The notes beneath the pieces are model-generated. The model worked only from the letters and a program-made list of their open reading frames with translations. It had not been told where the DNA came from and did not search any database. Source: Paracoccus stylophorae (GTDB taxonomy: Bacteria; Pseudomonadota; Alphaproteobacteria; Rhodobacterales; Rhodobacteraceae). From it: a stretch of 64,000 nt of DNA. The position numbers were made by a program, and so were the translations under genes. The stretch covers positions 88,501 through 152,500 of the forward strand of contig NZ_CP067134.1 of the NCBI RefSeq assembly GCF_028553765.1, in the 5' to 3' direction. This document shows positions 1-64,000 of the stretch, one piece after another (the first letter of the stretch is position 1; each line of letters starts with the position of its first letter).

Positions 1-669
1 GATGGATTCCCCGCGGCTGAACGGCTGCGATCGGGCTTTGAGGTCGCGATTATCGGTGCGCCGAATGCAGGGAAGTCCAGCCTGATCAACAGGATCGCAC
101 GGCGCGAGGTTGCGCTAGTTTCCGAGATCGCAGGGACGACGCGGGATGTGATCGAGTTGCGCATCGATCTGAATGGGATCGCCGTGACGCTGCTGGACAC
201 GGCCGGGTTGCGCGACACCAGCGATCACGTCGAAGGCCTGGGCGTGTCCCGCGCCAGGCAACGCGCCCGCGCGGCGGATATCCGGGTTCATGTGTCGCCA
301 TCGGGGGACCTGGACGGGGAGTTGTGGTCGGACGGCGATCTGGTGGTGCGCAGCAAATCCGATCTGGCCGATGGCGGAACCGGTCTACCAGTGTCTTCGA
401 TGACCGGCGAAGGAGTTTCCGAACTGCTTGCCGCGCTGGATGCGGCCCTGCGGGCGCGAACTGCCGGTGCCGGTCTGTTCAGCCATGAGCGGCAGGTGAG
501 GGCGCTGGATGATGCGCGCCGGGCGCTGACGGGGGTCGGTGGCCAGCCGCCGGAGTTGATTGCCGAGGCGATTCGTCAAGTCTCTGCTTCGTTGGATAGG
601 CTGCTTGGCAGAATCGGCGCGGAAGATTATCTGGATGTCATATTCGCGCAATTCTGCGTCGGAAAATGA
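1..669 (+). CDS. mnmE: tRNA uridine-5-carboxymethylaminomethyl(34) synthesis GTPase MnmE, 3' part
   Basis: The reading frame is open from the window edge, so only the last 222 residues are seen. MnmE works with MnmG to install the cmnm5 group on U34 of certain tRNAs. Visible are the G1 loop GAPNAGKSS, the G2 region with GTTRD, the G3 motif DTAG and the C-terminal QFCVGK tail that carries the family's catalytic cysteine. The G4 position reads RSKSD rather than the usual NKxD, so Ser replaces Asn. The N-terminal folate-binding domain lies upstream of the window. The stop is 3 nt before the mnmG GTG start, and the two genes are almost certainly cotranscribed. Confidence 0.95.
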   Translation, partial: DGFPAAERLRSGFEVAIIGAPNAGKSSLINRIARREVALVSEIAGTTRDVIELRIDLNGIAVTLLDTAGLRDTSDHVEGLGVSRARQRARAADIRVHVSPSGDLDGELWSDGDLVVRSKSDLADGGTGLPVSSMTGEGVSELLAALDAALRARTAGAGLFSHERQVRALDDARRALTGVGGQPPELIAEAIRQVSASLDRLLGRIGAEDYLDVIFAQFCVGK

Positions 670-672
670 AAG

Positions 673-2541
673 GTGTTTCACGTGAAACATTTTGATGTCA
701 TTGTCACAGGAGGCGGGCACGCGGGGACCGAGGCCGCGTCGGCGGCTGCGCGGATGGGCGTCAGGACGGCGCTGGTGACGATGCAAAAGGACGATCTGGG
801 AGCCTTGTCCTGCAACCCGGCGATCGGAGGGCTTGGAAAAGGCCATCTGGTGCGAGAGATCGACGCGATGGACGGTGCGATGGGTCGTCTTGCGGATAGC
901 GCTGGCATTCAGTTTCGGCTGCTGAACCGTCGCAAGGGGCCGGCCGTCCAAGGTCCGCGCGCGCAGATGGATCGGCGACTCTATCGCGCGGCCGCGAGCG
1001 ATTTTCTGTCGCGTCACGACAACCTGACGCTGATCTATGGCGAGGTCGCGGAGCTGACAAGCGACGGCACCTCTGTTCATGGAGTTGTGCTGGCGGATGG
1101 GACGGCCCTGCTTTCGGACGCGGTGGTGCTGACGACCGGAACGTTCCTCAATGGGATCATCCATATAGGTGACGAAAGTCGGGCTGCCGGGCGCTGGGGA
1201 AACGCTGCGTCCAGAAATCTTGCGGCCTCTCTGCTGCGTTTCGACCTGCCGCTGGGCCGGCTGAAGACCGGCACGCCGCCGCGCCTGTCGGGCCGCAGCA
1301 TCGACTGGGACCGTCTTGAAAAACAGCCGGGCGACGACAGCCCGACGATGTTCTCGTATCTCAGCTCAACCCCGGTCGCGCCGCAGATTTCCTGCGCGAT
1401 CACTCATACGAACCCCGACACGCATCGGATCATCCGAGAAAATCTGACGCGCTCTGCCATGTATGGCGGACAGATCTCGGGGCGCGGGCCGCGTTATTGT
1501 CCCTCGATCGAGGATAAGGTCGTTCGCTTTCCGGATAAGTCGTCACATCAGATCTTTCTGGAGCCGGAAGGGCTGGGCGATGATACCGTCTATCCGAACG
1601 GGATCTCGACCTCGCTGCCGGCCGACATTCAAACGGAATATATCCGTTCAATCGTCGGCCTGGAAAACGCACAGATCGTTCAGCCTGGATACGCCGTCGA
1701 GTATGACTATGTCGACCCGCGCGCGCTGGATCAGACGCTGAAGCTTCGCGATGTCGAGGGTCTCTATCTTGCCGGGCAGATCAACGGCACCACGGGCTAT
1801 GAAGAGGCTGCCGCCCAGGGCTTAGTGGCCGGGCTGAATGCCGCGCTTCGGGTGAAAGGCAGCGCGCCGGCCGCGTTCAGCAGGACCGACAGCTATATCG
1901 GGGTGATGATCGACGACCTCACCACGAACGGGGTGACCGAACCGTATCGCATGTTCACATCGCGCGCTGAGTTTCGACTGACCCTGCGGGCGGATAATGC
2001 CGATCAGCGCCTGACGCCCGTGGCGATGGATCTGGGCTGCGTCAGCGAGGCGCGGCGCGAAAGCTTCGGGCGGCGTCAGGCCGCCTATGTTGAAGCCCGC
2101 GCCGTGGCAGAACAGCGGACGTTTTCGCCCAGTCAGCTTCAGAATTTCGGCGTCCATGTCCGTCTGGATGGACAGGCAAGGTCTGTCTTCACGCTGCTGG
2201 GAACGGACACCGTGGACGAAGTGCTCCTTTACTCGCTGGCACCAGAACTTCGTAGATTCCCTGACGATACACTGCAACAGCTGCGCAACGACGCGCTTTA
2301 CCATCAATACAGCGATCGCCAGGCACGTGACGCTGCCGTGCTGCGCGCTGATGAGGCCATCGAACTGCCGTCGGACCTCGATTATACCTCAGTCTCCGGC
2401 CTTTCCTCCGAACTTCGCGTGAAGCTGGCCGAGGCGCGACCGACTACGCTGGCCGCGGCATCGCGGATCGAGGGGATGACACCGGCGGCGCTGACGCTGC
2501 TGGTGGCGCTGGCGCGACTGGCAAAGCGCCGCTCCGCATGA
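673..2541 (+). CDS. mnmG: tRNA U34 carboxymethylaminomethyltransferase, FAD protein MnmG (GidA)
   Basis: 622 residues, the usual full length. It is the FAD-dependent partner of MnmE in cmnm5U34 synthesis. The FAD-binding GGGHAG motif is at residues 13-18, followed by the family-typical CNPAIGG stretch. There is no in-frame ATG near the start; GTG at 673 is chosen because it sits 3 nt after the mnmE stop. A second GTG at 682 is possible. The first codons (MFHVKH) coincide with a perfect parS palindrome at 674-689, so the N-terminal sequence is constrained by DNA function as well as by protein. The end overlaps the rsmG start as ATGA. Confidence 0.96.
674..689. promoter_or_regulatory. parS centromere site 1 (ParB binding)
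   Basis: The 16 bp TGTTTCACGTGAAACA is a perfect palindrome identical to the canonical chromosomal parS sequence. It lies within the first six codons of mnmG, about 3.2 kb upstream of parB. Binding by the ParB encoded at 3916-4809 is inferred from the near-universal conservation of this sequence. Confidence 0.92.
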
Positions 2542-3134
2542 CCATCGATGTTTCACGTGAAACAGAGGAACGGCTGGACGATTATGCGGCGCTGATTCGA
2601 AAGTGGAACCCGCGCATCAACCTCGTGGCGCCGGCGACGCTCCCGGATCTGCGCCAACGCCACATCGACGACTGCCTGCAAATCGCACACCACGCGAAGC
2701 CCGTGTCCGGCCTTTGGGCCGATCTTGGCAGCGGCGGCGGCCTGCCCGGTCTGGTCGTGGCCATTGCATTTCAAGGTCGCGCGATCCGGTTCACCTTGGT
2801 GGAAAGCGATCAGCGCAAGGCCGCATTCCTGCGCACCGCGATCCGGCAGCTGGATCTTGCCGACACAACTGTCCTTTCTTCGCGCATCGAAGCGCTGGAA
2901 CCCCTGAAAGCCGATCACATATCCGCACGGGCGCTTGCCCCGCTGCCCCGCCTTATGGCATATCTGGACAGGCATCTGGCGATTGACGGGCGGGCTTGGC
3001 TGATGAAGGGCGAACAATGGCGATCCGAGGTCGCCGAGGCGCGGAAGCACTGGAACTTTACCGCCGACGTGTTTCCAAGCGCGACAAAGTCCGGAGCCGC
3101 CATCATCAATATCAGCGGAGTCTCCCATGTCTGA
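2538..3134 (+). CDS. rsmG: 16S rRNA (guanine527-N7)-methyltransferase RsmG (GidB)
   Basis: 198 residues, SAM-dependent methylation of G527 in 16S rRNA. The SAM-binding loop [10 protein letters not shown] is at residues 62-71, and the N-terminal [12 protein letters not shown] block is typical of the family. The ATG overlaps the mnmG stop by 4 nt. Residues 4-9 (DVSRET) are encoded by the second parS palindrome. The 3' end overlaps the parA start by 8 nt, so mnmE-mnmG-rsmG-parA-parB looks like a single translationally coupled operon. Confidence 0.95.
2549..2564. promoter_or_regulatory. parS centromere site 2 (ParB binding)
   Basis: A second perfect copy of TGTTTCACGTGAAACA, 1875 bp from site 1, inside codons 4-9 of rsmG and about 1.35 kb upstream of parB. 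It is read in a different frame from site 1: here it encodes DVSRET, in mnmG FHVKH. Confidence 0.92.
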
Positions 3135-3912
3135 TCGCAATATCGTGGCCATCGCCAACCAGAAGGGCGGGGTCGGCAAGACGACCACGGCGATCAATCT
3201 GGGTGCGGCGCTTGCGCAGGCAGGCCATCCGACCATCCTCATCGACCTCGATCCGCAGGGCAATGCCTCGACCGGGCTGGGCATCGATGCGGAACGTCGA
3301 CAGCGCACCGTCTATGACCTGCTTGCAGGCCCGGAGTCTCTGTCCGAATGCGCCATCGACACAGATGTCCCCCTGTTGCAGATCGTGCCCGCCACCCCGG
3401 ATCTCTCTTCGGCCGATGTCGAACTGTCTCAGACGACCGAACGGACGCGCCTTCTGCGTCGCAAGCTGGACCGGGCGCCCAAGGGCAGCATCATCCTGAT
3501 CGACTGTCCTCCCGCCCTTGGCCTGCTGACGGTCAACGCGATGGTGGCCGCAGACAGCGTTCTGGTGCCCTTGCAGGCTGAGTTCTATGCGCTGGAGGGG
3601 TTGTCGCAGCTGCTGACGACCGTCAAGCAGGTGCGTCAGACGGCGAATCCCGATCTGCGCATCAACGGGGTGCTGCTGACCATGTCAGATTACCGCAACA
3701 ACCTGTCGCAACAGGTCGAGGCGGATGCGCGCGCCACACTGGCAGATCTGGTCTATCCCACCGTCATTCCGCGGAATGTGCGCGTGTCCGAGGCGCCGTC
3801 CCACGCCCAACCCGTCCTGGACTACGATCCTGCATCCAAGGGCAGCATCGCCTATCGCAAATTCGCCGCCGAGTTCGCGGCGCGTCTCAACCTGGTCGCG
3901 GAAGAGGTCTGA
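3127..3912 (+). CDS. parA: chromosome partitioning ATPase ParA (Soj)
   Basis: 261 residues. Deviant Walker A motif KGGVGKTT at residues 13-20, then the DLDPQGNAS switch region and the DCPPALG Walker B region, all typical of short chromosomal ParA. It cycles on nucleoid DNA and is stimulated by ParB-parS complexes to segregate the origin region. No N-terminal DNA-binding extension is present, which separates it from plasmid ParA of type Ia. parB follows after 3 nt. Confidence 0.96.
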   Translation: MSDRNIVAIANQKGGVGKTTTAINLGAALAQAGHPTILIDLDPQGNASTGLGIDAERRQRTVYDLLAGPESLSECAIDTDVPLLQIVPATPDLSSADVELSQTTERTRLLRRKLDRAPKGSIILIDCPPALGLLTVNAMVAADSVLVPLQAEFYALEGLSQLLTTVKQVRQTANPDLRINGVLLTMSDYRNNLSQQVEADARATLADLVYPTVIPRNVRVSEAPSHAQPVLDYDPASKGSIAYRKFAAEFAARLNLVAEEV

Positions 3913-3915
3913 ACC

Positions 3916-4809
3916 ATGTCCGACAGCAAAACCGCCAAGCGCGGACTGGGCCGCGGCCTTTCGGCGCTGATGGCCGATGTCGAATTGTCCACGCCGGCGG
4001 CCGAGACCGCCGGACGCGATCGTACGATGATCCCGATCGAACAGCTGACCGCGAACCCCGATCAGCCGCGCCGCAGTTTCGATCCGCAGGCTTTGCAAGA
4101 ACTTGCCGATTCGCTGAAGACTCGCGGCGTACTTCAGCCCCTGATCGTGCGTCCGCATCCGGCCGATGACGGCCTGTATCAGATCGTCGCTGGCGAACGG
4201 CGGTGGCGCGCGGCGCAGATGGCGCAGCTGCACGAACTGCCGGTCATTATCCGCGATTTGTCCGATACCGAGGTTCTGGAAGTCGCGATCATCGAAAATA
4301 TCCAGCGCGCCGACCTGAACGCGATCGAAGAGGCGGCGTCTTTTCGGCAATTGATGGATCGCTTTGGCCATACGCAGGAAAGACTGGCCGAGGCGCTGAA
4401 CAAAAGCCGCAGCCACATCGCCAATCTTCTTCGACTGCTGAACCTGCCCGATCCGGTTCAGGATCTGGTCAAGGACGGCAAGCTGTCGGCCGGTCACGCC
4501 CGCGCCCTGATCACTGCGTCGAATCCCGGCCTTCTTGCCCGCAAGGTAATCGAAAAGGGCATGTCCGTCCGCGAAACCGAAGATCTGGTGCGCAGGCAGG
4601 CGCAGCCCGAATCGGCGCCGCGCAGGCCGTCAACCCGGCGGGCCGAGAAGGACGCCGATACCCGCGCCCTGGAATCGGATCTGTCCGCGCAACTGAAAAT
4701 GGCCGTCTCGATCAACCACGCCGGGATGGATGGCGGAACCGTCTCCATCACCTATCGCGACCTCGATCAGCTTGACCGGCTGTGCCAGCTTCTGGGCGGC
4801 CACAACTGA
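3916..4809 (+). CDS. parB: chromosome partitioning CTPase ParB (Spo0J)
   Basis: 297 residues. An N-terminal segment (KRGLGRGLSALM) of the type that contacts ParA is followed by the ParB/Srx CTP-binding domain, with GERRWR at residues 93-98 and the ENIQRADLNAIEEA block. A helix-turn-helix region (NKSRSHIANLLRLLNLP) and a C-terminal dimerisation domain complete it. It should load at the two parS sites upstream in its own operon and spread as a CTP-dependent clamp. It converges on the ybaN-like gene across a 35-bp gap. Confidence 0.96.
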   Translation: MSDSKTAKRGLGRGLSALMADVELSTPAAETAGRDRTMIPIEQLTANPDQPRRSFDPQALQELADSLKTRGVLQPLIVRPHPADDGLYQIVAGERRWRAAQMAQLHELPVIIRDLSDTEVLEVAIIENIQRADLNAIEEAASFRQLMDRFGHTQERLAEALNKSRSHIANLLRLLNLPDPVQDLVKDGKLSAGHARALITASNPGLLARKVIEKGMSVRETEDLVRRQAQPESAPRRPSTRRAEKDADTRALESDLSAQLKMAVSINHAGMDGGTVSITYRDLDQLDRLCQLLGGHN

Positions 4810-4844
4810 TACATGTGGGATCTATCGGGCGAGAAACACTATAT

Positions 4845-5204
4845 CTAGTATCTTACTTCGGGCCGGCTGGCCACATATATGCCGACAGCCGTGCACACCG
4901 CCGCCTGTCCGCCGACGATCCACAACGGCAGACCCAACCACCAGGTGAAGACGACGCCGGCCGTCATCGCGCCAAGCGCCCAGATCTTTGCGGGCCGGCT
5001 GATCGCCCCCCGCTCTTGCCAGGCGCGAACGGGCGGGCCGTAGGTGGGATGATCCATGATCTTCTGGCGCAGCCGCGGAGAGCTGCGCGCGAATGCCCAG
5101 GCCGCCACCAGCAGAAAGGGAACGGTCGGCATCACCGGCAGCGCGATGCCGATGATGGCCAGCCCCAGAAACAGCGCGCCGAGGGCGAACCAGACACGGC
5201 GCAT
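4845..5204 (-). CDS. YbaN/DUF454 family inner membrane protein
   Basis: 119 residues. The sequence matches the DUF454 pattern: an N-terminal hydrophobic segment (about residues 5-35) with LPVMPTVPFLLVAAWAFARSSPRL, a central HPTYGPPVRAWQERGAI block, and two more hydrophobic segments. Function is not established for the family. It starts 2 nt after the hemW stop and is probably cotranscribed with rph-rdgB-hemW. Confidence 0.85.
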   Translation of the reverse strand: MRRVWFALGALFLGLAIIGIALPVMPTVPFLLVAAWAFARSSPRLRQKIMDHPTYGPPVRAWQERGAISRPAKIWALGAMTAGVVFTWWLGLPLWIVGGQAAVCTAVGIYVASRPEVRY

Positions 5205-5206
5205 GG

Positions 5207-6412
5207 TCAGGCCGCAAGCTGCCGCAGGATCGCGTTCAGGACCGGCCGCCCGGTTCGGGTCGCGGCCAGCCGCCCCGCATCGCGGCGCACCATGCCCAGC
5301 TCCTCCAGCTCCGCGACGGCGCGTGCGGACAAGGGCACACCGGCCAAGCGCGCATAACGCGCCTCGTCCATGCCTTCGGCCAGCCGCATCGACATCAACA
5401 GATACTCCAAGGCCTGCTCATCCGGGGGAAGGAACGTCCGCAGCGACTCGCCCGTTCCGTCGCGCTCGACCGCGTGCAGCCATTCACCGGGCATCCGATG
5501 GGCCTCGGTGGCGTGGCGGCCCTGCGGCAGGGTGATGCGCCCATGCGCGCCGGGGCCCACGGCGGCCCAGTCACCCTGCCGCCAATAGATCAGGTTGTGC
5601 CGGCTTTCCGCGTCCGCCGCTGCGTGATTCGAGGTTTCATAGCCCGCCATGCCCGCGCCCGCGCAAATATCCTGCGTGTCCAGATACATGTCCGCAGCCA
5701 GATCGTCGTCGGGCAGATCGCGCAGCCGGCCCGCCGCCGCCCGCGCGCCGAAGGCGGTGTCCGGCTCGATGGTCAGCTGATACAGCGACAGATGATCGAC
5801 CGCCATCGAAAACGCCTCGCTCAATTCGGCGCGCCAGTCATCGCGGCTCTGGTTCTGGCGCGCATAGATCAGATCAAAGCTGACCCGCGCGAAACTGTCG
5901 CGCGCGACATCGAACGCCGCCCGCGCCTCCGCGACCGAATGCAGCCGCCCCAGACGCCGCAGATCGTCGTCGTTCAGCGCCTGCACGCCCATCGACAGCC
6001 GGTTCACGCCCGCCTCGGCATAACCCGCAAAGCGGGTCTTTTCGACGCTGGTCGGATTGGCCTCAAGCGTGATCTCGATATCGTTGGCAAAACCCCACGC
6101 CGCCCGCGCGGCGCGCAGCACCGTGTCCACCGTCTCGGGCAGCATCAAGGACGGCGTACCGCCGCCGAAAAAGATGCTGCCCAGATGCCGGCCCGGCAAT
6201 TCGTCGCCCAGACGCGCGATCTCGGACGACAGGGCCGCGGCCCATCGGGACTGGTCGATCCGGTCCGTGACATGGCTGTTGAAGTCGCAGTAAGGGCATT
6301 TCGCCGCGCAGAACGGCCAATGCACGTAAAGCCCGAACCCGCCGTCGCGCCAGTCGTCGGGCGCGGCTGCGCCGATTGCGGCGCAGGAATTGTCGGGCAG
6401 GGGGTCAGGCAA
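5207..6412 (-). CDS. hemW: radical SAM heme chaperone HemW
   Basis: 401 residues. The radical SAM motif CAAKCPYC places cluster cysteines at 35, 39 and 42 (CxxxCxxC), followed by GGGTPS. Proteins of this type were formerly called oxygen-independent coproporphyrinogen III oxidase but are now regarded as heme chaperones. The only start consistent with the N terminus is TTG at 6412, overlapping the rdgB stop by 8 nt; no ATG or GTG occurs before the radical SAM core. Operon rph-rdgB-hemW is a common arrangement in Rhodobacteraceae. Confidence 0.9.
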   Translation of the reverse strand: MPDPLPDNSCAAIGAAAPDDWRDGGFGLYVHWPFCAAKCPYCDFNSHVTDRIDQSRWAAALSSEIARLGDELPGRHLGSIFFGGGTPSLMLPETVDTVLRAARAAWGFANDIEITLEANPTSVEKTRFAGYAEAGVNRLSMGVQALNDDDLRRLGRLHSVAEARAAFDVARDSFARVSFDLIYARQNQSRDDWRAELSEAFSMAVDHLSLYQLTIEPDTAFGARAAAGRLRDLPDDDLAADMYLDTQDICAGAGMAGYETSNHAAADAESRHNLIYWRQGDWAAVGPGAHGRITLPQGRHATEAHRMPGEWLHAVERDGTGESLRTFLPPDEQALEYLLMSMRLAEGMDEARYARLAGVPLSARAVAELEELGMVRRDAGRLAATRTGRPVLNAILRQLAA

Positions 6413-7013
6413 AACAGGCCCCGATCATGCGATTCACGGCAAGCGCGCGATGGCTGAGGCTGTTCTTCTGCTCGGCCGACATCTCGGCCAATGTCTGCTG
6501 GTGGCCGTCCGGCATGAAGATCGGATCGTATCCGTGCCCCTCGGCGCCGCGCGGCGGCCAGACGACCTGCCCCGGCAGGACGCCTTCGAACACCTCGTCA
6601 TGCCCGTCGGGCCACATCAGCACCAGGGTGCAGCGGAACTGGGCGCGGCGCGGCTGGGGCGCGTTCGCGGCCTCCAGCCTTTCCCATGTCCGCGCCATCG
6701 CCACGCTGAAATCCCGGCCCTGTCCGGTCTCGGCCCAGTCGGCGGTGTGCACGCCCGGCGCGCCGTCCAGCGCATCGACGCAGATGCCGCTGTCATCGGC
6801 CAGCGCGGGCAAACCCGTCGCCGTCACCGCCGCGCGCGCCTTGATCCGGGCATTGCCGACGAAACTGTCCTCGGTCTCGGCCGGCTCGTCCAGCCCGGCC
6901 TCGGCCGCGCCGACCGCCTCGACGCCGTAAGGTGCCAGCAGCGCCCGCATCTCGGCCAGCTTGCCGGCGTTATGGGTCGCGACCAGCAGGCGTTTTTCGG
7001 CAAACCGCCTCAT
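6405..7013 (-). CDS. rdgB: XTP/dITP diphosphatase (Ham1/RdgB)
   Basis: 202 residues from the ATG at 7013, which overlaps the rph stop as ATGA. It hydrolyses non-canonical purine triphosphates (XTP, dITP) and so keeps them out of DNA. The signature N terminus [12 protein letters not shown] and the C-terminal SLSHRALAV block are both present, as is the GYDPIF loop. An upstream extension of the open frame is rph antisense-frame sequence and was discarded. Confidence 0.95.
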
Positions 7014-7723
7014 GCAAGCGCCGCCTTCTGCGCCGCGACCAGATCCGCAATCCCGCTTTCGGCCAGGTCCAGAAGCTGCCCCATCTCGTCGCGGCTGAAG
7101 GTCGCGCCCTCGGCCGACATCTGCACCTCGATCAGCCGGGGCTTGCCGGTCATCACGAAATTGCCGTCCGTGCCGGCCTCGCTGTCCTCGGCATAGTCCA
7201 GATCGACCACCGGCTGGCCGGCATAGATGCCGCAGCTGACCGCGGCCACGTGATCCATGATCGGATCGCCGGTGACCGCGCCGGCCTTGATCAGCTTGTT
7301 CACGGCCAGGCGCAGCGCGACCCAGCCCCCGGTGATCGCGGCGCAGCGCGTGCCGCCATCGGCCTGGATCACGTCGCAGTCGACGGTGATCTGGCGTTCG
7401 CCCAATGCCACGCGGTCGATGCCCGCGCGCAGGCTGCGCCCGATCAGGCGCTGGATCTCTTGCGTGCGGCCCGATTGCTTGCCCTGCGCGGCCTCGCGCC
7501 GGTTGCGGGTGTTGGTGGCGCGCGGCAGCATTCCGTATTCGGCCGTGACCCAGCCAAGCCCGGTGCCCTTCAGGAAACGCGGCGGATTGTCCTCGATACT
7601 GGCCGAACACAGGACATGCGTGTCGCCGCAGCGGATCAGACAGGACCCCTCTGCGTGCCGCATCACCCCGGTTTCGATTGAAATCGGGCGCATTTGGCTT
7701 AGATTCCGGCCTGAGGGGCGCAT
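7010..7723 (-). CDS. rph: ribonuclease PH
   Basis: 237 residues, full family length. A phosphorolytic 3'-5' exoribonuclease that trims tRNA 3' ends. Family blocks [41 protein letters not shown] and the [12 protein letters not shown] motif are intact. It is divergent from hrcA, with 72 bp between the two start codons, an order conserved in many alphaproteobacteria. Confidence 0.96.
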
Positions 7724-7795
7724 CTGGCATCCTTTCGCTAAGATCTGGCTGCCAGATACAGGGCCGCGCCCCGGTCACGCAAGCCCGTGAGGGAT
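7724..7795. promoter_or_regulatory. divergent rph / hrcA promoter region
   Basis: This 72-bp gap must hold promoters for both directions. No CIRCE operator (TTAGCACTC-N9-GAGTGCTAA) is present, so hrcA does not appear to be autoregulated here; its targets (groESL) are outside the window. No convincing -35/-10 pair was identified. Confidence 0.4.
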
Positions 7796-8851
7796 ATGAG
7801 CCAGGAATCGCTGCTTTCGGAACTCAACGACCGCTCCCGCGAGGTGTTTCGCCGGGTGGTCGAGACCTATCTGGAAACGGGTGAGCCGGTGGGGTCGCGG
7901 ACCCTGTCGCGGGCGCTGTCGGAAAAGGTCAGCGCGGCGACGATCCGCAACGTGATGCAGGATCTGGAATTCATGGGGCTGCTGGACAGCCCGCATGTCT
8001 CGGCCGGGCGGCTGCCGTCGCAGATGGGGCTGCGGCTGTTCGTGGACGGCATGATGGAGATCGACACCGTCGCCCCCACCGACCGCGCCGCCATCGACCA
8101 GACGCTGGGCAACGACGATCCCGACACCGGGCTGTTGCTGGACCGGGTCAGCACCGCGCTCAGCTCGATCACCCGCGGCGCATCGCTGGTGCTGATGCCG
8201 AAACACGAGGCGCCGATCCGCCATATCGAATTCGTCAGCCTGGCGCCCGACCGCGCGCTGGTGGTGCTGGTCTTTGCCGACGGCCATGTCGAAAACCGCA
8301 TCTTTACGCCGCCGCCCGGTCAGACACCCTCGTCCATGCGCGAGGCCGGCAACTTCCTGAACGCGATGGCCGAGGGCCGGACGCTGGCCGAATTGCGGTC
8401 CCAGATCGGCCAGCAGATCGCCGCCAAGCGGCGCGAGCTGGACGTGCTGGCGGCCGAGCTGGTCGAATCCGGGCTGGCGCTGTGGGACGGCGAGACGGCC
8501 GATCCGCGCCTGATCGTGCGCGGCCGCGCCAATCTGCTGGAACGCGAGGCGGCCGATCTGGACCGGATCCGGGTGCTGTTCGACGATCTGGAACGCAAGC
8601 GCGACATCGTCGAATTTCTGGAACTGACCGAAAGCGGCGATGGCGTGCGCATCTTCATCGGATCGGAAAACAAGCTTTTCTCGCTTTCGGGTTCCGCTTT
8701 GGTAGTTTCTCCCTATATGAATGCCGACCGAAAGATTGTGGGTGCGGTGGGCGTGATCGGACCGACACGGCTGAACTATGGCCGGATCGTGCCGATCGTC
8801 GATTACACCGCGCAGCTGGTCGGCCGGGTCTTGTCCGGCCGGAAAGGATGA
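7796..8851 (+). CDS. hrcA: heat-inducible transcription repressor HrcA
   Basis: 351 residues from ATG at 7796. It represses chaperonin operons by binding CIRCE and is itself stabilised by GroEL. The N-terminal winged helix contains the family-typical ETGEPVGSRTLSR and SAATIRNVMQDLE blocks, and the C terminus has the LNYGRIVPIVDYTAQ block. A GTG nine bases upstream (7787) would add MRD; the ATG is preferred because GAGGG precedes it. The stop overlaps the grpE start as ATGA. Confidence 0.95.
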   Translation: MSQESLLSELNDRSREVFRRVVETYLETGEPVGSRTLSRALSEKVSAATIRNVMQDLEFMGLLDSPHVSAGRLPSQMGLRLFVDGMMEIDTVAPTDRAAIDQTLGNDDPDTGLLLDRVSTALSSITRGASLVLMPKHEAPIRHIEFVSLAPDRALVVLVFADGHVENRIFTPPPGQTPSSMREAGNFLNAMAEGRTLAELRSQIGQQIAAKRRELDVLAAELVESGLALWDGETADPRLIVRGRANLLEREAADLDRIRVLFDDLERKRDIVEFLELTESGDGVRIFIGSENKLFSLSGSALVVSPYMNADRKIVGAVGVIGPTRLNYGRIVPIVDYTAQLVGRVLSGRKG

Positions 8852-9393
8852 GTTTGAGAATGACCGAGCAGAACGAACAGCCGACCGACGAGACGATTGA
8901 AGATCCGCTGGCCGATCCCGCAGATGACGAGATCGCGCGGCTGACCGCCGAACGCGACCAGTTCCGCGACAAGTGGATGCGCGCCCTGGCCGATGCCGAG
9001 AACGCGCGCAAGCGCGCCGAAAAGGATCGCCGCGACGCCGAACAATATGGCGGCTCGCGGCTGGCGCGCGATCTGCTGCCGGTCCACGACGCGCTGAACC
9101 GCGCGCTCGAGGCGGCGGGCGAGGAACAGCGCAGCGCGGCGGCCGGCCTGCTGGAAGGGGTCGAACTGACCCTGCGCGAATTGTCGAACGTGTTCTCCAA
9201 GCACGGCATCACCATCATCACGCCCAAGCCCGGCGACAAATTCGACCCGACATGGCACGAAGCCATGTTCGAGGCGGCGGTGCCCGGCACCGTCGCGGGC
9301 GAGATCATCCAGATCATGGAAAACGGCTTTGCCCTGCACGACCGGCTTCTGCGCCCCGCAAAGGTCGGCGTCAGCTCGACCCCGGCAAGCTGA
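8848..9393 (+). CDS. grpE: nucleotide exchange factor GrpE
   Basis: 181 residues. It releases ADP from DnaK. An acidic N terminus and a long coiled coil (ERDQFRDKWMRALADAENARKRAEKDR) precede the C-terminal beta domain with KHGI, KFDP and HEAMFEAA. The start at 8848 overlaps the hrcA stop and has GGAAAGG just upstream; an alternative ATG at 8860 gives MTEQNEQ. hrcA-grpE coupling matches other alphaproteobacteria; dnaK is not in the window. Confidence 0.95.
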   Translation: MSLRMTEQNEQPTDETIEDPLADPADDEIARLTAERDQFRDKWMRALADAENARKRAEKDRRDAEQYGGSRLARDLLPVHDALNRALEAAGEEQRSAAAGLLEGVELTLRELSNVFSKHGITIITPKPGDKFDPTWHEAMFEAAVPGTVAGEIIQIMENGFALHDRLLRPAKVGVSSTPAS

Positions 9394-9418
9394 GCCGTGG
9401 CAAGCTGAACCCCCTCGC

Positions 9419-9441
9419 GCGCCCCGTCATCGCCGGGGCGC
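9419..9441 (+). terminator. GC-rich hairpin after grpE
   Basis: GCGCCCC (9419-9425) pairs with GGGGCGC (9435-9441) over a 9-nt loop, 25 nt after the grpE stop. There is no U-run, so it may be a weak or factor-assisted terminator. Just before it, the decamer GGCAAGCTGA that includes the grpE stop codon is duplicated at 9399-9408. Confidence 0.5.
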
Positions 9442-9522
9442 TGCCACCTTCCGCCGACTTGCCGATTCTTCCCGTCCGGGCCACGCTGAAGGCGACAATC
9501 GGTCTAGCGAAGGGAAGGGACC

Positions 9523-10107
9523 ATGGCCAACACAGACGCGGTCCGAATACATCCCGCCGTCGATGACGGCGTCGCGCGGGGCGATCCGGGCTTCTCCGGC
9601 GGCGTGCTGACCTGTCACTGCGCCAGCGATCCGGTCAAGCTGCGGATCGGCGCGCAGACCGCCCACAACCATGTCTGCGGCTGCACCAAATGCTGGAAAC
9701 CGGAGGGCGCGATCTTCAGCCAGGTGGCGGTGGTGTCGCGCGACGCGGTCGAGATCGTCCAGAACGGCGACAAGCTTGAGGTGGTCGATGCCGACGCGCC
9801 CATCCGGCGCTTTCGGTGCCGCGATTGCGGCGTGCACATGTATGGCCGGATCGAGAACAAGGATCACCCGTTCTACGGCCTCGATTTCGTCCACACCGAA
9901 CTGTCCGCCGAGACCGGCTGGCCCGCGCCCGAATTCGCGGCCTTCGTCAGTTCGGTGATCGAATCGGGCGTCGATCCGGCGCGGATGGACGGGATCAGGT
10001 CGCGGCTGCGCGAATTGGGGCTTGAACCCTATGACGCGCTGTCGCCACCGCTGATGGACGCGATCGCCACCCATATCGCCAAACGCTCTGGCGCGCTGCC
10101 TGCTTGA
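9523..10107 (+). CDS. gfa: S-(hydroxymethyl)glutathione synthase (glutathione-dependent formaldehyde-activating enzyme)
   Basis: 194 residues. It promotes condensation of formaldehyde with glutathione, the substrate of the next enzyme. Zinc-binding cysteines of the GFA/CENP-V fold are visible: CHC near residue 28, CGCTKCW, and CRDCG. Gfa was first described in Paracoccus denitrificans beside the dehydrogenase gene, and the same order is seen here (99 bp to frmA). GAAGGGAAGGG precedes the ATG. It opens the run of methylotrophy genes. Confidence 0.94.
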
Positions 10108-10206
10108 CGCGGGCGGTGCCGGAACTCACACATCTGACAGGGGGTCGTCCGAACCGGCCCCCTTGGCCATGACCCGCAAGCCGACCGAACCGAGAGGAGA
10201 GCGAAG

Positions 10207-11334
10207 ATGAAAACCCGTGCCGCCATAGCCTTCGAGGCAGGCAAACCGCTGGAAGTGATGGAGGTCAATCTTGCCGGCCCGAAAGAGGGTGAGGTTCTGG
10301 TCGAGATCAAGGCGACCGGCATCTGCCACACCGACGAATTCACCCGCTCGGGCGAGGACCCCGAAGGGCTGTTCCCCGCGATCCTGGGCCATGAGGGTGC
10401 CGGCGTCGTGGTCGAGGTCGGGGCGGGCGTGACATCGGTCAGGCCCGGCGATCACGTCATCCCGCTCTATACCCCCGAATGTCGGGAATGCGCCTCGTGC
10501 CTGTCGGGCAAGACCAATCTGTGCACGCGCATCCGCGCAACGCAGGGGCAGGGGCTGATGCCCGACGGCACCAGCCGCTTCAGCCTGGATGACGGCACGC
10601 CGATCCATCACTACATGGGCTGTTCGACCTTCTCGAACTTTACCGTGCTGCCCGAAATCGCGGTCGCCAAGGTGCGGCAGGACGCGCCGTTCGACAAGAT
10701 CTGCTATATCGGCTGCGGCGTGACCACCGGCATCGGCGCGGTCATCAACACCGCCAAGGTGGAAATCGGCGCCAAGGCGGTGGTGTTCGGGCTGGGCGGG
10801 ATCGGTCTGAACGTCATTCAGGGGCTGCGCCTGGCCGGGGCCGACATGATCATCGGCGTGGATTTGAACGACGACAAGAAAGAGATGGCCGAGCGTTTCG
10901 GCATGACCCATTTCATCAACCCGAAGAATGTCGAGAACGTGGTGCAGGAAATCGTCGAGATGACGAAAACCCCGTTCGACCAGATCGGCGGCGCCGATTA
11001 CAGCTTCGATGCCACCGGCAACGTCAAGGTGATGCGCGACGCGCTGGAATGCACCCATCGCGGCTGGGGCGTGTCGGTCATCATCGGCGTCGCGCCTGCG
11101 GGGGCCGAAATCAGCACGCGCCCCTTCCAGCTTGTCACCGGCCGGGTCTGGAAAGGCACCGCCTTTGGCGGCGCGCGCGGGCGCACCGACGTGCCGCGGA
11201 TCGTGGACTGGTACATGGACGGCAAGATCCAGATCGACCCGATGATCACCCACACCATGCCGCTGGCCGACATCAACAAGGGGTTCGAGCTGATGAACAA
11301 GGGCGAATCCATCCGCTCGGTCGTCCTTTACTGA
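10207..11334 (+). CDS. frmA: S-(hydroxymethyl)glutathione dehydrogenase / class III alcohol dehydrogenase (flhA in Paracoccus)
   Basis: 375 residues. It oxidises S-hydroxymethylglutathione to S-formylglutathione with NAD. Catalytic zinc ligands C40 (CHTDEF) and the histidine of GHEGAG are present, as are the four structural zinc cysteines in [15 protein letters not shown]. The nucleotide fold shows VFGLGGIGL. The Paracoccus name flhA must not be confused with the flagellar export gene. A good ribosome site (AGAGGAGAG) precedes the ATG. It works between Gfa and FghA in cytoplasmic formaldehyde oxidation. Confidence 0.96.
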
Positions 11335-11359
11335 TCCTTCCTCGCTGCTTAGGTAATCA

Positions 11360-11385
11360 GACGGCGGGGCCACGGTCCCGCCGTC
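11360..11385 (+). terminator. strong intercistronic hairpin after frmA
   Basis: GACGGCGGG (11360-11368) pairs with CCCGCCGTC (11377-11385) over an 8-nt loop. No U-run follows. It lies 25 nt after the frmA stop and 27 nt before the next start, so it could be a partial terminator or protect the frmA message from 3' decay. Confidence 0.5.
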
Positions 11386-11412
11386 GCCATGAGAACAACA
11401 AGGAGCAGGCCG

Positions 11413-12051
11413 ATGCGGCATCAGTGGCTGGACGACGACGACGATGACGATGATGACGACGACCACCCGCGCAAGGGCGACAAGGATGGCGGGCTTGGCC
11501 TGCCCGAGGGCGACAAGATCGGCAAGCTCTACTTCAAGTCGCGCACGGTGATCGTCGCCGGCGCGATCACCGACAAGCTGGCGCAGCGCACCGTCGCCCA
11601 TCTTCTGGCCCTGGCCGAGGACAGCGACGAGCCGATCAACATGCTGATCTCCTCGCCCGGCGGGCATGTGGAATCGGGCGACATGATCCATGATGTGATC
11701 AAGTTCATCCGCCCGACCGTGCGCACCATCGGGTCGGGCTGGGTCGCCAGCGCGGGGGCGCTGATCTTTGTGGGCGCGGACCGGGAAAACCGCTATTGCC
11801 TGCCCAACACGCGCTTTCTGATCCACCAGCCGTCGGGCGGGATCGGCGGCACCTCGTCGGACATGATGATCCAGGCCGAACAGGTGCGGCTGATGCGCGA
11901 CCGGCTGAACCAGATCTTCGCCGAAGCGACCGGCCAAAGCGTCGAGCGGATCGAAAAGGACACCCACCGCGATTTCTGGCTGAACACGCAAGAGGCGCTG
12001 GATTACGGCCTTCTGGGCCGCGTCATCCGCAGCGTGGATGAGCTGACATGA
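11413..12051 (+). CDS. ClpP-fold serine protease with N-terminal poly-aspartate tract
   Basis: 212 residues from the ATG at 11413, chosen because AAGGAG lies 7 nt upstream. The fold is that of the ClpP peptidase: catalytic triad S113 (WVASAGA), H138 (RFLIHQP) and D187 (THRDFW), plus the SSPGGH oxyanion loop at 80-85. Residues 7-17 are eleven consecutive aspartates, followed by a lysine-rich linker, which ordinary ClpP lacks. No signal peptide, so cytoplasmic. It lies between frmA and fghA and overlaps the next gene as ATGA. It is a ClpP paralogue, not the housekeeping enzyme; substrate and ATPase partner are unknown. Confidence 0.85.
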   Translation: MRHQWLDDDDDDDDDDDHPRKGDKDGGLGLPEGDKIGKLYFKSRTVIVAGAITDKLAQRTVAHLLALAEDSDEPINMLISSPGGHVESGDMIHDVIKFIRPTVRTIGSGWVASAGALIFVGADRENRYCLPNTRFLIHQPSGGIGGTSSDMMIQAEQVRLMRDRLNQIFAEATGQSVERIEKDTHRDFWLNTQEALDYGLLGRVIRSVDELT

Positions 12052-12572
12052 CAACCGGCGGGGAGGAGGTGACGATCCGCCCCGCCACAGCGGCCGACCG
12101 CGACGCGATCTGGGCGATCCTGCGCCCGGTCTATCGGGACGGCGCGACCTATTGCATGCCGCGCGACGTGTCCCGGCACGAGGCGTTGCAGGACTGGTTC
12201 GCCGCCCCCTTCCGGGTCTTCGTGGCCGAAACCGGCACCAGGATCGCCGGCACCAGCCATATCGGCGCCAACCGCCCCGCAGGCGGCGCGCATGTGGCCA
12301 ACGCCTCGTTCGCGACCGATCCGGCCCTGCGGGGTCGCGGCGTGGCGCGCGCGCTGGTCGAACACGCGAAAGCCTGGGCGCGCGGCAACGGTTTTCGCGC
12401 GATGCAGTTCAACTTCGTCGTCGCCACCAACGAAGATGCCGTCCATTTGTGGCAGAAAGCCGGTTTCGCGATTGTCGGACGGCTGCCGGGGGCGTTTCTT
12501 CACCCCCAGAAGGGACCGGTGGATGCACTGGTCATGTTTCACGATCTGACAGGAGAGTCGCATGAGCCTTGA
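12048..12572 (+). CDS. GNAT family N-acetyltransferase
   Basis: 174 residues. The acetyl-CoA pyrophosphate loop is seen as LRGRGVARALVEHAKAWA, and a C-terminal AVHLWQKAGFAIVGRLPGAF block is typical of GNAT motif B. The substrate cannot be told from sequence. Start and stop overlap both neighbours (4 nt with the protease, 11 nt with fghA), so it is translationally coupled inside the formaldehyde operon, and a role in that context is possible but unproven. Confidence 0.88.
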   Translation: MTTGGEEVTIRPATAADRDAIWAILRPVYRDGATYCMPRDVSRHEALQDWFAAPFRVFVAETGTRIAGTSHIGANRPAGGAHVANASFATDPALRGRGVARALVEHAKAWARGNGFRAMQFNFVVATNEDAVHLWQKAGFAIVGRLPGAFLHPQKGPVDALVMFHDLTGESHEP

Positions 12573-13395
12573 AACCGTTTCCGAAAACCGCTGCTTTGGC
12601 GGCACGCAGGGCGTCTATACGCACCAATCGGGCGCGACCGGCACGCCCATGACCTTCGGCCTGTTCCTGCCCGAGGCGGCGCAGCACGGCCGGGTGCCGG
12701 TGCTGTGGTATCTGTCGGGCCTGACCTGCACGCATGAAAACGCCATGACCAAGGCCGCAGCCCAAGGCTGGTGCGCCGAGGCCGGCATCGCCATCGTCTT
12801 TCCCGACACCTCTCCGCGCGGCGACGATGTGGCCGACGACGACGCCTACGATCTGGGCAAGGGGGCGGGGTTCTATGTCAACGCGACCCGCGATCCGTGG
12901 AAGCCGCATTTCCGGATGTGGGATTATGTGGTCGATGAACTGCCCGACCTGATCGGCGACAATTTCGCCATCGACCGCGACGCCATGGGCATCACCGGCC
13001 ATTCCATGGGCGGGCACGGCGCGCTGACCATCGCGATGACCCATCCCGACCGCTATGCCTCGGTATCGGCCTTTGCGCCCATCGCCAACCCGTCGCAATC
13101 CGATTGGGGCCGCAAGCAGCTTTCGGCCTATCTGGGCGAGGATGAGGATACCTGGCGCGCGCACGATTCCTCGATCCTGATGACCGAACGCGGCTATCCG
13201 GGCGAGGTGCTGATCGACCAGGGCAGCGACGACCAGTTTCTGGACCTGCTGAAGCCCGAGACGCTGGCCCAGGCGATGATGGCGCGGCGTCAGCCCGGCC
13301 AGCTCCGCATGCAGCCCGGCTACGATCACAGCTATTTCTTCGTGCAAAGCTTCATGGCCGATCATGTGATGTGGCACGCCGAACGGTTGCTGTAG
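12562..13395 (+). CDS. fghA: S-formylglutathione hydrolase
   Basis: 277 residues, esterase D family. It hydrolyses S-formylglutathione to formate and glutathione, completing cytoplasmic formaldehyde oxidation. The nucleophile S148 lies in GHSMGGHG, and the oxyanion block GLTCTHEN is at about residues 53-60; the late SYFFVQSFMADH contains the catalytic His region. It overlaps the GNAT gene and is followed by 168 bp before xoxF, the same fghA-xoxF order as in Paracoccus denitrificans. Confidence 0.95.
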   Translation: MSLETVSENRCFGGTQGVYTHQSGATGTPMTFGLFLPEAAQHGRVPVLWYLSGLTCTHENAMTKAAAQGWCAEAGIAIVFPDTSPRGDDVADDDAYDLGKGAGFYVNATRDPWKPHFRMWDYVVDELPDLIGDNFAIDRDAMGITGHSMGGHGALTIAMTHPDRYASVSAFAPIANPSQSDWGRKQLSAYLGEDEDTWRAHDSSILMTERGYPGEVLIDQGSDDQFLDLLKPETLAQAMMARRQPGQLRMQPGYDHSYFFVQSFMADHVMWHAERLL

Positions 13396-13512
13396 CACGC
13401 TTGCCGATCTTTCCCGGCCGCGTTGCCGTTTGCGCCATCAGACTTAGGGGCCAAATGGCAGCGCGGCGCATTGACGGACGCAGGGGCGCGACCAACACTG
13501 CGATCATGGAAC

Positions 13513-13538
13513 GCTGCGGGGGGAGGAAATTCCGCAGC
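13513..13538 (+). promoter_or_regulatory. inverted repeat in the xoxF leader
   Basis: GCTGCGG (13513-13519) and CCGCAGC (13532-13538) are perfect arms around a 12-nt purine-rich spacer, ending 26 nt before the xoxF ATG. It could be an operator or a 5' mRNA hairpin. No recognisable promoter was identified in the rest of the 13396-13563 gap. Confidence 0.45.
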
Positions 13539-13563
13539 CATGATCCGCAGTGGAGGAACACTC

Positions 13564-15417
13564 ATGAGATATCTGCTGAACAGCGCGGGCATCGCGCTGC
13601 TGCTGGCTGGCGCGGCCTATGCGAATGAAAGCGTGATGACCGAAACGGGAAAGCCCGGACAATGGGCGATCCAGACCGGCGATTATGCCAACACCCGCTA
13701 TTCCGAACTGGACCAGATCAACAAGGACAATGTCGGCGATCTGCGCGTCGCGTGGACCTTTTCCACCGGCGTCCTGCGCGGGCACGAGGGCAGCCCGCTG
13801 GTGATCGACGACATCATGTATGTCCATACGCCGTTTCCCAACAACGTCTTCGCGCTGGATCTGGCCAATGACGGCAAGATCCTGTGGAGCTATGAGCCGC
13901 AGCAGGACCCCAACGTGATCGCGGTCATGTGCTGCGACACGGTCAATCGCGGCGTCGCCTATGCCGACGGGATGATCCTGCTGCATCAGGCCGACACGAC
14001 GCTGGTGGCGCTGGACGCCAAGACCGGCGAAGAGAAATGGAAGGTGGTGACCGGCGATCCGTCCATCGGCGAAACCAACACCGCCACCGTCCTGCCGGTC
14101 AAGGACAAGGTGATCGTCGGCGTCTCGGGCGGCGAATACGGCGTTCGCGGCCGGGTCACGGCCTATAACCTGGCCGACGGCACCGAACTGTGGAAAGCCT
14201 ATTCCACCGGCCCCGACGAGGAAATGCTGGTCGATCCCGAAAACACGATGGAGCTGGGCAAGCCCATCGGCGCCGACAGCAGCCTGAACAGCTGGGAAGG
14301 CGATCAGTGGAAGATCGGCGGCGGCCCGACCTGGGGCTGGTTCTCCTATGACCCCGATCTGAACCTGTTCTATTACGGCACCGGCAACCCCTCGACCTGG
14401 AACCCCAGCCAGCGGCCCGGCGACAACAAGTGGTCGATGACCATCATGGCCCGCGATGTCGATACCGGCATGGCCAAATGGTTCTATCAGATGACGCCGC
14501 ACGACGAATGGGACTATGACGGCGTCAACGAGATGATCCTGACCGATCAGGAGGTTGACGGCGAACAGCGCAAGCTGCTGACCCATTTCGACCGCAACGG
14601 TTTCGGCTATACGCTGGACCGCGAAACCGGCGAGCTGATGGTGGCGAAGAAATTCGACCCGGCGGTGAACTGGGCGACCGAGGTCGTGATGGACCCCGAA
14701 TCCGATCAATACGGGCGTCCGCAGGTCGTGGCCGAGTTTTCGACCGAACAGAACGGCGAGGATGTGAACTCGACCGGCATCTGCCCGGCGGCCCTGGGAT
14801 CGAAGGACCAGCAGCCCGCGGCCTATTCGCCCGATACCGGCCTGTTCTATGTGCCCACCAACCATGTCTGCATGGATTACGAACCGTTCCGCGTGGCCTA
14901 TACGGCGGGCCAGCCCTATGTCGGCGCGACGCTGTCGATGTATCCCGCGCCCGACAGCCATGGCGGCATGGGCAACTTCATCGCCTGGGACAATGTCGCA
15001 GGCGAGATCAAGTGGTCGCTGCCCGAACAGTTCTCGGTCTGGTCCGGGGCGCTGGCCACCAAGGGCGGCATCGTCTTTTACGGCACGCTGGAGGGTTATC
15101 TGAAGGCCGTGGACGCCGAGACGGGGGACGAGCTTTACAAGTTCAAGACACCGTCGGGCATCATCGGCAACGTGATGACCTACGAACGCGAGGGCAAGCA
15201 GTATGTGGGCATCCTGTCGGGTGTCGGCGGCTGGGCCGGCATCGGTCTGGCGGCGGGTCTGACCAATCCCAATGACGGGCTGGGCGCGGTGGGCGGTTAT
15301 GCCGCGCTGTCGGACTATACCCAGCTTGGCGGCCAGCTGACCGTGTTCGAACTGCCGGGCGAGATGGCAGCCGCCCCCGCCGAAGAGACGACCGAGGGCG
15401 ACGGCACCAGCGGCTAA
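13564..15417 (+). CDS. xoxF: PQQ-dependent, lanthanide-type methanol dehydrogenase XoxF
   Basis: 617 residues from ATG 13564, preceded by TGGAGG; a signal peptide of about 20 residues ends AAYA. It oxidises methanol to formaldehyde (or further) in the periplasm. The vicinal cysteine pair C123-C124 of quinoprotein dehydrogenases is present. The catalytic region reads HDEWDYDG: D317 is the base, and D319, two residues on, is the extra acidic ligand that marks XoxF enzymes as lanthanide-dependent (calcium MxaF enzymes have Ala there). No mxaF or mxaI is in the window. An open frame extends 47 codons upstream but lacks a ribosome site and would precede the signal peptide. Confidence 0.97.
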
Positions 15418-15453
15418 GACTTTCGTTCCGCACGAGGGAAGTTGATCTGTGAA

Positions 15454-15486
15454 AGACCCGTCCCGGCGCTAGACTGGGGCGGGTCT
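15454..15486 (+). terminator. long hairpin between xoxF and xoxG
   Basis: Arms at 15454-15464 and 15476-15486 form an 11-bp stem with a single G-U pair and an 11-nt loop, starting 37 nt after the xoxF stop. No U-run follows. It probably attenuates read-through or protects the xoxF 3' end, which would allow much higher XoxF than XoxG levels. Confidence 0.55.
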
Positions 15487-15528
15487 GCTGCAACAGGGCA
15501 GATACCCGACATCATCAGGGAGGATTCC

Positions 15529-16212
15529 ATGAAAGCCATCACCAGCCTGACCGCGCTGGTCCTTGGCGCGTCGCTGGCCGGCGCGGCGCTGGCCCAGACC
15601 GGCACCGGCGGCGACACACCGCCGGCGCAGGCGGGCGCAGGCGCGGCCGCCGCCGTGTCGGGCAACGCCCCGGCGCAGGGCCAGACGCCGCAGGACGCCC
15701 CCGATGCGACGGACGCTGCCGGCACCGATGACGCGACCGCCGACACCGCGCAGAAACCCCTGCCCGAAGGCGTGGACATCACCCCCGACCACACCGAAAA
15801 CGGCCGCTGGTACAACGCCGAAGGTATCCCGACCTTCAAGATCGAGGATGACGGCACGGTCGATTTCGCCACCTTCAACGGCTATCGCCGATATTCGGCG
15901 GAATGTCATGTCTGCCACGGGCCCGACGGCGAAGGCTCGACCTATGCCCCGGCGCTGAAGGATTCGGTGCTGCGGATGGATTATTACGACTTTCAGCAGA
16001 TCGTCGCCTCGGGCCAGCAACAGGTGAACGCGGCGCAGAACCAGGTGATGCCGGCCTTCGGCACCAACCGCAATGTGTGGTGCTATATCGACGACATATA
16101 TGCCTATCTTCTGGCGCGCGGCACCGACCAGCTTCCGCGCGGCCGTCCGGCCAGGAAGGGTCCGAAGACCGATGAATTCGCGGCGCAGGAAGATTCCTGC
16201 ATGTCGATGTGA
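15529..16212 (+). CDS. xoxG: c-type cytochrome XoxG (cytochrome c553i, CycB), electron acceptor of XoxF
   Basis: 227 residues from the ATG at 15529 after AGGGAGG. A signal peptide (cut after about residue 22, AALA) is followed by an Ala/Pro/Asp-rich linker to about residue 78. The heme site is CHVCH at 126-130, with M174 (QVMPAFG) the likely sixth ligand. Two further cysteines, C185 and C224, fit the four-cysteine methanol-metabolism cytochrome family. It accepts electrons from XoxF in the periplasm. xoxJ starts 1 nt after its stop. Confidence 0.93.
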   Translation: MKAITSLTALVLGASLAGAALAQTGTGGDTPPAQAGAGAAAAVSGNAPAQGQTPQDAPDATDAAGTDDATADTAQKPLPEGVDITPDHTENGRWYNAEGIPTFKIEDDGTVDFATFNGYRRYSAECHVCHGPDGEGSTYAPALKDSVLRMDYYDFQQIVASGQQQVNAAQNQVMPAFGTNRNVWCYIDDIYAYLLARGTDQLPRGRPARKGPKTDEFAAQEDSCMSM

Positions 16213-16213
16213 C

Positions 16214-17026
16214 ATGCGCCTGACGATTGCCCTGACCCTGATCGCCCTCTGCGCCGCCGGTTCCGGCGCGGCGCAGGTGGCCGATCTGCGCTCGACCACG
16301 CAGTTCCGGGTCTGCGCCGATCCCGCCAACGCGCCGATGTCCACCAAGGACGAAACCGGCTTCGAGAACCGGCTGGCCGACCAGTTCGGGGAATGGCTGG
16401 GGCTGCCGGTCAGCTATACGTGGTTTCCGTCCGGGATGGGGTTCATCACGCGCACGCTGCGGGCCGGGAATTGCGACGTGGTCATGGGCTATGCCCAGGG
16501 CGACGAACTGGTCCAGAACACCAACCACTACTACACCTCGGTCTTCGGCATCGTCACGCGGACGGGCGGGCCGCTGGCCGGCGTCGATCGCCTGACCGAC
16601 CCGGCGCTGCGCGACCGGCCCATCGGCGTGATCGCCGGCAGCCCCCCGGCCAGCATCATGGCGCTCGCCGGGCTGGCCAAGGATCTGCAGGGCGCGGCGC
16701 TGGTCGTGGACCGCCGCGTGCTGGACCCGGTCGGCGGGCTGATCCAGGGCGTGCGCGACGGCACGCTTGATGCGGCGGTGCTGTGGGGTCCGCTGGCCGG
16801 GCCGCGCATCAAGGACGATCCCGACCTGCAATTCACCCCGCTGCTGAAGGAAACCGGCTTTCCGCGCATGTTCTATCGCATCACCATGGGCGTGCGTCTG
16901 GGCGAACAGGAATGGAAACGCCAGCTGAACAGCCTGATCCGCCGCCATCAGGACCAGATCGACCAGACGCTGCGCGAGGCCGGCGTGCCGCTGGTGGACG
17001 ATTACGGCAAGGAGTTGCTGGAATGA
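16214..17026 (+). CDS. xoxJ: XoxJ, periplasmic binding-protein-like factor of the XoxF system
   Basis: 270 residues with an N-terminal signal peptide (MRLTIALTLIALCAAGSGAAQ). It has the bilobed solute-binding fold of the MoxJ/XoxJ family (FRVCADPANAPMS near the start, then GDELVQNT and a late MGVRLGEQEWKRQLN). The family is required for or associated with assembly or activation of the PQQ methanol dehydrogenase. It begins 1 nt after xoxG and its stop overlaps the next gene as ATGA. Confidence 0.9.
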   Translation: MRLTIALTLIALCAAGSGAAQVADLRSTTQFRVCADPANAPMSTKDETGFENRLADQFGEWLGLPVSYTWFPSGMGFITRTLRAGNCDVVMGYAQGDELVQNTNHYYTSVFGIVTRTGGPLAGVDRLTDPALRDRPIGVIAGSPPASIMALAGLAKDLQGAALVVDRRVLDPVGGLIQGVRDGTLDAAVLWGPLAGPRIKDDPDLQFTPLLKETGFPRMFYRITMGVRLGEQEWKRQLNSLIRRHQDQIDQTLREAGVPLVDDYGKELLE

Positions 17027-17556
17027 TCCTGCGCGCGGCCGCCTTGCTGCTGGCGTTTGCCCTGCCCGCCACGGCACAGGTGCCCGAGCCTGCGGGCTTT
17101 CGCGGCCCGCCCTATTCCGCGCCGGTTCCCGCAACACTGGCCGGCGCCACCGTCATCGACGGCAAGCAGGCGGTGGCGATGCACGCGCGCGGCGTTATGT
17201 TCATCGACGTCTATCCCCGCACCCGCAAGCCGCAGGGCCTGCCCCAGGGAACGATCTGGCGCGAATCGCGCCACCAGACGATCCCCGGCGCGCTGTGGCT
17301 GTGGGACACGGGATACGAGCGGCTGGCGGACGCCGAACAGGCCCGGCTGGCCGCCGGGCTGCAACAGGCCAGTTCCGGCGACCGGGCCGCGCCCTTGGTG
17401 ATCTTCTGCCGCGCCGATTGCTGGCAAAGCTGGAATGCCGGCAAGCGCGCGGTCGCGATGGGCTATACCGGCGTGCACTGGTTTCCCGGCGGGACCGAGG
17501 CGTGGCAGGCCGCCTCGGGCGACGATCTGGTCGACGCCGACCCCGTGCAGCCCTGA
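17023..17556 (+). CDS. PQQ-dependent catabolism-associated CxxxCW-motif protein
   Basis: 177 residues, signal peptide to about residue 18 (FALPATA). The diagnostic motif is C129-RAD-C133-W134, followed by QSWNAGKRAVAMGYTGVHWFPGG, giving a rhodanese-like appearance. Families of this type occur only beside PQQ-alcohol dehydrogenase genes and are suspected of binding or relaying a redox cofactor; the actual function is unknown. It overlaps xoxJ by 4 nt and is the last gene before a 121-bp gap. Confidence 0.85.
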   Translation: MILRAAALLLAFALPATAQVPEPAGFRGPPYSAPVPATLAGATVIDGKQAVAMHARGVMFIDVYPRTRKPQGLPQGTIWRESRHQTIPGALWLWDTGYERLADAEQARLAAGLQQASSGDRAAPLVIFCRADCWQSWNAGKRAVAMGYTGVHWFPGGTEAWQAASGDDLVDADPVQP

Positions 17557-17597
17557 TCCGGCGCGGCGCGGCCCTCAGACCAAAGGCTGATCCAAAC

Positions 17598-17618
17598 ATT
17601 CCCGATCCGGACGGGAAT
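17598..17618. promoter_or_regulatory. perfect inverted repeat before the ABC-system genes
   Basis: ATTCCCG (17598-17604) and CGGGAAT (17612-17618) flank ATCCGGA, then TTT. It lies in the 121-bp gap between the CxxxCW gene and the binding-protein gene, so it may be an operator for a second transcription unit or a weak terminator of the xox unit. Confidence 0.45.
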
Positions 17619-17677
17619 TTTAATCGGCTTGCCCGACGCCCTTCCCCGACCCAACATGACCCACGGGGAGCAAGAAA

Positions 17678-18880
17678 ATGTTCAAGAGAATCATGGGACT
17701 TTTGGCTGGTGCCTGTCTGTGTGCCGGCCCCGCCGCCGCGCAGCAGCAGCCCGAGATGACGGTGATCCGCGCCGCCGTGCTGCGCGTCGATGATCCCGGC
17801 CTGCCGCCGATCTCGCGGCTGGATCTGCCGCCCGACGATCTGGGCTTTGCCGGCGCGCGGCTTGCGATCCAGGACAACGACACGACCGGCCGCTTCATGA
17901 ACCAGGATTTCGAAGCCGACGAGATCGCGGCCGACCCGGACTCCGCCGCGGCCCGGCTTGCCGGGCTTCTGGACGATGGCGTCCAGTTCGTCGTGGTGAT
18001 GGCCGACGACGCGACCACGCTGGCGCTGTCCGATCAGGCCGGCGACCGGGCGATGATCCTGAACGCGATGGCGCGCGGCGACGATCTGCGCGGCGCGGAT
18101 TGCCGGTTCAACACCATCCATGTCGCGCCCAGCCACGCCATGCTGGCCGATGCGCTGGCGCAGTTCCTGATCTGGAAGAACTGGCCGCGCTGGTTCCTGA
18201 TCCAGGGCAGCCACCCCGCCGACACCGCGCTGGCCGACGCCTATCGCCGCGCGGCGGCGAAATTCGGCGCGAAGATCGTCGAGGATCGCGTGTTCGAGGA
18301 TACCGGCGGCGCCCGGCGCACCGATTCGGGCCATGTGCAGGTCCAGCGCCAGATGCCCGTCTTCACGCAACGGGCCGCCGATCACGACGTCGTCGTGGCC
18401 GCGGACGAGGCCGATGTCTTCGCGCCCTATCTGCCCTATCAGGTCTGGGACCCGCGCCCCGTCACCGGCTCGGCCGGGCTGGTGCCGCGCAGCTGGCATC
18501 CCGCGATGGAATCCTGGGGCGCCTCGCAGTTCCAGAACCGGTTCGAGGAACTGGCCGGCCGCCCCATACGCGAGGCCGATTACCAGGCATGGCTGGCCCT
18601 GCGGATGATCGGCGAGGCGGCGACGCGCACGCAGTCGGGCGATCCGCAGGTGCTGCGCGATTTCATGCTGTCCGACCGGTTCGAGGTCGCGGGCTTCAAG
18701 GGCCAGAAACTGACCCTGCGCGACTGGGATCACCAGGTCCGTCAGCCGATCCTGCTGACCACGGGCGCGCTGACCGCCTCGGTCAGCCCGCAGGAACAGT
18801 TCCTGCACCAGACCAGCCAGCTTGACACACTGGGCATCGACCGCCCGGAAACCGAATGCCAGTTCCCGGAGGCGCCATGA
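17678..18880 (+). CDS. substrate-binding protein of the PQQ-dependent alcohol dehydrogenase-associated ABC system
   Basis: 400 residues; signal peptide ends near residue 21 (AGPAAA). It resembles the type I periplasmic binding proteins specific to PQQ-dependent alcohol oxidation clusters, with ADDATTLALSDQAG early and HPAMESWGASQFQNRFEELAGRPIREADYQAW in the C-terminal half. The ligand is unknown. The permease further down (21230-22051) is of the ABC-2 exporter class, so this protein may not be a conventional import receptor. GGGGAGC precedes the ATG. Confidence 0.87.
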   Translation: MFKRIMGLLAGACLCAGPAAAQQQPEMTVIRAAVLRVDDPGLPPISRLDLPPDDLGFAGARLAIQDNDTTGRFMNQDFEADEIAADPDSAAARLAGLLDDGVQFVVVMADDATTLALSDQAGDRAMILNAMARGDDLRGADCRFNTIHVAPSHAMLADALAQFLIWKNWPRWFLIQGSHPADTALADAYRRAAAKFGAKIVEDRVFEDTGGARRTDSGHVQVQRQMPVFTQRAADHDVVVAADEADVFAPYLPYQVWDPRPVTGSAGLVPRSWHPAMESWGASQFQNRFEELAGRPIREADYQAWLALRMIGEAATRTQSGDPQVLRDFMLSDRFEVAGFKGQKLTLRDWDHQVRQPILLTTGALTASVSPQEQFLHQTSQLDTLGIDRPETECQFPEAP

Positions 18881-19836
18881 GACATCTGCTTACCCTGATC
18901 CTGTGCCTTGCCGCCGCGCCCGCGATGGCCAACCGCGTCTTCGTCAGCAACGAAAAGGGCAACGACGTCACCGTTCTGGACAGCGACACGCTGGAGGTGA
19001 TCGGCACCTATCCGGTCGGCAACCGCCCGCGCGGCATCACCATCAGCCCGGACGGCTCCGAACTCTATGTCTGCGCCTCGGACGACGATCTGGTGCGCGT
19101 CTTCGACCCCGAAACCATGGAGGAGCTGCACACCCTGCCCTCGGGTCCGGACCCGGAACTGTTCGTGCTGCACCCGTCGGGAAACCCGCTCTATATCGCG
19201 AACGAGGACGACAACCTCGTGACCGTGGTAGACACCGAAACCCATCAGGTGCTGGCCGAGATCCCGGTGGGCGTCGAACCCGAGGGGATGGGCGTCAGCC
19301 CCGACGGCAAGGTGGTCATCAACACCTCGGAAACCACCAACATGGCGCATTTCATCGACACCGACAGTTTCGAGATTTTCGCCAACGTGCTGGTCGATTC
19401 GCGCCCGCGCTTTGCCGAATACAACCATGACGGCAGCAAGCTGTATGTCAGCGCCGAGATCGGCGGCACGGTCAGCGTGATCGACCCCGAAAGCCAGCAG
19501 ATCGTCCACAAGATCGAATTCGACATTCCGGGCGTTCTGCCCGAGGCGATCCAGCCCGTGGGCGTGCGCGTGACGCAGGACGGCAGGAAGGTGTTCGTGG
19601 CCCTGGGGCCGGCCAATCGCGTCGCCATCGTCGATGGCGAGACCGATCGGGTCACCGATTATCTGCTGGTCGGGCAGCGCGTCTGGCAGATGGCCTTCAC
19701 CCCGGACGAGAAATACCTGTTCACCACCAACGGCAACTCGAACGACGTGTCGGTGATCGACGTGGCGGCCGAACGGGTGGTGAAATCCGTGCCCGTCGGC
19801 CAGCAGCCATGGGGCGTGGTGGTGGCGCCGGACTGA
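18877..19836 (+). CDS. PQQ-dependent catabolism-associated beta-propeller protein
   Basis: 319 residues from ATG 18877 (GGAGG upstream), signal peptide ending PAMA. The remainder is a run of YVTN-type blades, each with a pattern like VxVxDxxTxEVxxxIPVGxxPxGxxxSPDG, consistent with a seven-bladed periplasmic propeller. It overlaps the binding-protein stop by 4 nt. No enzymatic residues are recognised; a scaffold or binding role in the XoxF system is the likely reading. Confidence 0.88.
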   Translation: MRHLLTLILCLAAAPAMANRVFVSNEKGNDVTVLDSDTLEVIGTYPVGNRPRGITISPDGSELYVCASDDDLVRVFDPETMEELHTLPSGPDPELFVLHPSGNPLYIANEDDNLVTVVDTETHQVLAEIPVGVEPEGMGVSPDGKVVINTSETTNMAHFIDTDSFEIFANVLVDSRPRFAEYNHDGSKLYVSAEIGGTVSVIDPESQQIVHKIEFDIPGVLPEAIQPVGVRVTQDGRKVFVALGPANRVAIVDGETDRVTDYLLVGQRVWQMAFTPDEKYLFTTNGNSNDVSVIDVAAERVVKSVPVGQQPWGVVVAPD

Positions 19837-19861
19837 TGCACCCGAAGACAGGAGGAATGAG

Positions 19862-20443
19862 ATGACCAACGACCTGACCCGCCTGCTGGCGATCCTGATG
19901 CTGGGCGCGGGGCTGTCCTCGGCCGCCATGGCGCAGGACACCGCCCCCGACGCCGCCGAACCGGGGGCGTCCGCGACCATGGAACAGGACGACGACGACG
20001 ATGATGATGATGATGACGACGACGATGAGGCGGAAGCCGATGGCGCCGGCCTGCACGAGGCCAGCGGCAAGTTCGATTACGGCTTTGCCGGCCTGCTGGA
20101 CCGCGCCAACCGCAGCGATCTGGCGCCGCTGACGCTGGCCGCGGGCCAGCCCGTGGCCGCGGCCGAATACACGCTGGCCTCGGGCGGGTATTACCGCATC
20201 GACATCAATGCCGACGGCAGCCAGGAACTGGCGCTGTCGGGGGGCGATTTCTTTCGCGCGGTCTGGGTCAACGAACTGGTCGTCAACGATATCGAGATCC
20301 GGCCGATGGGCGTCCACAGCCTTGAATTCGACGATGCCGGCACCGCCACGATGAGCTTTGTGGCCATCGTGCCCGGCCGCTATACGCTGTCGGTGCCCGG
20401 CTCGTCGGGCGAAACGATGCAGGCGGTGTTCAACATCCGCTGA
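19862..20443 (+). CDS. secreted protein with 13-aspartate tract, unknown function
   Basis: 193 residues with an AGGAGG ribosome site and a signal peptide of about 24 residues (AAMA). Residues 43-55 are thirteen consecutive aspartates followed by EAEAD, a strongly metal-attracting segment. The C-terminal part, about residues 65-193, is a beta-rich domain (YYRIDINADGSQELALSGG, VAIVPGRYTLSVPG) with a cupredoxin-like look but no cysteine and no type 1 copper ligand set. It lies between the propeller and ATPase genes of the XoxF region. A role in binding or buffering lanthanide ions is an attractive inference, not shown. Confidence 0.8.
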   Translation: MTNDLTRLLAILMLGAGLSSAAMAQDTAPDAAEPGASATMEQDDDDDDDDDDDDDEAEADGAGLHEASGKFDYGFAGLLDRANRSDLAPLTLAAGQPVAAAEYTLASGGYYRIDINADGSQELALSGGDFFRAVWVNELVVNDIEIRPMGVHSLEFDDAGTATMSFVAIVPGRYTLSVPGSSGETMQAVFNIR

Positions 20444-20507
20444 CCGGGCCGGCACCGGCCCCTTGAACAGGAAGGAACGGGCGGGGCCGCGATGCCCTGC
20501 CACCGAC

Positions 20508-21233
20508 ATGACCCCCGACGCGCTTGCCATCGACAATGTCAGCCACAGCTTTGGCCGCGTGCAGGCGCTGTCCGATGTGTCGCTGCGGGTCCGGCGCGGC
20601 GGGTTCACCGCGCTTCTGGGCGTGAACGGTGCGGGCAAGACGACGCTGTTTTCGCTGATCACCCGGCTTTACGACAACCGCTCGGGCACGATCCGCGTGG
20701 CCGGGTACGATCTGCGCGCGCGACCCGCGCAGGCGCTGGCGCGCCTGGGCGTGGTCTTTCAGACCCGCGCGATGGATGCCGATCTCAGCGTGCGCCAGAA
20801 CCTGGCCTATCACGCCAGCCTGCACGGCATCCCCGCGCGCACGGCGCGCGCCCGGATCCAGCATGTGCTGGACCAGGTGGACCTGACCGACAAGGGCCAC
20901 GACCGCGTCGGTGCGCTGTCGGGCGGCCAGCAGCGCCGGGCCGAGATCGCGCGCGCCCTGATCCACCAGCCCGACATCCTGCTGCTGGACGAGGCGACGG
21001 CCGGGCTGGACGTGAAATCGCGCGCCGAGGTGCTGGCCCTGACCCGCCGCCTGATCGCGCAGAACCAGGTCTCGGCCCTGTGGGCCACCCATATCCTCGA
21101 CGAGATCCAGCCCGACGACGATCTGGTCATCCTGCATCAGGGCCGCGTGCTGCGTCAGGGCCGCGCCGACGGGATCGCCGGCCGGCAGGGGCTGACGCAG
21201 GCGTTTCTGGACTTGACCGGGGTGGTCACATGA
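20508..21233 (+). CDS. ABC transporter ATP-binding protein, PQQ-dependent alcohol dehydrogenase system
   Basis: 241 residues from ATG 20508. Walker A GVNGAGKTT at 38-46, signature LSGGQQRRAEIARAL, Walker B ILLLDEAT followed by AGLDVKSR, and the switch WATH. Subfamily features resemble exporter-type (DrrA/NodI-like) ATPases. The stop overlaps the permease start as ATGA. Neighbouring genes place it in the alcohol-oxidation ABC system. Confidence 0.92.
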   Translation: MTPDALAIDNVSHSFGRVQALSDVSLRVRRGGFTALLGVNGAGKTTLFSLITRLYDNRSGTIRVAGYDLRARPAQALARLGVVFQTRAMDADLSVRQNLAYHASLHGIPARTARARIQHVLDQVDLTDKGHDRVGALSGGQQRRAEIARALIHQPDILLLDEATAGLDVKSRAEVLALTRRLIAQNQVSALWATHILDEIQPDDDLVILHQGRVLRQGRADGIAGRQGLTQAFLDLTGVVT

Positions 21234-22051
21234 CCGACATCGCCTTTCCGCCGCGCGCCTGGGCGGTGGCGTTCACCGGCATCACCCGGCGCGAGACGCT
21301 GCGTTTCGTCAATCAGCGCGGCCGGTTTCTGGCCGCGCTGGTGCGTCCGCTGGTCTGGCTGTTCATCTTCGCCGCCGGGTTCCGCGCCATCCTGGGCCTG
21401 TCGATCACGCCGCCCTATCAGACCTATGTGCTGTACGAGGTCTACGTGACGCCCGGACTGTGCGCGATGATCCAGCTGTTCAACGGCATGCAATCGTCGC
21501 TGTCGATGGTCTATGACCGCGAAACCGGGGCGATGCGGACCCTGCTGGTCAGCCCGTTTCCGCGCTGGTTCCTGCTGGCCGCGAAACTGGTCGCGGGCGT
21601 CTTCGTGTCGCTGATCCAGGTCTATACGTTTCTGGCGATCGCATGGTTCTGGGACGTGCGGCCGCCGGTCTGGGGCTATCTGGCGGTGCTGCCGGCGCTG
21701 ATCCTGTCGGGGCTGATGCTGGGGGCGATGGGGCTGTTCCTGTCCTCGGCCATCCGCCAGCTGGAAAATTTCGCCGGGGTGATGAACTTCGTGATCTTCC
21801 CGATGTTCTTCGCGTCCTCGGCGCTGTATCCGCTGTGGCGGATGCGCGAAAGCTCGACCCTGCTGCACGACATCTGCGCCATCAATCCCTTTACCCACGC
21901 CGTCGAACTGATCCGCTTCGCGCTGTATCTTCAGGTGAACTGGCTGTCGCTGGCGGTGGTGGCGGGGTGTCTGGCGGCGTTTTTCGGCGGCGCGGTCTTG
22001 ATGTACGATCCCGCCAAGGGGCTGTGGACCCGCAGAAAGGGGGCAAGATGA
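21230..22051 (+). CDS. ABC-2 type permease, PQQ-dependent alcohol dehydrogenase system
   Basis: 273 residues. About six membrane segments, with the ABC-2 family blocks QLFNGMQSSLSMVYDRETGAMRTLLVSPFPRWFLLAAK and FPMFFASSALYPLW. ABC-2 permeases normally export, which sits oddly with the periplasmic binding protein in the same operon. It overlaps both neighbours by 4 nt. Confidence 0.92.
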   Translation: MTDIAFPPRAWAVAFTGITRRETLRFVNQRGRFLAALVRPLVWLFIFAAGFRAILGLSITPPYQTYVLYEVYVTPGLCAMIQLFNGMQSSLSMVYDRETGAMRTLLVSPFPRWFLLAAKLVAGVFVSLIQVYTFLAIAWFWDVRPPVWGYLAVLPALILSGLMLGAMGLFLSSAIRQLENFAGVMNFVIFPMFFASSALYPLWRMRESSTLLHDICAINPFTHAVELIRFALYLQVNWLSLAVVAGCLAAFFGGAVLMYDPAKGLWTRRKGAR

Positions 22052-22641
22052 GACCGATCCTTGCGCTGATCGCCGCGCTGGCGGCCGGCCCGGCCCTTGC
22101 GGCCGGCGGCACCGATCCCGAATGGCCCTGCGTCCAGGTGCTGCAACCGCATCTGTCGCTGGGCCAGATCTGGGCCGGTCCGGTGCCCGACGACCGCACC
22201 GCCGACCTGGCCCGCGATCCGCAGATCGCGGCGCTGGCGCAGCGGCTGGAACAGCGCCGCCTGCCCATCGAGGATGCCGAGGCCGCGATTGCCGATTTCG
22301 CAGCCGATGCCGACAACGCCCGGCTGACCGCGCTGATGCAGGCGATCTTCGACCGGATTCAGCCCGACCGCAGCGCCCTGATCGCCGGCATCGCCCGATA
22401 CGGTCGCCAGCAGGTCGATCTGGCCCGCCGGATCGAGGATCGGCGCGCCCGCATCGACCGGCTGATGGCGCAAGACAGCCCCGATTTCGACGCCGTCGAC
22501 GCCGAGGAAAAGGCGCTGGACTGGGACGAACGCATCTTCACCGAACGCCAGCAATCGCTGACCTATGTCTGCGAAACCCCGGTGATCCTGGAACAGCGCG
22601 CCTTCGCGCTGGCCCGCGCCATCGCCAGCCATCTGGACTGA
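22048..22641 (+). CDS. secreted helical protein of the ABC/XoxF region, unknown function
   Basis: 197 residues, signal peptide ending PALA near residue 18. The mature part is almost entirely helical and charged, with two cysteines, C28 and C175, that could form a disulphide. No family with known function is recognised. The 4-nt overlap with the permease gene suggests a stoichiometric partner of the ABC system in the periplasm. It is the last gene of the methylotrophy run; a GC-rich inverted repeat (TCGCGG at 22642-22647 with CCGCGA at 22659-22664) follows. Confidence 0.75.
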   Translation: MRPILALIAALAAGPALAAGGTDPEWPCVQVLQPHLSLGQIWAGPVPDDRTADLARDPQIAALAQRLEQRRLPIEDAEAAIADFAADADNARLTALMQAIFDRIQPDRSALIAGIARYGRQQVDLARRIEDRRARIDRLMAQDSPDFDAVDAEEKALDWDERIFTERQQSLTYVCETPVILEQRAFALARAIASHLD

Positions 22642-22753
22642 TCGCGGGGCCGCGCGCGCCGCGAAATCGGCGCGGCGGGCTTGATCGGCGCGCGGTTTCC
22701 GCCCAAGGATCGTGAGGCCGGGCCACGCGCGGCGCGAAAACAGGGGGGATGGA

Positions 22754-23659
22754 ATGGTCGCGATCATCGGTGCCGAGGCAGAGGACCGTCTGGACTGGCT
22801 TGCCCTGACCGACGCGCTGGCCCACGGCCACACCCTGCCCATGGCCGAGGTGGCCGACAGCTTTCTTTATCGCGGCGAGGATACGTTGCTGACCCGGTCG
22901 GCCTGGATCGACGGGCTGGGGCTTGCGATCAAGCCGGCGACGGTGTTTCCCGGCAACCCCCGCGCCGGCCTGCCGATGGTGAACGGCGCGGTGACGCTGC
23001 TTGACGACCGGACCGGCCAGCTTCAGGCGCTGGTCGATTTCCATCTGGTGACCCGCTGGAAGACCGCCGGCGACAGCCTGCTGTCGGCGCGGCGTCTGGC
23101 GCGACCCGATGCGCGGCAGGCGCTGATCGTGGGGGCGGGCAAGGTCGCCGCCTCGATGGTGCTGGCCTATCGCGCGGCTTTCCCCGACATCCGCATCGCC
23201 ATCTGGAACCGCACCGCCAGCGCCGCCGCCGATCTGGCCGCCCGCATGAACGCCGAGGCCACGCAGGATCTGCCGGAGGCCGTGGCTGCCGCCGACCTGA
23301 TCGCCACCACCACCATGGCGCGCGACCCCGTGATCCGCGGCGCATGGCTGAAACCCGGCACGCATCTGGACCTGATCGGCGCCTATCGCCCCGACATGCG
23401 CGAGGTGGACGACGAGGCCCTGCGCCGCGCCCGCCTGTTCGTGGACAGCCGCAAGACCACCATCGGCCATATCGGAGAGATCCAGATCCCGCTGGACCAA
23501 GGCGTCATCGCCGAATCCGACATTCTGGCCGATTTCTACGATCTGGCCTCGGGCGCCTATGCGCGCCTCTCGGATGACGAGATCACCATCGCCAAGAACG
23601 GCGGCGGCGCGCATCTGGACCTGATGACCGCGCGCTATATCCTTGATGCGGCCGCCTAA
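22754..23659 (+). CDS. ornithine cyclodeaminase / mu-crystallin family protein
   Basis: 301 residues from the ATG at 22754, just after AGGGGGG. The NAD-binding loop ALIVGAGKVAASM lies near residue 127, and the HVV-type family blocks (DFHLVTRWKTAGDSLLSARRLARPD, HLDLIGAYRPDMREVDDEAL) are clear. Members include ornithine cyclodeaminase, alanine dehydrogenase and pyrroline-2-carboxylate reductase; which one this is cannot be decided. Its stop overlaps the convergent Na/Pi transporter gene by 4 bp. Confidence 0.85.
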   Translation: MVAIIGAEAEDRLDWLALTDALAHGHTLPMAEVADSFLYRGEDTLLTRSAWIDGLGLAIKPATVFPGNPRAGLPMVNGAVTLLDDRTGQLQALVDFHLVTRWKTAGDSLLSARRLARPDARQALIVGAGKVAASMVLAYRAAFPDIRIAIWNRTASAAADLAARMNAEATQDLPEAVAAADLIATTTMARDPVIRGAWLKPGTHLDLIGAYRPDMREVDDEALRRARLFVDSRKTTIGHIGEIQIPLDQGVIAESDILADFYDLASGAYARLSDDEITIAKNGGGAHLDLMTARYILDAAA

Positions 23660-25284
23660 CCCTCGCGCAGGCGGCTTTCGACCAGCAGACCCTCCTCGTC
23701 CAGAATCGGATGCGCCACCGCCACGACATGGGCGTTGATCCGTTTCAGGTCGCGCAGCATGTCGAGGTGCAGCGACGAGGTGTCGTGCGATTCCTCGCGC
23801 CCCTCGCGCAGGCGGATCAGGTGGCGCTGGGCCGACTGGCGCTCGACATTGCGGATGTCGATCTTGGCCTCCATCAGGCGGCGGGCCAGATCGCGGTCGC
23901 GGGTCATGAAGACGGTCTGCGCCATGCGCAGGTTTTCCTGCGTCATCAGGAACATCCGGTCCAGCTCGGCATACCCCTCGTCCGAGAACCACAGCCCCAG
24001 CCCGATCTTCTTGCGCACCTCGGGCGCCAGGTTGCGGTCGATGATGTCGCCGATATGTTCCAGATTGATCACGTAATCCAGAATCGTGATCGACCGGCGC
24101 TTGTCCTCTTCGCTGGCCTCGCGGCCCAGACGCGACAGATACGACTTGACCTGATGCTGCCTTCGGTCGACGCGCTTTTCCTGCGCCGCGACCTCGGCCA
24201 GCGGGGCGGGGTCGTTGCTTTGAAAGGCGTCGCGCGTCTGGTTCAGCATCCGCTCGATCGCGTCGCCGATGGCCAGCGCCTCGCGGCTGGCCCCGGCCAG
24301 CGCCAGCGGCGGCGTCTCCAGCGCGCTTTCGTCCAGCCATTGCGGCGCCATGTCGTCGGGCAGATCCTCGATCGGCAGCATGCGCGCCACCAGCCGCGTC
24401 ACCAGCCCGGTAAAGGGCCAGATCGTCGCCGCCAGCGCGATGTTGAACAGAAGATGCGCCTCGACCGCCAGATCGGTGCGCGGAAACGGCAGCATCCCGA
24501 TGGCCTCGCCCGCCGGCCCGGCCAGCGGCAGCACCGCCAGACAGCCGATGGCGCGCACCACCAGATTGCCCACCGTCAGCCGCCGCGCCGCGACCGAGGA
24601 ACGCAGCGTCGCCAGAACCGGCGGCACCGCCCCGCCCAGATTGGCGCCCAGCACCAGCACGATGGTCAGCCCCGGCCCGACCCCAAGCGTCAGGATCAGC
24701 AGCACCGCGGCCAGCGACGACGAACAGATCACCGCCAGCCCGGCGGCAAACAGCATCGCGACCGGCCAGGCATCGTCCAGCATGGCCAGAAACGCGGCCA
24801 TCGCGGGCGCGTTGCGCAGCGGCTCGGTCGCCACCGACAGCAGCGTCAGCGAAATCAGCATCAGCCCGATGCCGATCAGCGCCCTGCCGCTGCCCGACAT
24901 CGAGGCGCGCGGCTGGCGCGCCAGAACATAGCCGACAAACAGCAGCCCCGGCGCGATCGCCTCGATCCCCGCCGACACGATCAGCGCGGTCAGCGCGGTG
25001 CCCACATTCGCGCCCAGCAACGCGATCTGCGCCATGCGCGCCCGGATCATGCCGCGTTCCACGAAGGACGCGGTCATCAGCGCCGTCGCGGTCGAACTTT
25101 GCAGCCCCAGCGTCGCGATCAGCCCCGACAGGAAGGCGCGCGGCCCGGTGCGCGTCCCCAGACCCAGGGCCGTCTTTAGCTTGACGCCGAAGGCATCGGT
25201 CATGCCGTCCCTGACCAGCCGCAGCCCGAACAGCAACAGCGCCACCGCGCCTGCAAGCTGAAAAAAGACCGTCAGCGACCCCAA
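23656..25284 (-). CDS. Na/phosphate cotransporter family protein with C-terminal PhoU-like domain
   Basis: 542 residues. The first ~330 hold the two inverted Na/Pi-cotransporter repeats (GLQSSTATALMTASFVERG and the later GANLGGAVPPVLATL). Residues after ~340 form a helical PhoU-like cytoplasmic domain (INLEHIGDIIDRNLAPEV). The family takes up phosphate with sodium, or exports it in the YjbB case. No ATG fits; TTG at 25284 is the only plausible start, and a start further down would cut the first membrane helix. The message may be longer than annotated. Confidence 0.88.
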   Translation of the reverse strand: MGSLTVFFQLAGAVALLLFGLRLVRDGMTDAFGVKLKTALGLGTRTGPRAFLSGLIATLGLQSSTATALMTASFVERGMIRARMAQIALLGANVGTALTALIVSAGIEAIAPGLLFVGYVLARQPRASMSGSGRALIGIGLMLISLTLLSVATEPLRNAPAMAAFLAMLDDAWPVAMLFAAGLAVICSSSLAAVLLILTLGVGPGLTIVLVLGANLGGAVPPVLATLRSSVAARRLTVGNLVVRAIGCLAVLPLAGPAGEAIGMLPFPRTDLAVEAHLLFNIALAATIWPFTGLVTRLVARMLPIEDLPDDMAPQWLDESALETPPLALAGASREALAIGDAIERMLNQTRDAFQSNDPAPLAEVAAQEKRVDRRQHQVKSYLSRLGREASEEDKRRSITILDYVINLEHIGDIIDRNLAPEVRKKIGLGLWFSDEGYAELDRMFLMTQENLRMAQTVFMTRDRDLARRLMEAKIDIRNVERQSAQRHLIRLREGREESHDTSSLHLDMLRDLKRINAHVVAVAHPILDEEGLLVESRLREG

Positions 25285-25431
25285 TTCCCGCGCGCCCCCC
25301 TCATCCGTGACATCCGATTTTTGACTGAAAAGTCCAAATAAAAGGTGAACACGGATCCCGCAAAGTCAAGGGCTTCGTCCCGGCGGCGCGGATCTGCCGG
25401 GCCGCTTGGCCCCCGCGCCAGCGGCGCAGGC

Positions 25432-26124
25432 TCAGCGGCGCGGGCGGCTGGGCGCGGTCCAGGGCCGGATCTCGGCCTCCATCCAGGTGCCGTGGGCGGC
25501 GTTGGGAAACATGATCCAGTCGTCGCCGAAGCGGTCGGCATGTTCCTCGGCCAGGCGGTGCTGATCGTCCAGCCCGACCCCCGCAAAGGCGCCGTGGAAA
25601 TCATGCAGCGTGTCGCCCAGTTGCAGGATGATGCGGTGGTCGCGTTCGATGGCGGCGCGGCGTTCGGCCTTGGGCGGGCCGAACAGCTGCACGTGATCGG
25701 CGCTGACCTGCGGCAGGTTCAGCCGCGACAGCGTGGCGATGGTCGCCAGCTTGTTTTCGTTGAAACGGTCCGAGACATAGAAAATCGTCACCCCCAGACG
25801 GTCGGCCAGATCGAAGAAATCGGCCGCGCCGGGGATCAGGTGCGGATCGCCCTCGCGTTCCCATAATTTCCAGGTTTCGACATTGTCGCCCTGATGGGTC
25901 ATGGCGTGGGCCATGATCGCGGTGTTGTCCAGGATCGTCTCGTCGATGTCGCTGACCACGGCCAGACCGGCGCCGCGACCGCCCGCCGCATCCACCGCCG
26001 CGCGCAGCCGCAGCGTCGCCAGCGCATAGCACTGGCGTTGCAGCATCCGCACCTCGGCCGAACGCTGCTGGTAACGGATCGCCATGGCATGTTCGCGCGG
26101 GTGGCGCCGGATCGTGTCGCTCAT
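25432..26124 (-). CDS. HAD-superfamily acid phosphatase, lipoprotein e(P4)-like, without signal peptide
   Basis: 230 residues. The HAD nucleophile motif is D59-I-D61-ET, with the later motifs YVSDR and LGDTLHDF. It is strongly similar to the next gene upstream (26187-26960) through nearly the whole length (RYQQRSAEVRMLQRQCY versus RFQQQSAEIRALQRQAF). Unlike that paralogue it has no signal peptide, so it should be cytoplasmic. The likely activity is non-specific phosphomonoester hydrolysis. Confidence 0.85.
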   Translation of the reverse strand: MSDTIRRHPREHAMAIRYQQRSAEVRMLQRQCYALATLRLRAAVDAAGGRGAGLAVVSDIDETILDNTAIMAHAMTHQGDNVETWKLWEREGDPHLIPGAADFFDLADRLGVTIFYVSDRFNENKLATIATLSRLNLPQVSADHVQLFGPPKAERRAAIERDHRIILQLGDTLHDFHGAFAGVGLDDQHRLAEEHADRFGDDWIMFPNAAHGTWMEAEIRPWTAPSRPRR

Positions 26125-26186
26125 CAGGGGTCCTTCATGCTGCGCGGCGGACGCTAGGGCCGCCGCGCGAAAAGGTCAAACCGCGC

Positions 26187-26960
26187 CTATTCCCACGGCT
26201 CGATCACCGGCTCGGCCTGCCATTCGGTCAGCGTTGCATCCGACCACGTCCCGTAAGAGGCGTTGGGCAGCACGATCCACATATCGCCCCATTTCGCCGC
26301 CTCCTCGTCCACGGTCGCCTTCTGATCCTCCAGCGGGGTCTTGCGGAACCGCCCGTCGAAATCGTGCAGCGTGTCGCCCAGCAACAGCACGATCTGGTGA
26401 TCCTGCGCGACCAGGTCGCGACGCTCGGTCTTGGGCGGGCCCAGCAGCAGCACCGATTCCTCGCTGACCTGCGGCAGGCCCAGTTCGCTCAGCGTGTCCA
26501 GCGTATGCTGTTTCTGCTGGTCCGAGCGGTCCGAGACATAGCGGATCGTCACCCCCAGCCCGTCGGCATGGTCCAGAAACTCCCTGGCCCCCGGCACCAG
26601 CGTCGGATCGCCGTCGCGTTCCCAGGGCAGCCAGGTGTCCCAGACGTCATACATGTGACAATCGGCCAGATCGCGCGCCAGAAGCGCGCTGTTGTCGATC
26701 ACCGTCTCGTCCAGATCGGTGACGACGGCCAGTTTCGCGGGATCGTCCGCACCCTCGACCGCCGCATCCAGCCGCATCGTGGCCAGGTTGAAGGCCTGAC
26801 GTTGCAGGGCGCGGATCTCGGCCGATTGCTGCTGAAAGCGCAGGCCCATGGAGAATTCCGCGACCGCGCAGTCGTCGGCGGGCGCGGCGCTGTCCTGCGC
26901 AAGGGCGGGGCCGGCCAGCAACAGCGCGGGCAGCGCCAGCATCGCGTGGCGATAGATCAT
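26187..26960 (-). CDS. periplasmic HAD-superfamily acid phosphatase, lipoprotein e(P4)-like
   Basis: 257 residues from the ATG at 26960, preceded on the minus strand by AAAGGA. A signal peptide ends near residue 21 (LAGPALA), without a lipobox. Motifs: D82-L-D84-ET nucleophile, YVSDRSDQQ, LLGPPKTER and LLGDTLHDFDGRF. It is expected to dephosphorylate nucleotides or other phosphate esters in the periplasm. It lies 62 bp upstream of its signal-less paralogue and probably shares a transcript. The open frame continuing to 27707 is antisense-frame sequence through lolA. Confidence 0.88.
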   Translation of the reverse strand: MIYRHAMLALPALLLAGPALAQDSAAPADDCAVAEFSMGLRFQQQSAEIRALQRQAFNLATMRLDAAVEGADDPAKLAVVTDLDETVIDNSALLARDLADCHMYDVWDTWLPWERDGDPTLVPGAREFLDHADGLGVTIRYVSDRSDQQKQHTLDTLSELGLPQVSEESVLLLGPPKTERRDLVAQDHQIVLLLGDTLHDFDGRFRKTPLEDQKATVDEEAAKWGDMWIVLPNASYGTWSDATLTEWQAEPVIEPWE

Positions 26961-27082
26961 GTTCGGGTCCTTTCGATTCGGTTGCGTCCGCGGCCCTGCG
27001 GCCGCGACGCCCGCCATGTTGGCGCAGCGCGCGCGCCAAGTCACGCGGCGACCGGCACCGCCCGCCCGCCTTCGCGCGACCC

Positions 27083-27685
27083 TCAGCGCAGGACGAATTT
27101 CGAATCCGGGATCGCGCCGCCCTTGCGCATCTCGCCCAGGATCACCGTGGTCTTCTGGCCGGCATCGTCGGTGACGACCCACTGGCGCAGCTCGGTCGGG
27201 CTGGTAAAGACCATCTGGATATTGCCGTATTCCGGATGCGCCGGGTCCTGCGCCGTCACCACGGTGGAATTCTTCGCCTCGGTATATCCCGTCACCATGT
27301 TGGCGCGTCCCAGATCGACATTGCGCGCCAGGATGATCGACAGCGGCGTTTTCGACAGCGGATAGCTTTGCGGCCCGCCATTCGACTTGGGATCGACGAT
27401 GGTGACATTCCCGCCCGAGGCGACGACCAGCGTCTTGTCGTTGTTGTATTCGAACCGCACTCGTCCGGGCCGGCGGATATAGACCGTCCCGGTCGAGATC
27501 GTGCCATCCGGGTTCACCTGCGTGAATTCGGCCGTGACCGTGGTCAGGCTGTTCAGATAGCGCGAAATCTCGTTCAGCGGGATCTTGGCGGCCAGGGCCG
27601 GAACGGCAAGGCCGAGGCTGAGGACAAGGGCGGCGGCGGGCGCGAAGGCGAAGATGCGTCTGTTCATGGTCGCGATCATATCCAT
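27083..27685 (-). CDS. lolA: outer-membrane lipoprotein carrier protein LolA family
   Basis: 200 residues, or 194 from a second ATG at 27667 (MNRRIF), which gives a cleaner signal peptide; neither has a clear ribosome site. The mature protein has the LolA pattern: TTVTAEFTQVNPDGTISTGTVYIRRPGRVRFEY, then a C-terminal beta sheet. LolA shuttles lipoproteins across the periplasm. ftsK, the usual alphaproteobacterial neighbour of lolA, is not beside it here. It is divergent from the MFS gene. Confidence 0.88.
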   Translation of the reverse strand: MDMIATMNRRIFAFAPAAALVLSLGLAVPALAAKIPLNEISRYLNSLTTVTAEFTQVNPDGTISTGTVYIRRPGRVRFEYNNDKTLVVASGGNVTIVDPKSNGGPQSYPLSKTPLSIILARNVDLGRANMVTGYTEAKNSTVVTAQDPAHPEYGNIQMVFTSPTELRQWVVTDDAGQKTTVILGEMRKGGAIPDSKFVLR

Positions 27686-27860
27686 TTCGTTTGCCGGTGC
27701 ACATCACGTCTGGCGGATGGCACCGGGCGCGAACGCTCGCGGCTTCGTGACGGTTCCGGCGGTGGCGTCCCCCGCGCCGCGATCCGCAAAACCTGCTTGG
27801 TGATCGCCGCCATGCCGGCTAAGCAGCAGATCGAGGGGCGAACCGCAAGGGGACAGTGCG

Positions 27861-29177
27861 ATGCAGATGACCGTGGACGAGGCGCTGGCGCGCGGCGGAA
27901 CCGGCCGGTTCCAGTGGCGGCTTCTGGGCATCTTCGGGCTGGTCTGGGCGGCCGATGCGATGCAGGTCATCGCCGTGGGCTTTGCCGCGCCCTCGGTCGC
28001 CGCCACGTTCGGGATCGAGCGTGTGACCGCCTTCCAGATCGGCACCGTGTTCTTTCTGGGCATGTTCGTCGGCGCCTGGGGCTTCGGGCGTCTGGCCGAC
28101 CGGGTGGGCCGGCGCAACCTGCTGATCCTGACCGTGGCGATGGACGCGGTCTTCGGCCTCGCCTCGGTCTTTGCGCAGGATTTCACCTGGCTTCTGGTGC
28201 TGCGCTTTTTGACCGGCGCGGCGGTCGGCGGCACGCTGCCCGTCGATTACGCGATGATGGCCGAATTCCTGCCGCCCCGGAACCGCGGCCGCTGGCTGGT
28301 CTGGCTTGAAGGCTTCTGGGCCGTCGGCACCATCGTCATCGCCCTGACCGCCTGGATCGCCGCCGCCAACGGCGCGGTCGCGCCCTGGCGCTGGATCTTC
28401 GCCATCGCGGCCCTGCCCGCGCTGATCGGGATCTTCCTGCGCATCTGGGTGCCCGAATCGCCGATGTATCTGGTCCGCAAGGGCCGCACCGATCAGGCGC
28501 ACAAGGTCCTTGACCGGGTGCTGGCCGCGAACGGCGCGCAGGCCCTGCCGCGCGATGTGACGCTGATCCCCGCGCCGGTGCCCGCCGGGGCGGAAACCTC
28601 GATCTTCGCGCCGATGCTGCGCAGCCGCACCATCGGCGTGCTGGCCGTGTGGTTCCTGGTCTCGCTGTCCTATTACGGCGTGTTCGTCTGGGTGCCGGGC
28701 CAGCTTGCGACCGAAGGCTTCGGCTTCGTGCGCGGCTATGGCTTTCTGGTGATCCTGGCGCTGGCGCAGATCCCCGGCTATGCGCTGGCCGCCTGGGGGG
28801 TCGAGGCGCTGGGCCGGCGCACGACGCTGATGGGGTTTTTGATCCTCAGCGCGGCGGGCTGTTTCCTGTTCACCGTGGCCTCGGGCACCGCGATGGTTGC
28901 CAGCGCCCTGATGCTGATGAGCTTTTCGTTGCTGGGCACATGGGGCGCGCTTTATGCCTTTACCCCCGAACTCTACCCCACCCATCTGCGCGGCACCGGC
29001 ATGGGCACGGCCAGCGCGATGGCGCGTCTGGGCGGGATTCTGGCGCCCAGCATGCTGGCCCTGGTCTTCGCGCGCGGTTTCGGCTTTGCCATCGGCGTCT
29101 TCGCGGTGCTGCTGCTGCTGGCGGCGGCGGCGCTGCTGCTGGTCCGGGCCGAAACCCGCGATCAGGCCATCGGCTGA
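27861..29177 (+). CDS. MFS transporter (sugar/aromatic-acid porter type)
   Basis: 438 residues with twelve predicted membrane segments. Family signatures are GRLADRVGRRNLL between helices 2 and 3, PRNRGRWLVWLEGFW, and a matching WGVEALGRRTTLM in the second half. It resembles the SV2/niacin or aromatic-acid:H+ symporter group; substrate unknown. Neighbours give no further hint. Confidence 0.88.
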   Translation: MQMTVDEALARGGTGRFQWRLLGIFGLVWAADAMQVIAVGFAAPSVAATFGIERVTAFQIGTVFFLGMFVGAWGFGRLADRVGRRNLLILTVAMDAVFGLASVFAQDFTWLLVLRFLTGAAVGGTLPVDYAMMAEFLPPRNRGRWLVWLEGFWAVGTIVIALTAWIAAANGAVAPWRWIFAIAALPALIGIFLRIWVPESPMYLVRKGRTDQAHKVLDRVLAANGAQALPRDVTLIPAPVPAGAETSIFAPMLRSRTIGVLAVWFLVSLSYYGVFVWVPGQLATEGFGFVRGYGFLVILALAQIPGYALAAWGVEALGRRTTLMGFLILSAAGCFLFTVASGTAMVASALMLMSFSLLGTWGALYAFTPELYPTHLRGTGMGTASAMARLGGILAPSMLALVFARGFGFAIGVFAVLLLLAAAALLLVRAETRDQAIG

Positions 29178-29230
29178 ACGAAACCGCAACCCGCCCCGCC
29201 CCGTTGGGCTGAAAACACAGGAGGAAAAAC

Positions 29231-30205
29231 ATGGGTCAACTGGTCGATGGCGTCTGGAAGGACGAATGGTACGACACCGACAGCCATGGCGGCGAATTCG
29301 TCCGCGACACCTCGAAATTCCGCAATTGGGTCACCGCTGACGGCACCCCCGGCCCGACCGGCGAAGGCGGGTTTAGGGCCGAAAGCGGGCGTTACCATCT
29401 TTACGTCTCGTATGCCTGCCCGTGGGCGCATCGGGCGCTGATCTTCCGGGCGCTGAAGGATCTTCAGGACCATATCGGCGTCTCGGCCGTCCATCCCGAC
29501 ATGCTGAACGAAGGGTGGGAGTTTCGCGAGGACTTCCCCGGCGCGACCGGCGACCGGCTGTTTGACAGCGACTTCATGCGCGACATCTATCTGCGCGCCA
29601 ATCCCCGCGCCTCGGGCCGCGTGACCGTGCCGGTGCTGTGGGACCGCGAACGCGACACCATCGTGTCGAACGAAAGCGCCGATCTGATCCGCATGTTCAA
29701 CCGGGCCTTCGACGGCATCACCGGAAACACCGACGATTACCGGCCCGACCACCTGCAGGACGACATCGACAAGGTGAACGACCGGATCTACGACACCGTC
29801 AATAACGGCGTCTACAAGGCCGGTTTCGCCACCACCCAATCGGCCTATGACAAGGCGGTCGGGCCGCTGTTCGACAGTCTGGACTGGATCGAGGGGCTGC
29901 TGGCCCGCACCCGCTATCTGACCGGGGACACCATCACCGAGGCCGACTGGCGCCTGTTCACCACCGTCGTCCGGTTCGATTCGGTCTATCACACGCATTT
30001 CAAATGCAACCGCCGCCGCATCGTCGATTACCCCAATCTGTGGGGCTGGGCGCGCGAACTGTATCAGTGGCCCGGCGTCGCCCCGACCGTGCGGCCCGAC
30101 CACTATGTCCGCCACTATTACTACAGCCACAAGACGGTGAACCCGCACCGGATCATCCCCATCGGACCCGATGAGGACTGGACCGCCCCGCATGGCCGCG
30201 CCTAG
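29231..30205 (+). CDS. glutathionyl-hydroquinone reductase (YqjG/PcpF/ECM4 family)
   Basis: 324 residues. It is an omega-class-like glutathione transferase that reduces glutathionyl-hydroquinones to hydroquinones. The catalytic cysteine is C63 in YACPWAHR. Other family blocks are SNESADLIRMFN and DSVYHTHFKCN. CAGGAGG precedes the ATG. It appears to be a single-gene unit. Confidence 0.92.
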   Translation: MGQLVDGVWKDEWYDTDSHGGEFVRDTSKFRNWVTADGTPGPTGEGGFRAESGRYHLYVSYACPWAHRALIFRALKDLQDHIGVSAVHPDMLNEGWEFREDFPGATGDRLFDSDFMRDIYLRANPRASGRVTVPVLWDRERDTIVSNESADLIRMFNRAFDGITGNTDDYRPDHLQDDIDKVNDRIYDTVNNGVYKAGFATTQSAYDKAVGPLFDSLDWIEGLLARTRYLTGDTITEADWRLFTTVVRFDSVYHTHFKCNRRRIVDYPNLWGWARELYQWPGVAPTVRPDHYVRHYYYSHKTVNPHRIIPIGPDEDWTAPHGRA

Positions 30206-30253
30206 GGGCGGCGCGTCCTGACCCCGCCCGACCCCTCGTCAGAAAGCCGCCGC

Positions 30254-31228
30254 ATGGCACACCGCCACGACCACAGCCACGATCATTCCCACGGGCCGAC
30301 GCTGTCGCGCGATGCCCCCATCGCCGAACAGCGGTCCAAGGAACGGGCCATCGCCATCGCCGCCGGGCTGACCGGGCTGTTCATGGGGGCCGAGGTGGTC
30401 GGCGGCATCGTGTCGGGCAGTCTGGCGCTGCTGGCCGATGCCGGGCACATGCTGACCGATTTCGCCTCGCTGGTGCTGGCGTGGCTGGCCTTTCGGCTGG
30501 CGCGGCGTCCGGCCGACTGGAAACGGACCTACGGCTTCGACCGCTTTTCGGTTCTGGCCGCCTTCGTGAACGGCATCAGCCTGCTGGCCATCGCCGCCTG
30601 GATCACGATCGAGGCGATCCGGCGCCTGCGCGACCCGTCCGAGGTGCTGGGCGGGCTGATGCTGTGGGTGGCCATCGCCGGGCTGGCCGTGAACATCGCC
30701 GCCTTCTGGGTGCTGTCGCGGGCCGAGGGCGACAATCTCAACGTCCGCGCCGCCGCCCTGCATGTGCTGGGCGACCTGCTGGGCTCGGTCGCGGCCATCG
30801 TCGCGTCCCTGATCATCATCTGGACCGGCTGGACGCCCATCGACCCGATCCTGTCGGTGTTCGTGGTCCTGCTGATCCTGCGCTCGGCCGTGTCGGTGGT
30901 GCGCGAAAGCGGCCATATCCTGCTGGAGGGTGCGCCCCACGGCTTCGACGCCTCGGCCATCGCCGCCGATCTGGAACAGACCGTGCCGGGCGTGCTGCGC
31001 GCCCACCACATCCACGCCTGGTCGATCACCCAGGAACGCCCCATGGCCACGTTGGAGGTCGATCTGGCGCCCGGCTCGGACGCCGAGCGCGTGCGCCGTC
31101 AGGTCAAGTCGCGCGTGGCCCAGATCGCCCGCATCGACCACGTGACGGTCGAGGTGTCCGAAGAGGCCGAGGGGGCGCATGACCACGACCCCGATTGTGG
31201 CACGCCGGCGGACCGCCCCGAACCCTAA
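30254..31228 (+). CDS. cation diffusion facilitator (CzcD/ZitB-like zinc exporter)
   Basis: 324 residues. The N terminus is His/Asp rich (HRHDHSHDHSHG), followed by six membrane helices. The metal sites of helices 2 and 5 are visible as HMLTDFASL and HVLGDLLGS, and a C-terminal cytoplasmic domain contains HHIHAWSIT. Proton-coupled export of Zn2+ or a related ion is expected. The stop is followed almost at once by the dispersed iteron element (31231-31348). Confidence 0.93.
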   Translation: MAHRHDHSHDHSHGPTLSRDAPIAEQRSKERAIAIAAGLTGLFMGAEVVGGIVSGSLALLADAGHMLTDFASLVLAWLAFRLARRPADWKRTYGFDRFSVLAAFVNGISLLAIAAWITIEAIRRLRDPSEVLGGLMLWVAIAGLAVNIAAFWVLSRAEGDNLNVRAAALHVLGDLLGSVAAIVASLIIIWTGWTPIDPILSVFVVLLILRSAVSVVRESGHILLEGAPHGFDASAIAADLEQTVPGVLRAHHIHAWSITQERPMATLEVDLAPGSDAERVRRQVKSRVAQIARIDHVTVEVSEEAEGAHDHDPDCGTPADRPEP

Positions 31229-31230
31229 GG

Positions 31231-31348
31231 GCAACGCCCGCAACCGGTGTACGCCCTGTGCACGCGCTGTGCATCACGGGTGCACGGCGTGTGACACGCC
31301 CCGCCCTGCATTTGCTGGGCCCTCGCCCCCCTCCGGCCCCGGCGTTGC
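31231..31348. repeat. dispersed iteron element, copy 1
   Basis: Bounded by GCAACGCC (31231-31238) and its exact inverse GGCGTTGC (31341-31348). Inside are CGCCCGCAA (31235-31243), five consecutive 11-bp units each beginning GTG (31247-31301; first two GTGTACGCCCT and GTGCACGCGCT), and GCATTTGCTGG at 31308-31318. A second copy with the same internal spacing is at 53268-53393. It lies between the convergent CDF and response-regulator genes. The whole 31229-31570 gap holds this element, further GTTGC/GCAAC short palindromes and the terminator hairpin at 31395-31417; no gene was found in it. Confidence 0.7.
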
Positions 31349-31389
31349 ACCGCGCAACGCCCGCAGCCGTTGCGCAACACCCACAAACG

Positions 31390-31418
31390 CGAAACCCCGG
31401 CGCGGGAAACGCCGGGGC
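31390..31418 (-). terminator. terminator of the response-regulator gene
   Basis: CCCCGGCG (31395-31402) and CGCCGGGG (31410-31417) form an 8-bp stem with a 7-nt loop. On the minus strand the stem is followed by TTTCGCGTTT, so it reads as an intrinsic terminator about 155 nt after the stop of the gene at 31571. Confidence 0.6.
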
Positions 31419-31570
31419 ATCAGAGAGAGAGGGTGTGACCGCATCCGCCGGCCACTGGGCTTCGCCGGTGTAACGCGGCAATCCCGGCCCGGTTCCCGCC
31501 ATTTTCCGGCCATTCCCCATGCGCGGAAAATCGCCTCCCGGGCCGGTATTGCAGGGCCTGCGCCCCGGCT

Positions 31571-32257
31571 TCAGGCGACCAGCCGATAGCCGCCCGATTC
31601 CGTCACCAGCAGACGCGCATTCGACGGGTCCGGCTCGATCTTCTGGCGCAGCCGATAGATATGCGTCTCCAGCGTGTGCGTCGTCACCCCGGCATTATAG
31701 CCCCACACCTCGTGCAGCAGCACGTCGCGCGGCACCACCCCGTCCTGAGCGCGGTACAGGAATTTCAGGATGTTGGTCTCCTTCTCGGTCAGCCGGATCT
31801 TCTTGTCCTTCTGATCGACCAGCATCTTCATCGACGGCTTGAACGTATACGGCCCAAGCTGAAAGATCGCGTCCTCGGACTGTTCATGCGTGCGCAGCTG
31901 CGCCCGCAGCCGGGCCAGCAGGACCGGGAACTTGAACGGCTTGGTCACGTAATCATTGGCCCCCGCATCCAGCCCCAAGATCGTGTCGGCATCGGTGTCG
32001 TGCCCGGTCAGCATCACGATCGGACATTTCACGTTCAGCTTGCGCAGCTTCTTGCACAATTCGCGCCCGTCCGTATCGGGCAGCCCCACATCCAGGATCA
32101 CCAGATCGTAGATGGCGTTCTTCGTCGCCTCGACCGCCTCGGCGCCGGTGCCGGCCTCGACCACGTCGAAGTCGTCCGTCGCGACCAGCTGCTCGGCCAG
32201 CGCCTCGCGCAGATCGTCCTCGTCATCCACCAGCAGGATCTTTTTCAGTCCGGCCAT
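31571..32257 (-). CDS. OmpR/PhoB-family response regulator, possibly CenR
   Basis: 228 residues. An N-terminal receiver domain has the acidic pair in LLVDDEDD, the phosphoacceptor in VILDVGLPD and the [12 protein letters not shown] block. A C-terminal winged helix carries [12 protein letters not shown] and [19 protein letters not shown]. The high conservation of the linker and C terminus ([18 protein letters not shown] and ESGGYRLVA) recalls the essential alphaproteobacterial regulator CenR, but identity is not certain. No histidine kinase is adjacent, so this is an orphan gene. Convergent with the CDF gene, divergent from ribA. Confidence 0.88.
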
Positions 32258-32392
32258 GCTTGCCTCCTATGCCTCGGTTGCGCAAATGAGTGGGCCTGCG
32301 CCGCCCCGCAGTCCAGCGCCATGTCGAAAATCTCACATGGAGTTGTCGGAAAAAGCCACTATGTTTCAGTTTGTTTCAATCGGACCCGACAG

Positions 32393-33451
32393 ATGAGCCT
32401 GATCCCGACCCTTGCCGAAACCGTCTCGCGCGCCCGCGCCGATCTGCGCATGGGCCTGCCGGTGATGATCGGCGGCCATCTGGCGGCGGCGGTCGAGACG
32501 CTGTCGGCGACCCGGCTGGCCGACATGCTGCGACTGGGCCGGCCGGTGCTGGCGATCACCGAACGCCGGGCCGAAACGCTGAAGGCGCGCGCCTATGACG
32601 ACGGGCTGGCCCGCGTCAGGCTGCCGCCGGATGCCGATCTGGCATGGCTGCGCGCGCTGGCCGATCCGGCCAACGATCTGATGACGCCGCTGAAGGGGCC
32701 GCTGTTCACCGACCGCGACGGCGACGCGACCCCGCACATGGCCGCGCTGGCACTGGCCAAATCGGCGCAGCTTCTGCCGGCGATGCTGGTCGTGCCGGCC
32801 CGTGCGCCCGCCGGGCTGACGGTGCTGGCGCCGGGACAGGTGCTGGCGCAGCTTGCGGGCGAGGCGGCGCTGGCCCCCGTCGCCGCCGCGCGCCTGCCGC
32901 TGATGTCGGCCGAACGGTCGCGGCTGCACATCTTCCGCCCCGACGACGGCGCGGCCGAACATTACGCCATCGAGATCGGCGATCCGCCGCGCGACCGACC
33001 CGTGCTGGCGCGGCTGCATTCGGCCTGTTTCACCGGCGACGTGCTGGGCAGCCTGAAATGCGATTGCGGCCCGCAACTGCACGCCGCGTTGCAGGCGATG
33101 GGCCAGGGGGGCGACGGCGTGCTGCTGTATCTGAACCAGGAGGGGCGCGGCATCGGGCTGGCCAACAAGATGCGCGCCTATGACCTGCAGAACCAGGGTT
33201 TCGACACGGTCGAGGCCAATCACCGCCTGGGGTTCGAGGATGACGAGCGTGACTTTCGCATCGGCGCCGCCCTGCTGAAGCGGATGGGCTTTGCGCAGGC
33301 GCGGCTGCTGACGAACAATCCGCGCAAGGTGCAGATGCTGGAAACACACGGCATCGAGGTGGTCGAACGCGTGCCGCTGATCGTCCCGCGCAACCGCTTC
33401 AACACCGGCTATCTGGACACCAAGGCCGCGAAGTCGGGCCATCTGCTGTGA
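32393..33451 (+). CDS. ribA: GTP cyclohydrolase II (riboflavin synthesis)
   Basis: 352 residues. The C-terminal ~190 residues are a complete GTP cyclohydrolase II with zinc ligands in [15 protein letters not shown] (C-x10-C-x-C) and the [10 protein letters not shown] catalytic block. The N-terminal ~150 residues occupy the place of a DHBP-synthase domain but lack its recognisable active-site motifs. It converts GTP to the first riboflavin intermediate. The ribosome site before the ATG is weak. The stop overlaps the next gene's GTG. Confidence 0.9.
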
Positions 33452-33966
33452 CCCCCGACGATCTGGTCCTGACCCCGCAGGGCATCCGATACCGTGGCCG
33501 GGTGTTTGCGTGCAGCATCGGCAAGGGCGGGCTCAGCGCGGCCAAGCGCGAGGGCGACGGGGCCACGCCCACCGGCCGCCACCGGATCACCGGCTTGTGG
33601 TATCGGCCCGACCGGCTGCCCCCGCCCGCCCCCTGGGCCCGGCCCATCGGCCCGTCCGATCTGTGGTGCGACGATCCGGCCCATGCCGCCTATAATCGCC
33701 ATGTCCGCGCGCCGCTGCGCGCCAGCCATGAGGCCTTGCGCCGCGCCGATCCGCTGTATGACGTGATCCTGACGACCGACTGGAACTGGCCCGATGCGGA
33801 GCCGGGGCGCGGCTCGGCCATCTTCCTGCATCAATGGCGCAGGCCGGGTTTCGGCACCGAAGGATGCATCGCATTTGCCCGCGCCGATCTGATCCGGATC
33901 GCCGCCCGCGCGGCCCCCGGCACGCGGCTGATCGTGCCGGCTTCTTCTTTGTCCAAATACCCGTAA
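33448..33966 (+). CDS. L,D-transpeptidase family protein (YkuD domain)
   Basis: 172 residues from a GTG that overlaps the ribA stop (GTGA). The YkuD active-site block is intact: [18 protein letters not shown], with the conserved His and catalytic Cys. Members crosslink or attach proteins to peptidoglycan. No signal peptide is seen, which is unusual for a periplasmic enzyme, though the short DUF-type members often lack one. Confidence 0.85.
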
Positions 33967-33975
33967 CGCAACGCA

Positions 33976-34629
33976 TCAGCCCGCGTCGCGGGCGCCGAAG
34001 ATGGCCGAGCCGATGCGGACATGGGTCGCACCCTCGGCGATGGCGGTCTCGAAATCGGCGCTCATCCCCATCGACAGCAGGTCCAGCCCGTTGTCCCCGG
34101 CCAACCGGCGCAGCAGGCGGAAATGCGGCACCGGATCGGCATCCTCGGGCGGGATGCACATCAGCCCCTGCGGGCTCAGCCCCAGGTCGCGGCACTGGTC
34201 CAGAAAGCCGGGCAGCTCATCCGCCAGGATGCCGGCCTTCTGCGGCTCGTCCCCGGTGTTGATCTGGATGAACAGCTGCGGGGTTCGGCCCTGTTCGGCG
34301 ATCTGGTGGGCCAGCTTGCGGGCAAGGCTGATCCGGTCCAGCGTGTGAATGGCGTCGAACAGCTCGACCGCCGCCTTGGCCTTGTTTGATTGCAGAGGCC
34401 CGATCATGTGAACCGACACGCCCGCGAAGCGCTGGCGCCAGTCGGGCCATTTGCCCTGCGCCTCTTGCACGTAATTCTCGCCGAAGGTCCGGTGGCCCGC
34501 GTCCAGAACGGCCGTTACGCGTTCGGCGGGTTGCACCTTGCTGACCGCGATCAGCGTGACCGACCCGGCCTCGCGTCCGGCGGCGCGTTCTGCCGCGGCG
34601 ATGCGGCTTTTGATGTGATCCAGTTCCAT
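33976..34629 (-). CDS. YggS/PROSC family pyridoxal-phosphate homeostasis protein
   Basis: 217 residues from the ATG at 34629; an upstream frame extension was dropped because it runs through the porin terminator. The PLP lysine lies in LIAVSKVQP, followed by [21 protein letters not shown] and the late [13 protein letters not shown]. It binds PLP as a carrier rather than as an enzyme. It is transcribed in the same direction as the porin upstream but is separated from it by a terminator. Confidence 0.93.
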
Positions 34630-34646
34630 GCGCGCAGAAGACAAAA

Positions 34647-34678
34647 AGAAAAGAGCGGGCGCAAGGCCCGCTCTTTCC
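34647..34678 (-). terminator. porin gene terminator
   Basis: AAAGAGCGGGC and GGCCCGCTCTTT are complementary arms around GCAA, 22 nt after the porin stop, ending in a T-rich run on the minus strand. A clear intrinsic terminator. Confidence 0.85.
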
Positions 34679-34700
34679 ATAAGACTTGGTTCCGATTGGA

Positions 34701-35669
34701 TCAGAACTCGAAGCGAACGCCCATGTCGGCGGTCACGTTCTCGCTGTAGTCACGCTGCAGCGAGGCACCCAGACGCGCACCGCCCAGATCGTAGTTCACA
34801 CCGATACCGAACGCATTGTCGGTTTCGTTGCTGTCGCGGTTGTTGTTCGCGACATAGGCTTCGATGTTGGTCATGCCATCGGCCAGGGTGTAGTCGCCAT
34901 ACAGGGCGAAGGTCTGGCCAACGGCGCCGTATTCGCTGTCGTCTTCATCGTTGGTGTCGATGTAGTTCAGGCCGACACGAGCGTTCGGCATGACGGCATA
35001 GCGCGCACCGACGAAGAAGATGTCGTTGTCTTCGAAGCCAGCGCCATTCTGCGTGTAGGCGGCCGACAGTTCCAGAACGTCGTTCCAGGTATAGTCGACG
35101 GCAAGGCTGTATTCCTTGTCGATACCGGCAGGCAGGTCATTCGCTTGGTCGGGGTCGATCATCGAGCCCATGACAGTTGCGCCAGCGATTTCATATTTGG
35201 CGAACACACCAAGGCGATTGGACGTGTCGTTGGCGCTGTTGCCATATGGATCAGCGTCATAGGCGAAGAAGTCGCCAACCACACCGCTGAAACCAACCGA
35301 ACGATCATAGGAACCAAGTTCGGTCGCGTATATCAGGCCCGAGCTGTCCATGGCGGTCTCGGTGTTGCCGATTTCGACGGTCAGACCGTTCGAGGTCACC
35401 CACAGCTTGCCAGCGTTCAGTTGGCCGGAGTCGTCGCTGTTCTGGTCCCACTGGATGCGGAAGCGCGCACCGAAATCAACGCCCTGATCGGTCGAGGTCG
35501 CGGCGTCGATGTTCATCCGCAGACGCGAAATGACCTGCGATTCATTTACGCCCGTGTCGTTTTCGTAATAAATCACACCGGTACGACCGTAGCCCGAGAT
35601 GGTCACGTCGGCAGCGGCGACGCCGGCGGTCAGAACCAGCGCGGTGGAGGCGATAAGAGCCTTTTTCAT
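34701..35669 (-). CDS. Rhodobacter-type general porin
   Basis: 322 residues from ATG 35669 with AGAGGG upstream. A classic signal peptide (MKKALIASTALVLTAGVAAA) is followed by DVTISGYGRTGV and a 16-strand-type beta barrel ending in the outer-membrane C-terminal Phe (MGVRFEF). The mature protein is strongly acidic, a feature of porins in this family. Codon choice is biased and the terminator strong, both consistent with high expression. The upstream frame extension to 35852 precedes the signal peptide and was excluded. Confidence 0.93.
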   Translation of the reverse strand: MKKALIASTALVLTAGVAAADVTISGYGRTGVIYYENDTGVNESQVISRLRMNIDAATSTDQGVDFGARFRIQWDQNSDDSGQLNAGKLWVTSNGLTVEIGNTETAMDSSGLIYATELGSYDRSVGFSGVVGDFFAYDADPYGNSANDTSNRLGVFAKYEIAGATVMGSMIDPDQANDLPAGIDKEYSLAVDYTWNDVLELSAAYTQNGAGFEDNDIFFVGARYAVMPNARVGLNYIDTNDEDDSEYGAVGQTFALYGDYTLADGMTNIEAYVANNNRDSNETDNAFGIGVNYDLGGARLGASLQRDYSENVTADMGVRFEF

Positions 35670-35938
35670 GGTGATGTTCCCTCTTGTCTCTCTGATGCCC
35701 AAACCGGAACCCCGCCTTGGGTATGTGATGTGTTTCCCCCTTTCCCCGACGCGATGCAACGGATTCACTGCCTTACTGAAATCTTTGCCCAATTCTGTGA
35801 TGCACAAGGGCCACACATCGGCGTGTGGCGGGCGTGAACGCCGCCCGCGCAACGGTGTGGGCCGCGCGCCAAGGCGCTTGTCGGCGGGGGGCGATCCGCG
35901 CTAAGGCTGCGGACGACGCGAAAAACCGGGGGACCCGC
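35670..35938. promoter_or_regulatory. divergent porin / DUF3576 lipoprotein control region
   Basis: A 269-bp gap between two divergent genes. It contains one clear inverted repeat, GCCACAC (35810-35816) with GTGTGGC (35823-35829). The half next to the porin is comparatively AT rich, as expected for a strong promoter, but no confident -35/-10 pair or known operator was recognised. Confidence 0.4.
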
Positions 35939-36415
35939 ATGAAGACCGCACGCGCCGCACGCCTGATCCTCGCAACGACGCTGTGCGCCGGGCTGGCTGC
36001 CTGCGGCGGCGGCAACCGGGGCGGCGCGGGCCCCGGACCCGAATCCGACATGCGGCCCGAGGTGCGCGGCACCACGATCTGGGACCTGTTCGGCAACGAC
36101 GAGAATCCCAACAACACCGTCGGCGTGAACAAGTATCTGTGGAACGCCAGCCTTGAGGTGCTGAACTTCCTGCCGGTGCAGTCGGTCGATCCCTTCACCG
36201 GCGTGATCGTCACCGGCTATGGCACGCCGCCGGGCGGCGGGCGGTCCTATCGCGCGACGATCAAGATCAGCGATCCGGCGCTGGATGCGCGCAGCCTGAA
36301 ACTGTCGTTGCAGGGGCCGGGCGGATCGGCGGTCGAACCGGGCACGGTCCGCGCGGTCGAGGATGCGATCCTGACCCGCGCCCGCCAGCTGCGCATCCGC
36401 GACGGGCGTCTGTAA
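35939..36415 (+). CDS. DUF3576 lipoprotein
   Basis: 158 residues from the ATG at 35939. A lipoprotein signal peptide ends in LAACGGG. The body (TIWDLFGNDENPNNTVGVNKYLWNASLEVLNFLPVQSVDPFTGVIVTGYGTPPGG) is the conserved DUF3576 core found upstream of leuS in alphaproteobacteria. Function is unknown; the conserved neighbourhood with leuS and the LPS-assembly gene lptE suggests an envelope role. Confidence 0.88.
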   Translation: MKTARAARLILATTLCAGLAACGGGNRGGAGPGPESDMRPEVRGTTIWDLFGNDENPNNTVGVNKYLWNASLEVLNFLPVQSVDPFTGVIVTGYGTPPGGGRSYRATIKISDPALDARSLKLSLQGPGGSAVEPGTVRAVEDAILTRARQLRIRDGRL

Positions 36416-36501
36416 CACGGGCCGCGCCGTGCGCGGTCGGGTTGCCTGCGCCGCCACTGGACCCTGCATCCGCCGCCGTATAAACCAAGGCGCGACGAAC
36501 G

Positions 36502-39057
36502 ATGCCAAAGGTCCCGACGATGCCCTATGATCCCGCCACAGCCGAAGCACGCTGGCAGAAGGCCTGGGCCGACGCGGGCAGCTTTGCCGCCATCCGCGAC
36601 GGGCGGCCGAAATACTATGTGCTCGAGATGTTTCCCTATCCCTCGGGGCGCATCCATATGGGCCATGTGCGCAACTACACGATGGGCGACGTGGTGGCGC
36701 GGTTCAAGCGCGCGCAGGGGTTCAGCGTGCTGCATCCGATGGGCTGGGACGCGTTTGGCATGCCGGCCGAGAATGCGGCGATGGAACAGGGCGGCCATCC
36801 GCGCGACTGGACCTACGCCAACATCGCCACGATGCGCGCGCAGCTGAAACCCCTGGGTCTGTCCATCGACTGGAGCCGCGAATTCGCCACCTGCGACGAC
36901 GACTACGTGGCGCAGCAGCAGGCGCTGTTCCTGGACTTTCTGGAGGCCGGGCTGATCACGCGCAAATCCGCGCAGGTGAACTGGGACCCGGTGGACATGA
37001 CCGTTCTGGCCAATGAACAGGTCATCGACGGCAAGGGCTGGCGGTCGGGCGCGCCGGTCGAGCGGCGCGAACTGACCCAGTGGTTCTTCCGCATAAGCGA
37101 CTATTCCGAGGAATTGCTGGCGGCGCTGGACGGGCTGACCGGCTGGCCCGACAAGGTGCGGCTGATGCAGGCGAACTGGATCGGCAAGTCGCGCGGCCTG
37201 CAGATCCGGTTCGAGACCGTCGCCGCACCCGAGGAGTTCGCGCGGATCGACGTCTATACGACCCGCCCCGACACGCTGATGGGAGCCAGCTTCGTGGCGC
37301 TGTCGCCCGATCATCCGCTGACCCGCGATCTGGCCGCCGCCGACCCCGTCGTGGCGGCCTTCATCCGGGAATGTCGCCGCATCGGCACCACCGAAGAAGC
37401 GATCGAGACCGCGCCCAAGCTGGGCTTCGACACCGGGCTGAAGGTGCGCCACCCGCTGGACCCCGACTGGCACCTGCCGATCTGGATCGCGAATTTCGTG
37501 CTGATGGATTACGGCACCGGCGCGATCTTCGGCAGCCCCGCCCATGACGAACGCGACCACGAATTCGCGACGAAATACGATCTGCCGATCCGCGCCACGT
37601 TCGGCGAACCCGGCATGAGCCGGGACGAGGCCGACCGGATGGTCGCCGCCGCGCCCTTTGTGCCGCCGAAAACCGAACCCGTCACCTATGTGCGCGGCTT
37701 CGCGGGCCGCCCCGACCAGACCGGCGAGGCTGCGGTCAACGAAGCGATCGCCCATGCCGAGGCGCAGGGCTGGGGCGAGGGCGTGACCAAATACCGGCTG
37801 CGCGACTGGGGCATCTCGCGCCAGCGATACTGGGGCTGCCCGATCCCGATCCTGCATTGCGACGCCTGCGGCACCGTGCCCGAGGCGCGCGAAAACCTGC
37901 CGGTGCTGTTGCCGCAGGATGTGGGCTTCGACCAGCCGGGCAACCCGCTGGACCGGCACCCGACATGGCGGCAGGCAAGCTGCCCGACCTGCGGCAGCGC
38001 CGCGCGGCGCGAGACCGACACTATGGACACGTTTGTCGATTCCTCGTGGTATTACGCCCGCTTCACCAGCCCCGACGCGCCCACGCCCACGACCCGCGCC
38101 GATGCCGATTACTGGATGAACGTCGACCAGTATATCGGCGGCATCGAACATGCGATCCTGCATCTGCTGTATTCGCGGTTCTTCGCCCGCGCGATGGTGA
38201 AGACCGGGCATCTGCCCGAGACGGCGAAAGAGCCGTTCGACGCGCTGTTCACGCAGGGCATGGTCACGCACGAGATCTATGTGACCCGCGACGAACGCGG
38301 CCGTCCGGTCTATCACCTGCCCGAGGATGTGACCGATGGCCGGTTGGGGGACGGCACGCAGGTCGAGACGATCCCCTCGGCCAAGATGTCGAAATCCAAG
38401 AAGAACGTGGTCGATCCGGTCAATATCGTGGCCAGCTTCGGGGCCGATACGGCGCGCTGGTTCATGCTGTCGGACAGCCCGCCCGAACGAGATGTCGAAT
38501 GGACCGCCGCCGGGGCCGAGGCCGCGCACAAGTTCCTGTCCCGCGTCTGGCGTCTGGCCGACGAGACGCAAGAGGGCGGCGACGACCCCGACCTGGCCCG
38601 CGCCGCGCATCGCGCCATTGCCGAGGTGACGAAATTCGTCGAAGGCTTTGCCTTCAACAAGGCGGTGGCCAAGATCTATGAACTGGCCAACGCCATCGCC
38701 AAATCGGCCGCAGGCGGCGAATCGCGCAGATCCGCGCTGCGGATCATGGCGCAGCTGATGGCGCCGATGGTGCCGCATCTGGCGGAAGAGGTCTGGGCCA
38801 GGGCCGGCGGCGACGGGATGGTCGTGGACGCGGGCTGGCCGCAGGCCGATCCGACGCTGCTGGTCGACGACACGGTGGTCCTGCCGATCCAGATCAACGG
38901 CAAGCGCCGGGCCGAGATCAGCGTGTCCCGCGACATGTCCAAGGACCAGATCGAGGCGCTGGTGATGGCCGACGAGACCGTGCAGCGCTTTCTGGAAGGC
39001 GCGACGCCGCGCAAGCTGATCGTCGTGCCGGGCCGGATCGTCAATGTGGTCGCCTGA
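36502..39057 (+). CDS. leuS: leucyl-tRNA synthetase
   Basis: 851 residues, full length. Class I motifs are [15 protein letters not shown] (HIGH) and KMSKSKKN; a zinc-type cysteine cluster (CDACGTV and CPTCGS) and the CP1 editing domain are present. It charges tRNA-Leu in the cytoplasm. The long antisense open frame over it is a GC-rich shadow. The 3' end overlaps lptE by 14 nt. Confidence 0.97.
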
Positions 39058-39559
39058 ACGCCCGACCCGCCGCGCCGTCGTTCTGGGCGCGCTGGCGCTG
39101 GCGGCGCTGGCCGGTTGCGGGCTGACGCCGGTCTACGGTCCGGGCGGCGCGGGAACCCGGCTGTTCGGCAAGGTCCGTCCGCGCGATCCGGCCACCTACG
39201 AGGAATTCGGTTTCAATCAGCGGCTGGCCGAACGGCTGGGGCCGGACGATGCCGCGATCTATGACCTCGATTACCGGCTCAGCGTCGGGGTGGTGCCGCA
39301 GGCGATCACGCCCGACGAGGTCACGACCCGATATTCGCTGAACGGCACCGTCGATTTCGCGCTGACGGGTGCCGGGGGCCGGGTGCTGACGCGGGGCCGG
39401 GTCAGCAGCTTCACCTCGTATTCCACGACCGGCACGACCATCGCCACGCTGGCGGCCGAAGGCGATGCGCGTCAGCGTCTGGCGCGGATGCTGGCCGATC
39501 AGGTGGTCACGCGGCTGCTGGCGGCGGCGTCGGGGCTGCCGGCCCGTCCGGCGGAATGA
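39044..39559 (+). CDS. lptE: LPS assembly lipoprotein LptE
   Basis: 171 residues. Lipoprotein signal with the acylated cysteine at residue 25 (ALAGC), followed by [10 protein letters not shown], the hallmark start of alphaproteobacterial LptE. It plugs the LptD barrel in the outer membrane. Gene order leuS-lptE-holA is conserved, and it overlaps both neighbours. Confidence 0.9.
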
Positions 39560-40584
39560 ACCTCAAGGGCGCCGAGATCGCCCGCTATCTGGCGCGGCCC
39601 GACCCGTCGCGCCCGGCGCTGCTGATCTATGGTCAGGACGCGATGCGGGTGGCGCTGAAACGCGCGCAGGCGGTCGCGGCGCTTGTGGGCGAGCGTGCGG
39701 ACGAGGAAATGCGCCTGAACCGGCTGGCGGGCGCCGGGCTGAAGAACGATCCGGCCAGCCTGCTGGACGCGATCAAGGAAATCGGCTTCTTCCCCGGCCC
39801 GCGCGTCGTTCTGGTCGAGGATACGCCCGACAGCGCCGCCGACGCGGTCAAGGCGGCCCTGGCCGAATGGCAGCAGGGCGATGCGGTGATGGTGGTGACG
39901 GCGGGGGGGCTGGGCAAGGCCTCGGCCCTGCGCAAGCTGTTCGAGCCGCACCGCACCGCCGTCGCCGCCCCGATCTATGACGACCCGCCCGGCGAGGACG
40001 AGATTCGCAGCTGGCTGCGGGATTCGGGGCTGCGCGACGTCCCGCCCGAGGCGATGCGCGATCTGATGGCGCTGGCGCGCGCGCTGGACCCCGGCGATCT
40101 GCGCCAGACCATCGAAAAGATCGGGCTTTACAAACACGGCGACGACACGCCGCTGACGCCGGCCCAGATCGCGCTGATGGCGCCCGCCACGGTCGAGGCG
40201 GATCTGGACGAATTGCTGCATGTCGTGGCCGAGGGGCGGACCGATCTTTTCGGCCAGCTGATGCGGCGGATCGAGGGGCAGGGCATCGCCCCGGTCACGC
40301 TGGCCGTCGCCGCGCAGCGCCATTTCCGCGCGCTGCACCTGGCCTCGGCCGATCCGCAGGGACCGGGGGCGGGCCTGTCGCGGATGCGGCCGCCGGTCTT
40401 CGGCCCGCGCCGCGACCGCATGGCGCGGCAGGCGCAAGGCTGGGGCACCGGTCCGCTGGAAGAGGCGGTGTCGTCGCTGCTGGCGACCGATCTGGCGCTG
40501 CGCAGCTCGACCCGGGCGCCGCAGATGGCGCTGGTGGAACGGGCGCTGATCCGTCTGGCGATCGTCGCCCGGGGCCGCAGATGA
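39556..40584 (+). CDS. holA: DNA polymerase III subunit delta
   Basis: 342 residues. The N terminus LKGAEIARYLARPDPSRPALLIYGQDAMRVALKRAQ is typical of delta, which opens the sliding clamp in the clamp loader. The C-terminal helical domain holds LRSSTRAPQMALVERALIRL. The start overlaps the lptE stop by 4 nt, and the stop overlaps the flavoprotein gene by 4 nt. Confidence 0.93.
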   Translation: MNLKGAEIARYLARPDPSRPALLIYGQDAMRVALKRAQAVAALVGERADEEMRLNRLAGAGLKNDPASLLDAIKEIGFFPGPRVVLVEDTPDSAADAVKAALAEWQQGDAVMVVTAGGLGKASALRKLFEPHRTAVAAPIYDDPPGEDEIRSWLRDSGLRDVPPEAMRDLMALARALDPGDLRQTIEKIGLYKHGDDTPLTPAQIALMAPATVEADLDELLHVVAEGRTDLFGQLMRRIEGQGIAPVTLAVAAQRHFRALHLASADPQGPGAGLSRMRPPVFGPRRDRMARQAQGWGTGPLEEAVSSLLATDLALRSSTRAPQMALVERALIRLAIVARGRR

Positions 40585-41792
40585 ACGAGGTTCCGGACGC
40601 GCTGGTGATCGGCGCGGGGCCGGCCGGGCTGATGGCGGCCGAGATGCTGTCGGACGCCAGCCATCGCGTCGTCGTGGCCGAGGCGATGCCCACGCCCGCG
40701 CGCAAGTTCCTGATGGCCGGCAAATCCGGGCTGAACCTGACCAGGGCCCAGCCTGCGGCGGATTTCGCGCGCCATTTCGGCGGCGGCAGCGGGGGCTGTC
40801 TGCCCCCGCACCCCCGAGGATATTTCGACGCCAAAGACGGGACCTTCGGCCCGGAGGCGGTGATGGCATGGGCGCGGGGTCTGGGGATCGAGCTGTTCAC
40901 CGGCTCGACCGGGCGGGTCTTTCCGGTCGGCATGAAAGCCTCGCCGCTGCTGCGGGCGTGGCTGGCGCGGCTGCGCGCGAACGGCGTCGATCTGCGCACG
41001 CGCTGGCGGTGGCGGGGCGTGGCGGGCGGGTTCGAGTTCGACACGCCGGCCGGGCCGCGCATCCTGTCGCCGCGCGCCACCGTGCTGGCCCTGGGCGGGG
41101 CCAGCTGGCCGCGTCTGGGGTCGGATGCGGGCTGGGTGCCGATGCTGCGCGCGGCGGGGGTTTCGGTCGCCGATTTCAGGCCCGCGAATATGGGGTTCCG
41201 GGTCCGCTGGTCGCCGCAGATGGCGCGGCATTTCGGGGCGGCGGTCAAGAACACGGCCATCGTCGCGGGCAGCGCGACCGGCCGCGGCGAATGGATCGTG
41301 TCGCGTGCGGGGATCGAGGGCGGCGGCATTTATGAAGTCGCCGCCGCGATCCGCGACGGGGCCGCGGCGCAAATCGATCTGGCACCCGATCTTGACGTCC
41401 GCGCGCTGACCCGGCGGCTTGAGGCGGTTCCGGACCGGCTGTCGGTCGGCAACCGACTGCGTCGGGTGCTGCGCGATCCGGTCAAGGTGGCGCTGCTGCT
41501 GGAATGGGGCCGGCCATGGCCCGACACGGCGGCCGGATGGGCCGCGCGGATGAAGGCGCTGCCCATGCGCCACGACGGGCCGATGGGGCTGGAGCGGGCG
41601 ATTTCATCGGCCGGGGGGATCGAATGGTCTGCGGTGATGCCCGATCTGGAACTGCGCGCGCTGCCCGGCGTGTTCGCCGCCGGCGAGATGCTGGACTGGG
41701 AGGCGCCGACCGGCGGCTATCTGCTGACCGCCTGCCTGGCGACCGGGCGGCTGGCCGGTCTGGCGGCGTCGCGACATGCCGGCCGTCTCTGA
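40581..41792 (+). CDS. HI0933/PP_4765-type flavoprotein (NAD(P)/FAD-dependent oxidoreductase)
   Basis: 403 residues. The FAD loop VIGAGPAGLMAAE is near the start; then ARKFLMAGKSGLNLTRA, and the C-terminal APTGGYLLTACLATGRLAG block that closes the FAD site. These mark the uncharacterised flavoprotein family of Pseudomonas PP_4765. Residues at about 70-90, including LPPHPRGYFDAKDG, are encoded by a dispersed hairpin repeat (40789-40835) and are not expected from the family. Substrate unknown. Confidence 0.87.
   Translation: MNEVPDALVIGAGPAGLMAAEMLSDASHRVVVAEAMPTPARKFLMAGKSGLNLTRAQPAADFARHFGGGSGGCLPPHPRGYFDAKDGTFGPEAVMAWARGLGIELFTGSTGRVFPVGMKASPLLRAWLARLRANGVDLRTRWRWRGVAGGFEFDTPAGPRILSPRATVLALGGASWPRLGSDAGWVPMLRAAGVSVADFRPANMGFRVRWSPQMARHFGAAVKNTAIVAGSATGRGEWIVSRAGIEGGGIYEVAAAIRDGAAAQIDLAPDLDVRALTRRLEAVPDRLSVGNRLRRVLRDPVKVALLLEWGRPWPDTAAGWAARMKALPMRHDGPMGLERAISSAGGIEWSAVMPDLELRALPGVFAAGEMLDWEAPTGGYLLTACLATGRLAGLAASRHAGRL
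40789..40835 (+). repeat. dispersed GC-hairpin repeat, intragenic copy
   Basis: GCGGGGG (40789-40795) pairs with CCCCCGC (40803-40809); then ACCCCCGAGGATATTT and CCAAAGA. The same hairpin followed by ACCCCCGAGG(T)ATTTG occurs between genes at 46858-46910 and, inverted, at 56207-56290. Here it sits inside an open reading frame. Confidence 0.7.
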
Positions 41793-41798
41793 CGCGGC

Positions 41799-42386
41799 CT
41801 AGGGCGATGCGATGCGGCGAAAGGCCGGGCGCTGCCGCATCCGGTCCAGAAATTCGGTCAGCCGCGTCTCGACGATGGGGAACCGCGCGCTCAGCGCCCA
41901 GATCAGGCAATGGGCCAGGATCAGATCGGGCACCGTCATCCGGTCGCCCATCACGAAATCCCCCTCGCCCATGCGGTGCGACAGCGTCTTCTGGCTGCGC
42001 TCGAATTCCCACCGCAGCGTGTTCTTGATCGCGCCAAGACGCATCTCCTCGGGCAGCACGAAGCTGTGGCGCGCCGCCAGCCACAGCGCCGCGTCGAATT
42101 CGTCCAGCAGGAACTGGGTCAGGCTGTCCTGCCGCGCCCGGTCCAGCGTGCCGGCCGGCCAGGTGAAATCGCCGTGGCGGTCGGCCAGATAGGTCAGGAT
42201 CGCGGTCGAATCGGTGATCGGCGTGCCGTCGTCAATCAGCACCGGCACCTTGCCGGCGGGGTTGAATTCGACCACGCCCTCTCCGTGCGGGTTGGCGGGG
42301 ATGTGGCGATAGGGCTGACCCAGCTCTTCCAGCAGCCACAGCACGCGAAAGGTGCGGCTGTCGGTCTTGCCGATGACGGTATACAT
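41799..42386 (-). CDS. glutathione S-transferase family protein
   Basis: 195 residues from the ATG at 42386, which has AAGGAGG at ideal distance. The thioredoxin-like N terminus (YTVIGKTDSRTFRVLWLLEELGQPY) has the usual cis-Pro block KVPVLIDDG and DSTAILTYLAD, then the helical GST C domain. Substrate unknown. It converges on the flavoprotein gene with a 6-bp gap. Confidence 0.9.
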   Translation of the reverse strand: MYTVIGKTDSRTFRVLWLLEELGQPYRHIPANPHGEGVVEFNPAGKVPVLIDDGTPITDSTAILTYLADRHGDFTWPAGTLDRARQDSLTQFLLDEFDAALWLAARHSFVLPEEMRLGAIKNTLRWEFERSQKTLSHRMGEGDFVMGDRMTVPDLILAHCLIWALSARFPIVETRLTEFLDRMRQRPAFRRIASP

Positions 42387-42483
42387 CTGCGCCTCCTTCA
42401 TGCGGCCCGGTCCGCGGCCGGCTGCGTGTCGCGGGCGGGGACCGCGCCCGATCGCGTTCGGCCCGCCCCCCCGATGGAAGGGA

Positions 42484-43065
42484 TCACGCCTTGCCGCAGG
42501 ACACAAGCTGGGCGCGATACATCTGCGCGCGCTGACCGACATTGCCCGCCACGCGGACCAGCCAGCTTTTGTTCAGATAGGACCGCCGTGCATAGCCCGA
42601 CCGCCCCTCGTGATAGGCCAGATATTGCGAGGTGGCGTCCCATTTCGACAGGCCCAGGATCCGGGACGATCCGTTCATGTACCAGCCCATGAAATCGGTG
42701 GCGTCGTCGATGTCGTTGCGCCGCGCCCGGCCGTTGCCGGTTTCCTTCAGATATTCCTCCCACGTGCCGTCCAGCGCCTGGCTGTAGCCATAGGCGCTGC
42801 TTTGCCGGCCGATGGGAATGACGCCCAACGCGTATTGGTGCGGGGTGCGCGCGTCGCCGACGAATTTCGATTCCTGGTGGATCGCGGCCATCTGCACGTG
42901 GACCGGTACGCCCCACCGCCGCTCGGTCTTTTTCATCGCGCGCAGATAGGCCGGGCGTTCGGCCACGATGGCGCAGGCGTTGTCCAGATTGCGGGGTGCC
43001 TTGTCGCTGCCGCCGCCGCATGACGCGACCAGCCCGACAATCGCCAGTTTCAGAAACCTGTTCAT
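42484..43065 (-). CDS. lytic transglycosylase-type lipoprotein
   Basis: 193 residues from ATG 43065. A lipoprotein signal ends in VASC16. The SLT-like domain shows AAIHQESKF with the probable catalytic Glu, then SAYGYSQALDGTWEEYL and YHEGRSGYARRSYLNKSWL. It should cleave peptidoglycan glycan strands from the membrane. The frame extension upstream is not needed. Confidence 0.87.
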   Translation of the reverse strand: MNRFLKLAIVGLVASCGGGSDKAPRNLDNACAIVAERPAYLRAMKKTERRWGVPVHVQMAAIHQESKFVGDARTPHQYALGVIPIGRQSSAYGYSQALDGTWEEYLKETGNGRARRNDIDDATDFMGWYMNGSSRILGLSKWDATSQYLAYHEGRSGYARRSYLNKSWLVRVAGNVGQRAQMYRAQLVSCGKA

Positions 43066-43135
43066 CCTGCCCTCTTGTCGTTTTCCTGCGATCTTAGGCG
43101 AAAACGACAAGAGGTGAAATCACAAACCCGGAAGC

Positions 43136-44611
43136 TCAGACCGCCAGAACCGCCTGAACCGCGCGCCGCCACGCGGAATATCGCCGGTCGCGGGTCGCCT
43201 CGTCCATGGCTGGCTTGAACCTGCGCTCCAGCCGCCATGCCTTGGCGTACTCCGCCGGGCCGGGGCACAGCCCGGCGCGGTATCCGGCCAGCCATGCCGC
43301 GCCCTGGGCGGTGGTTTCGGTGTTTTCGGGCCGGTCAACCGGCGCGCCGATGATGTCGGCCAGGAACTGCATCGCCGGTTCGCTGGCGGTCATGCCGCCA
43401 TCGACGCGCAGCACCGCATCGCCCGCCTGCGGCCAGTCGGCGCGCATCGCCTCAAGCAGGTCGCGGGTCTGGAACCCGACGCTTTCCAGCGCCGCGCGGG
43501 CGAATTCGGCAGGCCCGGTGTTGCGGGTCAGGCCGAAGATCGCGCCCCGCGCCTCGGGCGCCCAATAGGGGGCGCCAAGCCCGGTGAAGGCCGGCACCAT
43601 GATGATCTGCTGGCCGTCATCGGCGGCGGCGGACAAGGGCTGGGTCTCGGCCGCCTCGCGGATGATCTTCAGCCCGTCGCGCAGCCACTGGACCACGGCG
43701 CCGGCGATGAAGATGCTGCCCTCCAGCGCATAGGTGGTCTGTCCGTCCAGCCGATAGGCGACCGTCGTCAGCAGCCGGTTGTCGGACCGCACGGCCTGAT
43801 CGCCGGTGTTCAGCAGCGCGAAACAGCCGGTGCCATAGGTCGATTTCATCATGCCGGGTTCGAAACAGGCCTGCCCGACGGTCGCGGCGTGCTGATCGCC
43901 GGCCACGCCCAGGATCGGGATCTCGCGCCCGAACAGATCGGCGCGGGTCATGCCGAATTCGTCGGCGCTGTCGCGGATCTGGGGCAGCATCGCCATCGGC
44001 ACGCCGAACAGCCGGCACATCTCGTCGGACCAGTCGCCCTTGCGGATGTCATACAGCAGGGTGCGGCTGGCATTGGTGGCGTCGGTGACATGGGACCGGC
44101 CGCCGGTCAGTTTCCAGATCAGAAAGCTGTCCACGGTGCCGAAGGCCAGCTCGCCCGCCTCGGCCCGCGCCCGCGCGCCCTCGACCCGGTCCAGGATCCA
44201 GGCGATCTTGGTGGCGCTGAAATAGGGGTCCAGCAGCAGGCCGGTGGTCGCGGTCACCTGATCCTCGGCGCCCTCGTCCTTCAGACGCTGGATTTCCTCG
44301 AAGCTGCGCCGGTCCTGCCAGACGATGGCGCGGTGGATCGGCTGGCCGGTCCGGCGGTCCCAGATCACCACCGTCTCGCGCTGATTGGTGATGCCGATGG
44401 CGTCGATGCGCGGATTGTCGGCCTGTTCGATGGCCCCGCGCGCGGTCGCGGCACTGGTCGTCCAGATATCGTCGGGTTCGTGTTCGACCCAACCCGAGCG
44501 GGGGAAATGCTGGGCGAATTCCTGCTGCGCGCGGGCCAGAACCCGCAGATCGTCGGTGAAGATCAGCGCGCGCGATGATGTGGTGCCCTGATCCATCGCC
44601 AGTATCGTCAT
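43136..44611 (-). CDS. glpK: glycerol kinase
   Basis: 491 residues, full length. It phosphorylates glycerol to glycerol-3-phosphate. FGGY-family blocks: [13 protein letters not shown] at the N terminus and [30 protein letters not shown] in the middle. It is the last gene of the glp operon, after a strong terminator-like hairpin (44633-44662), so its expression may be set below that of the transporter genes. Confidence 0.96.
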
Positions 44612-44632
44612 GCCCGCCTCCTGTCGCGCGTC

Positions 44633-44662
44633 AAAAAAGGGGGCGGCCGCGTGGCCGCCCCC
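44633..44662 (-). terminator. intrinsic terminator between glpV and glpK
   Basis: GGGGGCGGCC (44639-44648) and GGCCGCCCCC (44653-44662) form a 10-bp stem with a 4-nt loop, followed on the minus strand by six T. It lies 15 nt after the glpV stop and 22 nt before the glpK start, inside an apparent operon. Confidence 0.88.
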
Positions 44663-44676
44663 ATCTGTGCCGTCCG

Positions 44677-46389
44677 TTATTCCTGCCAGCTTTTCACCAG
44701 CTCTTCATAGCTGATGGTTTCCGGCTGCGGCTTTTCGTTGTCCAGCTTCAGCTGCGGGGCCAGGGTGCCGTTTTCCCTGGCATGGTTGTTCCACCATTCC
44801 AGGTCATGCTCTTCGGCCATCTTCGGGCCGATATCGCCCTGGATGCCCGCACGCTCCAGCCGCTCCATCACCTTTTCCTGCTCGGCGCACAGGCTGTCCA
44901 TCGCCTCTTGCGCGGTCTTGGCGCCCGACGAGGCGTCGCCGATGGCCTGCCACCACAGCTGCGCCAGCTTGGGGTAATCCGGCACGTTGGTCCCGGTCGG
45001 CGACCAGTTCAGACGCGCGGGCGAGCGATAGAACTCGACCAGACCGCCCAGTTCCGGCGCGCGGTCGGTGAAGCTGTCGTGCTGGATCGTCGATTCGCGG
45101 ATGAAGGTCAGGCCGACATGGCTTTTCTTGACGTCCACGGTCTTCGAGGTGACGAACTGCGCGTAAAGCCAGGCGGCCTTGGCGCGATCCTCGGGGGTGG
45201 ATTTCAGGATCGTCCACGACCCGGCATCCTGATAGCCCAGCTTCATCCCCTCTTGCCAATAGGCGCCGTGGGGCGAGGGGGCCATGCGCCATTTCGGCGT
45301 GCCGTCCTCGTTCATCACCGGGGTGCGCGGCTTGACCATGTCGGCGGTGAAGGTGGTGTACCAGAACATCTGCTGCGCCACCTCGCCCTGCGCCGGGACC
45401 GGTCCCGATTCGCTGAACGTCATGCCCTGCGCGGCGGGCGGGGCATAGGCGTCGATCCAGTCCAGATATTTCTGGATCGCATAGACCGCGGCAGGCCCGT
45501 TCGTGTCGCCGCCGCGCGCCACGCAGCTGCCGACGGGGCGGCTGTTTTCATCGACGCGGATGCCCCATTCGTCGACCGGCACGCCATTGGGGATGCCCTT
45601 GTCGCCGTTCCCGGCCATCGACAGCCACGCATCGGTGAAGCGCCAGCCGAGGCTGGGGTCCTTCTTGCCGTAATCCATGTGGCCATAGACCTGCTTGCCG
45701 TCGATCTCGCGGCCGGTGAAGAACTCGGCAATGTCCTCATAGGCCGACCAGTTGACCGGAACGCCCAGGTCATAGCCGTATTTCTCCTTGAAATCGGCCT
45801 TGTTCTGTTCGTCGTTGAACCAGTCGTGGCGGAACCAGTAGAGATTGGCGAATTGCTGGTCGGGCAGCTGATAGATCTCGCCGTCCGGGGCGGTGGTAAA
45901 GCTGATGCCGATGAAATCGTCGATGTCCAGATTCGGATTGGTGACGTCGGCGCCTTCGTTTTCCATCCAGTCCGACAGGCTGCGCGCCTGCTGGTAACGC
46001 CAATGCGTGCCGATCAGGTCGGAATCGTTGACATAGGCGTCATAGATGTTCTCGCCCGACTGCATCTGGGTCTGCAGCTTTTCGACCACGTCCCCCTCGC
46101 CGATCAGGTCGTGGGTGACGTTGATGCCGGTGATCGCGGTGAAGGCCGGGGCCAGCACCTTGGATTCGTATTCATGCGTGGTGATGGTTTCGGACACGAC
46201 ATTGATGTCCATGCCTTGGAAAGGCTCGGCGGCGTCGATGAACCACTGCATCTCGGCCTCCTGTTCCTCTCGGGTCAGGACCGAATTGTCGATCTCGGCA
46301 TCCAGAAAGGATTTCGCCTCCTCGATGCCGGCCTGTGCGGCGGTGGCCATCAGCGCAAGCGCCATGGCGGTGGTCAGATGAAGTTTCAT
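44677..46389 (-). CDS. glpV: glycerol ABC transporter substrate-binding protein GlpV
   Basis: 570 residues, signal peptide ending ATAAQA near residue 20. A large family-1 type solute-binding protein. Identity follows from its position in the glpSTPQUV-type glycerol ABC operon known from Rhizobium, between the small membrane gene glpU and glpK. CGGGAGGGAG precedes the ATG. Confidence 0.88.
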
Positions 46390-46429
46390 GGTCTCCCTCC
46401 CGTTAAGGTGCCGGTCGTGCCGGCGGTTT

Positions 46430-46828
46430 TCACACCCAGCGGAACACCGCTGCGGCGTAGATCAATGCGCAGGCCAGCCCGCCCCACAGCGGCGTGCCGA
46501 TGGCGCCCAGCCAGATCAGGCAGATGAAGGCGCTGCCCAGAAGGCTGATGAACAGCCTGTCCCCGCGCGTGGTGGCGATGCCCAGAACGCCCCTGCGCGG
46601 CGATTCGGGGAACCGGATGGCAAGCCAGGTGAACAGGATCAGCAGGCCCGCGATGATGGTGAAGAACAGCGCGCCTGGAAAGGTCCATGCCATCCAGCCG
46701 CCCGGATCGAGGCTGCCGAACCAGTCCTTCGCGTCGTCGCGCACGGGCACCAGCGTGGTCAGCCACCACACGAAGCCCAGCCAGATCAGGCCAAGGACGG
46801 CAAAGCCGGTATCGACGGATCTGTTCAT
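46430..46828 (-). CDS. glpU: GlpU, DUF2160 small membrane protein of the glycerol ABC transporter
   Basis: 132 residues from ATG 46828 (AGAAGGGA upstream). Three hydrophobic segments and the DUF2160 pattern (MAWTFPGALFFTIIAGLLILFTWLAIRFPE, GIATTRGDRLFISLLGSAFI). The gene is a fixed member of glycerol ABC operons; its role is not well defined. Confidence 0.87.
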   Translation of the reverse strand: MNRSVDTGFAVLGLIWLGFVWWLTTLVPVRDDAKDWFGSLDPGGWMAWTFPGALFFTIIAGLLILFTWLAIRFPESPRRGVLGIATTRGDRLFISLLGSAFICLIWLGAIGTPLWGGLACALIYAAAVFRWV

Positions 46829-46857
46829 CGGACGGTCCCTTCTGCGTCCCGCGACGG

Positions 46858-46910
46858 CCGGGGGCGCTGCCCCCGGACCCCCGAGGTATTTGCAAAGAGG
46901 GCGAGGCAGG
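46858..46910 (+). repeat. dispersed GC-hairpin repeat, copy between glpQ and glpU
   Basis: CCGGGGGC (46858-46865) pairs with GCCCCCGG (46869-46876), then ACCCCCGAGGTATTTGCAAA and GAGGGCGAGGC. The tail matches the inverted copy at 56207-56290 over about 20 bases. It sits within the glp operon and could act as a processing or stability element there. Confidence 0.7.
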
Positions 46911-46925
46911 GCTGCGGCTGTCCCA

Positions 46926-47747
46926 TCACACCCTCCCCAGGGCAAAGCCCTTGGCGATGTAGTTGCGCACGAACCAGATCACCAAGGCACCCGGAATGAT
47001 GGTTAGGATGCCCGCCGCCGCCAGCACCCCCCAGTCGAGGCCCGAGGCGCTGACCGTGCGGGTCATGGTGGCGGCGATGGGCTTGGCGTTCACCGAGGTC
47101 AGCGTCCGCGACAGCAGCAGTTCCACCCATGAGAACATGAAGCAGAAGAAGGCCGCGACCCCGATTCCGCTGGCGATCAGCGGCATGAAGATCTTCAGGA
47201 AGAAGCGCGGAAAGGAATAGCCGTCGATATAGGCGGTCTCGTCGATCTCGCGCGGGACGCCCGACATGAAGCCTTCCAGGATCCACACCGCCAGCGGCAC
47301 GTTGAACAGGCAATGCGCCAGCGCCACCGCGATATGGGTGTCGAAGAGGCCGATGGACGAATAAAGCTGAAAGAACGGCAGCGCGAAGACCGCCGCCGGC
47401 GCCATCCGGTTGGTCAGCAGCCAGAAGAACAGATGCTTGTCGCCCAGAAAGCGATAGCGCGAGAAGGCATAGGCCGCCGGCAGCGCCACGGCGATCGAGA
47501 TGGCGGTGTTCATCACCACATAGATCATGCTGTTCACATAGCCCATATACCACGACGGATCGGTCAGGATGGTGCGGTAATTGTCCAGCGTCGGGTTTCG
47601 GGGCCACAGGCTGAAGACGCCCAGGATCTCGTTGTTGGTCTTCAGGCTCATGTTCAGCAGCCAGTAGATCGGCAGCATCAGGAACAGCAGATACAGCGCC
47701 ATCACCAGCGCCGCGCCCCTGCCTTTGGATTCGGCGACGGCGGCCAT
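46926..47747 (-). CDS. glpQ: glycerol ABC transporter permease GlpQ
   Basis: 273 residues from ATG 47747, which overlaps the glpP stop by one base (TAATG). Six membrane segments and the MalG-type EAA loop (EGFMSGVPREIDETAYIDGYSFPRFFLKIFMPL). It forms the transmembrane pore with GlpP. The name should not be confused with glycerophosphodiester phosphodiesterase. Confidence 0.9.
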   Translation of the reverse strand: MAAVAESKGRGAALVMALYLLFLMLPIYWLLNMSLKTNNEILGVFSLWPRNPTLDNYRTILTDPSWYMGYVNSMIYVVMNTAISIAVALPAAYAFSRYRFLGDKHLFFWLLTNRMAPAAVFALPFFQLYSSIGLFDTHIAVALAHCLFNVPLAVWILEGFMSGVPREIDETAYIDGYSFPRFFLKIFMPLIASGIGVAAFFCFMFSWVELLLSRTLTSVNAKPIAATMTRTVSASGLDWGVLAAAGILTIIPGALVIWFVRNYIAKGFALGRV

Positions 47748-48613
47748 TACAGCGTCTCTCCCTCTTTGGTCATCACGGTATAGAAGACGAACGAGATCAG
47801 CAGGATCACGAGGAAATAGATCAGGCTGAACGCCGCCGCGGGGCCAAGGTCGAACTGGCCGACCGCCATCTTCACAAGGTCGATGGACAGGAAGGTGGTG
47901 GCATTGCCCGGTCCGCCGCCGGTGACGACGAAGGGTTCGGTATAGATCATGAAACTGTCCATGAAGCGCAGCAGCACCGCGATCAGCAGCACGCCCTGCA
48001 TCTTGGGCAGCTCGATATAGCGGAACACCTTCCAGCGCGACGCCTGATCGATCCGTGCGGCCTGATAATAGGCGTCGGGGATGGATTGCAGCCCGGCATA
48101 GCACAGCAGCGCGACGAGGCTGGTCCAGTGCCAGACATCCATCACGATCACCGTGACCCAGGCGTCGATGGGATCGTTGACATAGTTATAGTCGATGCCC
48201 AGCCTGGTCAGCGCATAGCCCAGAAGCCCGATATCGACGCGGCCGAAGACCTGCCAGATCGTGCCGACCACGTTCCACGGAATCAGCAGCGGCAGGGCCA
48301 TCACGACCAGGCAGAACGATGCCCACGCGCCCTTGCGCGGCATGTTCAGCGCCACGAAGATGCCCAGCGGGATCTCGATCGCCAGGATGATGGCCGAGAA
48401 CAGGATCTGGCGGCCCAAAGCGGCGCGGACGCGGTCGGAATGGATCGTCTCGCGGAACCATTCCAGCCCGGCCCAGAAGAACTGGTTGCCGCCGAACGTG
48501 TCCTGGATCGAATAGTTCACGACCGTCATCAGCGGCAGCACGGCCGAGAACGCGACCAGCGCCAGCACCGGCAGCACCAGAAACCAGGCGCGATTGTTCA
48601 GTGGCTTGTCCAT
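47747..48613 (-). CDS. glpP: glycerol ABC transporter permease GlpP
   Basis: 288 residues, six membrane segments, MalF-type EAA loop (YAGLQSIPDAYYQAARIDQASRWKVFRYIELPKM). Partner of GlpQ. The start overlaps the glpT stop by one base. Confidence 0.9.
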   Translation of the reverse strand: MDKPLNNRAWFLVLPVLALVAFSAVLPLMTVVNYSIQDTFGGNQFFWAGLEWFRETIHSDRVRAALGRQILFSAIILAIEIPLGIFVALNMPRKGAWASFCLVVMALPLLIPWNVVGTIWQVFGRVDIGLLGYALTRLGIDYNYVNDPIDAWVTVIVMDVWHWTSLVALLCYAGLQSIPDAYYQAARIDQASRWKVFRYIELPKMQGVLLIAVLLRFMDSFMIYTEPFVVTGGGPGNATTFLSIDLVKMAVGQFDLGPAAAFSLIYFLVILLISFVFYTVMTKEGETL

Positions 48614-49704
48614 CAGGCGGCCCTTTCCTGCGTGGCCGGCTGCGCGCGCCAGTCATCGACATAGACATGGGTGTGGGCGGGGTCGGGAATGACGCGGTCC
48701 GCATCAGCCGGGATCGGCTGGCCCTCGGGCACGATCACGTTGACCTCTGCGCCCGCGACCTCGCCGCGCACGATCCGGTGGTGGCCTACATCCTCGATCC
48801 GCCGGACCGCAAAGGGCAGCCCCGGACCGCCCTGACCGAGGCGCAGGAACTCGGGCCGGATGCCGATCTGCGTGCGACCCTGCAGCGCGCCATAGCCGCG
48901 ATCCAGCGCGATGCGCGTGCCTGCGACATGCGCGGTGGCGCCGTCGATTTTCGCGTCCAGCAGGTTCATGCCGGGCGAGCCGATGAAATAGCCGACGAAC
49001 GTGTGTTCGGGCGCGTCGAACAGCGCCTGCGGCGTGCCGGCCTGCACCACCCGCCCGTCATACATCACCACGACCTGATCGGCGAAGGTCAGCGCCTCGG
49101 TCTGGTCGTGGGTGACATAGATCATCGTGTGCCCGAACCGGCGATGCAGGTCCTTCAGCTGCGTGCGCAGTTCCCATTTCATGTGCGGGTCGATCACCGT
49201 CAGCGGCTCGTCGAACAGGATCGCGTTCACGTCCTGCCGCACCATGCCGCGGCCCAGGCTGATCTTCTGCTTGGCGTCCGCCGTCAGCCCGCGGGCGCGG
49301 CGGTCCAGCACCTCGGTCATGCCGATCATCTCGGCCACCTCGGACACGCGTGCGGCGATCACATCCGCCGCCAGCCCGCGATTCTTCAGCGGAAAGGCCA
49401 GGTTCTCGCGCACCGACATGGTGTCGTAGACGACCGGGAACTGGAACACCTGCGCGATGTCGCGCTGCGCCGTGGGCAGGTCGGTCACGTCCCTGTCCCC
49501 GAACAGCACCCGCCCCTGCGAGGGCACCAGCAGCCCCGAGATGATGTTCAGCAGCGTCGATTTCCCGCAGCCCGACGACCCCAGCAGCGCATAGGCGCCC
49601 CCGTCCTGCCAGGTCAGCGTCATCGGCTTCAGCGCCCAGTCCTCGGGCCCCGCCGGCTGGGGAAGATAGCTGTGGGCCAGGTTCTCAAGCGTGATCTGGG
49701 TCAT
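48613..49704 (-). CDS. glpT: glycerol ABC transporter ATP-binding protein GlpT
   Basis: 363 residues. Walker A GSSGCGKST at 42-50 and Walker B ILFDEP at 162-167 are intact, but the signature motif is degenerate: LTADAKQKISLGRG at about 140-153 in place of LSGGQ. It pairs with GlpS, which has the canonical signature, so the ABC dimer is asymmetric. A C-terminal TOBE-like regulatory domain follows. Confidence 0.9.
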   Translation of the reverse strand: MTQITLENLAHSYLPQPAGPEDWALKPMTLTWQDGGAYALLGSSGCGKSTLLNIISGLLVPSQGRVLFGDRDVTDLPTAQRDIAQVFQFPVVYDTMSVRENLAFPLKNRGLAADVIAARVSEVAEMIGMTEVLDRRARGLTADAKQKISLGRGMVRQDVNAILFDEPLTVIDPHMKWELRTQLKDLHRRFGHTMIYVTHDQTEALTFADQVVVMYDGRVVQAGTPQALFDAPEHTFVGYFIGSPGMNLLDAKIDGATAHVAGTRIALDRGYGALQGRTQIGIRPEFLRLGQGGPGLPFAVRRIEDVGHHRIVRGEVAGAEVNVIVPEGQPIPADADRVIPDPAHTHVYVDDWRAQPATQERAA

Positions 49705-49725
49705 GGATCCTCTCCTCGCGCAGGC

Positions 49726-50796
49726 TCAGGCGGCGTCGGCATAGGGCGCGGCGCGGGCCAGCGCACCGTCGGGCGTGAACAGATAGACATGCGCCGGGTC
49801 CAGCCACACGGTCAGGTCCTGCCCGCGTTCCAGCTTGTGGACGCCGTGGACCAGCCCGACCCAGCGGTCGGTGCCGTGGCGCAGATGCAGGAACGTCTCG
49901 GCCCCGGTGATCTCGGTCGTCTCCAGCACCGTGGTCAGCGCCAGCGACCCCGGCCTCTCGACCAGCGACAGATGCGCGGGCCGGAACCCGGCGATGTATT
50001 CGCCGTCCGGCAGACCGGGCGCGTCCCATTCGGATGTGTGGATCGCGGCCCGCCCCTGGCGCAGCAGGACCTGCTTGAAATTCATCGGCGGGTCCGAAAA
50101 CACCCGTGCCGTGGTCGCATCGCGGGGCGCGCGATAGACCTGCGGCGTCGGGCCGAACTGGGTGATCCGCCCCTCCCACAGCGTCGCGGTGTTGCCGCCC
50201 AGCAGCAGCGCCTCTTCGGGTTCGGTGGTGGCATAGACGAAGATCGCGCCCGATTCCTCGAAGATGCGCGGGATCTCGGCGCGCAGCTCCTCGCGCAGCT
50301 TGTAGTCCAGATTGGCCAGGGGCTCGTCCAGCAGGACCAGCCCGGCCTCCTTGACCAAGGCCCGCGCCAGCGCGCAGCGCTGCTGCTGGCCGCCCGACAG
50401 CTCCAGCGGGCGGCGATCCAGCATCGGCGTCAGCCGCATCATCGCCGCCGTCGCCCTGACGCGCGCGTCGATCTGGTCCTTCTTCACCCCCATCAGCCGC
50501 AGCGGCGAGGCGATGTTGTCGTAAACGCTCATCGAGGGATAGTTGATGAACTGCTGATAGACCATCGCCACGCGGCGATCCTGCACGCGCCGGTCGGTCA
50601 CGTCCTCGCCGTTCCAGAAGATGCGGCCGCGGCTGGGCCGGTCCAGCCCGGCCATCAGCCGCATCAGCGTGGTCTTGCCGGCCAGCGTCGGGCCCAGCAG
50701 CACGTTCATGCTGCCGGGGCGCAGGGTCAGGTCGGTGGGGTGGATATGGGTCCGCCCGCCCGTCGATTTCGCGATGCCGCGCAATTCCAGGGTCAT
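49726..50796 (-). CDS. glpS: glycerol ABC transporter ATP-binding protein GlpS
   Basis: 356 residues from the ATG at 50796, which overlaps the glpD stop as ATGA; a longer frame adds nine residues inside glpD. Walker A GPTLAGKTT at 35-43, canonical LSGGQQQRCALARAL, Walker B LVLLDEPLANLD. A MalK-like C-terminal domain is present. Confidence 0.92.
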   Translation of the reverse strand: MTLELRGIAKSTGGRTHIHPTDLTLRPGSMNVLLGPTLAGKTTLMRLMAGLDRPSRGRIFWNGEDVTDRRVQDRRVAMVYQQFINYPSMSVYDNIASPLRLMGVKKDQIDARVRATAAMMRLTPMLDRRPLELSGGQQQRCALARALVKEAGLVLLDEPLANLDYKLREELRAEIPRIFEESGAIFVYATTEPEEALLLGGNTATLWEGRITQFGPTPQVYRAPRDATTARVFSDPPMNFKQVLLRQGRAAIHTSEWDAPGLPDGEYIAGFRPAHLSLVERPGSLALTTVLETTEITGAETFLHLRHGTDRWVGLVHGVHKLERGQDLTVWLDPAHVYLFTPDGALARAAPYADAA

Positions 50797-52343
50797 GCCG
50801 CCACCCTCTTGCGGATCATCCATTCCTCCAGATCGGCGATCTGCGCCGGCGTCATCCGCAGGCCCAGCTTGGTGCGCCGCCAGACGATATCGTCGGCATG
50901 GCGGGCGAATTCATGCGTCATCAGCCAGTTCACCTCGGCCTCGGTCAGGGTGGCGCCGAAATCGCGGCCCAGCCCGGCGGCGCTGTCGGCCCCGTCCAGG
51001 ACCGCGCCCGCATCGGTGCCATAGGCGCGCACCAGCCGCGTGGCCCAGCCCCCGTCCAGAAACGGAAACTGCTCTTGCAGCGCCTCGATCAGCGCGGACA
51101 CGCCATCGACCGGGAAATCGCCGCCCGGCAGGGCCACGCCCGCCGTCCAGGCGCGACCCGCCTGCGGAAAATACGGCGCCAGCTTTTCCAGCGCGTGTTC
51201 GGCCAGCCGGCGATAGGTGGTGATCTTGCCGCCAAAGACGTTCAGGCAGGGCGCGCCCTCGGCATCCAGCGACAGGACGTAATCGCGCGTCGCCGCCGTG
51301 GCCGACTTGGCGCCGTCGTCATACAGCGGGCGCACCCCGGAATAGGTCCAGACGATCTGGCCCCGCGTCACCGGCCGCGCGAAATAGTCCGAGGCGAAAT
51401 CGCACAGGTAATCCTGTTCCTCGGGCGTGCATTCGGCGTTCAGCGGGCTGCCGTGATGATCGCGGTCAGTGGTGCCGATCAGGGTGAAATCGCCCTGATA
51501 GGGGATCGCAAAGATGATCCGCCCGTCATGGCCCTGAAAGAAATACGCCTTGTCGTGGTCATACAGCTTGCGCACGACGATATGGCTGCCGCGCACCAGC
51601 CGCACCGTCTCGCGACTGTCCAGATGCGCCACGTCGCGGATCACGTGGCCCACCCACGGCCCGCCGGCATTGATCAGCGCGCGGGCGCGAAAGACGCGCC
51701 CATCCTCCAGCGTGACCCGCCACAGACCGTCCTCGCGCACGGCATCCGCCACCTTCGCGCCGACCATCACATCGGCCCCCCGGATCGCCGCGTCGCGCGC
51801 GTTCAGCGACACCAGGCGCGCATCCTCGACCCAGCAATCGCTGTATTCATAGGCTTTCTGCAACCGGTCCTGCAACGGGGCGCCCTCGGGCGTGCCGCGC
51901 AGCGACAGCGACCGGGTGCCCGGCAGAATCTTGCGCCCGCCCAGATTGTCATACAGAAACAGCCCCGCGCGGATCAGGAAATTCGGCCGATGTCCCCGGT
52001 TCCACGGCATCAGCAGCGCCAGCGCCTTGCTGACCGGCGTGTCGGATTCGAACGTCATCTTCGGGTCCAGCGGCAGCACGAAGCGCATCGGCCAGCTGAT
52101 ATGGGGCATCGCACGCAGCAGCACCTCGCGCTCCTTCAGCGCCTCGCGGACCAGCCGGATTTCCAGATATTCAAGGTAACGCAGACCGCCGTGAAACAGC
52201 TTCGTGGAACTGGAACTGGTGGCCTGCGCCAGATCGCCCATCTCGGCCAGCCGTACGCTAAGGCCGCGTCCGGCGGCGTCACGCGCGATGCCGCAGCCAT
52301 TGATGCCGCCGCCAATGATGAACAGGTCGGTCGTCTGCGACAT
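50793..52343 (-). CDS. glpD: glycerol-3-phosphate dehydrogenase, FAD-dependent
   Basis: 516 residues. FAD loop LFIIGGGINGCGIARDAAGRG at the N terminus, then SSSSTKLFHGGLRYLEYLEIRLV. It oxidises glycerol-3-phosphate to dihydroxyacetone phosphate at the inner membrane. It is the first gene of the minus-strand glp operon, facing glpR across 140 bp. Confidence 0.95.
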   Translation of the reverse strand: MSQTTDLFIIGGGINGCGIARDAAGRGLSVRLAEMGDLAQATSSSSTKLFHGGLRYLEYLEIRLVREALKEREVLLRAMPHISWPMRFVLPLDPKMTFESDTPVSKALALLMPWNRGHRPNFLIRAGLFLYDNLGGRKILPGTRSLSLRGTPEGAPLQDRLQKAYEYSDCWVEDARLVSLNARDAAIRGADVMVGAKVADAVREDGLWRVTLEDGRVFRARALINAGGPWVGHVIRDVAHLDSRETVRLVRGSHIVVRKLYDHDKAYFFQGHDGRIIFAIPYQGDFTLIGTTDRDHHGSPLNAECTPEEQDYLCDFASDYFARPVTRGQIVWTYSGVRPLYDDGAKSATAATRDYVLSLDAEGAPCLNVFGGKITTYRRLAEHALEKLAPYFPQAGRAWTAGVALPGGDFPVDGVSALIEALQEQFPFLDGGWATRLVRAYGTDAGAVLDGADSAAGLGRDFGATLTEAEVNWLMTHEFARHADDIVWRRTKLGLRMTPAQIADLEEWMIRKRVAA

Positions 52344-52483
52344 GGCGTCTCCCTCGGGTCGGTGTCATCCGATCATGCGGCCCCCGCGCCTGTCAACGGA
52401 AATTTTCGCAAATGCGCGTTTCTATTCGGATTGACAAAAACCGCGCATCGCGGTTCCGTGAAACTCTTTGATGGGGAATGTCG
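52344..52483. promoter_or_regulatory. divergent glpD / glpR control region
   Basis: Two outward-facing TTGACA boxes are present: 52431-52436 on the plus strand toward glpR, and 52391-52396 on the minus strand toward glpD; -10 elements are weak. The 34 bp between them are AT rich for this genome and contain related TTTTCGCAAA and TTTCTATTCG words, a plausible GlpR operator. This is inference. Confidence 0.5.
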
Positions 52484-53245
52484 ATGGCCCTGAACATCCG
52501 CCAGATGGAGATTCTGGAACTGGCCCGCGCGACCGGCCGCGTCGCGGTCGAGGATCTGGCCGAACGCTTTGACGTGACGCTTCAGACCATCCGCCGCGAT
52601 CTGGGCGAACTGGCCGATCAGGGCGTGCTGGACCGCGTGCATGGCGGCGCGGTGATCCGGTCGGGCGTCAGCAATATCGGCTATGAGGAACGGCGGCGCA
52701 TGCACGAGGACGCCAAGGCCGCCGTCGCCCGCGCCTGCGCCGCCCGGATTCCCGACAACAGCAGCATCATCATCAATCTGGGCACCACCACCGAGGCGGT
52801 GGCCCGCGAATTGCTGACCCACCGCAACCTGACCGTCATCACCAACAACATGAACGTGGCCAATATCCTGGTCGCCAACGAAAGCTGCGAGATCATGGTG
52901 GCCGGCGGCGCGCTGCGGCGGTCGGATGGCGGGCTGGTCGGCGATCTGACGACCGAGTTCATGGCCCAGTTCAAGCCCGATTTCGCCATCATCGGCACCT
53001 CGGCGCTGGATGCCGACGGCGATCTTCTGGATTTCGACATGGCCGAGGTCCGCGTCAGCCGCGCCATCGCCGCGCTGGCGCGGCGGACCTGTCTGGTCAC
53101 CGACATCAGCAAGCTGGAGCGTTCGGCCCCGGTCCGCATCATCTCGATGCGCGATCTGGACATGGTCTTCGTGGACCAGAACCTGCCCGCGCCGCTGATG
53201 CAGAAATGCGCCGAATGGGACACGCAGGTGATCGTGGCGGACTGA
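52484..53245 (+). CDS. glpR: DeoR-family glycerol operon repressor GlpR
   Basis: 253 residues from the ATG at 52484, which has GGGGA six bases upstream; an ATG two codons earlier (52478) is possible. An N-terminal helix-turn-helix (VEDLAERFDVTLQTIRRDLGELADQGVLDRVHGGAV) and the DeoR sugar-phosphate sensor domain follow. It likely represses glpD-K and is released by glycerol-3-phosphate. Downstream lies the second iteron element. Confidence 0.92.
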   Translation: MALNIRQMEILELARATGRVAVEDLAERFDVTLQTIRRDLGELADQGVLDRVHGGAVIRSGVSNIGYEERRRMHEDAKAAVARACAARIPDNSSIIINLGTTTEAVARELLTHRNLTVITNNMNVANILVANESCEIMVAGGALRRSDGGLVGDLTTEFMAQFKPDFAIIGTSALDADGDLLDFDMAEVRVSRAIAALARRTCLVTDISKLERSAPVRIISMRDLDMVFVDQNLPAPLMQKCAEWDTQVIVAD

Positions 53246-53267
53246 TTCGGCGGAACGGCGTTTCCGC

Positions 53268-53393
53268 GCAACGCCACCGCCCGCAAGCTGTGTACGCCCT
53301 GTGCACATTTCGTGCCGCCCTTGTGGACGCCATGTGCAGCCAGATGCCCAGCATTTGCTGGCGTTTCCGCCCCTGCCGCCGGATCGCCGTTGC
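53268..53393. repeat. dispersed iteron element, copy 2
   Basis: Same architecture as the copy at 31231-31348: GCAACGCC (53268-53275), CGCCCGCAA (53278-53286), five 11-bp units each starting GTG (53290-53344), GCATTTGCTGG at 53351-53361 and a near-inverse right end GCCGTTGC (53386-53393, one mismatch). The first GTG to GCATTTGCTGG distance is 61 bp in both copies. It lies between convergent glpR and the ModE-like gene. Confidence 0.7.
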
Positions 53394-53430
53394 GCCGTGC
53401 CGCCCTGCAACGCGCGCTGCGCGCCCGCGC

Positions 53431-53781
53431 TCAGCGCGCTGGTTTCAACAGCGCCGCCAGCGCCGCGATCTCATCCGCGCCTTCTGTTTCCAGCAACCTC
53501 TCCAGCCGCCGGAACCGCGCCAGAACCTCGCGCCCCGTCGCGGTCAGAACCGCCCCGCCGCCCTGTCTGCCGCCCCTGCTGCTGTCCACGACCGGGCGTG
53601 CGAAAGCCGCGTTCATCTCCTCCACCAGCGACCAGGCGCGCTTGTAGCTCATCCCCATCGCCCGCCCCGCCGCGCTGATCGACCCCGCCTCGTCGATCCG
53701 CGCCAGCAATTCCGCCTTGCCCGGCCCCATCACCAGCGGCGCATCGTATTCCAGCCGCAACTTGATCCGCGCCCCGCTCAC
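53431..53781 (-). CDS. single-domain ModE-like winged-helix regulator
   Basis: 116 residues, matching only the N-terminal DNA-binding domain of ModE (ELLARIDEAGSISAAGRAMGMSYKRAWSLVEEMN, then GGRQGGGAVLTATGREVLARF). The molybdate-binding TOBE domains are absent, so it may not sense molybdate. No mod or Mo-cofactor gene is adjacent. An 8-bp inverted repeat (53412-53419 with 53432-53439) spans its stop codon and may terminate it. Confidence 0.87.
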   Translation of the reverse strand: MSGARIKLRLEYDAPLVMGPGKAELLARIDEAGSISAAGRAMGMSYKRAWSLVEEMNAAFARPVVDSSRGGRQGGGAVLTATGREVLARFRRLERLLETEGADEIAALAALLKPAR

Positions 53782-53969
53782 GACCGCCGCCCCGTCAGCA
53801 TTGCGCGGCCTTGCGCGAAGTCGTCGTTCATCGGGGACCCATCAGGCATGTGATTTTCCCGGCCACGATAGGCGCTTTGCCACGGCCTCGCAAATCCCGG
53901 CGACGTTCATTTGTTGCCGCCCGGCCCATCATCGTTATGATCGGACCGCAATCATGTTGGAGGCTTGCC

Positions 53970-55151
53970 ATGTCTGATACCGGAATCGTCATCCTGTCCG
54001 GCGCGCGCACCGCGATCGGAACCTTCGGCGGCAGCCTTGCCGCCGTCCCGCCCATCTCTCTGGCCGCGCAAGTCACGCGCGCCGCGATGGAACGCGCCAA
54101 TGTCTCGCCCGACAAGATCGGGCAGGTCGTCTTCGGCCACGTCATCAATACCGAGCCGCGCGATATGTATCTCAGCCGTGTCGCGATGCTGGATGCCGGG
54201 ATCCCGGACACGACGCCGGCGCTGAACGTGAACCGGCTGTGCGGGTCGGGCGCGCAGGCGATCGTGTCGGCGGCCCATGCGCTGATGGCGGGCGATACCG
54301 ACTTTGCCGTCGCCGGCGGCGCTGAAAGCATGAGCCGCGCACCCTATGCCGTCCCCGCCGCGCGCTTCGGCGCCAAGATGGGCGATGCGGTGATGCTGGA
54401 CATGATGACCGGCGCGCTGACCTGCCCGATGGGCACCGGCCATATGGGCGTGACCGCCGAAAACGTCGCCTCCGAACACGACATCAGCCGCCAGGCGCAG
54501 GACGAATTCGCGCTGGAATCGCAAAGACGCGCGGCAGCGGCGATCGAGGCCGGGCATTTCCGCGACCAGATCGTGCCGATCGAGGTCAAGACCCGCAAGG
54601 GGATGGTCGCCTTCGACACCGACGAACATCCCAAGCAGACCAGCCTGGAAAAGCTGGGCGGCCTGAAGGCGGTGTTCAAGAAGGACGGATCGGTCACGGC
54701 GGGCAATGCCAGCGGCATCAATGACGGTGCCGCGGCGGTGGTTCTGGCCCGTGCCGAGGCGGCCGAGGCGGCCGGTCTGACCCCGCGCGCGCGCATCCTG
54801 GGCTATGCCGTGGCCGGCGTGCGCCCCGAGGTGATGGGGATCGGCCCGATTCCCGCGGTCGAGGCGCTGATGAAACGCACCGGGCTGTCGATCGGCGATT
54901 TCGACGTGATCGAATCGAACGAGGCCTTCGCGGCGCAGGCGCTGGCGGTCAATCGCGGACTGGGCCTGGATTCGGCAAAGGTGAACCCGAACGGCGGCGC
55001 CATCGCCCTGGGCCACCCGGTCGGCGCCACCGGCGCGATCCTGACGGTCAAGGCGCTGTACGAGCTTGAGCGGACCGGCGGCAAGACCGCGCTGATCACC
55101 ATGTGCATCGGCGGCGGTCAGGGCATCGCGCTGGCCATCCGCACCGTCTGA
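53970..55151 (+). CDS. acetyl-CoA C-acetyltransferase (thiolase)
   Basis: 393 residues from ATG 53970 (TTGGAGG upstream). Catalytic motifs are all present: [10 protein letters not shown] with the acyl-accepting Cys, ESNEAFAAQ and GHPVGATGA, and CIGGGQGIA with the second Cys. It condenses two acetyl-CoA to acetoacetyl-CoA, or the reverse. phaB is not next to it, so a polyhydroxybutyrate role (phaA) is possible but not shown by context. A bidirectional terminator follows. Confidence 0.95.
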
Positions 55152-55172
55152 CCGGCGCGCCGAACGACTCAA

Positions 55173-55213
55173 GAAAAAAGGGCGCGCCCGTCACGACGCG
55201 CCCTTTTTTCAAG
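55173..55213. terminator. bidirectional intrinsic terminator
   Basis: AAAAAAGGGCGCG and CGCGCCCTTTTTT are complementary arms over a 9-10 nt loop, 21 nt after the thiolase stop. Runs of A and T on either side allow it to stop transcription from both directions, including any minus-strand transcript from the small-ORF region at 55309-55440. Confidence 0.92.
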
Positions 55214-55308
55214 GCAATGTCTTCGTCCCGCCCCGACATCGCGCCGCCATGAAAGCGGAACGGGCCGCCCTGATCGGACGGCCCGCGAGATCCAAGGAGA
55301 TGGTCCGG

Positions 55309-55398
55309 TTAGGGATGGAAGGTTCCGTCCGGTCCCAACCAGGGTTTACGACCATCGGGGTTGCCCTCAGGCCACGGCCCCCCTGACTGTTCCGACAC
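55309..55398 (-). CDS. candidate small protein, 29 residues
   Basis: From GTG 55398 the frame reads VSEQSGGPWPEGNPDGRKP, then WLGPDGTFHP and TAA: Gly, Pro and Trp rich, with no hydrophobic segment. GGAGAG lies just upstream but close to the start. It overlaps the 18-codon ORF 55367-55423 in another frame. The bias looks protein-like, but there is no known family; it may be a small conserved Rhodobacteraceae protein. The 55152-55489 gap otherwise holds only the terminator at 55173 and a TTGACA box (minus strand, 55484-55489). Confidence 0.35.
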   Translation of the reverse strand: MSEQSGGPWPEGNPDGRKPWLGPDGTFHP

Positions 55399-55423
55399 CT
55401 CTCTCCACTATCACTCTCGACAC
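55367..55423 (-). CDS. candidate 18-residue leader peptide with perfect ribosome site
   Basis: GTG at 55423 is preceded five bases upstream by AAAGGAGG (55432-55439), the best Shine-Dalgarno match in the window. It encodes SRVIVERGVGTVRGAVA and stops at TGA 55367, inside the 29-residue ORF. It could be a translated leader coupled to that ORF, or the two frames could be joined by frameshifting. Coding status is unproven. Confidence 0.35.
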   Translation of the reverse strand: MSRVIVERGVGTVRGAVA

Positions 55424-55489
55424 TGGACCACCTCCTTTCAATGCGTTGCCGTTGAAGGCCAAGGGTGCCACAGATCGGGAATCTGTCAA

Positions 55490-56092
55490 TCAGATTTCGC
55501 GGCGTTTTCGCAACAAGTTGCGTATAATCAACCGAAACGGCACAAGAGCCAGTAGCGCCAGCCCCAGCTTGACCGACCAGTCGGCCGCCGCAAGCGAGAT
55601 CCACAGCGCCAGTTCGGGCCCGTGACCAAGCAGCGGAACGACCTCGTTCGCCCAGCCCGTATTGGCGTCATGGGGCAGCATCGCGGCGAAGGCGACGGTG
55701 AAAAAGATCGCCGTGTCGACCGCCGATCCGATCACGGTCGATGCCAGCGGCGCGACCCACCAGTGCCGGTGGCGCAGCATGTCGAACACCGCCACGTCCA
55801 GAAGCTGCGCGGTCAGGAATGCCGCACCCGATCCGATGGCAATGCGCAGCGTGGTCTTGTCCAGCCCCGCCGCGACCAGCGAACACAGGATGCCCACGAC
55901 GAACCCGGCCAGCACCACGCGCCGCGCCGCGCCCGCGCCATAGACCCGGTTCATCACATCGGTCACCAGAAACGCGAACGGATAGGTAAAGGCGCCCCAG
56001 GTCAGCCAGTCGCCGATGACGAACTGCACAAGGATGTTCGAGGCCACGACGATGGCGGCCATGGCACAGATGCCGGGGAGGTAACGGGTCAT
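55490..56092 (-). CDS. queuosine precursor transporter (YhhQ/DUF165)
   Basis: 200 residues from ATG 56092. Six membrane segments and the family blocks LVQFVIGDWLTWGAFTYPFAFLVTDVMNRVYG and GSAVDTAIFFTVAF. The family imports queuosine precursors such as preQ0. No preQ1 riboswitch was recognised in the upstream 208 bp, which instead hold a 15-bp tandem duplication and a copy of the GC-hairpin repeat. Confidence 0.9.
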   Translation of the reverse strand: MTRYLPGICAMAAIVVASNILVQFVIGDWLTWGAFTYPFAFLVTDVMNRVYGAGAARRVVLAGFVVGILCSLVAAGLDKTTLRIAIGSGAAFLTAQLLDVAVFDMLRHRHWWVAPLASTVIGSAVDTAIFFTVAFAAMLPHDANTGWANEVVPLLGHGPELALWISLAAADWSVKLGLALLALVPFRLIIRNLLRKRREI

Positions 56093-56173
56093 GGATTTCT
56101 TCCGTTTTACAAGGTGGCGGAACAACTCGGCCCCGGAACCGGGACAGCGGCGCATAGGCCATGCGCGGCCGCC

Positions 56174-56203
56174 GCTGTCAAGCCCGCAGCTGTCAAGCCT
56201 GCA
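56174..56203. repeat. 15-bp tandem duplication
   Basis: GCTGTCAAGCCCGCA (56174-56188) is followed directly by GCTGTCAAGCCTGCA (56189-56203), one mismatch. It lies upstream of the queuosine transporter start, next to the hairpin repeat. Confidence 0.8.
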
Positions 56204-56206
56204 GTC

Positions 56207-56290
56207 CGGCCGCCTCGCCCTCTTTGCAAATACCTGCGGGGGTGAATTGGCCGCAGGCCAAGAGGGGGCCGGCGAGGCCCCCTTTTTCCA
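56207..56290 (-). repeat. dispersed GC-hairpin repeat, inverted copy
   Basis: On the minus strand: hairpin GGGGGCC/GGCCCCC (56264-56282), then a TTGGCC-GCA-GGCCAA-type small hairpin, then ACCCCCGCAGGTATTTGCAAA and GAGGGCGAGG, matching the copy at 46858-46910. The hairpin next to T5 on the plus strand may also serve as terminator for the genes ending at 56301. Confidence 0.7.
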
Positions 56291-56300
56291 ACGTCTGCGA

Positions 56301-57200
56301 TCAGTCGCGCAGGCGGTATTCGACCAGCTCCGTGCGCTGCACGAACAGGAAATTGTCGTCCGAGATCATCGTCAGCCGGATGCCCTGGCCGTCGTCCCAG
56401 ACCGCCAGCCCTTCGAGATTGTCGTATTGCAGCGGCTGCGTGGTCAGCAGGATCTCTTCGTCGGTCGGACCTGCCTCGTCCAGCTTCATGCGCCGCACCC
56501 GCGACGAAAAGCCCAGAAGCCCGTGAAAGTCGCGTTCCAGCAGATAGAAATACCCGTCCGGGCCGAAATCCGCGCCCACCGGCAGCCAGCGCGGGTCGCG
56601 GCGGATATGGGTCAGCGTGGACCATGTGCCGTCGCGATAGCGCAGCACCGGGAACGGCCGATCCTCGCCGCCGGATCGCTCGGGCAGGGTGATCAGGCTG
56701 CCGTCGTCGCGGATGGCCAGCGCCTCCATGCCGGAATTGATCCGCATGCCGGGCAGTTCGGGCGGGCGCGGATGGCGGGTCGCCGGCGCGTCGGGATCGT
56801 CATAGCTGGCGATCCGGTCCAGCCCCTCGAAGCTGACCCAGATGCGCCCGTCGCGGCCCATCGCCAGCCCCTCGCTGTCGCCCAGATAGCCGGGTTTCAG
56901 CCGCTTGCCCTTGCTGTCCTTCAGATGCGCGCGCCCGGCCACGTTCATGCCGCGGATGCGGCCCTGCGGATCGCGCTGGACGCTGCCCCAATACAGCATG
57001 GCCCGGTCGGTCAGGGCATGAAAGCCGATGCCGTCATCGTCGATCTCGATCCCGGAAAAGCCGCCGAAACTGTCCTCGTCGCTGCGCCAGACATGGGTGC
57101 CCACATAGTCCACCGTAACGGCCGGCGCCATCGGGGCGCCGGCCGCTGTCAGGATCACCCAAAGGACCGCGATCAGGGCGCGGCTGCGACGGTGCGGCAT
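56301..57200 (-). CDS. secreted esterase-like protein of the phytase-like family
   Basis: 299 residues from ATG 57200, N-terminal signal peptide ([20 protein letters not shown]). The pattern [54 protein letters not shown] and [12 protein letters not shown] indicates a beta-propeller of the esterase-like activity of phytase family. Substrate unknown. It overlaps mepA by 28 nt and is probably cotranscribed with it. Confidence 0.82.
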
Positions 57201-58036
57201 TGGGCGGGAAGTTCGCTCAGCCGATAGCTGCGCGGATGGCGATAATTCGGATCGGGCGGGCTGGGCTTGACCCGGCCCGGGTCGATCCGGTTCTTGACCC
57301 ATTCCACGGCCTCGGCGCAGCCGTCGCCGGGCGGCGGCGGGTCCTGATCGCGACAGATCGAGCCTTTGGGGCAGGCCATCCGCACATGAAAATGATAATC
57401 GTGACCGTTCAGCGGCCGGATCTTGCGCAGCCAGGCGCGGTTGCCGGTCTCCATCTGGCACATCGCGACCTTGACCACGGGATCGGTGAACACCCGCTCG
57501 ACCCGCCGGTCGCGGGCGGCGGCGCGCAGGATTGCCATGTGACCGCCATTGAAATTTGGGGACAGGGCCGTGCCGTTCCGGCTGACCGCCGAGACCGACG
57601 ATATGCTTTCGCGCTGCGCCGGCGACAGGGTCAGCGAGGAGGGCGGAAGCATCCAGATATCGGCGTCCAGCCCCAGCTGGTGGCTGGCATGTCCCGAAAT
57701 CATCGGCCCGCCCCGCGGCTGGCTGAGATCGCCGATATACAGGCCGCGCCAGCCCGCCTGCTGCGCGGCGCGCGACAGTCCGATCAGGAAATTGACCAGT
57801 TCGGGATGGCCCCAGTTGCGGTTGCGCGACAGCCGCATCGCCTGCCAGCTCGGGCCGGTTTCGGGCAGCTGCACGAAACCCTGCCCGCAGCCCTTGGAAT
57901 AAAAGCCGATGGACACGGCCGGCCCCTGCGAGGCGCTGCGGAACTGGCCGAACACATCCTTGGCCAGGGGTTCGGACATGGCGGGGGCCGCCATGCCCAG
58001 GCACAGGGCGGCGGCGGTCAGGAATTTGCGGATCAC
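57173..58036 (-). CDS. mepA: penicillin-insensitive murein endopeptidase MepA
   Basis: 287 residues from a GTG at 58036 that overlaps the upstream MFS stop (GTGA). A signal peptide ends PAMS. The zinc site of the M74 family is seen as [15 protein letters not shown], with a second part in [11 protein letters not shown]; paired cysteines are present. It cleaves D-alanyl-meso-diaminopimelyl crosslinks in the periplasm. Confidence 0.93.
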
Positions 58037-59403
58037 TGCGTGGCCTCTCCTTCGGGTTTGACCCAGACTAGCAGAAGCAGCGCCAGAAGGAACATCACGA
58101 TCAACGGAGAGATTCCGATGCGCTGATTGCCGGTCAGGTCGGTGACGGATGCGATCAGGAACGGCGCCAGGAACGCGGTTGCCTTGCCCGACAGGGCGTA
58201 AAGCCCGAACCCCTCGGTCGCGCGTTCCTGGGTGGTGTGGCGCACCATCATGGTGCGGCTGGCGGCCTGCAACGCGCCGCCCGCGCCGCCGATCAGCACG
58301 CCGCAGACGAAGAAGGTCAGATCCGGCCCGCGCAGCCCGGCCAGCACCGGATTGTCGGGCCAGACCAGACCATAGAACGCAGTGCGGTCCATGCCGACGA
58401 CGATCAGGCAGACGGCGATCAGCGCCATCGTGCAGGCCACGATCACCGGGCGCGGCCCCCACCTTGCATCGGCCTTGCCGCCCAGCCAGCTGATCAGCGC
58501 GGCGGCGATGGCGCTGACGACGCCGAACACGCCGACCAGAAACACCGGCCAGTTCAGGACCGTGCCGGCATAGACCCCGCCGAACCCGTAAAGCGCGTTC
58601 AGCGCGTCGCGCGACAGCATCGACGACACCAGCCAGCTGGCAAGGCTGCGGCGATGGCGCAGGCTGCGGATCAGCGCCCACAGATCGCGCATCGCCACCC
58701 CCAGCCTGACCGGCGCGCGCTGCGTGCGCGGCTCTTTCACCCACAGGAAGAAGGGGATCATGAAGACCGCATACCACAGCGCCACGAACGGGCCGACAAA
58801 CCGCGTCCCCTCTCGCAATTCGGGATCCAGCCCGAACAGCGGCGCGATCCCGATCAGCGTGCGACCGTTCGGCGTTTCCTGAAACAGCGTCAGCATGATC
58901 GCCAGCGCAACCACACCGCCGATATAGCCAAAGGCATAGCCCGACCCCGACAGGCGCCCGATCTGGTCGCGCGGCGCCAGCCCCGGCAGCAGCGCGTTGG
59001 TGAAGATGGTCGCGAACTCCATCCCGATCAGGCCGATCCCGAACAGCGTGACCGCCTGGATCAGCGCGGGCTGTTCCGGCATCAGCAGCCACAGCCCGCC
59101 CGCGCCGGCGACGTAAAGCCCGGAAAACAGCCAGATCCACGGCATCCGGCGGCCCGACGTGTCGGCGATGGCGCCCAGCACCGGCGCCAGCACCGCGATC
59201 ACCAGACCGCTGATCGACAGCCCGTAGCCCCACAGCGACTGCGCCTGCGCGCCCGCCATCGTGCTGCCCGCGCCGATGGTGATGTAGTGCTGCTGGGCGA
59301 CCTCGGCGAAATAGACCGAGAAGCTGAAGGTCAGCAGCAGCGTGGAATAGGGCTGGCTGGCCCAGTCGAAGAACCACCAGCCCCAGATCCGTCTGCGCTG
59401 CAT
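58033..59403 (-). CDS. MFS transporter, UMF1/Atg22-like family
   Basis: 456 residues from ATG 59403. Twelve membrane segments, with [20 protein letters not shown] at the N terminus, [18 protein letters not shown], and the late [43 protein letters not shown] that marks the UMF1 (Atg22-like) family. Substrate unknown; possible amino acid or peptide efflux. Confidence 0.9.
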
Positions 59404-59449
59404 CAAGTCGCCTTTCCTGTCGCGTCGGGCCCATAAGGCCCAAGCGGGC

Positions 59450-60010
59450 CTAGGCTGACAAGTCCGCTTGTGCGTCCTCGGGGATGACCGGCGGCCAGAG
59501 CCGCTGCGCATCGGCGTCGATCCAGGCCGCAACCCAGTCCGGCAGGGACGGGCTGTCGATGTCGTGGCCCATCGCCTGCATCATCCGGTCGGGGGCCACA
59601 ATACCCTCGGCCGAGGTGATGGCCGAGCGCAGCAGCATGTGGTTGCAGCATTCGCCGCCCTTCCACATCGACTGTTCCATGTAGATGAAGCGGTGGTCCC
59701 ACCCGATCACGCGCGAGATCATGGTAAAGCGGTCGAACGCCCGGATCCGGCGGCGATAGCGGGTCGAGTTGCCCGCCACCGTGATCCCCCAGCCTTGTTC
59801 GCGCAGCACGCGGGTCAGCCCGGCCCGCTGCGCCATCGGGATGCGGCCCAGATCGTACAGCGTCAGGGTGCGGCCGTTGTTCAGCTCGATCCACGGGTCC
59901 AGATCCCACGGCCAGCAGCGATGGGTCGAGACATGCGCATCCAGCGGCCCCAGACGCGGTGCGTTGCGGAACTTGATCATTTCCTTGGCAAAGCGGATCA
60001 GCGGATACAT
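59450..60010 (-). CDS. hotdog-fold acyl-CoA thioesterase family protein
   Basis: 186 residues. The hotdog pattern is recognisable in HVSTHRCWPWDLDPWIELNNGRTLTLYDLGR, where the usual catalytic Asp lies in the D-x-D/x-N stretch. Substrate unknown. It is transcribed away from yggT, 47 bp upstream of the MFS gene on the same strand. Confidence 0.82.
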   Translation of the reverse strand: MYPLIRFAKEMIKFRNAPRLGPLDAHVSTHRCWPWDLDPWIELNNGRTLTLYDLGRIPMAQRAGLTRVLREQGWGITVAGNSTRYRRRIRAFDRFTMISRVIGWDHRFIYMEQSMWKGGECCNHMLLRSAITSAEGIVAPDRMMQAMGHDIDSPSLPDWVAAWIDADAQRLWPPVIPEDAQADLSA

Positions 60011-60144
60011 GGACCACTCCGGTTTCTGGTCGGGACGGGGGTGCAGCCTGACCGCCCTGGCGTCAAGCCGGACGCTGCGGCAAGCGGGTTGCGCCCCGCC
60101 GCCGCCGCCGCCATACAGGGCCAGACCGCTGCGAAGAGGGCAAG

Positions 60145-60438
60145 ATGGGAACGCTGTACGAGGCCTTGCAACTGATCCTGCAGGTGGTGTGGTTCGTGAT
60201 GATCGTCCACATCATCATGTCCTGGCTGATCAATTTCCAGGTGCTGAACCTGCGCCAGCCGCTGGTCGCGCAGATCTGGGACGGGCTGAACCGCCTGCTG
60301 GAACCGATCTATCGTCCGATCCGCAACATCCTGCCGAATACCGGCGGGCTGGATCTGGCGCCGCTGGTCCTGTTCATCGTCATCATCATCCTGCAACGCG
60401 CGCTGGCCAACAATGCCGGCTTCTTCTACGGGATGTGA
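60145..60438 (+). CDS. YggT family membrane protein
   Basis: 97 residues, two hydrophobic segments, with the family motif LNRLLEPIYRPIRNILPNTGGLDLAPLVLFIVI. Members are linked to osmotic or division-related envelope functions; the precise role is not settled. The stop overlaps the recQ ATG by one base (TGATG). Confidence 0.88.
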   Translation: MGTLYEALQLILQVVWFVMIVHIIMSWLINFQVLNLRQPLVAQIWDGLNRLLEPIYRPIRNILPNTGGLDLAPLVLFIVIIILQRALANNAGFFYGM

Positions 60439-62501
60439 TGGCCCGCGATCTGCCATCTTCCGATCTGCCGTCGTCCGATCTTCTGCGGCAGGTCTGGGGG
60501 TTTGACGGGTTCCGCCCCGGACAGGGCGAGATCGTCGAGGCCGTGGCCCAGGGTCGCGACGTGCTGGCGATCATGCCCACCGGCGGCGGCAAGTCGCTGT
60601 GCTATCAGTTGCCGGCGCTGATGCGCGAGGGGGTGACCGTCGTCATCTCGCCGCTGATCGCGCTGATGCGCGACCAGGTCCGCGCCCTGCGCGAGGCCGG
60701 GGTGGCGGCGGGCGCGCTGACCAGCGGCAACACCCAGGACGAAACCGACGCGGTCTTCGCCTCGCTGGAGACGCGCGAACTGAAGCTGCTTTACATGGCG
60801 CCGGAACGTCTGGCCTCGGGCGGGACGGTGAACCTGCTGCGCCGCGCCGGCGTCACCGCCATCGCCGTGGACGAGGCGCATTGCGTCAGCCAGTGGGGCC
60901 ATGATTTCCGCCCCGACTATCTGCGCATCGGCGATCTGAAACGCGCGCTGGACGTGCCGCTGTCGGCCTTTACCGCCACCGCCGACGCCGAGACGCGGGC
61001 CGAGATCGTCACCCGGCTGTTCGGCGGCGCCGAACCCGTGACCTTTCTGCGCGGCTTCGACCGCCCGAACATCCGGCTGGCCTTTCAGCCCAAGGACGGG
61101 CCGCGCCGGCAGTTGCTGGCCTTTGTCGATGCACGGCGCGGCCAGTCCGGCATCGTCTATTGCGCATCGCGCGCGCGGACCGAAACGCTGGCGCGGGCGC
61201 TGGCCGATGCCGGTCACAGCGCCGTCGCCTATCACGGCGGGATGGAGGCCGATCTGCGGCGCGAGGTCGAGGGACGGTTCCAGCGCGAGGACGGGCTGAT
61301 CGTCTGCGCCACCGTGGCCTTCGGCATGGGCATCGACAAGCCCGACATAAGGTGGGTCCTGCATGCCGATCTGCCGAAATCCATCGAGGCGTATTACCAG
61401 GAAATCGGACGCGCCGGCCGCGACGGCGATCCGGCCGAGACGCTGACGCTGTACGGTCCCGACGATATCCGCCTGCGCCGGATGCAGGTGGATGAGGGGC
61501 TGGCCGACAGCGCCCGCAAAGGGGCCGATCATGCGCGTCTGAACGCGCTTCTGGGTCTGGCCGAGGCGACCGGGTGCCGTCGCCGCCGGCTGCTGGCCTA
61601 TTTCGGCGACGAGATGGCCGGGGATTGCGGCAATTGCGATCTGTGCCTGTCCCCGCCGAAGCTGTTCGACGGCACGCAGGCGGTGCGCATGGCGCTGTCG
61701 GCGATGCTGCGCACCGGCGAACGGTTCGGCGCCGGCCATCTGATCGACATCCTGACCGGCAACCCGACCGACAAGATCCGCGAACGCGGTCACGACAACC
61801 TGCCCACATTCGGCGTCGGCCGCGATCATTCCCGCCCGCAATGGCAGGCGATCTTTCGCCAGATGATGGGGCTGGACCTGTGCCGGCCCGACCCCGAACG
61901 CCACGGCGCGCTGTTTCTGACCGAGACGGCCCATCCGATCCTGCGCGGCGAGGACAGCGTGACCCTGCGCCACGACACCGCGCTGCGCGCGAAAGGCGGC
62001 AACGTGGTCCGCACGCAGGTCGCGGAAGAGGACGAACCGCTGCTGTCGGCGCTGAAGGCCAAGCGTCGCGCGCTGGCCGAGGCGGCGCGCGTGCCCGCCT
62101 ATGTCATCTTTCCCGACCGCACGCTGATCCAGATGGCGCAGGACCGGCCGTCCGATCTGGACCAGATGGCGCAGGTGAACGGGGTCGGCGCGAAGAAGCT
62201 GGAAAGCTTCGGGCTGGAATTCCTGTCAGTCATCGCCGGCGATCAGCCCCGGATGCACCCGCATCGCCGCGCGCTGGCCGGGCGTCCGGAAGGCGCGCTG
62301 TTCGACCGCCTGATCGCGGCGCAGACCCGGTTGATGCGGGGCGAGGACGGCACCGGCAAGCCGCTGTCCTGCTCGACCGCGCAGATCCGCCGCATCGCCG
62401 AGGCGCGGCCGGCGGATCGCGCGGCGCTGGCCCGCCATCTTGACGAGGCGCGCCTTGAGCGGTTCGCCGCCGTCTTCCTGCGCGAGATCGCCGAAGGCTG
62501 A
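60438..62501 (+). CDS. recQ: ATP-dependent DNA helicase RecQ
   Basis: 687 residues. Helicase motifs: PTGGGKSLCYQLPAL, AVDEAHCVSQWGHDFRPDY, and QEIGRAGRDGDP. The zinc subdomain is intact (CRRRRLLAYFGD then CGNCDLC), followed by the RQC and a C-terminal HRDC domain (DRTLIQMAQDRPSDLDQMAQVNGVG). The start is taken at 60438; the N terminus carries a duplicated DLPSS from a 15-bp tandem repeat (60447-60476). It unwinds DNA in recombination repair. Confidence 0.95.
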   Translation: MARDLPSSDLPSSDLLRQVWGFDGFRPGQGEIVEAVAQGRDVLAIMPTGGGKSLCYQLPALMREGVTVVISPLIALMRDQVRALREAGVAAGALTSGNTQDETDAVFASLETRELKLLYMAPERLASGGTVNLLRRAGVTAIAVDEAHCVSQWGHDFRPDYLRIGDLKRALDVPLSAFTATADAETRAEIVTRLFGGAEPVTFLRGFDRPNIRLAFQPKDGPRRQLLAFVDARRGQSGIVYCASRARTETLARALADAGHSAVAYHGGMEADLRREVEGRFQREDGLIVCATVAFGMGIDKPDIRWVLHADLPKSIEAYYQEIGRAGRDGDPAETLTLYGPDDIRLRRMQVDEGLADSARKGADHARLNALLGLAEATGCRRRRLLAYFGDEMAGDCGNCDLCLSPPKLFDGTQAVRMALSAMLRTGERFGAGHLIDILTGNPTDKIRERGHDNLPTFGVGRDHSRPQWQAIFRQMMGLDLCRPDPERHGALFLTETAHPILRGEDSVTLRHDTALRAKGGNVVRTQVAEEDEPLLSALKAKRRALAEAARVPAYVIFPDRTLIQMAQDRPSDLDQMAQVNGVGAKKLESFGLEFLSVIAGDQPRMHPHRRALAGRPEGALFDRLIAAQTRLMRGEDGTGKPLSCSTAQIRRIAEARPADRAALARHLDEARLERFAAVFLREIAEG

Positions 62502-62513
62502 GGCGCGCGCCGC

Positions 62514-62972
62514 TCAGTTCCGCGTCATGGCGTCGGCGATGATCGCGTCCAGCAGATCCGCCACCGGCTGCATCGAGGCATCGTATCCGCGCCGCCCGAC
62601 CGTGATCCGGCCCGGCGCCTCCGGCGTCTCGAACAGGAAGATCGCATAGGGGCAGTGCCGGATGTTCAAAGGATCGGCCCGCATCACCCGGCGCGACACG
62701 GCGGCCGGACAGAAGCTGTAGACATCGGCATGCGTATAGGGGTCGCCCGCTCCGCCGGGATCGCCGTCGGCGTCCGCCAGCATCTCGGCCACGCGGGTGC
62801 GGCCGTCGATCACCAGCCCGGCATCGACGATGGCGTTCTCGACCGCGAAGGCGATATCGTCGAAACTGCCGCCCACCTCGTGCGTCACCGGCGGGGTCAC
62901 GGCGATGTCATCGGCATGGGCGGTAACGGACAGGACGGCCAGCACGAAGGGTAATAGGAATGTGATGCGCAT
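62514..62972 (-). CDS. secreted DUF302 family protein
   Basis: 152 residues from ATG 62972; signal peptide ends VTAHA. The DUF302 core (GGSFDDIAFAVENAIVDAGLVIDGRTRVAEML, then ADPLNIRHCPYAIFLFETPEAPGRITVGRRGYD) is clear. Function unknown. It converges on recQ across 12 bp and is divergent from msrP. Confidence 0.85.
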   Translation of the reverse strand: MRITFLLPFVLAVLSVTAHADDIAVTPPVTHEVGGSFDDIAFAVENAIVDAGLVIDGRTRVAEMLADADGDPGGAGDPYTHADVYSFCPAAVSRRVMRADPLNIRHCPYAIFLFETPEAPGRITVGRRGYDASMQPVADLLDAIIADAMTRN

Positions 62973-63042
62973 TTCGGCCTCGCTCAGCGTGTCTGTGCGA
63001 TGATGGGTCAGCAGAACAGGCCGACGCAAGACATATCGGAGG

Positions 63043-63945
63043 ATGAATATGAAACTTTCATGGTCAGACGTCACGCCGAAGGCCGCGTGGCTGAACCGGC
63101 GCAACTTCATGGCGGCGGGCGCGGCCTTCGCCGCCGGACCGGCCGTGGCAATGCAGGGCAAGGCGTCGAAATTCTCGACCGACCAGGACCCGAACACGTT
63201 CGAAGAGATCACCAATTACAACAATTTCTATGAATTCGGCACCGGCAAGGAAGACCCGGCCCGCCATGCCGCCGCCATGACCACCGATCCGTGGTCGGTC
63301 GAGATCGGCGGGCTTGTGGACCGGCCCGGCGCCTACGGGGTCGAGGATCTGGCCCCCGACGCCGCGCTTGAGGAACGGATCTATCGACTGCGCTGCGTCG
63401 AGGCGTGGTCGATGGTGATCCCGTGGATCGGCGTGCCGCTGGCCTCGGTGCTGGACAAGGTGGGCGTGCAGCCCTCGGCGAAATTCGTCGCCTTCGAGAC
63501 GCTGTATCGCCCCGACGAGATGAACGGCCAGAAATACCCGATCCTCGACTGGCCCTATCGCGAGGGGCTGCGGATCGACGAGGCGATGCATCCGCTGACG
63601 ATACTGGCCACGGGGCTGTATTCAGATCCGCTGCCGAACCAGAACGGCGCGCCGATCCGGCTGGTCGTGCCGTGGAAATACGGCTTCAAGTCGATCAAGT
63701 CGATCGTCAAGATCACCCTGACCGACACGCAGCCGGTGGCGACGTGGCAGGCGATGCAGCCGTCGGAATACGGCTTTTACGCCAATGTGAACCCGCAGGT
63801 GAACCACCCGCGCTGGAGCCAGGGGACCGAACGGCGGATCGGGGCCGGGCTGTTCGGCGGCCGGCAAGAGACGCTGATGTTCAACGGCTATGCCGATCAG
63901 GTGGCCTCGCTGTATGCCGGCATGGATCTGATGAAGAACTATTGA
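63043..63945 (+). CDS. msrP: periplasmic methionine sulfoxide reductase catalytic subunit MsrP (YedY)
   Basis: 300 residues. A twin-arginine signal has R19-R20 in NRRNFMAAG. The molybdenum-ligating cysteine is C118 ([11 protein letters not shown]), in the sulfite-oxidase-type fold. It repairs oxidised methionines of periplasmic proteins using electrons from MsrQ. The stop overlaps the msrQ start by one base (TGATG). Confidence 0.94.
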
Positions 63946-64000
63946 TGACACGCAAACTGAACGATGCGCTGCGCCGTCTGCCGGTCTGGGCGCTGTGGCT
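63945..64000 (+). CDS. msrQ: heme-binding membrane subunit MsrQ, 5' fragment
   Basis: Only the first 18 codons are in the window: [18 protein letters not shown]. Called from its one-base overlap with msrP and the invariant msrPQ arrangement, plus the start of a hydrophobic segment. MsrQ would pass quinone-pool electrons to MsrP. Confidence 0.8.
   Translation, partial: MTRKLNDALRRLPVWALW

Follow-up and report, generated by a model that had tools for sequence, protein, structure and literature searches.

In this work, we analyzed a window of 64,000 nucleotides (the whole stretch of DNA under study) from Paracoccus stylophorae, which carries two copies of a structured intergenic element. In our reading, to which we assign a probability of roughly 0.6, this element constitutes a chromosomal binding array for a stand-alone BrnA-type ribbon-helix-helix (RHH) protein encoded elsewhere, and would serve as a fixed architectural anchor. 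The two copies are members of a family of about 30 intergenic elements scattered in the own genome. The reading is built on these copies, their fixed register and conserved positions, their linkage to the RHH gene, the covariation between residues of the protein and the recognition word, the swaps of that word at the same site, and the association of the arrays with a polar GC skew.

Structure of the element and its family in the own genome

All features that a first-pass annotation had listed for this DNA (ends, 17-mer, motif at +61 and GTG units) were recovered at their positions. As read from the sequence, copy 1 starts with GCAACGCC at 31231, followed by CGCCCGCAA and the 17-mer GTGTACGCCCTGTGCAC at 31247; its GTG triplets are placed at 31247, 31258, 31269, 31280 and 31291, GCATTTGCTGG stands at 31308 (+61 from the first GTG), and GGCGTTGC occupies 31341-31348. 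Copy 2 has GCAACGCC at 53268, a 17-mer identical to that of copy 1 at 53290, GTG triplets at 53290, 53301, 53312, 53323 and 53334, GCATTTGCTGG at 53351 (+61), and GCCGTTGC, with one mismatch, at 53386-53393. The five 11-bp GTG-initial units with diverged inner bases are present in both copies as described, and their register is kept family-wide among copies about 65% identical. Conversely, the supposed terminal inverted repeats are internal, since the family alignment extends the right end by about 27 bp (GCAACGCnCGCnGCCGTTGCGC), to about 31375 in copy 1 (Table 1). The model of the family described below matched copy 1 with 89.9 bits (E 2.5e-25) and copy 2 at 53274-53427 with 84.7 bits (E 1e-23), GCAACGCC of the latter lying just left of the match. 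The 17-mer, allowing up to 3 mismatches, was found at 4 places in the window, two further units of the same arrays included, vs 0.15 expected in shuffles.

Table 1. Features of the two arrays and of the adjacent GC-skew stretches in the window.
Feature	Coordinates	Strand	Basis
Copy 1, whole element: left GCAACGCCCGCAA, then five 11-bp units, the dyad, a variable arm and the inverted repeat of the right end	31231..31375	+	own-genome family alignment
Copy 1, array core GTGTACGCCCT GTGCACGCGCT GTGCATCACGG GTGCACGGCGT GTGACACGCCC	31247..31301	+	sequence; register kept in family
Copy 1, dyad CCTGCATTTGCTGG (family CCnGCAWWTGCTGG)	31305..31318	+	sequence, family alignment
Copy 1, right end GCAACGCCCGCAGCCGTTGC, inverted repeat	31354..31373	+	sequence, family alignment
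Copy 2, whole element, right-end CGTTGC lost	53268..53427	+	sequence, family alignment
Copy 2, array core GTGTACGCCCT GTGCACATTTC GTGCCGCCCTT GTGGACGCCAT GTGCAGCCAGA	53290..53344	+	sequence
Copy 2, dyad CCAGCATTTGCTGG	53348..53361	+	sequence
Negative GC-skew stretch up to 2-3 kb right of copy 1 (-0.010 to -0.055 in 4-kb windows)	22001..34000	.	GC skew of window
Negative GC-skew stretch up to 2-3 kb right of copy 2 (-0.049 to -0.080 in 4-kb windows)	48001..56000	.	GC skew of window

The first-pass annotation had also proposed a genome-wide search for the spaced GTG pattern, and further copies with the 11-bp spacing kept were indeed found: GTGYAC followed by four GTG at 11-bp steps matched 25 times in the own genome, vs 3 times for the reversed pattern, and a sequence-only covariance model built from 19 copies (R1) found 31 places in the 3.63-Mb contig at E<=7e-6, 26 of them scoring at least 69 bits. 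A BLAST search with copy 1 gave 43 matches at E<=10 and 21 at E<1e-3. The GTG columns are invariant across the 19 aligned copies, and the family consensus reads GCAACGCcCGCAAGCGGTGtACgcgCTGTGCACgcccgGTGCCGCCCCGGTGcAcGcccgGTGCgGCC..AAaCCCaGCATTTGCTGG, about 40 variable bases and then GCAACGCnCGCnGCCGTTGCGC, with four or five 11-letter units in an element. Pairwise identity among 20 copies, one truncated copy included, averaged about 65%, with 77% for the best pair, and therefore gave no sign of recent spread.

Both copies of the window lie in convergent gaps, in agreement with the first description: copy 1 between genes for a CDF transporter and an OmpR-type response regulator, and copy 2 between genes for a DeoR-type regulator and a ModE-type domain protein. 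A promoter and terminator scan at copy 1 gave no match. Tabulation of the convergent share, proposed at the same time, revealed an excess over the background gaps of the sampled genome: the 29 elements scored occupy 12 convergent, 6 divergent and 11 tandem gaps, vs 45, 50 and 327 of 422 gaps (p=5e-5 for the convergent class). Array-less gaps of at least 150 bp were convergent in 3/99 cases, a figure to be read with the caveat that the element itself lengthens its gap.

The convergent to divergent ratio was 12:6 in the own genome, 16:7 in other Paracoccus and 12:10 in other genera. With respect to tandem neighbours, array orientation was balanced in the own genome (6:5) and among the other Paracoccus (18:19), and in other genera 24 arrays were co-oriented and 11 opposed. 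All these figures bear on a classical regulon, in which the RHH protein would be a transcription factor with the arrays as its operators at about 30 genes of metabolism and housekeeping. The convergent excess and the missing orientation to tandem genes within Paracoccus disfavour a simple regulon, whereas the 24:11 ratio of the other genera would suit it, as would the several arrays placed 2-60 bp ahead of gene starts, those that closely precede genes resembling lpdA, chorismate mutase and thiolase in several genera, and the one array in autoregulatory position at the RHH gene. We consider such a regulon possible at rather low odds, and favour an architectural role over promoter regulation.

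Protein roadblocks, i.e., terminators or insulators at which bound arrays would halt transcription at gene ends, are an improbable explanation in our judgement. They would account for the convergent excess, for the arrays that abut stop codons or extend over them, most of all outside Paracoccus, and for the position in tandem pairs, where the array was nearer the upstream stop than the downstream start in 52/79 cases (6/11, 26/37 and 20/31); however, arrays are also found within the sucB-lpdA region and between divergent genes, and only about 30 gene ends in the own genome carry one. A terminus-like site, also suggested in the first pass, does not agree with copies spread round the chromosome. 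GC skew over 21 sampled segments of the genome was weak and irregular and did not place ori or ter; with a guessed origin, about 18/30 elements (hand count) were oriented in accordance with their replichore. A depletion of arrays round the terminus was an early idea, weakened once the R1 model added more copies.

Conserved positions and distribution among relatives

The gene junctions of 90 loci from eight Paracoccus genomes (30 own and 60 from relatives) were compared; genomes are designated by G-numbers, G000 being the own genome. The gene junction of an own copy was often occupied in other species too (one to three of them); the flanking proteins shared mostly 63-90% identity, and the element had the same orientation in the junction pairs read through. 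Examples, with gene names assigned by eye, are a holC/pepA-like junction (G000, G005, G014 and G016), a murB-like junction (four genomes), and an asd-like junction (four genomes, with a fifth copy one gene further off). Five orthologous copies were aligned between G014 and G019, one pair being identical including nearly all flanks, and the remaining four 73-79% identical with the register kept.

The R1 search detected the family in 18/36 congeneric genomes (own excluded), and gave 0 matches in 24 genomes from other families. A second model, R2, built from 87 copies and scored on at most 25 candidates per genome, was positive in 57/125 Paracoccus genomes, own included, and gave weak, often multiple matches in 19/293 genomes of other genera of the family; five stretches matching in named records were all from Paracoccus. 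A strict pattern requiring three in-register GTGYAC units was patchy in the family's other genera (20/295 genomes), with 1 to 27+29 matches per positive genome, overlapping frames being counted and palindromic words being counted on both strands, and with at most 1 match in the reversed control. This pattern undercounts, since the own genome, whose third unit is usually GTGCCG, scores 0. In a class sample it matched 0/289 genomes, four of these from the own family, and a plasmid search with one copy gave no match. The other-genus loci that we read share the array, and the Paracoccus ends were absent from them. The conserved dyad CCnGCAWWTGCTGG and the right-end inverted repeat were observed in Paracoccus-type elements and not in these other-genus loci; they may bind a second protein.

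These distributions bear on a further suggestion of the first-pass annotation, a small mobile element with terminal inverted repeats, which in its general form would be a selfish element of the MITE, REP/BIME or ERIC-like kind. Its dispersed, intergenic and multi-copy nature and the right-end inverted repeat are what such an element would display, but the 20 compared copies include no recent ones, the same junctions are occupied across species and partly across genera, arrays lacking the Paracoccus ends occur in other genera, the word changes in place, and the supposed repeats are internal; we reject this reading as very improbable. An RNA reading (a family of small RNAs or a structured element), to which the length and intergenic place might point, is rejected as well and has a minimal chance of being correct: the window contains no Rfam match at gathering thresholds, the covariation term of the consensus fold amounts to -0.15 kcal/mol, and 1/20 pairs is compensated.

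The RHH protein and its recognition words

The candidate gene (G000:C1:504615-505139) adjoins one own array and encodes a BrnA-type RHH protein of 175 aa; its counterparts in G014, in G019 and in G220, which belongs to another genus, likewise adjoin arrays. The own protein matches PF14384 (BrnA_antitoxin) with E 2.9e-14, and this family was matched by 33/33 aligned members. Its AlphaFold model was weak (mean pLDDT 63), and no credible PDB structure match was obtained for the predicted model. At E<=1e-20 the gene was present in 46/125 Paracoccus genomes, comprising 33/39 of those with at least 5 R2 matches vs 13/86 of the others (p=8e-14, uncorrected for kinship, as the p-values of this analysis ignore phylogeny). 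Array-rich Paracoccus genomes without a clear RHH gene are G006, G018, G028, G063, G075 and G094, of which G028 alone shows an RHH fragment beside an array; the gene occurs with few arrays in G013, G020, G032, G036, G061, G090, G092, G093, G095, G102, G129, G135 and G137.

Among the RHH loci examined (43 of the 46 Paracoccus gene loci, leaving out G089, G090 and G108), 36/43 have an upstream R2 match (E<=4e-4), which is on the strand opposite to the gene and 65-96 bp from the estimated RHH start, and an upstream array was also observed in other genera. The loci without such a match are those of G013, G015, G036, G061, G102, G135 and G137, with another word in G013 and G102. A profile of the 33 members (E<1e-14) detected the protein in 14/20 other-genus genomes with GTGYAC arrays and in 12/52 array-less ones, several of which have another word; the other 6/20 array-positive genomes gave no match or a best E of 2e-6. 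Neither an operon partner nor a ParM-like gene was found among 13 called neighbours at 8 RHH loci, the neighbours being all on the opposite strand and resembling, by eye, chromosomal housekeeping genes; the upstream neighbour in the own genome is SerB (NCBIfam). With this co-occurrence and linkage, the solo BrnA-type RHH protein is likely the ligand of the arrays.

Three further observations concern the gene itself. At loci L287 and L365, it lies near a CarB-like gene (by eye) in both the own genome and G431, which suggests vertical descent. G408 has three RHH matches in one genome, one paralogue (R-T-C) with GTGCAT units and another beside a GTGYAC array. In G090, G089 and G007 the gene was matched as pieces or a fragment, G090 keeping one array there, and decay of the system is possible in these genomes.

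Residues of the beta-strand covary with the word: R-T-R corresponds to GTGYAC, R-T-A/C to GTGCAT, and K-T-S/N to CCATAC. In a table of 70 RHH loci (43 from Paracoccus and 27 of 30 fetched from other genera), R-T-R was found at 45, of which 36 have at least 2 in-register GTGYAC, 9 have fewer, and none has another word. R-T-A/C was found at 7 loci, 5 with GTGCAT; R-T-M/L at 4, 2 with TGCATGAAC; and K-T-S/N at 2, both with CCATAC. K-T-R/W and H-T-R together account for 7 loci, 4 of which fit a loose CCRGAC/TCCKAC pattern that was chosen after looking at the same data that support it; the five other loci include 1 with GTGYAC. At locus L303 (G149), a Q-T-R strand accompanies a different 11-bp periodic stretch upstream (GAAAGAGTTAT-like), possibly a further recognition word.

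An altered third beta contact (RVTIAL, RVTLM. or RVTILV) was observed in nine of the 13 gene-positive, array-poor genomes, several of which show GTGCAT or TGCATGAAC units at their own RHH gene, and genome-wide TGCAT arrays were predicted beforehand for the altered-contact Paracoccus genomes. Such arrays were found in 11/125 Paracoccus genomes. Those predicted include G020 (16 matches), G129 (16), G032 (11) and G036 (5), the first three, with the most matches, having R-T-A; G013, G095 and G102, also predicted, gave a single match each, which in G095 is located at the RHH gene itself. G090 likewise has one match, at its own broken RHH gene. Unpredicted matches came from G106 (4; RHH pieces only), G134 (2; no RHH match) and G086 (a simple repeat), and the prediction failed in G061 (R-T-A) and G137 (R-T-M), which showed none. 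Similarly, CCATAC arrays were predicted beforehand for G196 and G214, and both are among the 8/295 positive genomes: G214 (63+62), G292 (40+29), G252 (5+11), G196 (4+5), G221 (4+4), G282 (4+3), G263 (2+1) and G432 (1+2). The strand type was read in G196 and G214 only, and none of the eight is among the strict-pattern GTGYAC genomes. The two genome-wide word predictions were largely borne out.

Furthermore, different words occupy the same chromosomal sites, gene names being again assigned by eye. Behind gltD, GTGYAC is found in G000, G347 and G403, GTGCAT in G020, G032, G106, G129 and G134, and TGCATGAAC in G013. The site immediately ahead of chorismate mutase carries GTGYAC in G220 and G431, GTGCAT in G020, G032 and G129, and CCATAC in G196. 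The gap between a small MAPEG-like gene and lpdA holds GTGYAC in G376, G424 and G439 and CCATAC in G196, with GTGYAC immediately before lpdA in G396, an array on the opposite side of lpdA in G333, and GTGYAC two genes away, within the same sucB-lpdA stretch, in the own genome and G023. At a junction with branched-chain ABC transporter genes, the word in G280 and G340 differs from that in G020 and G129, and an arfB/yhhQ-like junction has GTGYAC in G166 vs CCATAC in G196. Genes adjacent to TGCAT arrays matched GTGYAC-adjacent genes in 23/74 cases, several of these representing one site in sister genomes, vs 4/86 for genes 3-5 positions away (p=1e-5); for CCATAC-adjacent genes the figures were 7/41 vs 1/5 in a small control. 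Thus, at the sites seen, the place is kept and the word changes with its reader, and this covariation suggests that protein and recognition word changed together in relatives at the same chromosomal places.

The fixed register, the conserved junctions, the linked RHH gene and the residue/word covariation, all of them sequence evidence, strongly support the first-pass proposal that the array binds protein and has a functional register. From these, we infer physical binding in which one RHH dimer would contact each near-palindromic GTGYAC hexamer through its two-stranded beta-ribbon, and four or five dimers spaced 11 bp apart, nearly on one helix face, would bind cooperatively. The array located about 65-96 bp upstream of the RHH start would probably mediate autorepression, and the approximately 30 other arrays in gene gaps would act as fixed intergenic nucleoprotein anchors of the chromosome, rather than as ordinary promoters. 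The suggestion of a nucleoid-like site stands as the favoured but putative function, based on the convergent excess and on the lack of orientation preference in Paracoccus. The 11-bp head-to-tail spacing had also suggested an array of DnaA boxes, the TTATNCACA-type 9-mers bound by DnaA, the best likeness by eye being CTGTNCACA on the other strand of the units; this candidate was set aside once the RHH/word covariation appeared, since the word changes with the RHH protein.

Polar GC skew and comparison with known systems

On the array strand, GC skew over the whole locus was negative in 27/30 own loci, 56/60 loci of other Paracoccus, 54/66 of other genera (some duplicates) and 21/22 CCATAC loci. 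In 25 own arrays with long flanks, the skew was about -0.03 to -0.05 from -12 kb, reached -0.09 at 0 to +0.75 kb, and was near zero from +1.75 kb; the left flank was negative in 24/25 (one zero), the interval from 0 to +1 kb in 25/25, and the right flank (2-7 kb) was mixed in sign. The skew domains end about 1.5-3 kb right of the arrays, and the same shape was observed in 98 loci of relatives. The signal is located at third codon positions, where A also exceeds T, and is present whichever way the genes are oriented; positions 1 and 2 average near zero. Replichore polarity was set aside as the sole cause because of its misfit with the flat right flank.

RHH proteins are also known to assist relaxosomes and segrosomes, and a polar DNA process, such as unidirectional synthesis, packaging or strand transfer, might start at the arrays and proceed toward the array 5' side. 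The negative skew from about -12 kb to +1.5 kb, its return to near zero, its repetition in relatives, and its presence at third codon positions with a matching A/T sign in both gene orientations would all suit such a process. Against it stand a similar trough without array at 2001-8000 of the window, the weakness of the effect in GTGCAT genomes, and a third-position skew that, in the few loci of sufficient length, stays negative past -16 kb, the left limit not being reached. Array-less gaps showed no effect when oriented by GTG excess (+0.012, 34/82 negative), and a small same-sign effect when oriented by their own skew (-0.015, 54/94 negative). Moreover, local GC-skew peaks of Rhodobacterales, rich in core genes, have already been ascribed to preferred codons with G > C (PMC9836097). 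We consider a process of this kind unlikely. Either the arrays drive such a process, or they are held in one orientation within old strand-biased blocks. Only tentatively, and with the chances against it, do we extend the proposal to an orphaned antitoxin that would read dozens of fixed sites family-wide, with a word rewritten in place and each site bounding a polar, replication-like process over more than 10 kb.

In the literature surveyed (titles and abstract starts, with subscription papers mostly outside), no description of the repeat or of the RHH protein was found, and the switchable word and the polar skew appear to be without earlier description in it. The system offers a natural experiment in which a DNA-binding protein and tens of genomic sites would shift specificity in concert, and the code that relates residues to bases is readable. 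For repeats that are otherwise anonymous in many species, it predicts a binding partner; it may also bear on the Rhodobacterales skew peaks mentioned above, and suggests the recruitment of a toxin-antitoxin RHH fold into chromosome biology.

Several known systems share part of these features. In MatP/matS, Noc/NBS and SlmA/SBS, one DNA-binding protein serves tens of dispersed chromosomal sites, as the putative one would here; their sites are single, short and regionally distributed, in contrast to the 11-bp multi-unit arrays of this family, with a word varying between species. MetJ and omega-type RHH repressors bind as cooperative dimers to tandem short boxes, as predicted here, forming regulatory operators at promoters, whereas the present arrays are in excess between convergent genes. 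The likeness to BrnTA toxin-antitoxin modules lies in the PF14384 match of all aligned members; the present system differs in the missing operon partner at the 8 RHH loci and in the genome-wide arrays. The closeness to ParR/parC of R1-type plasmids lies in an RHH protein with tandem repeats of about 11 bp upstream of its gene: R1 ParR needs at least two 11-bp repeats, and a title in the reference list of the same source speaks of ten direct repeats flanking the promoter (PMC9426499). Unlike parC, the present family has about 30 chromosomal sites, with no ParM-like gene at the 8 loci inspected by eye. CdbA of Myxococcus xanthus is an RHH protein that has more than 500 chromosomal sites, with direct repeats separated by one helical turn; the nucleoid depends on it for its organisation and segregation, and transcription changes are only minor (PMC7156744), a precedent for an RHH protein able to organise the nucleoid. 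The likeness is one of features (an RHH protein, direct repeats at a one-turn spacing, dispersed chromosomal sites), and the present arrays differ in being few, rich in information, composed of 4-5 units and located at conserved places. Taken together, the array system would belong to a known kind, that of a dedicated protein with dispersed chromosomal sites, the dedicated protein being suggested by covariation and linkage.
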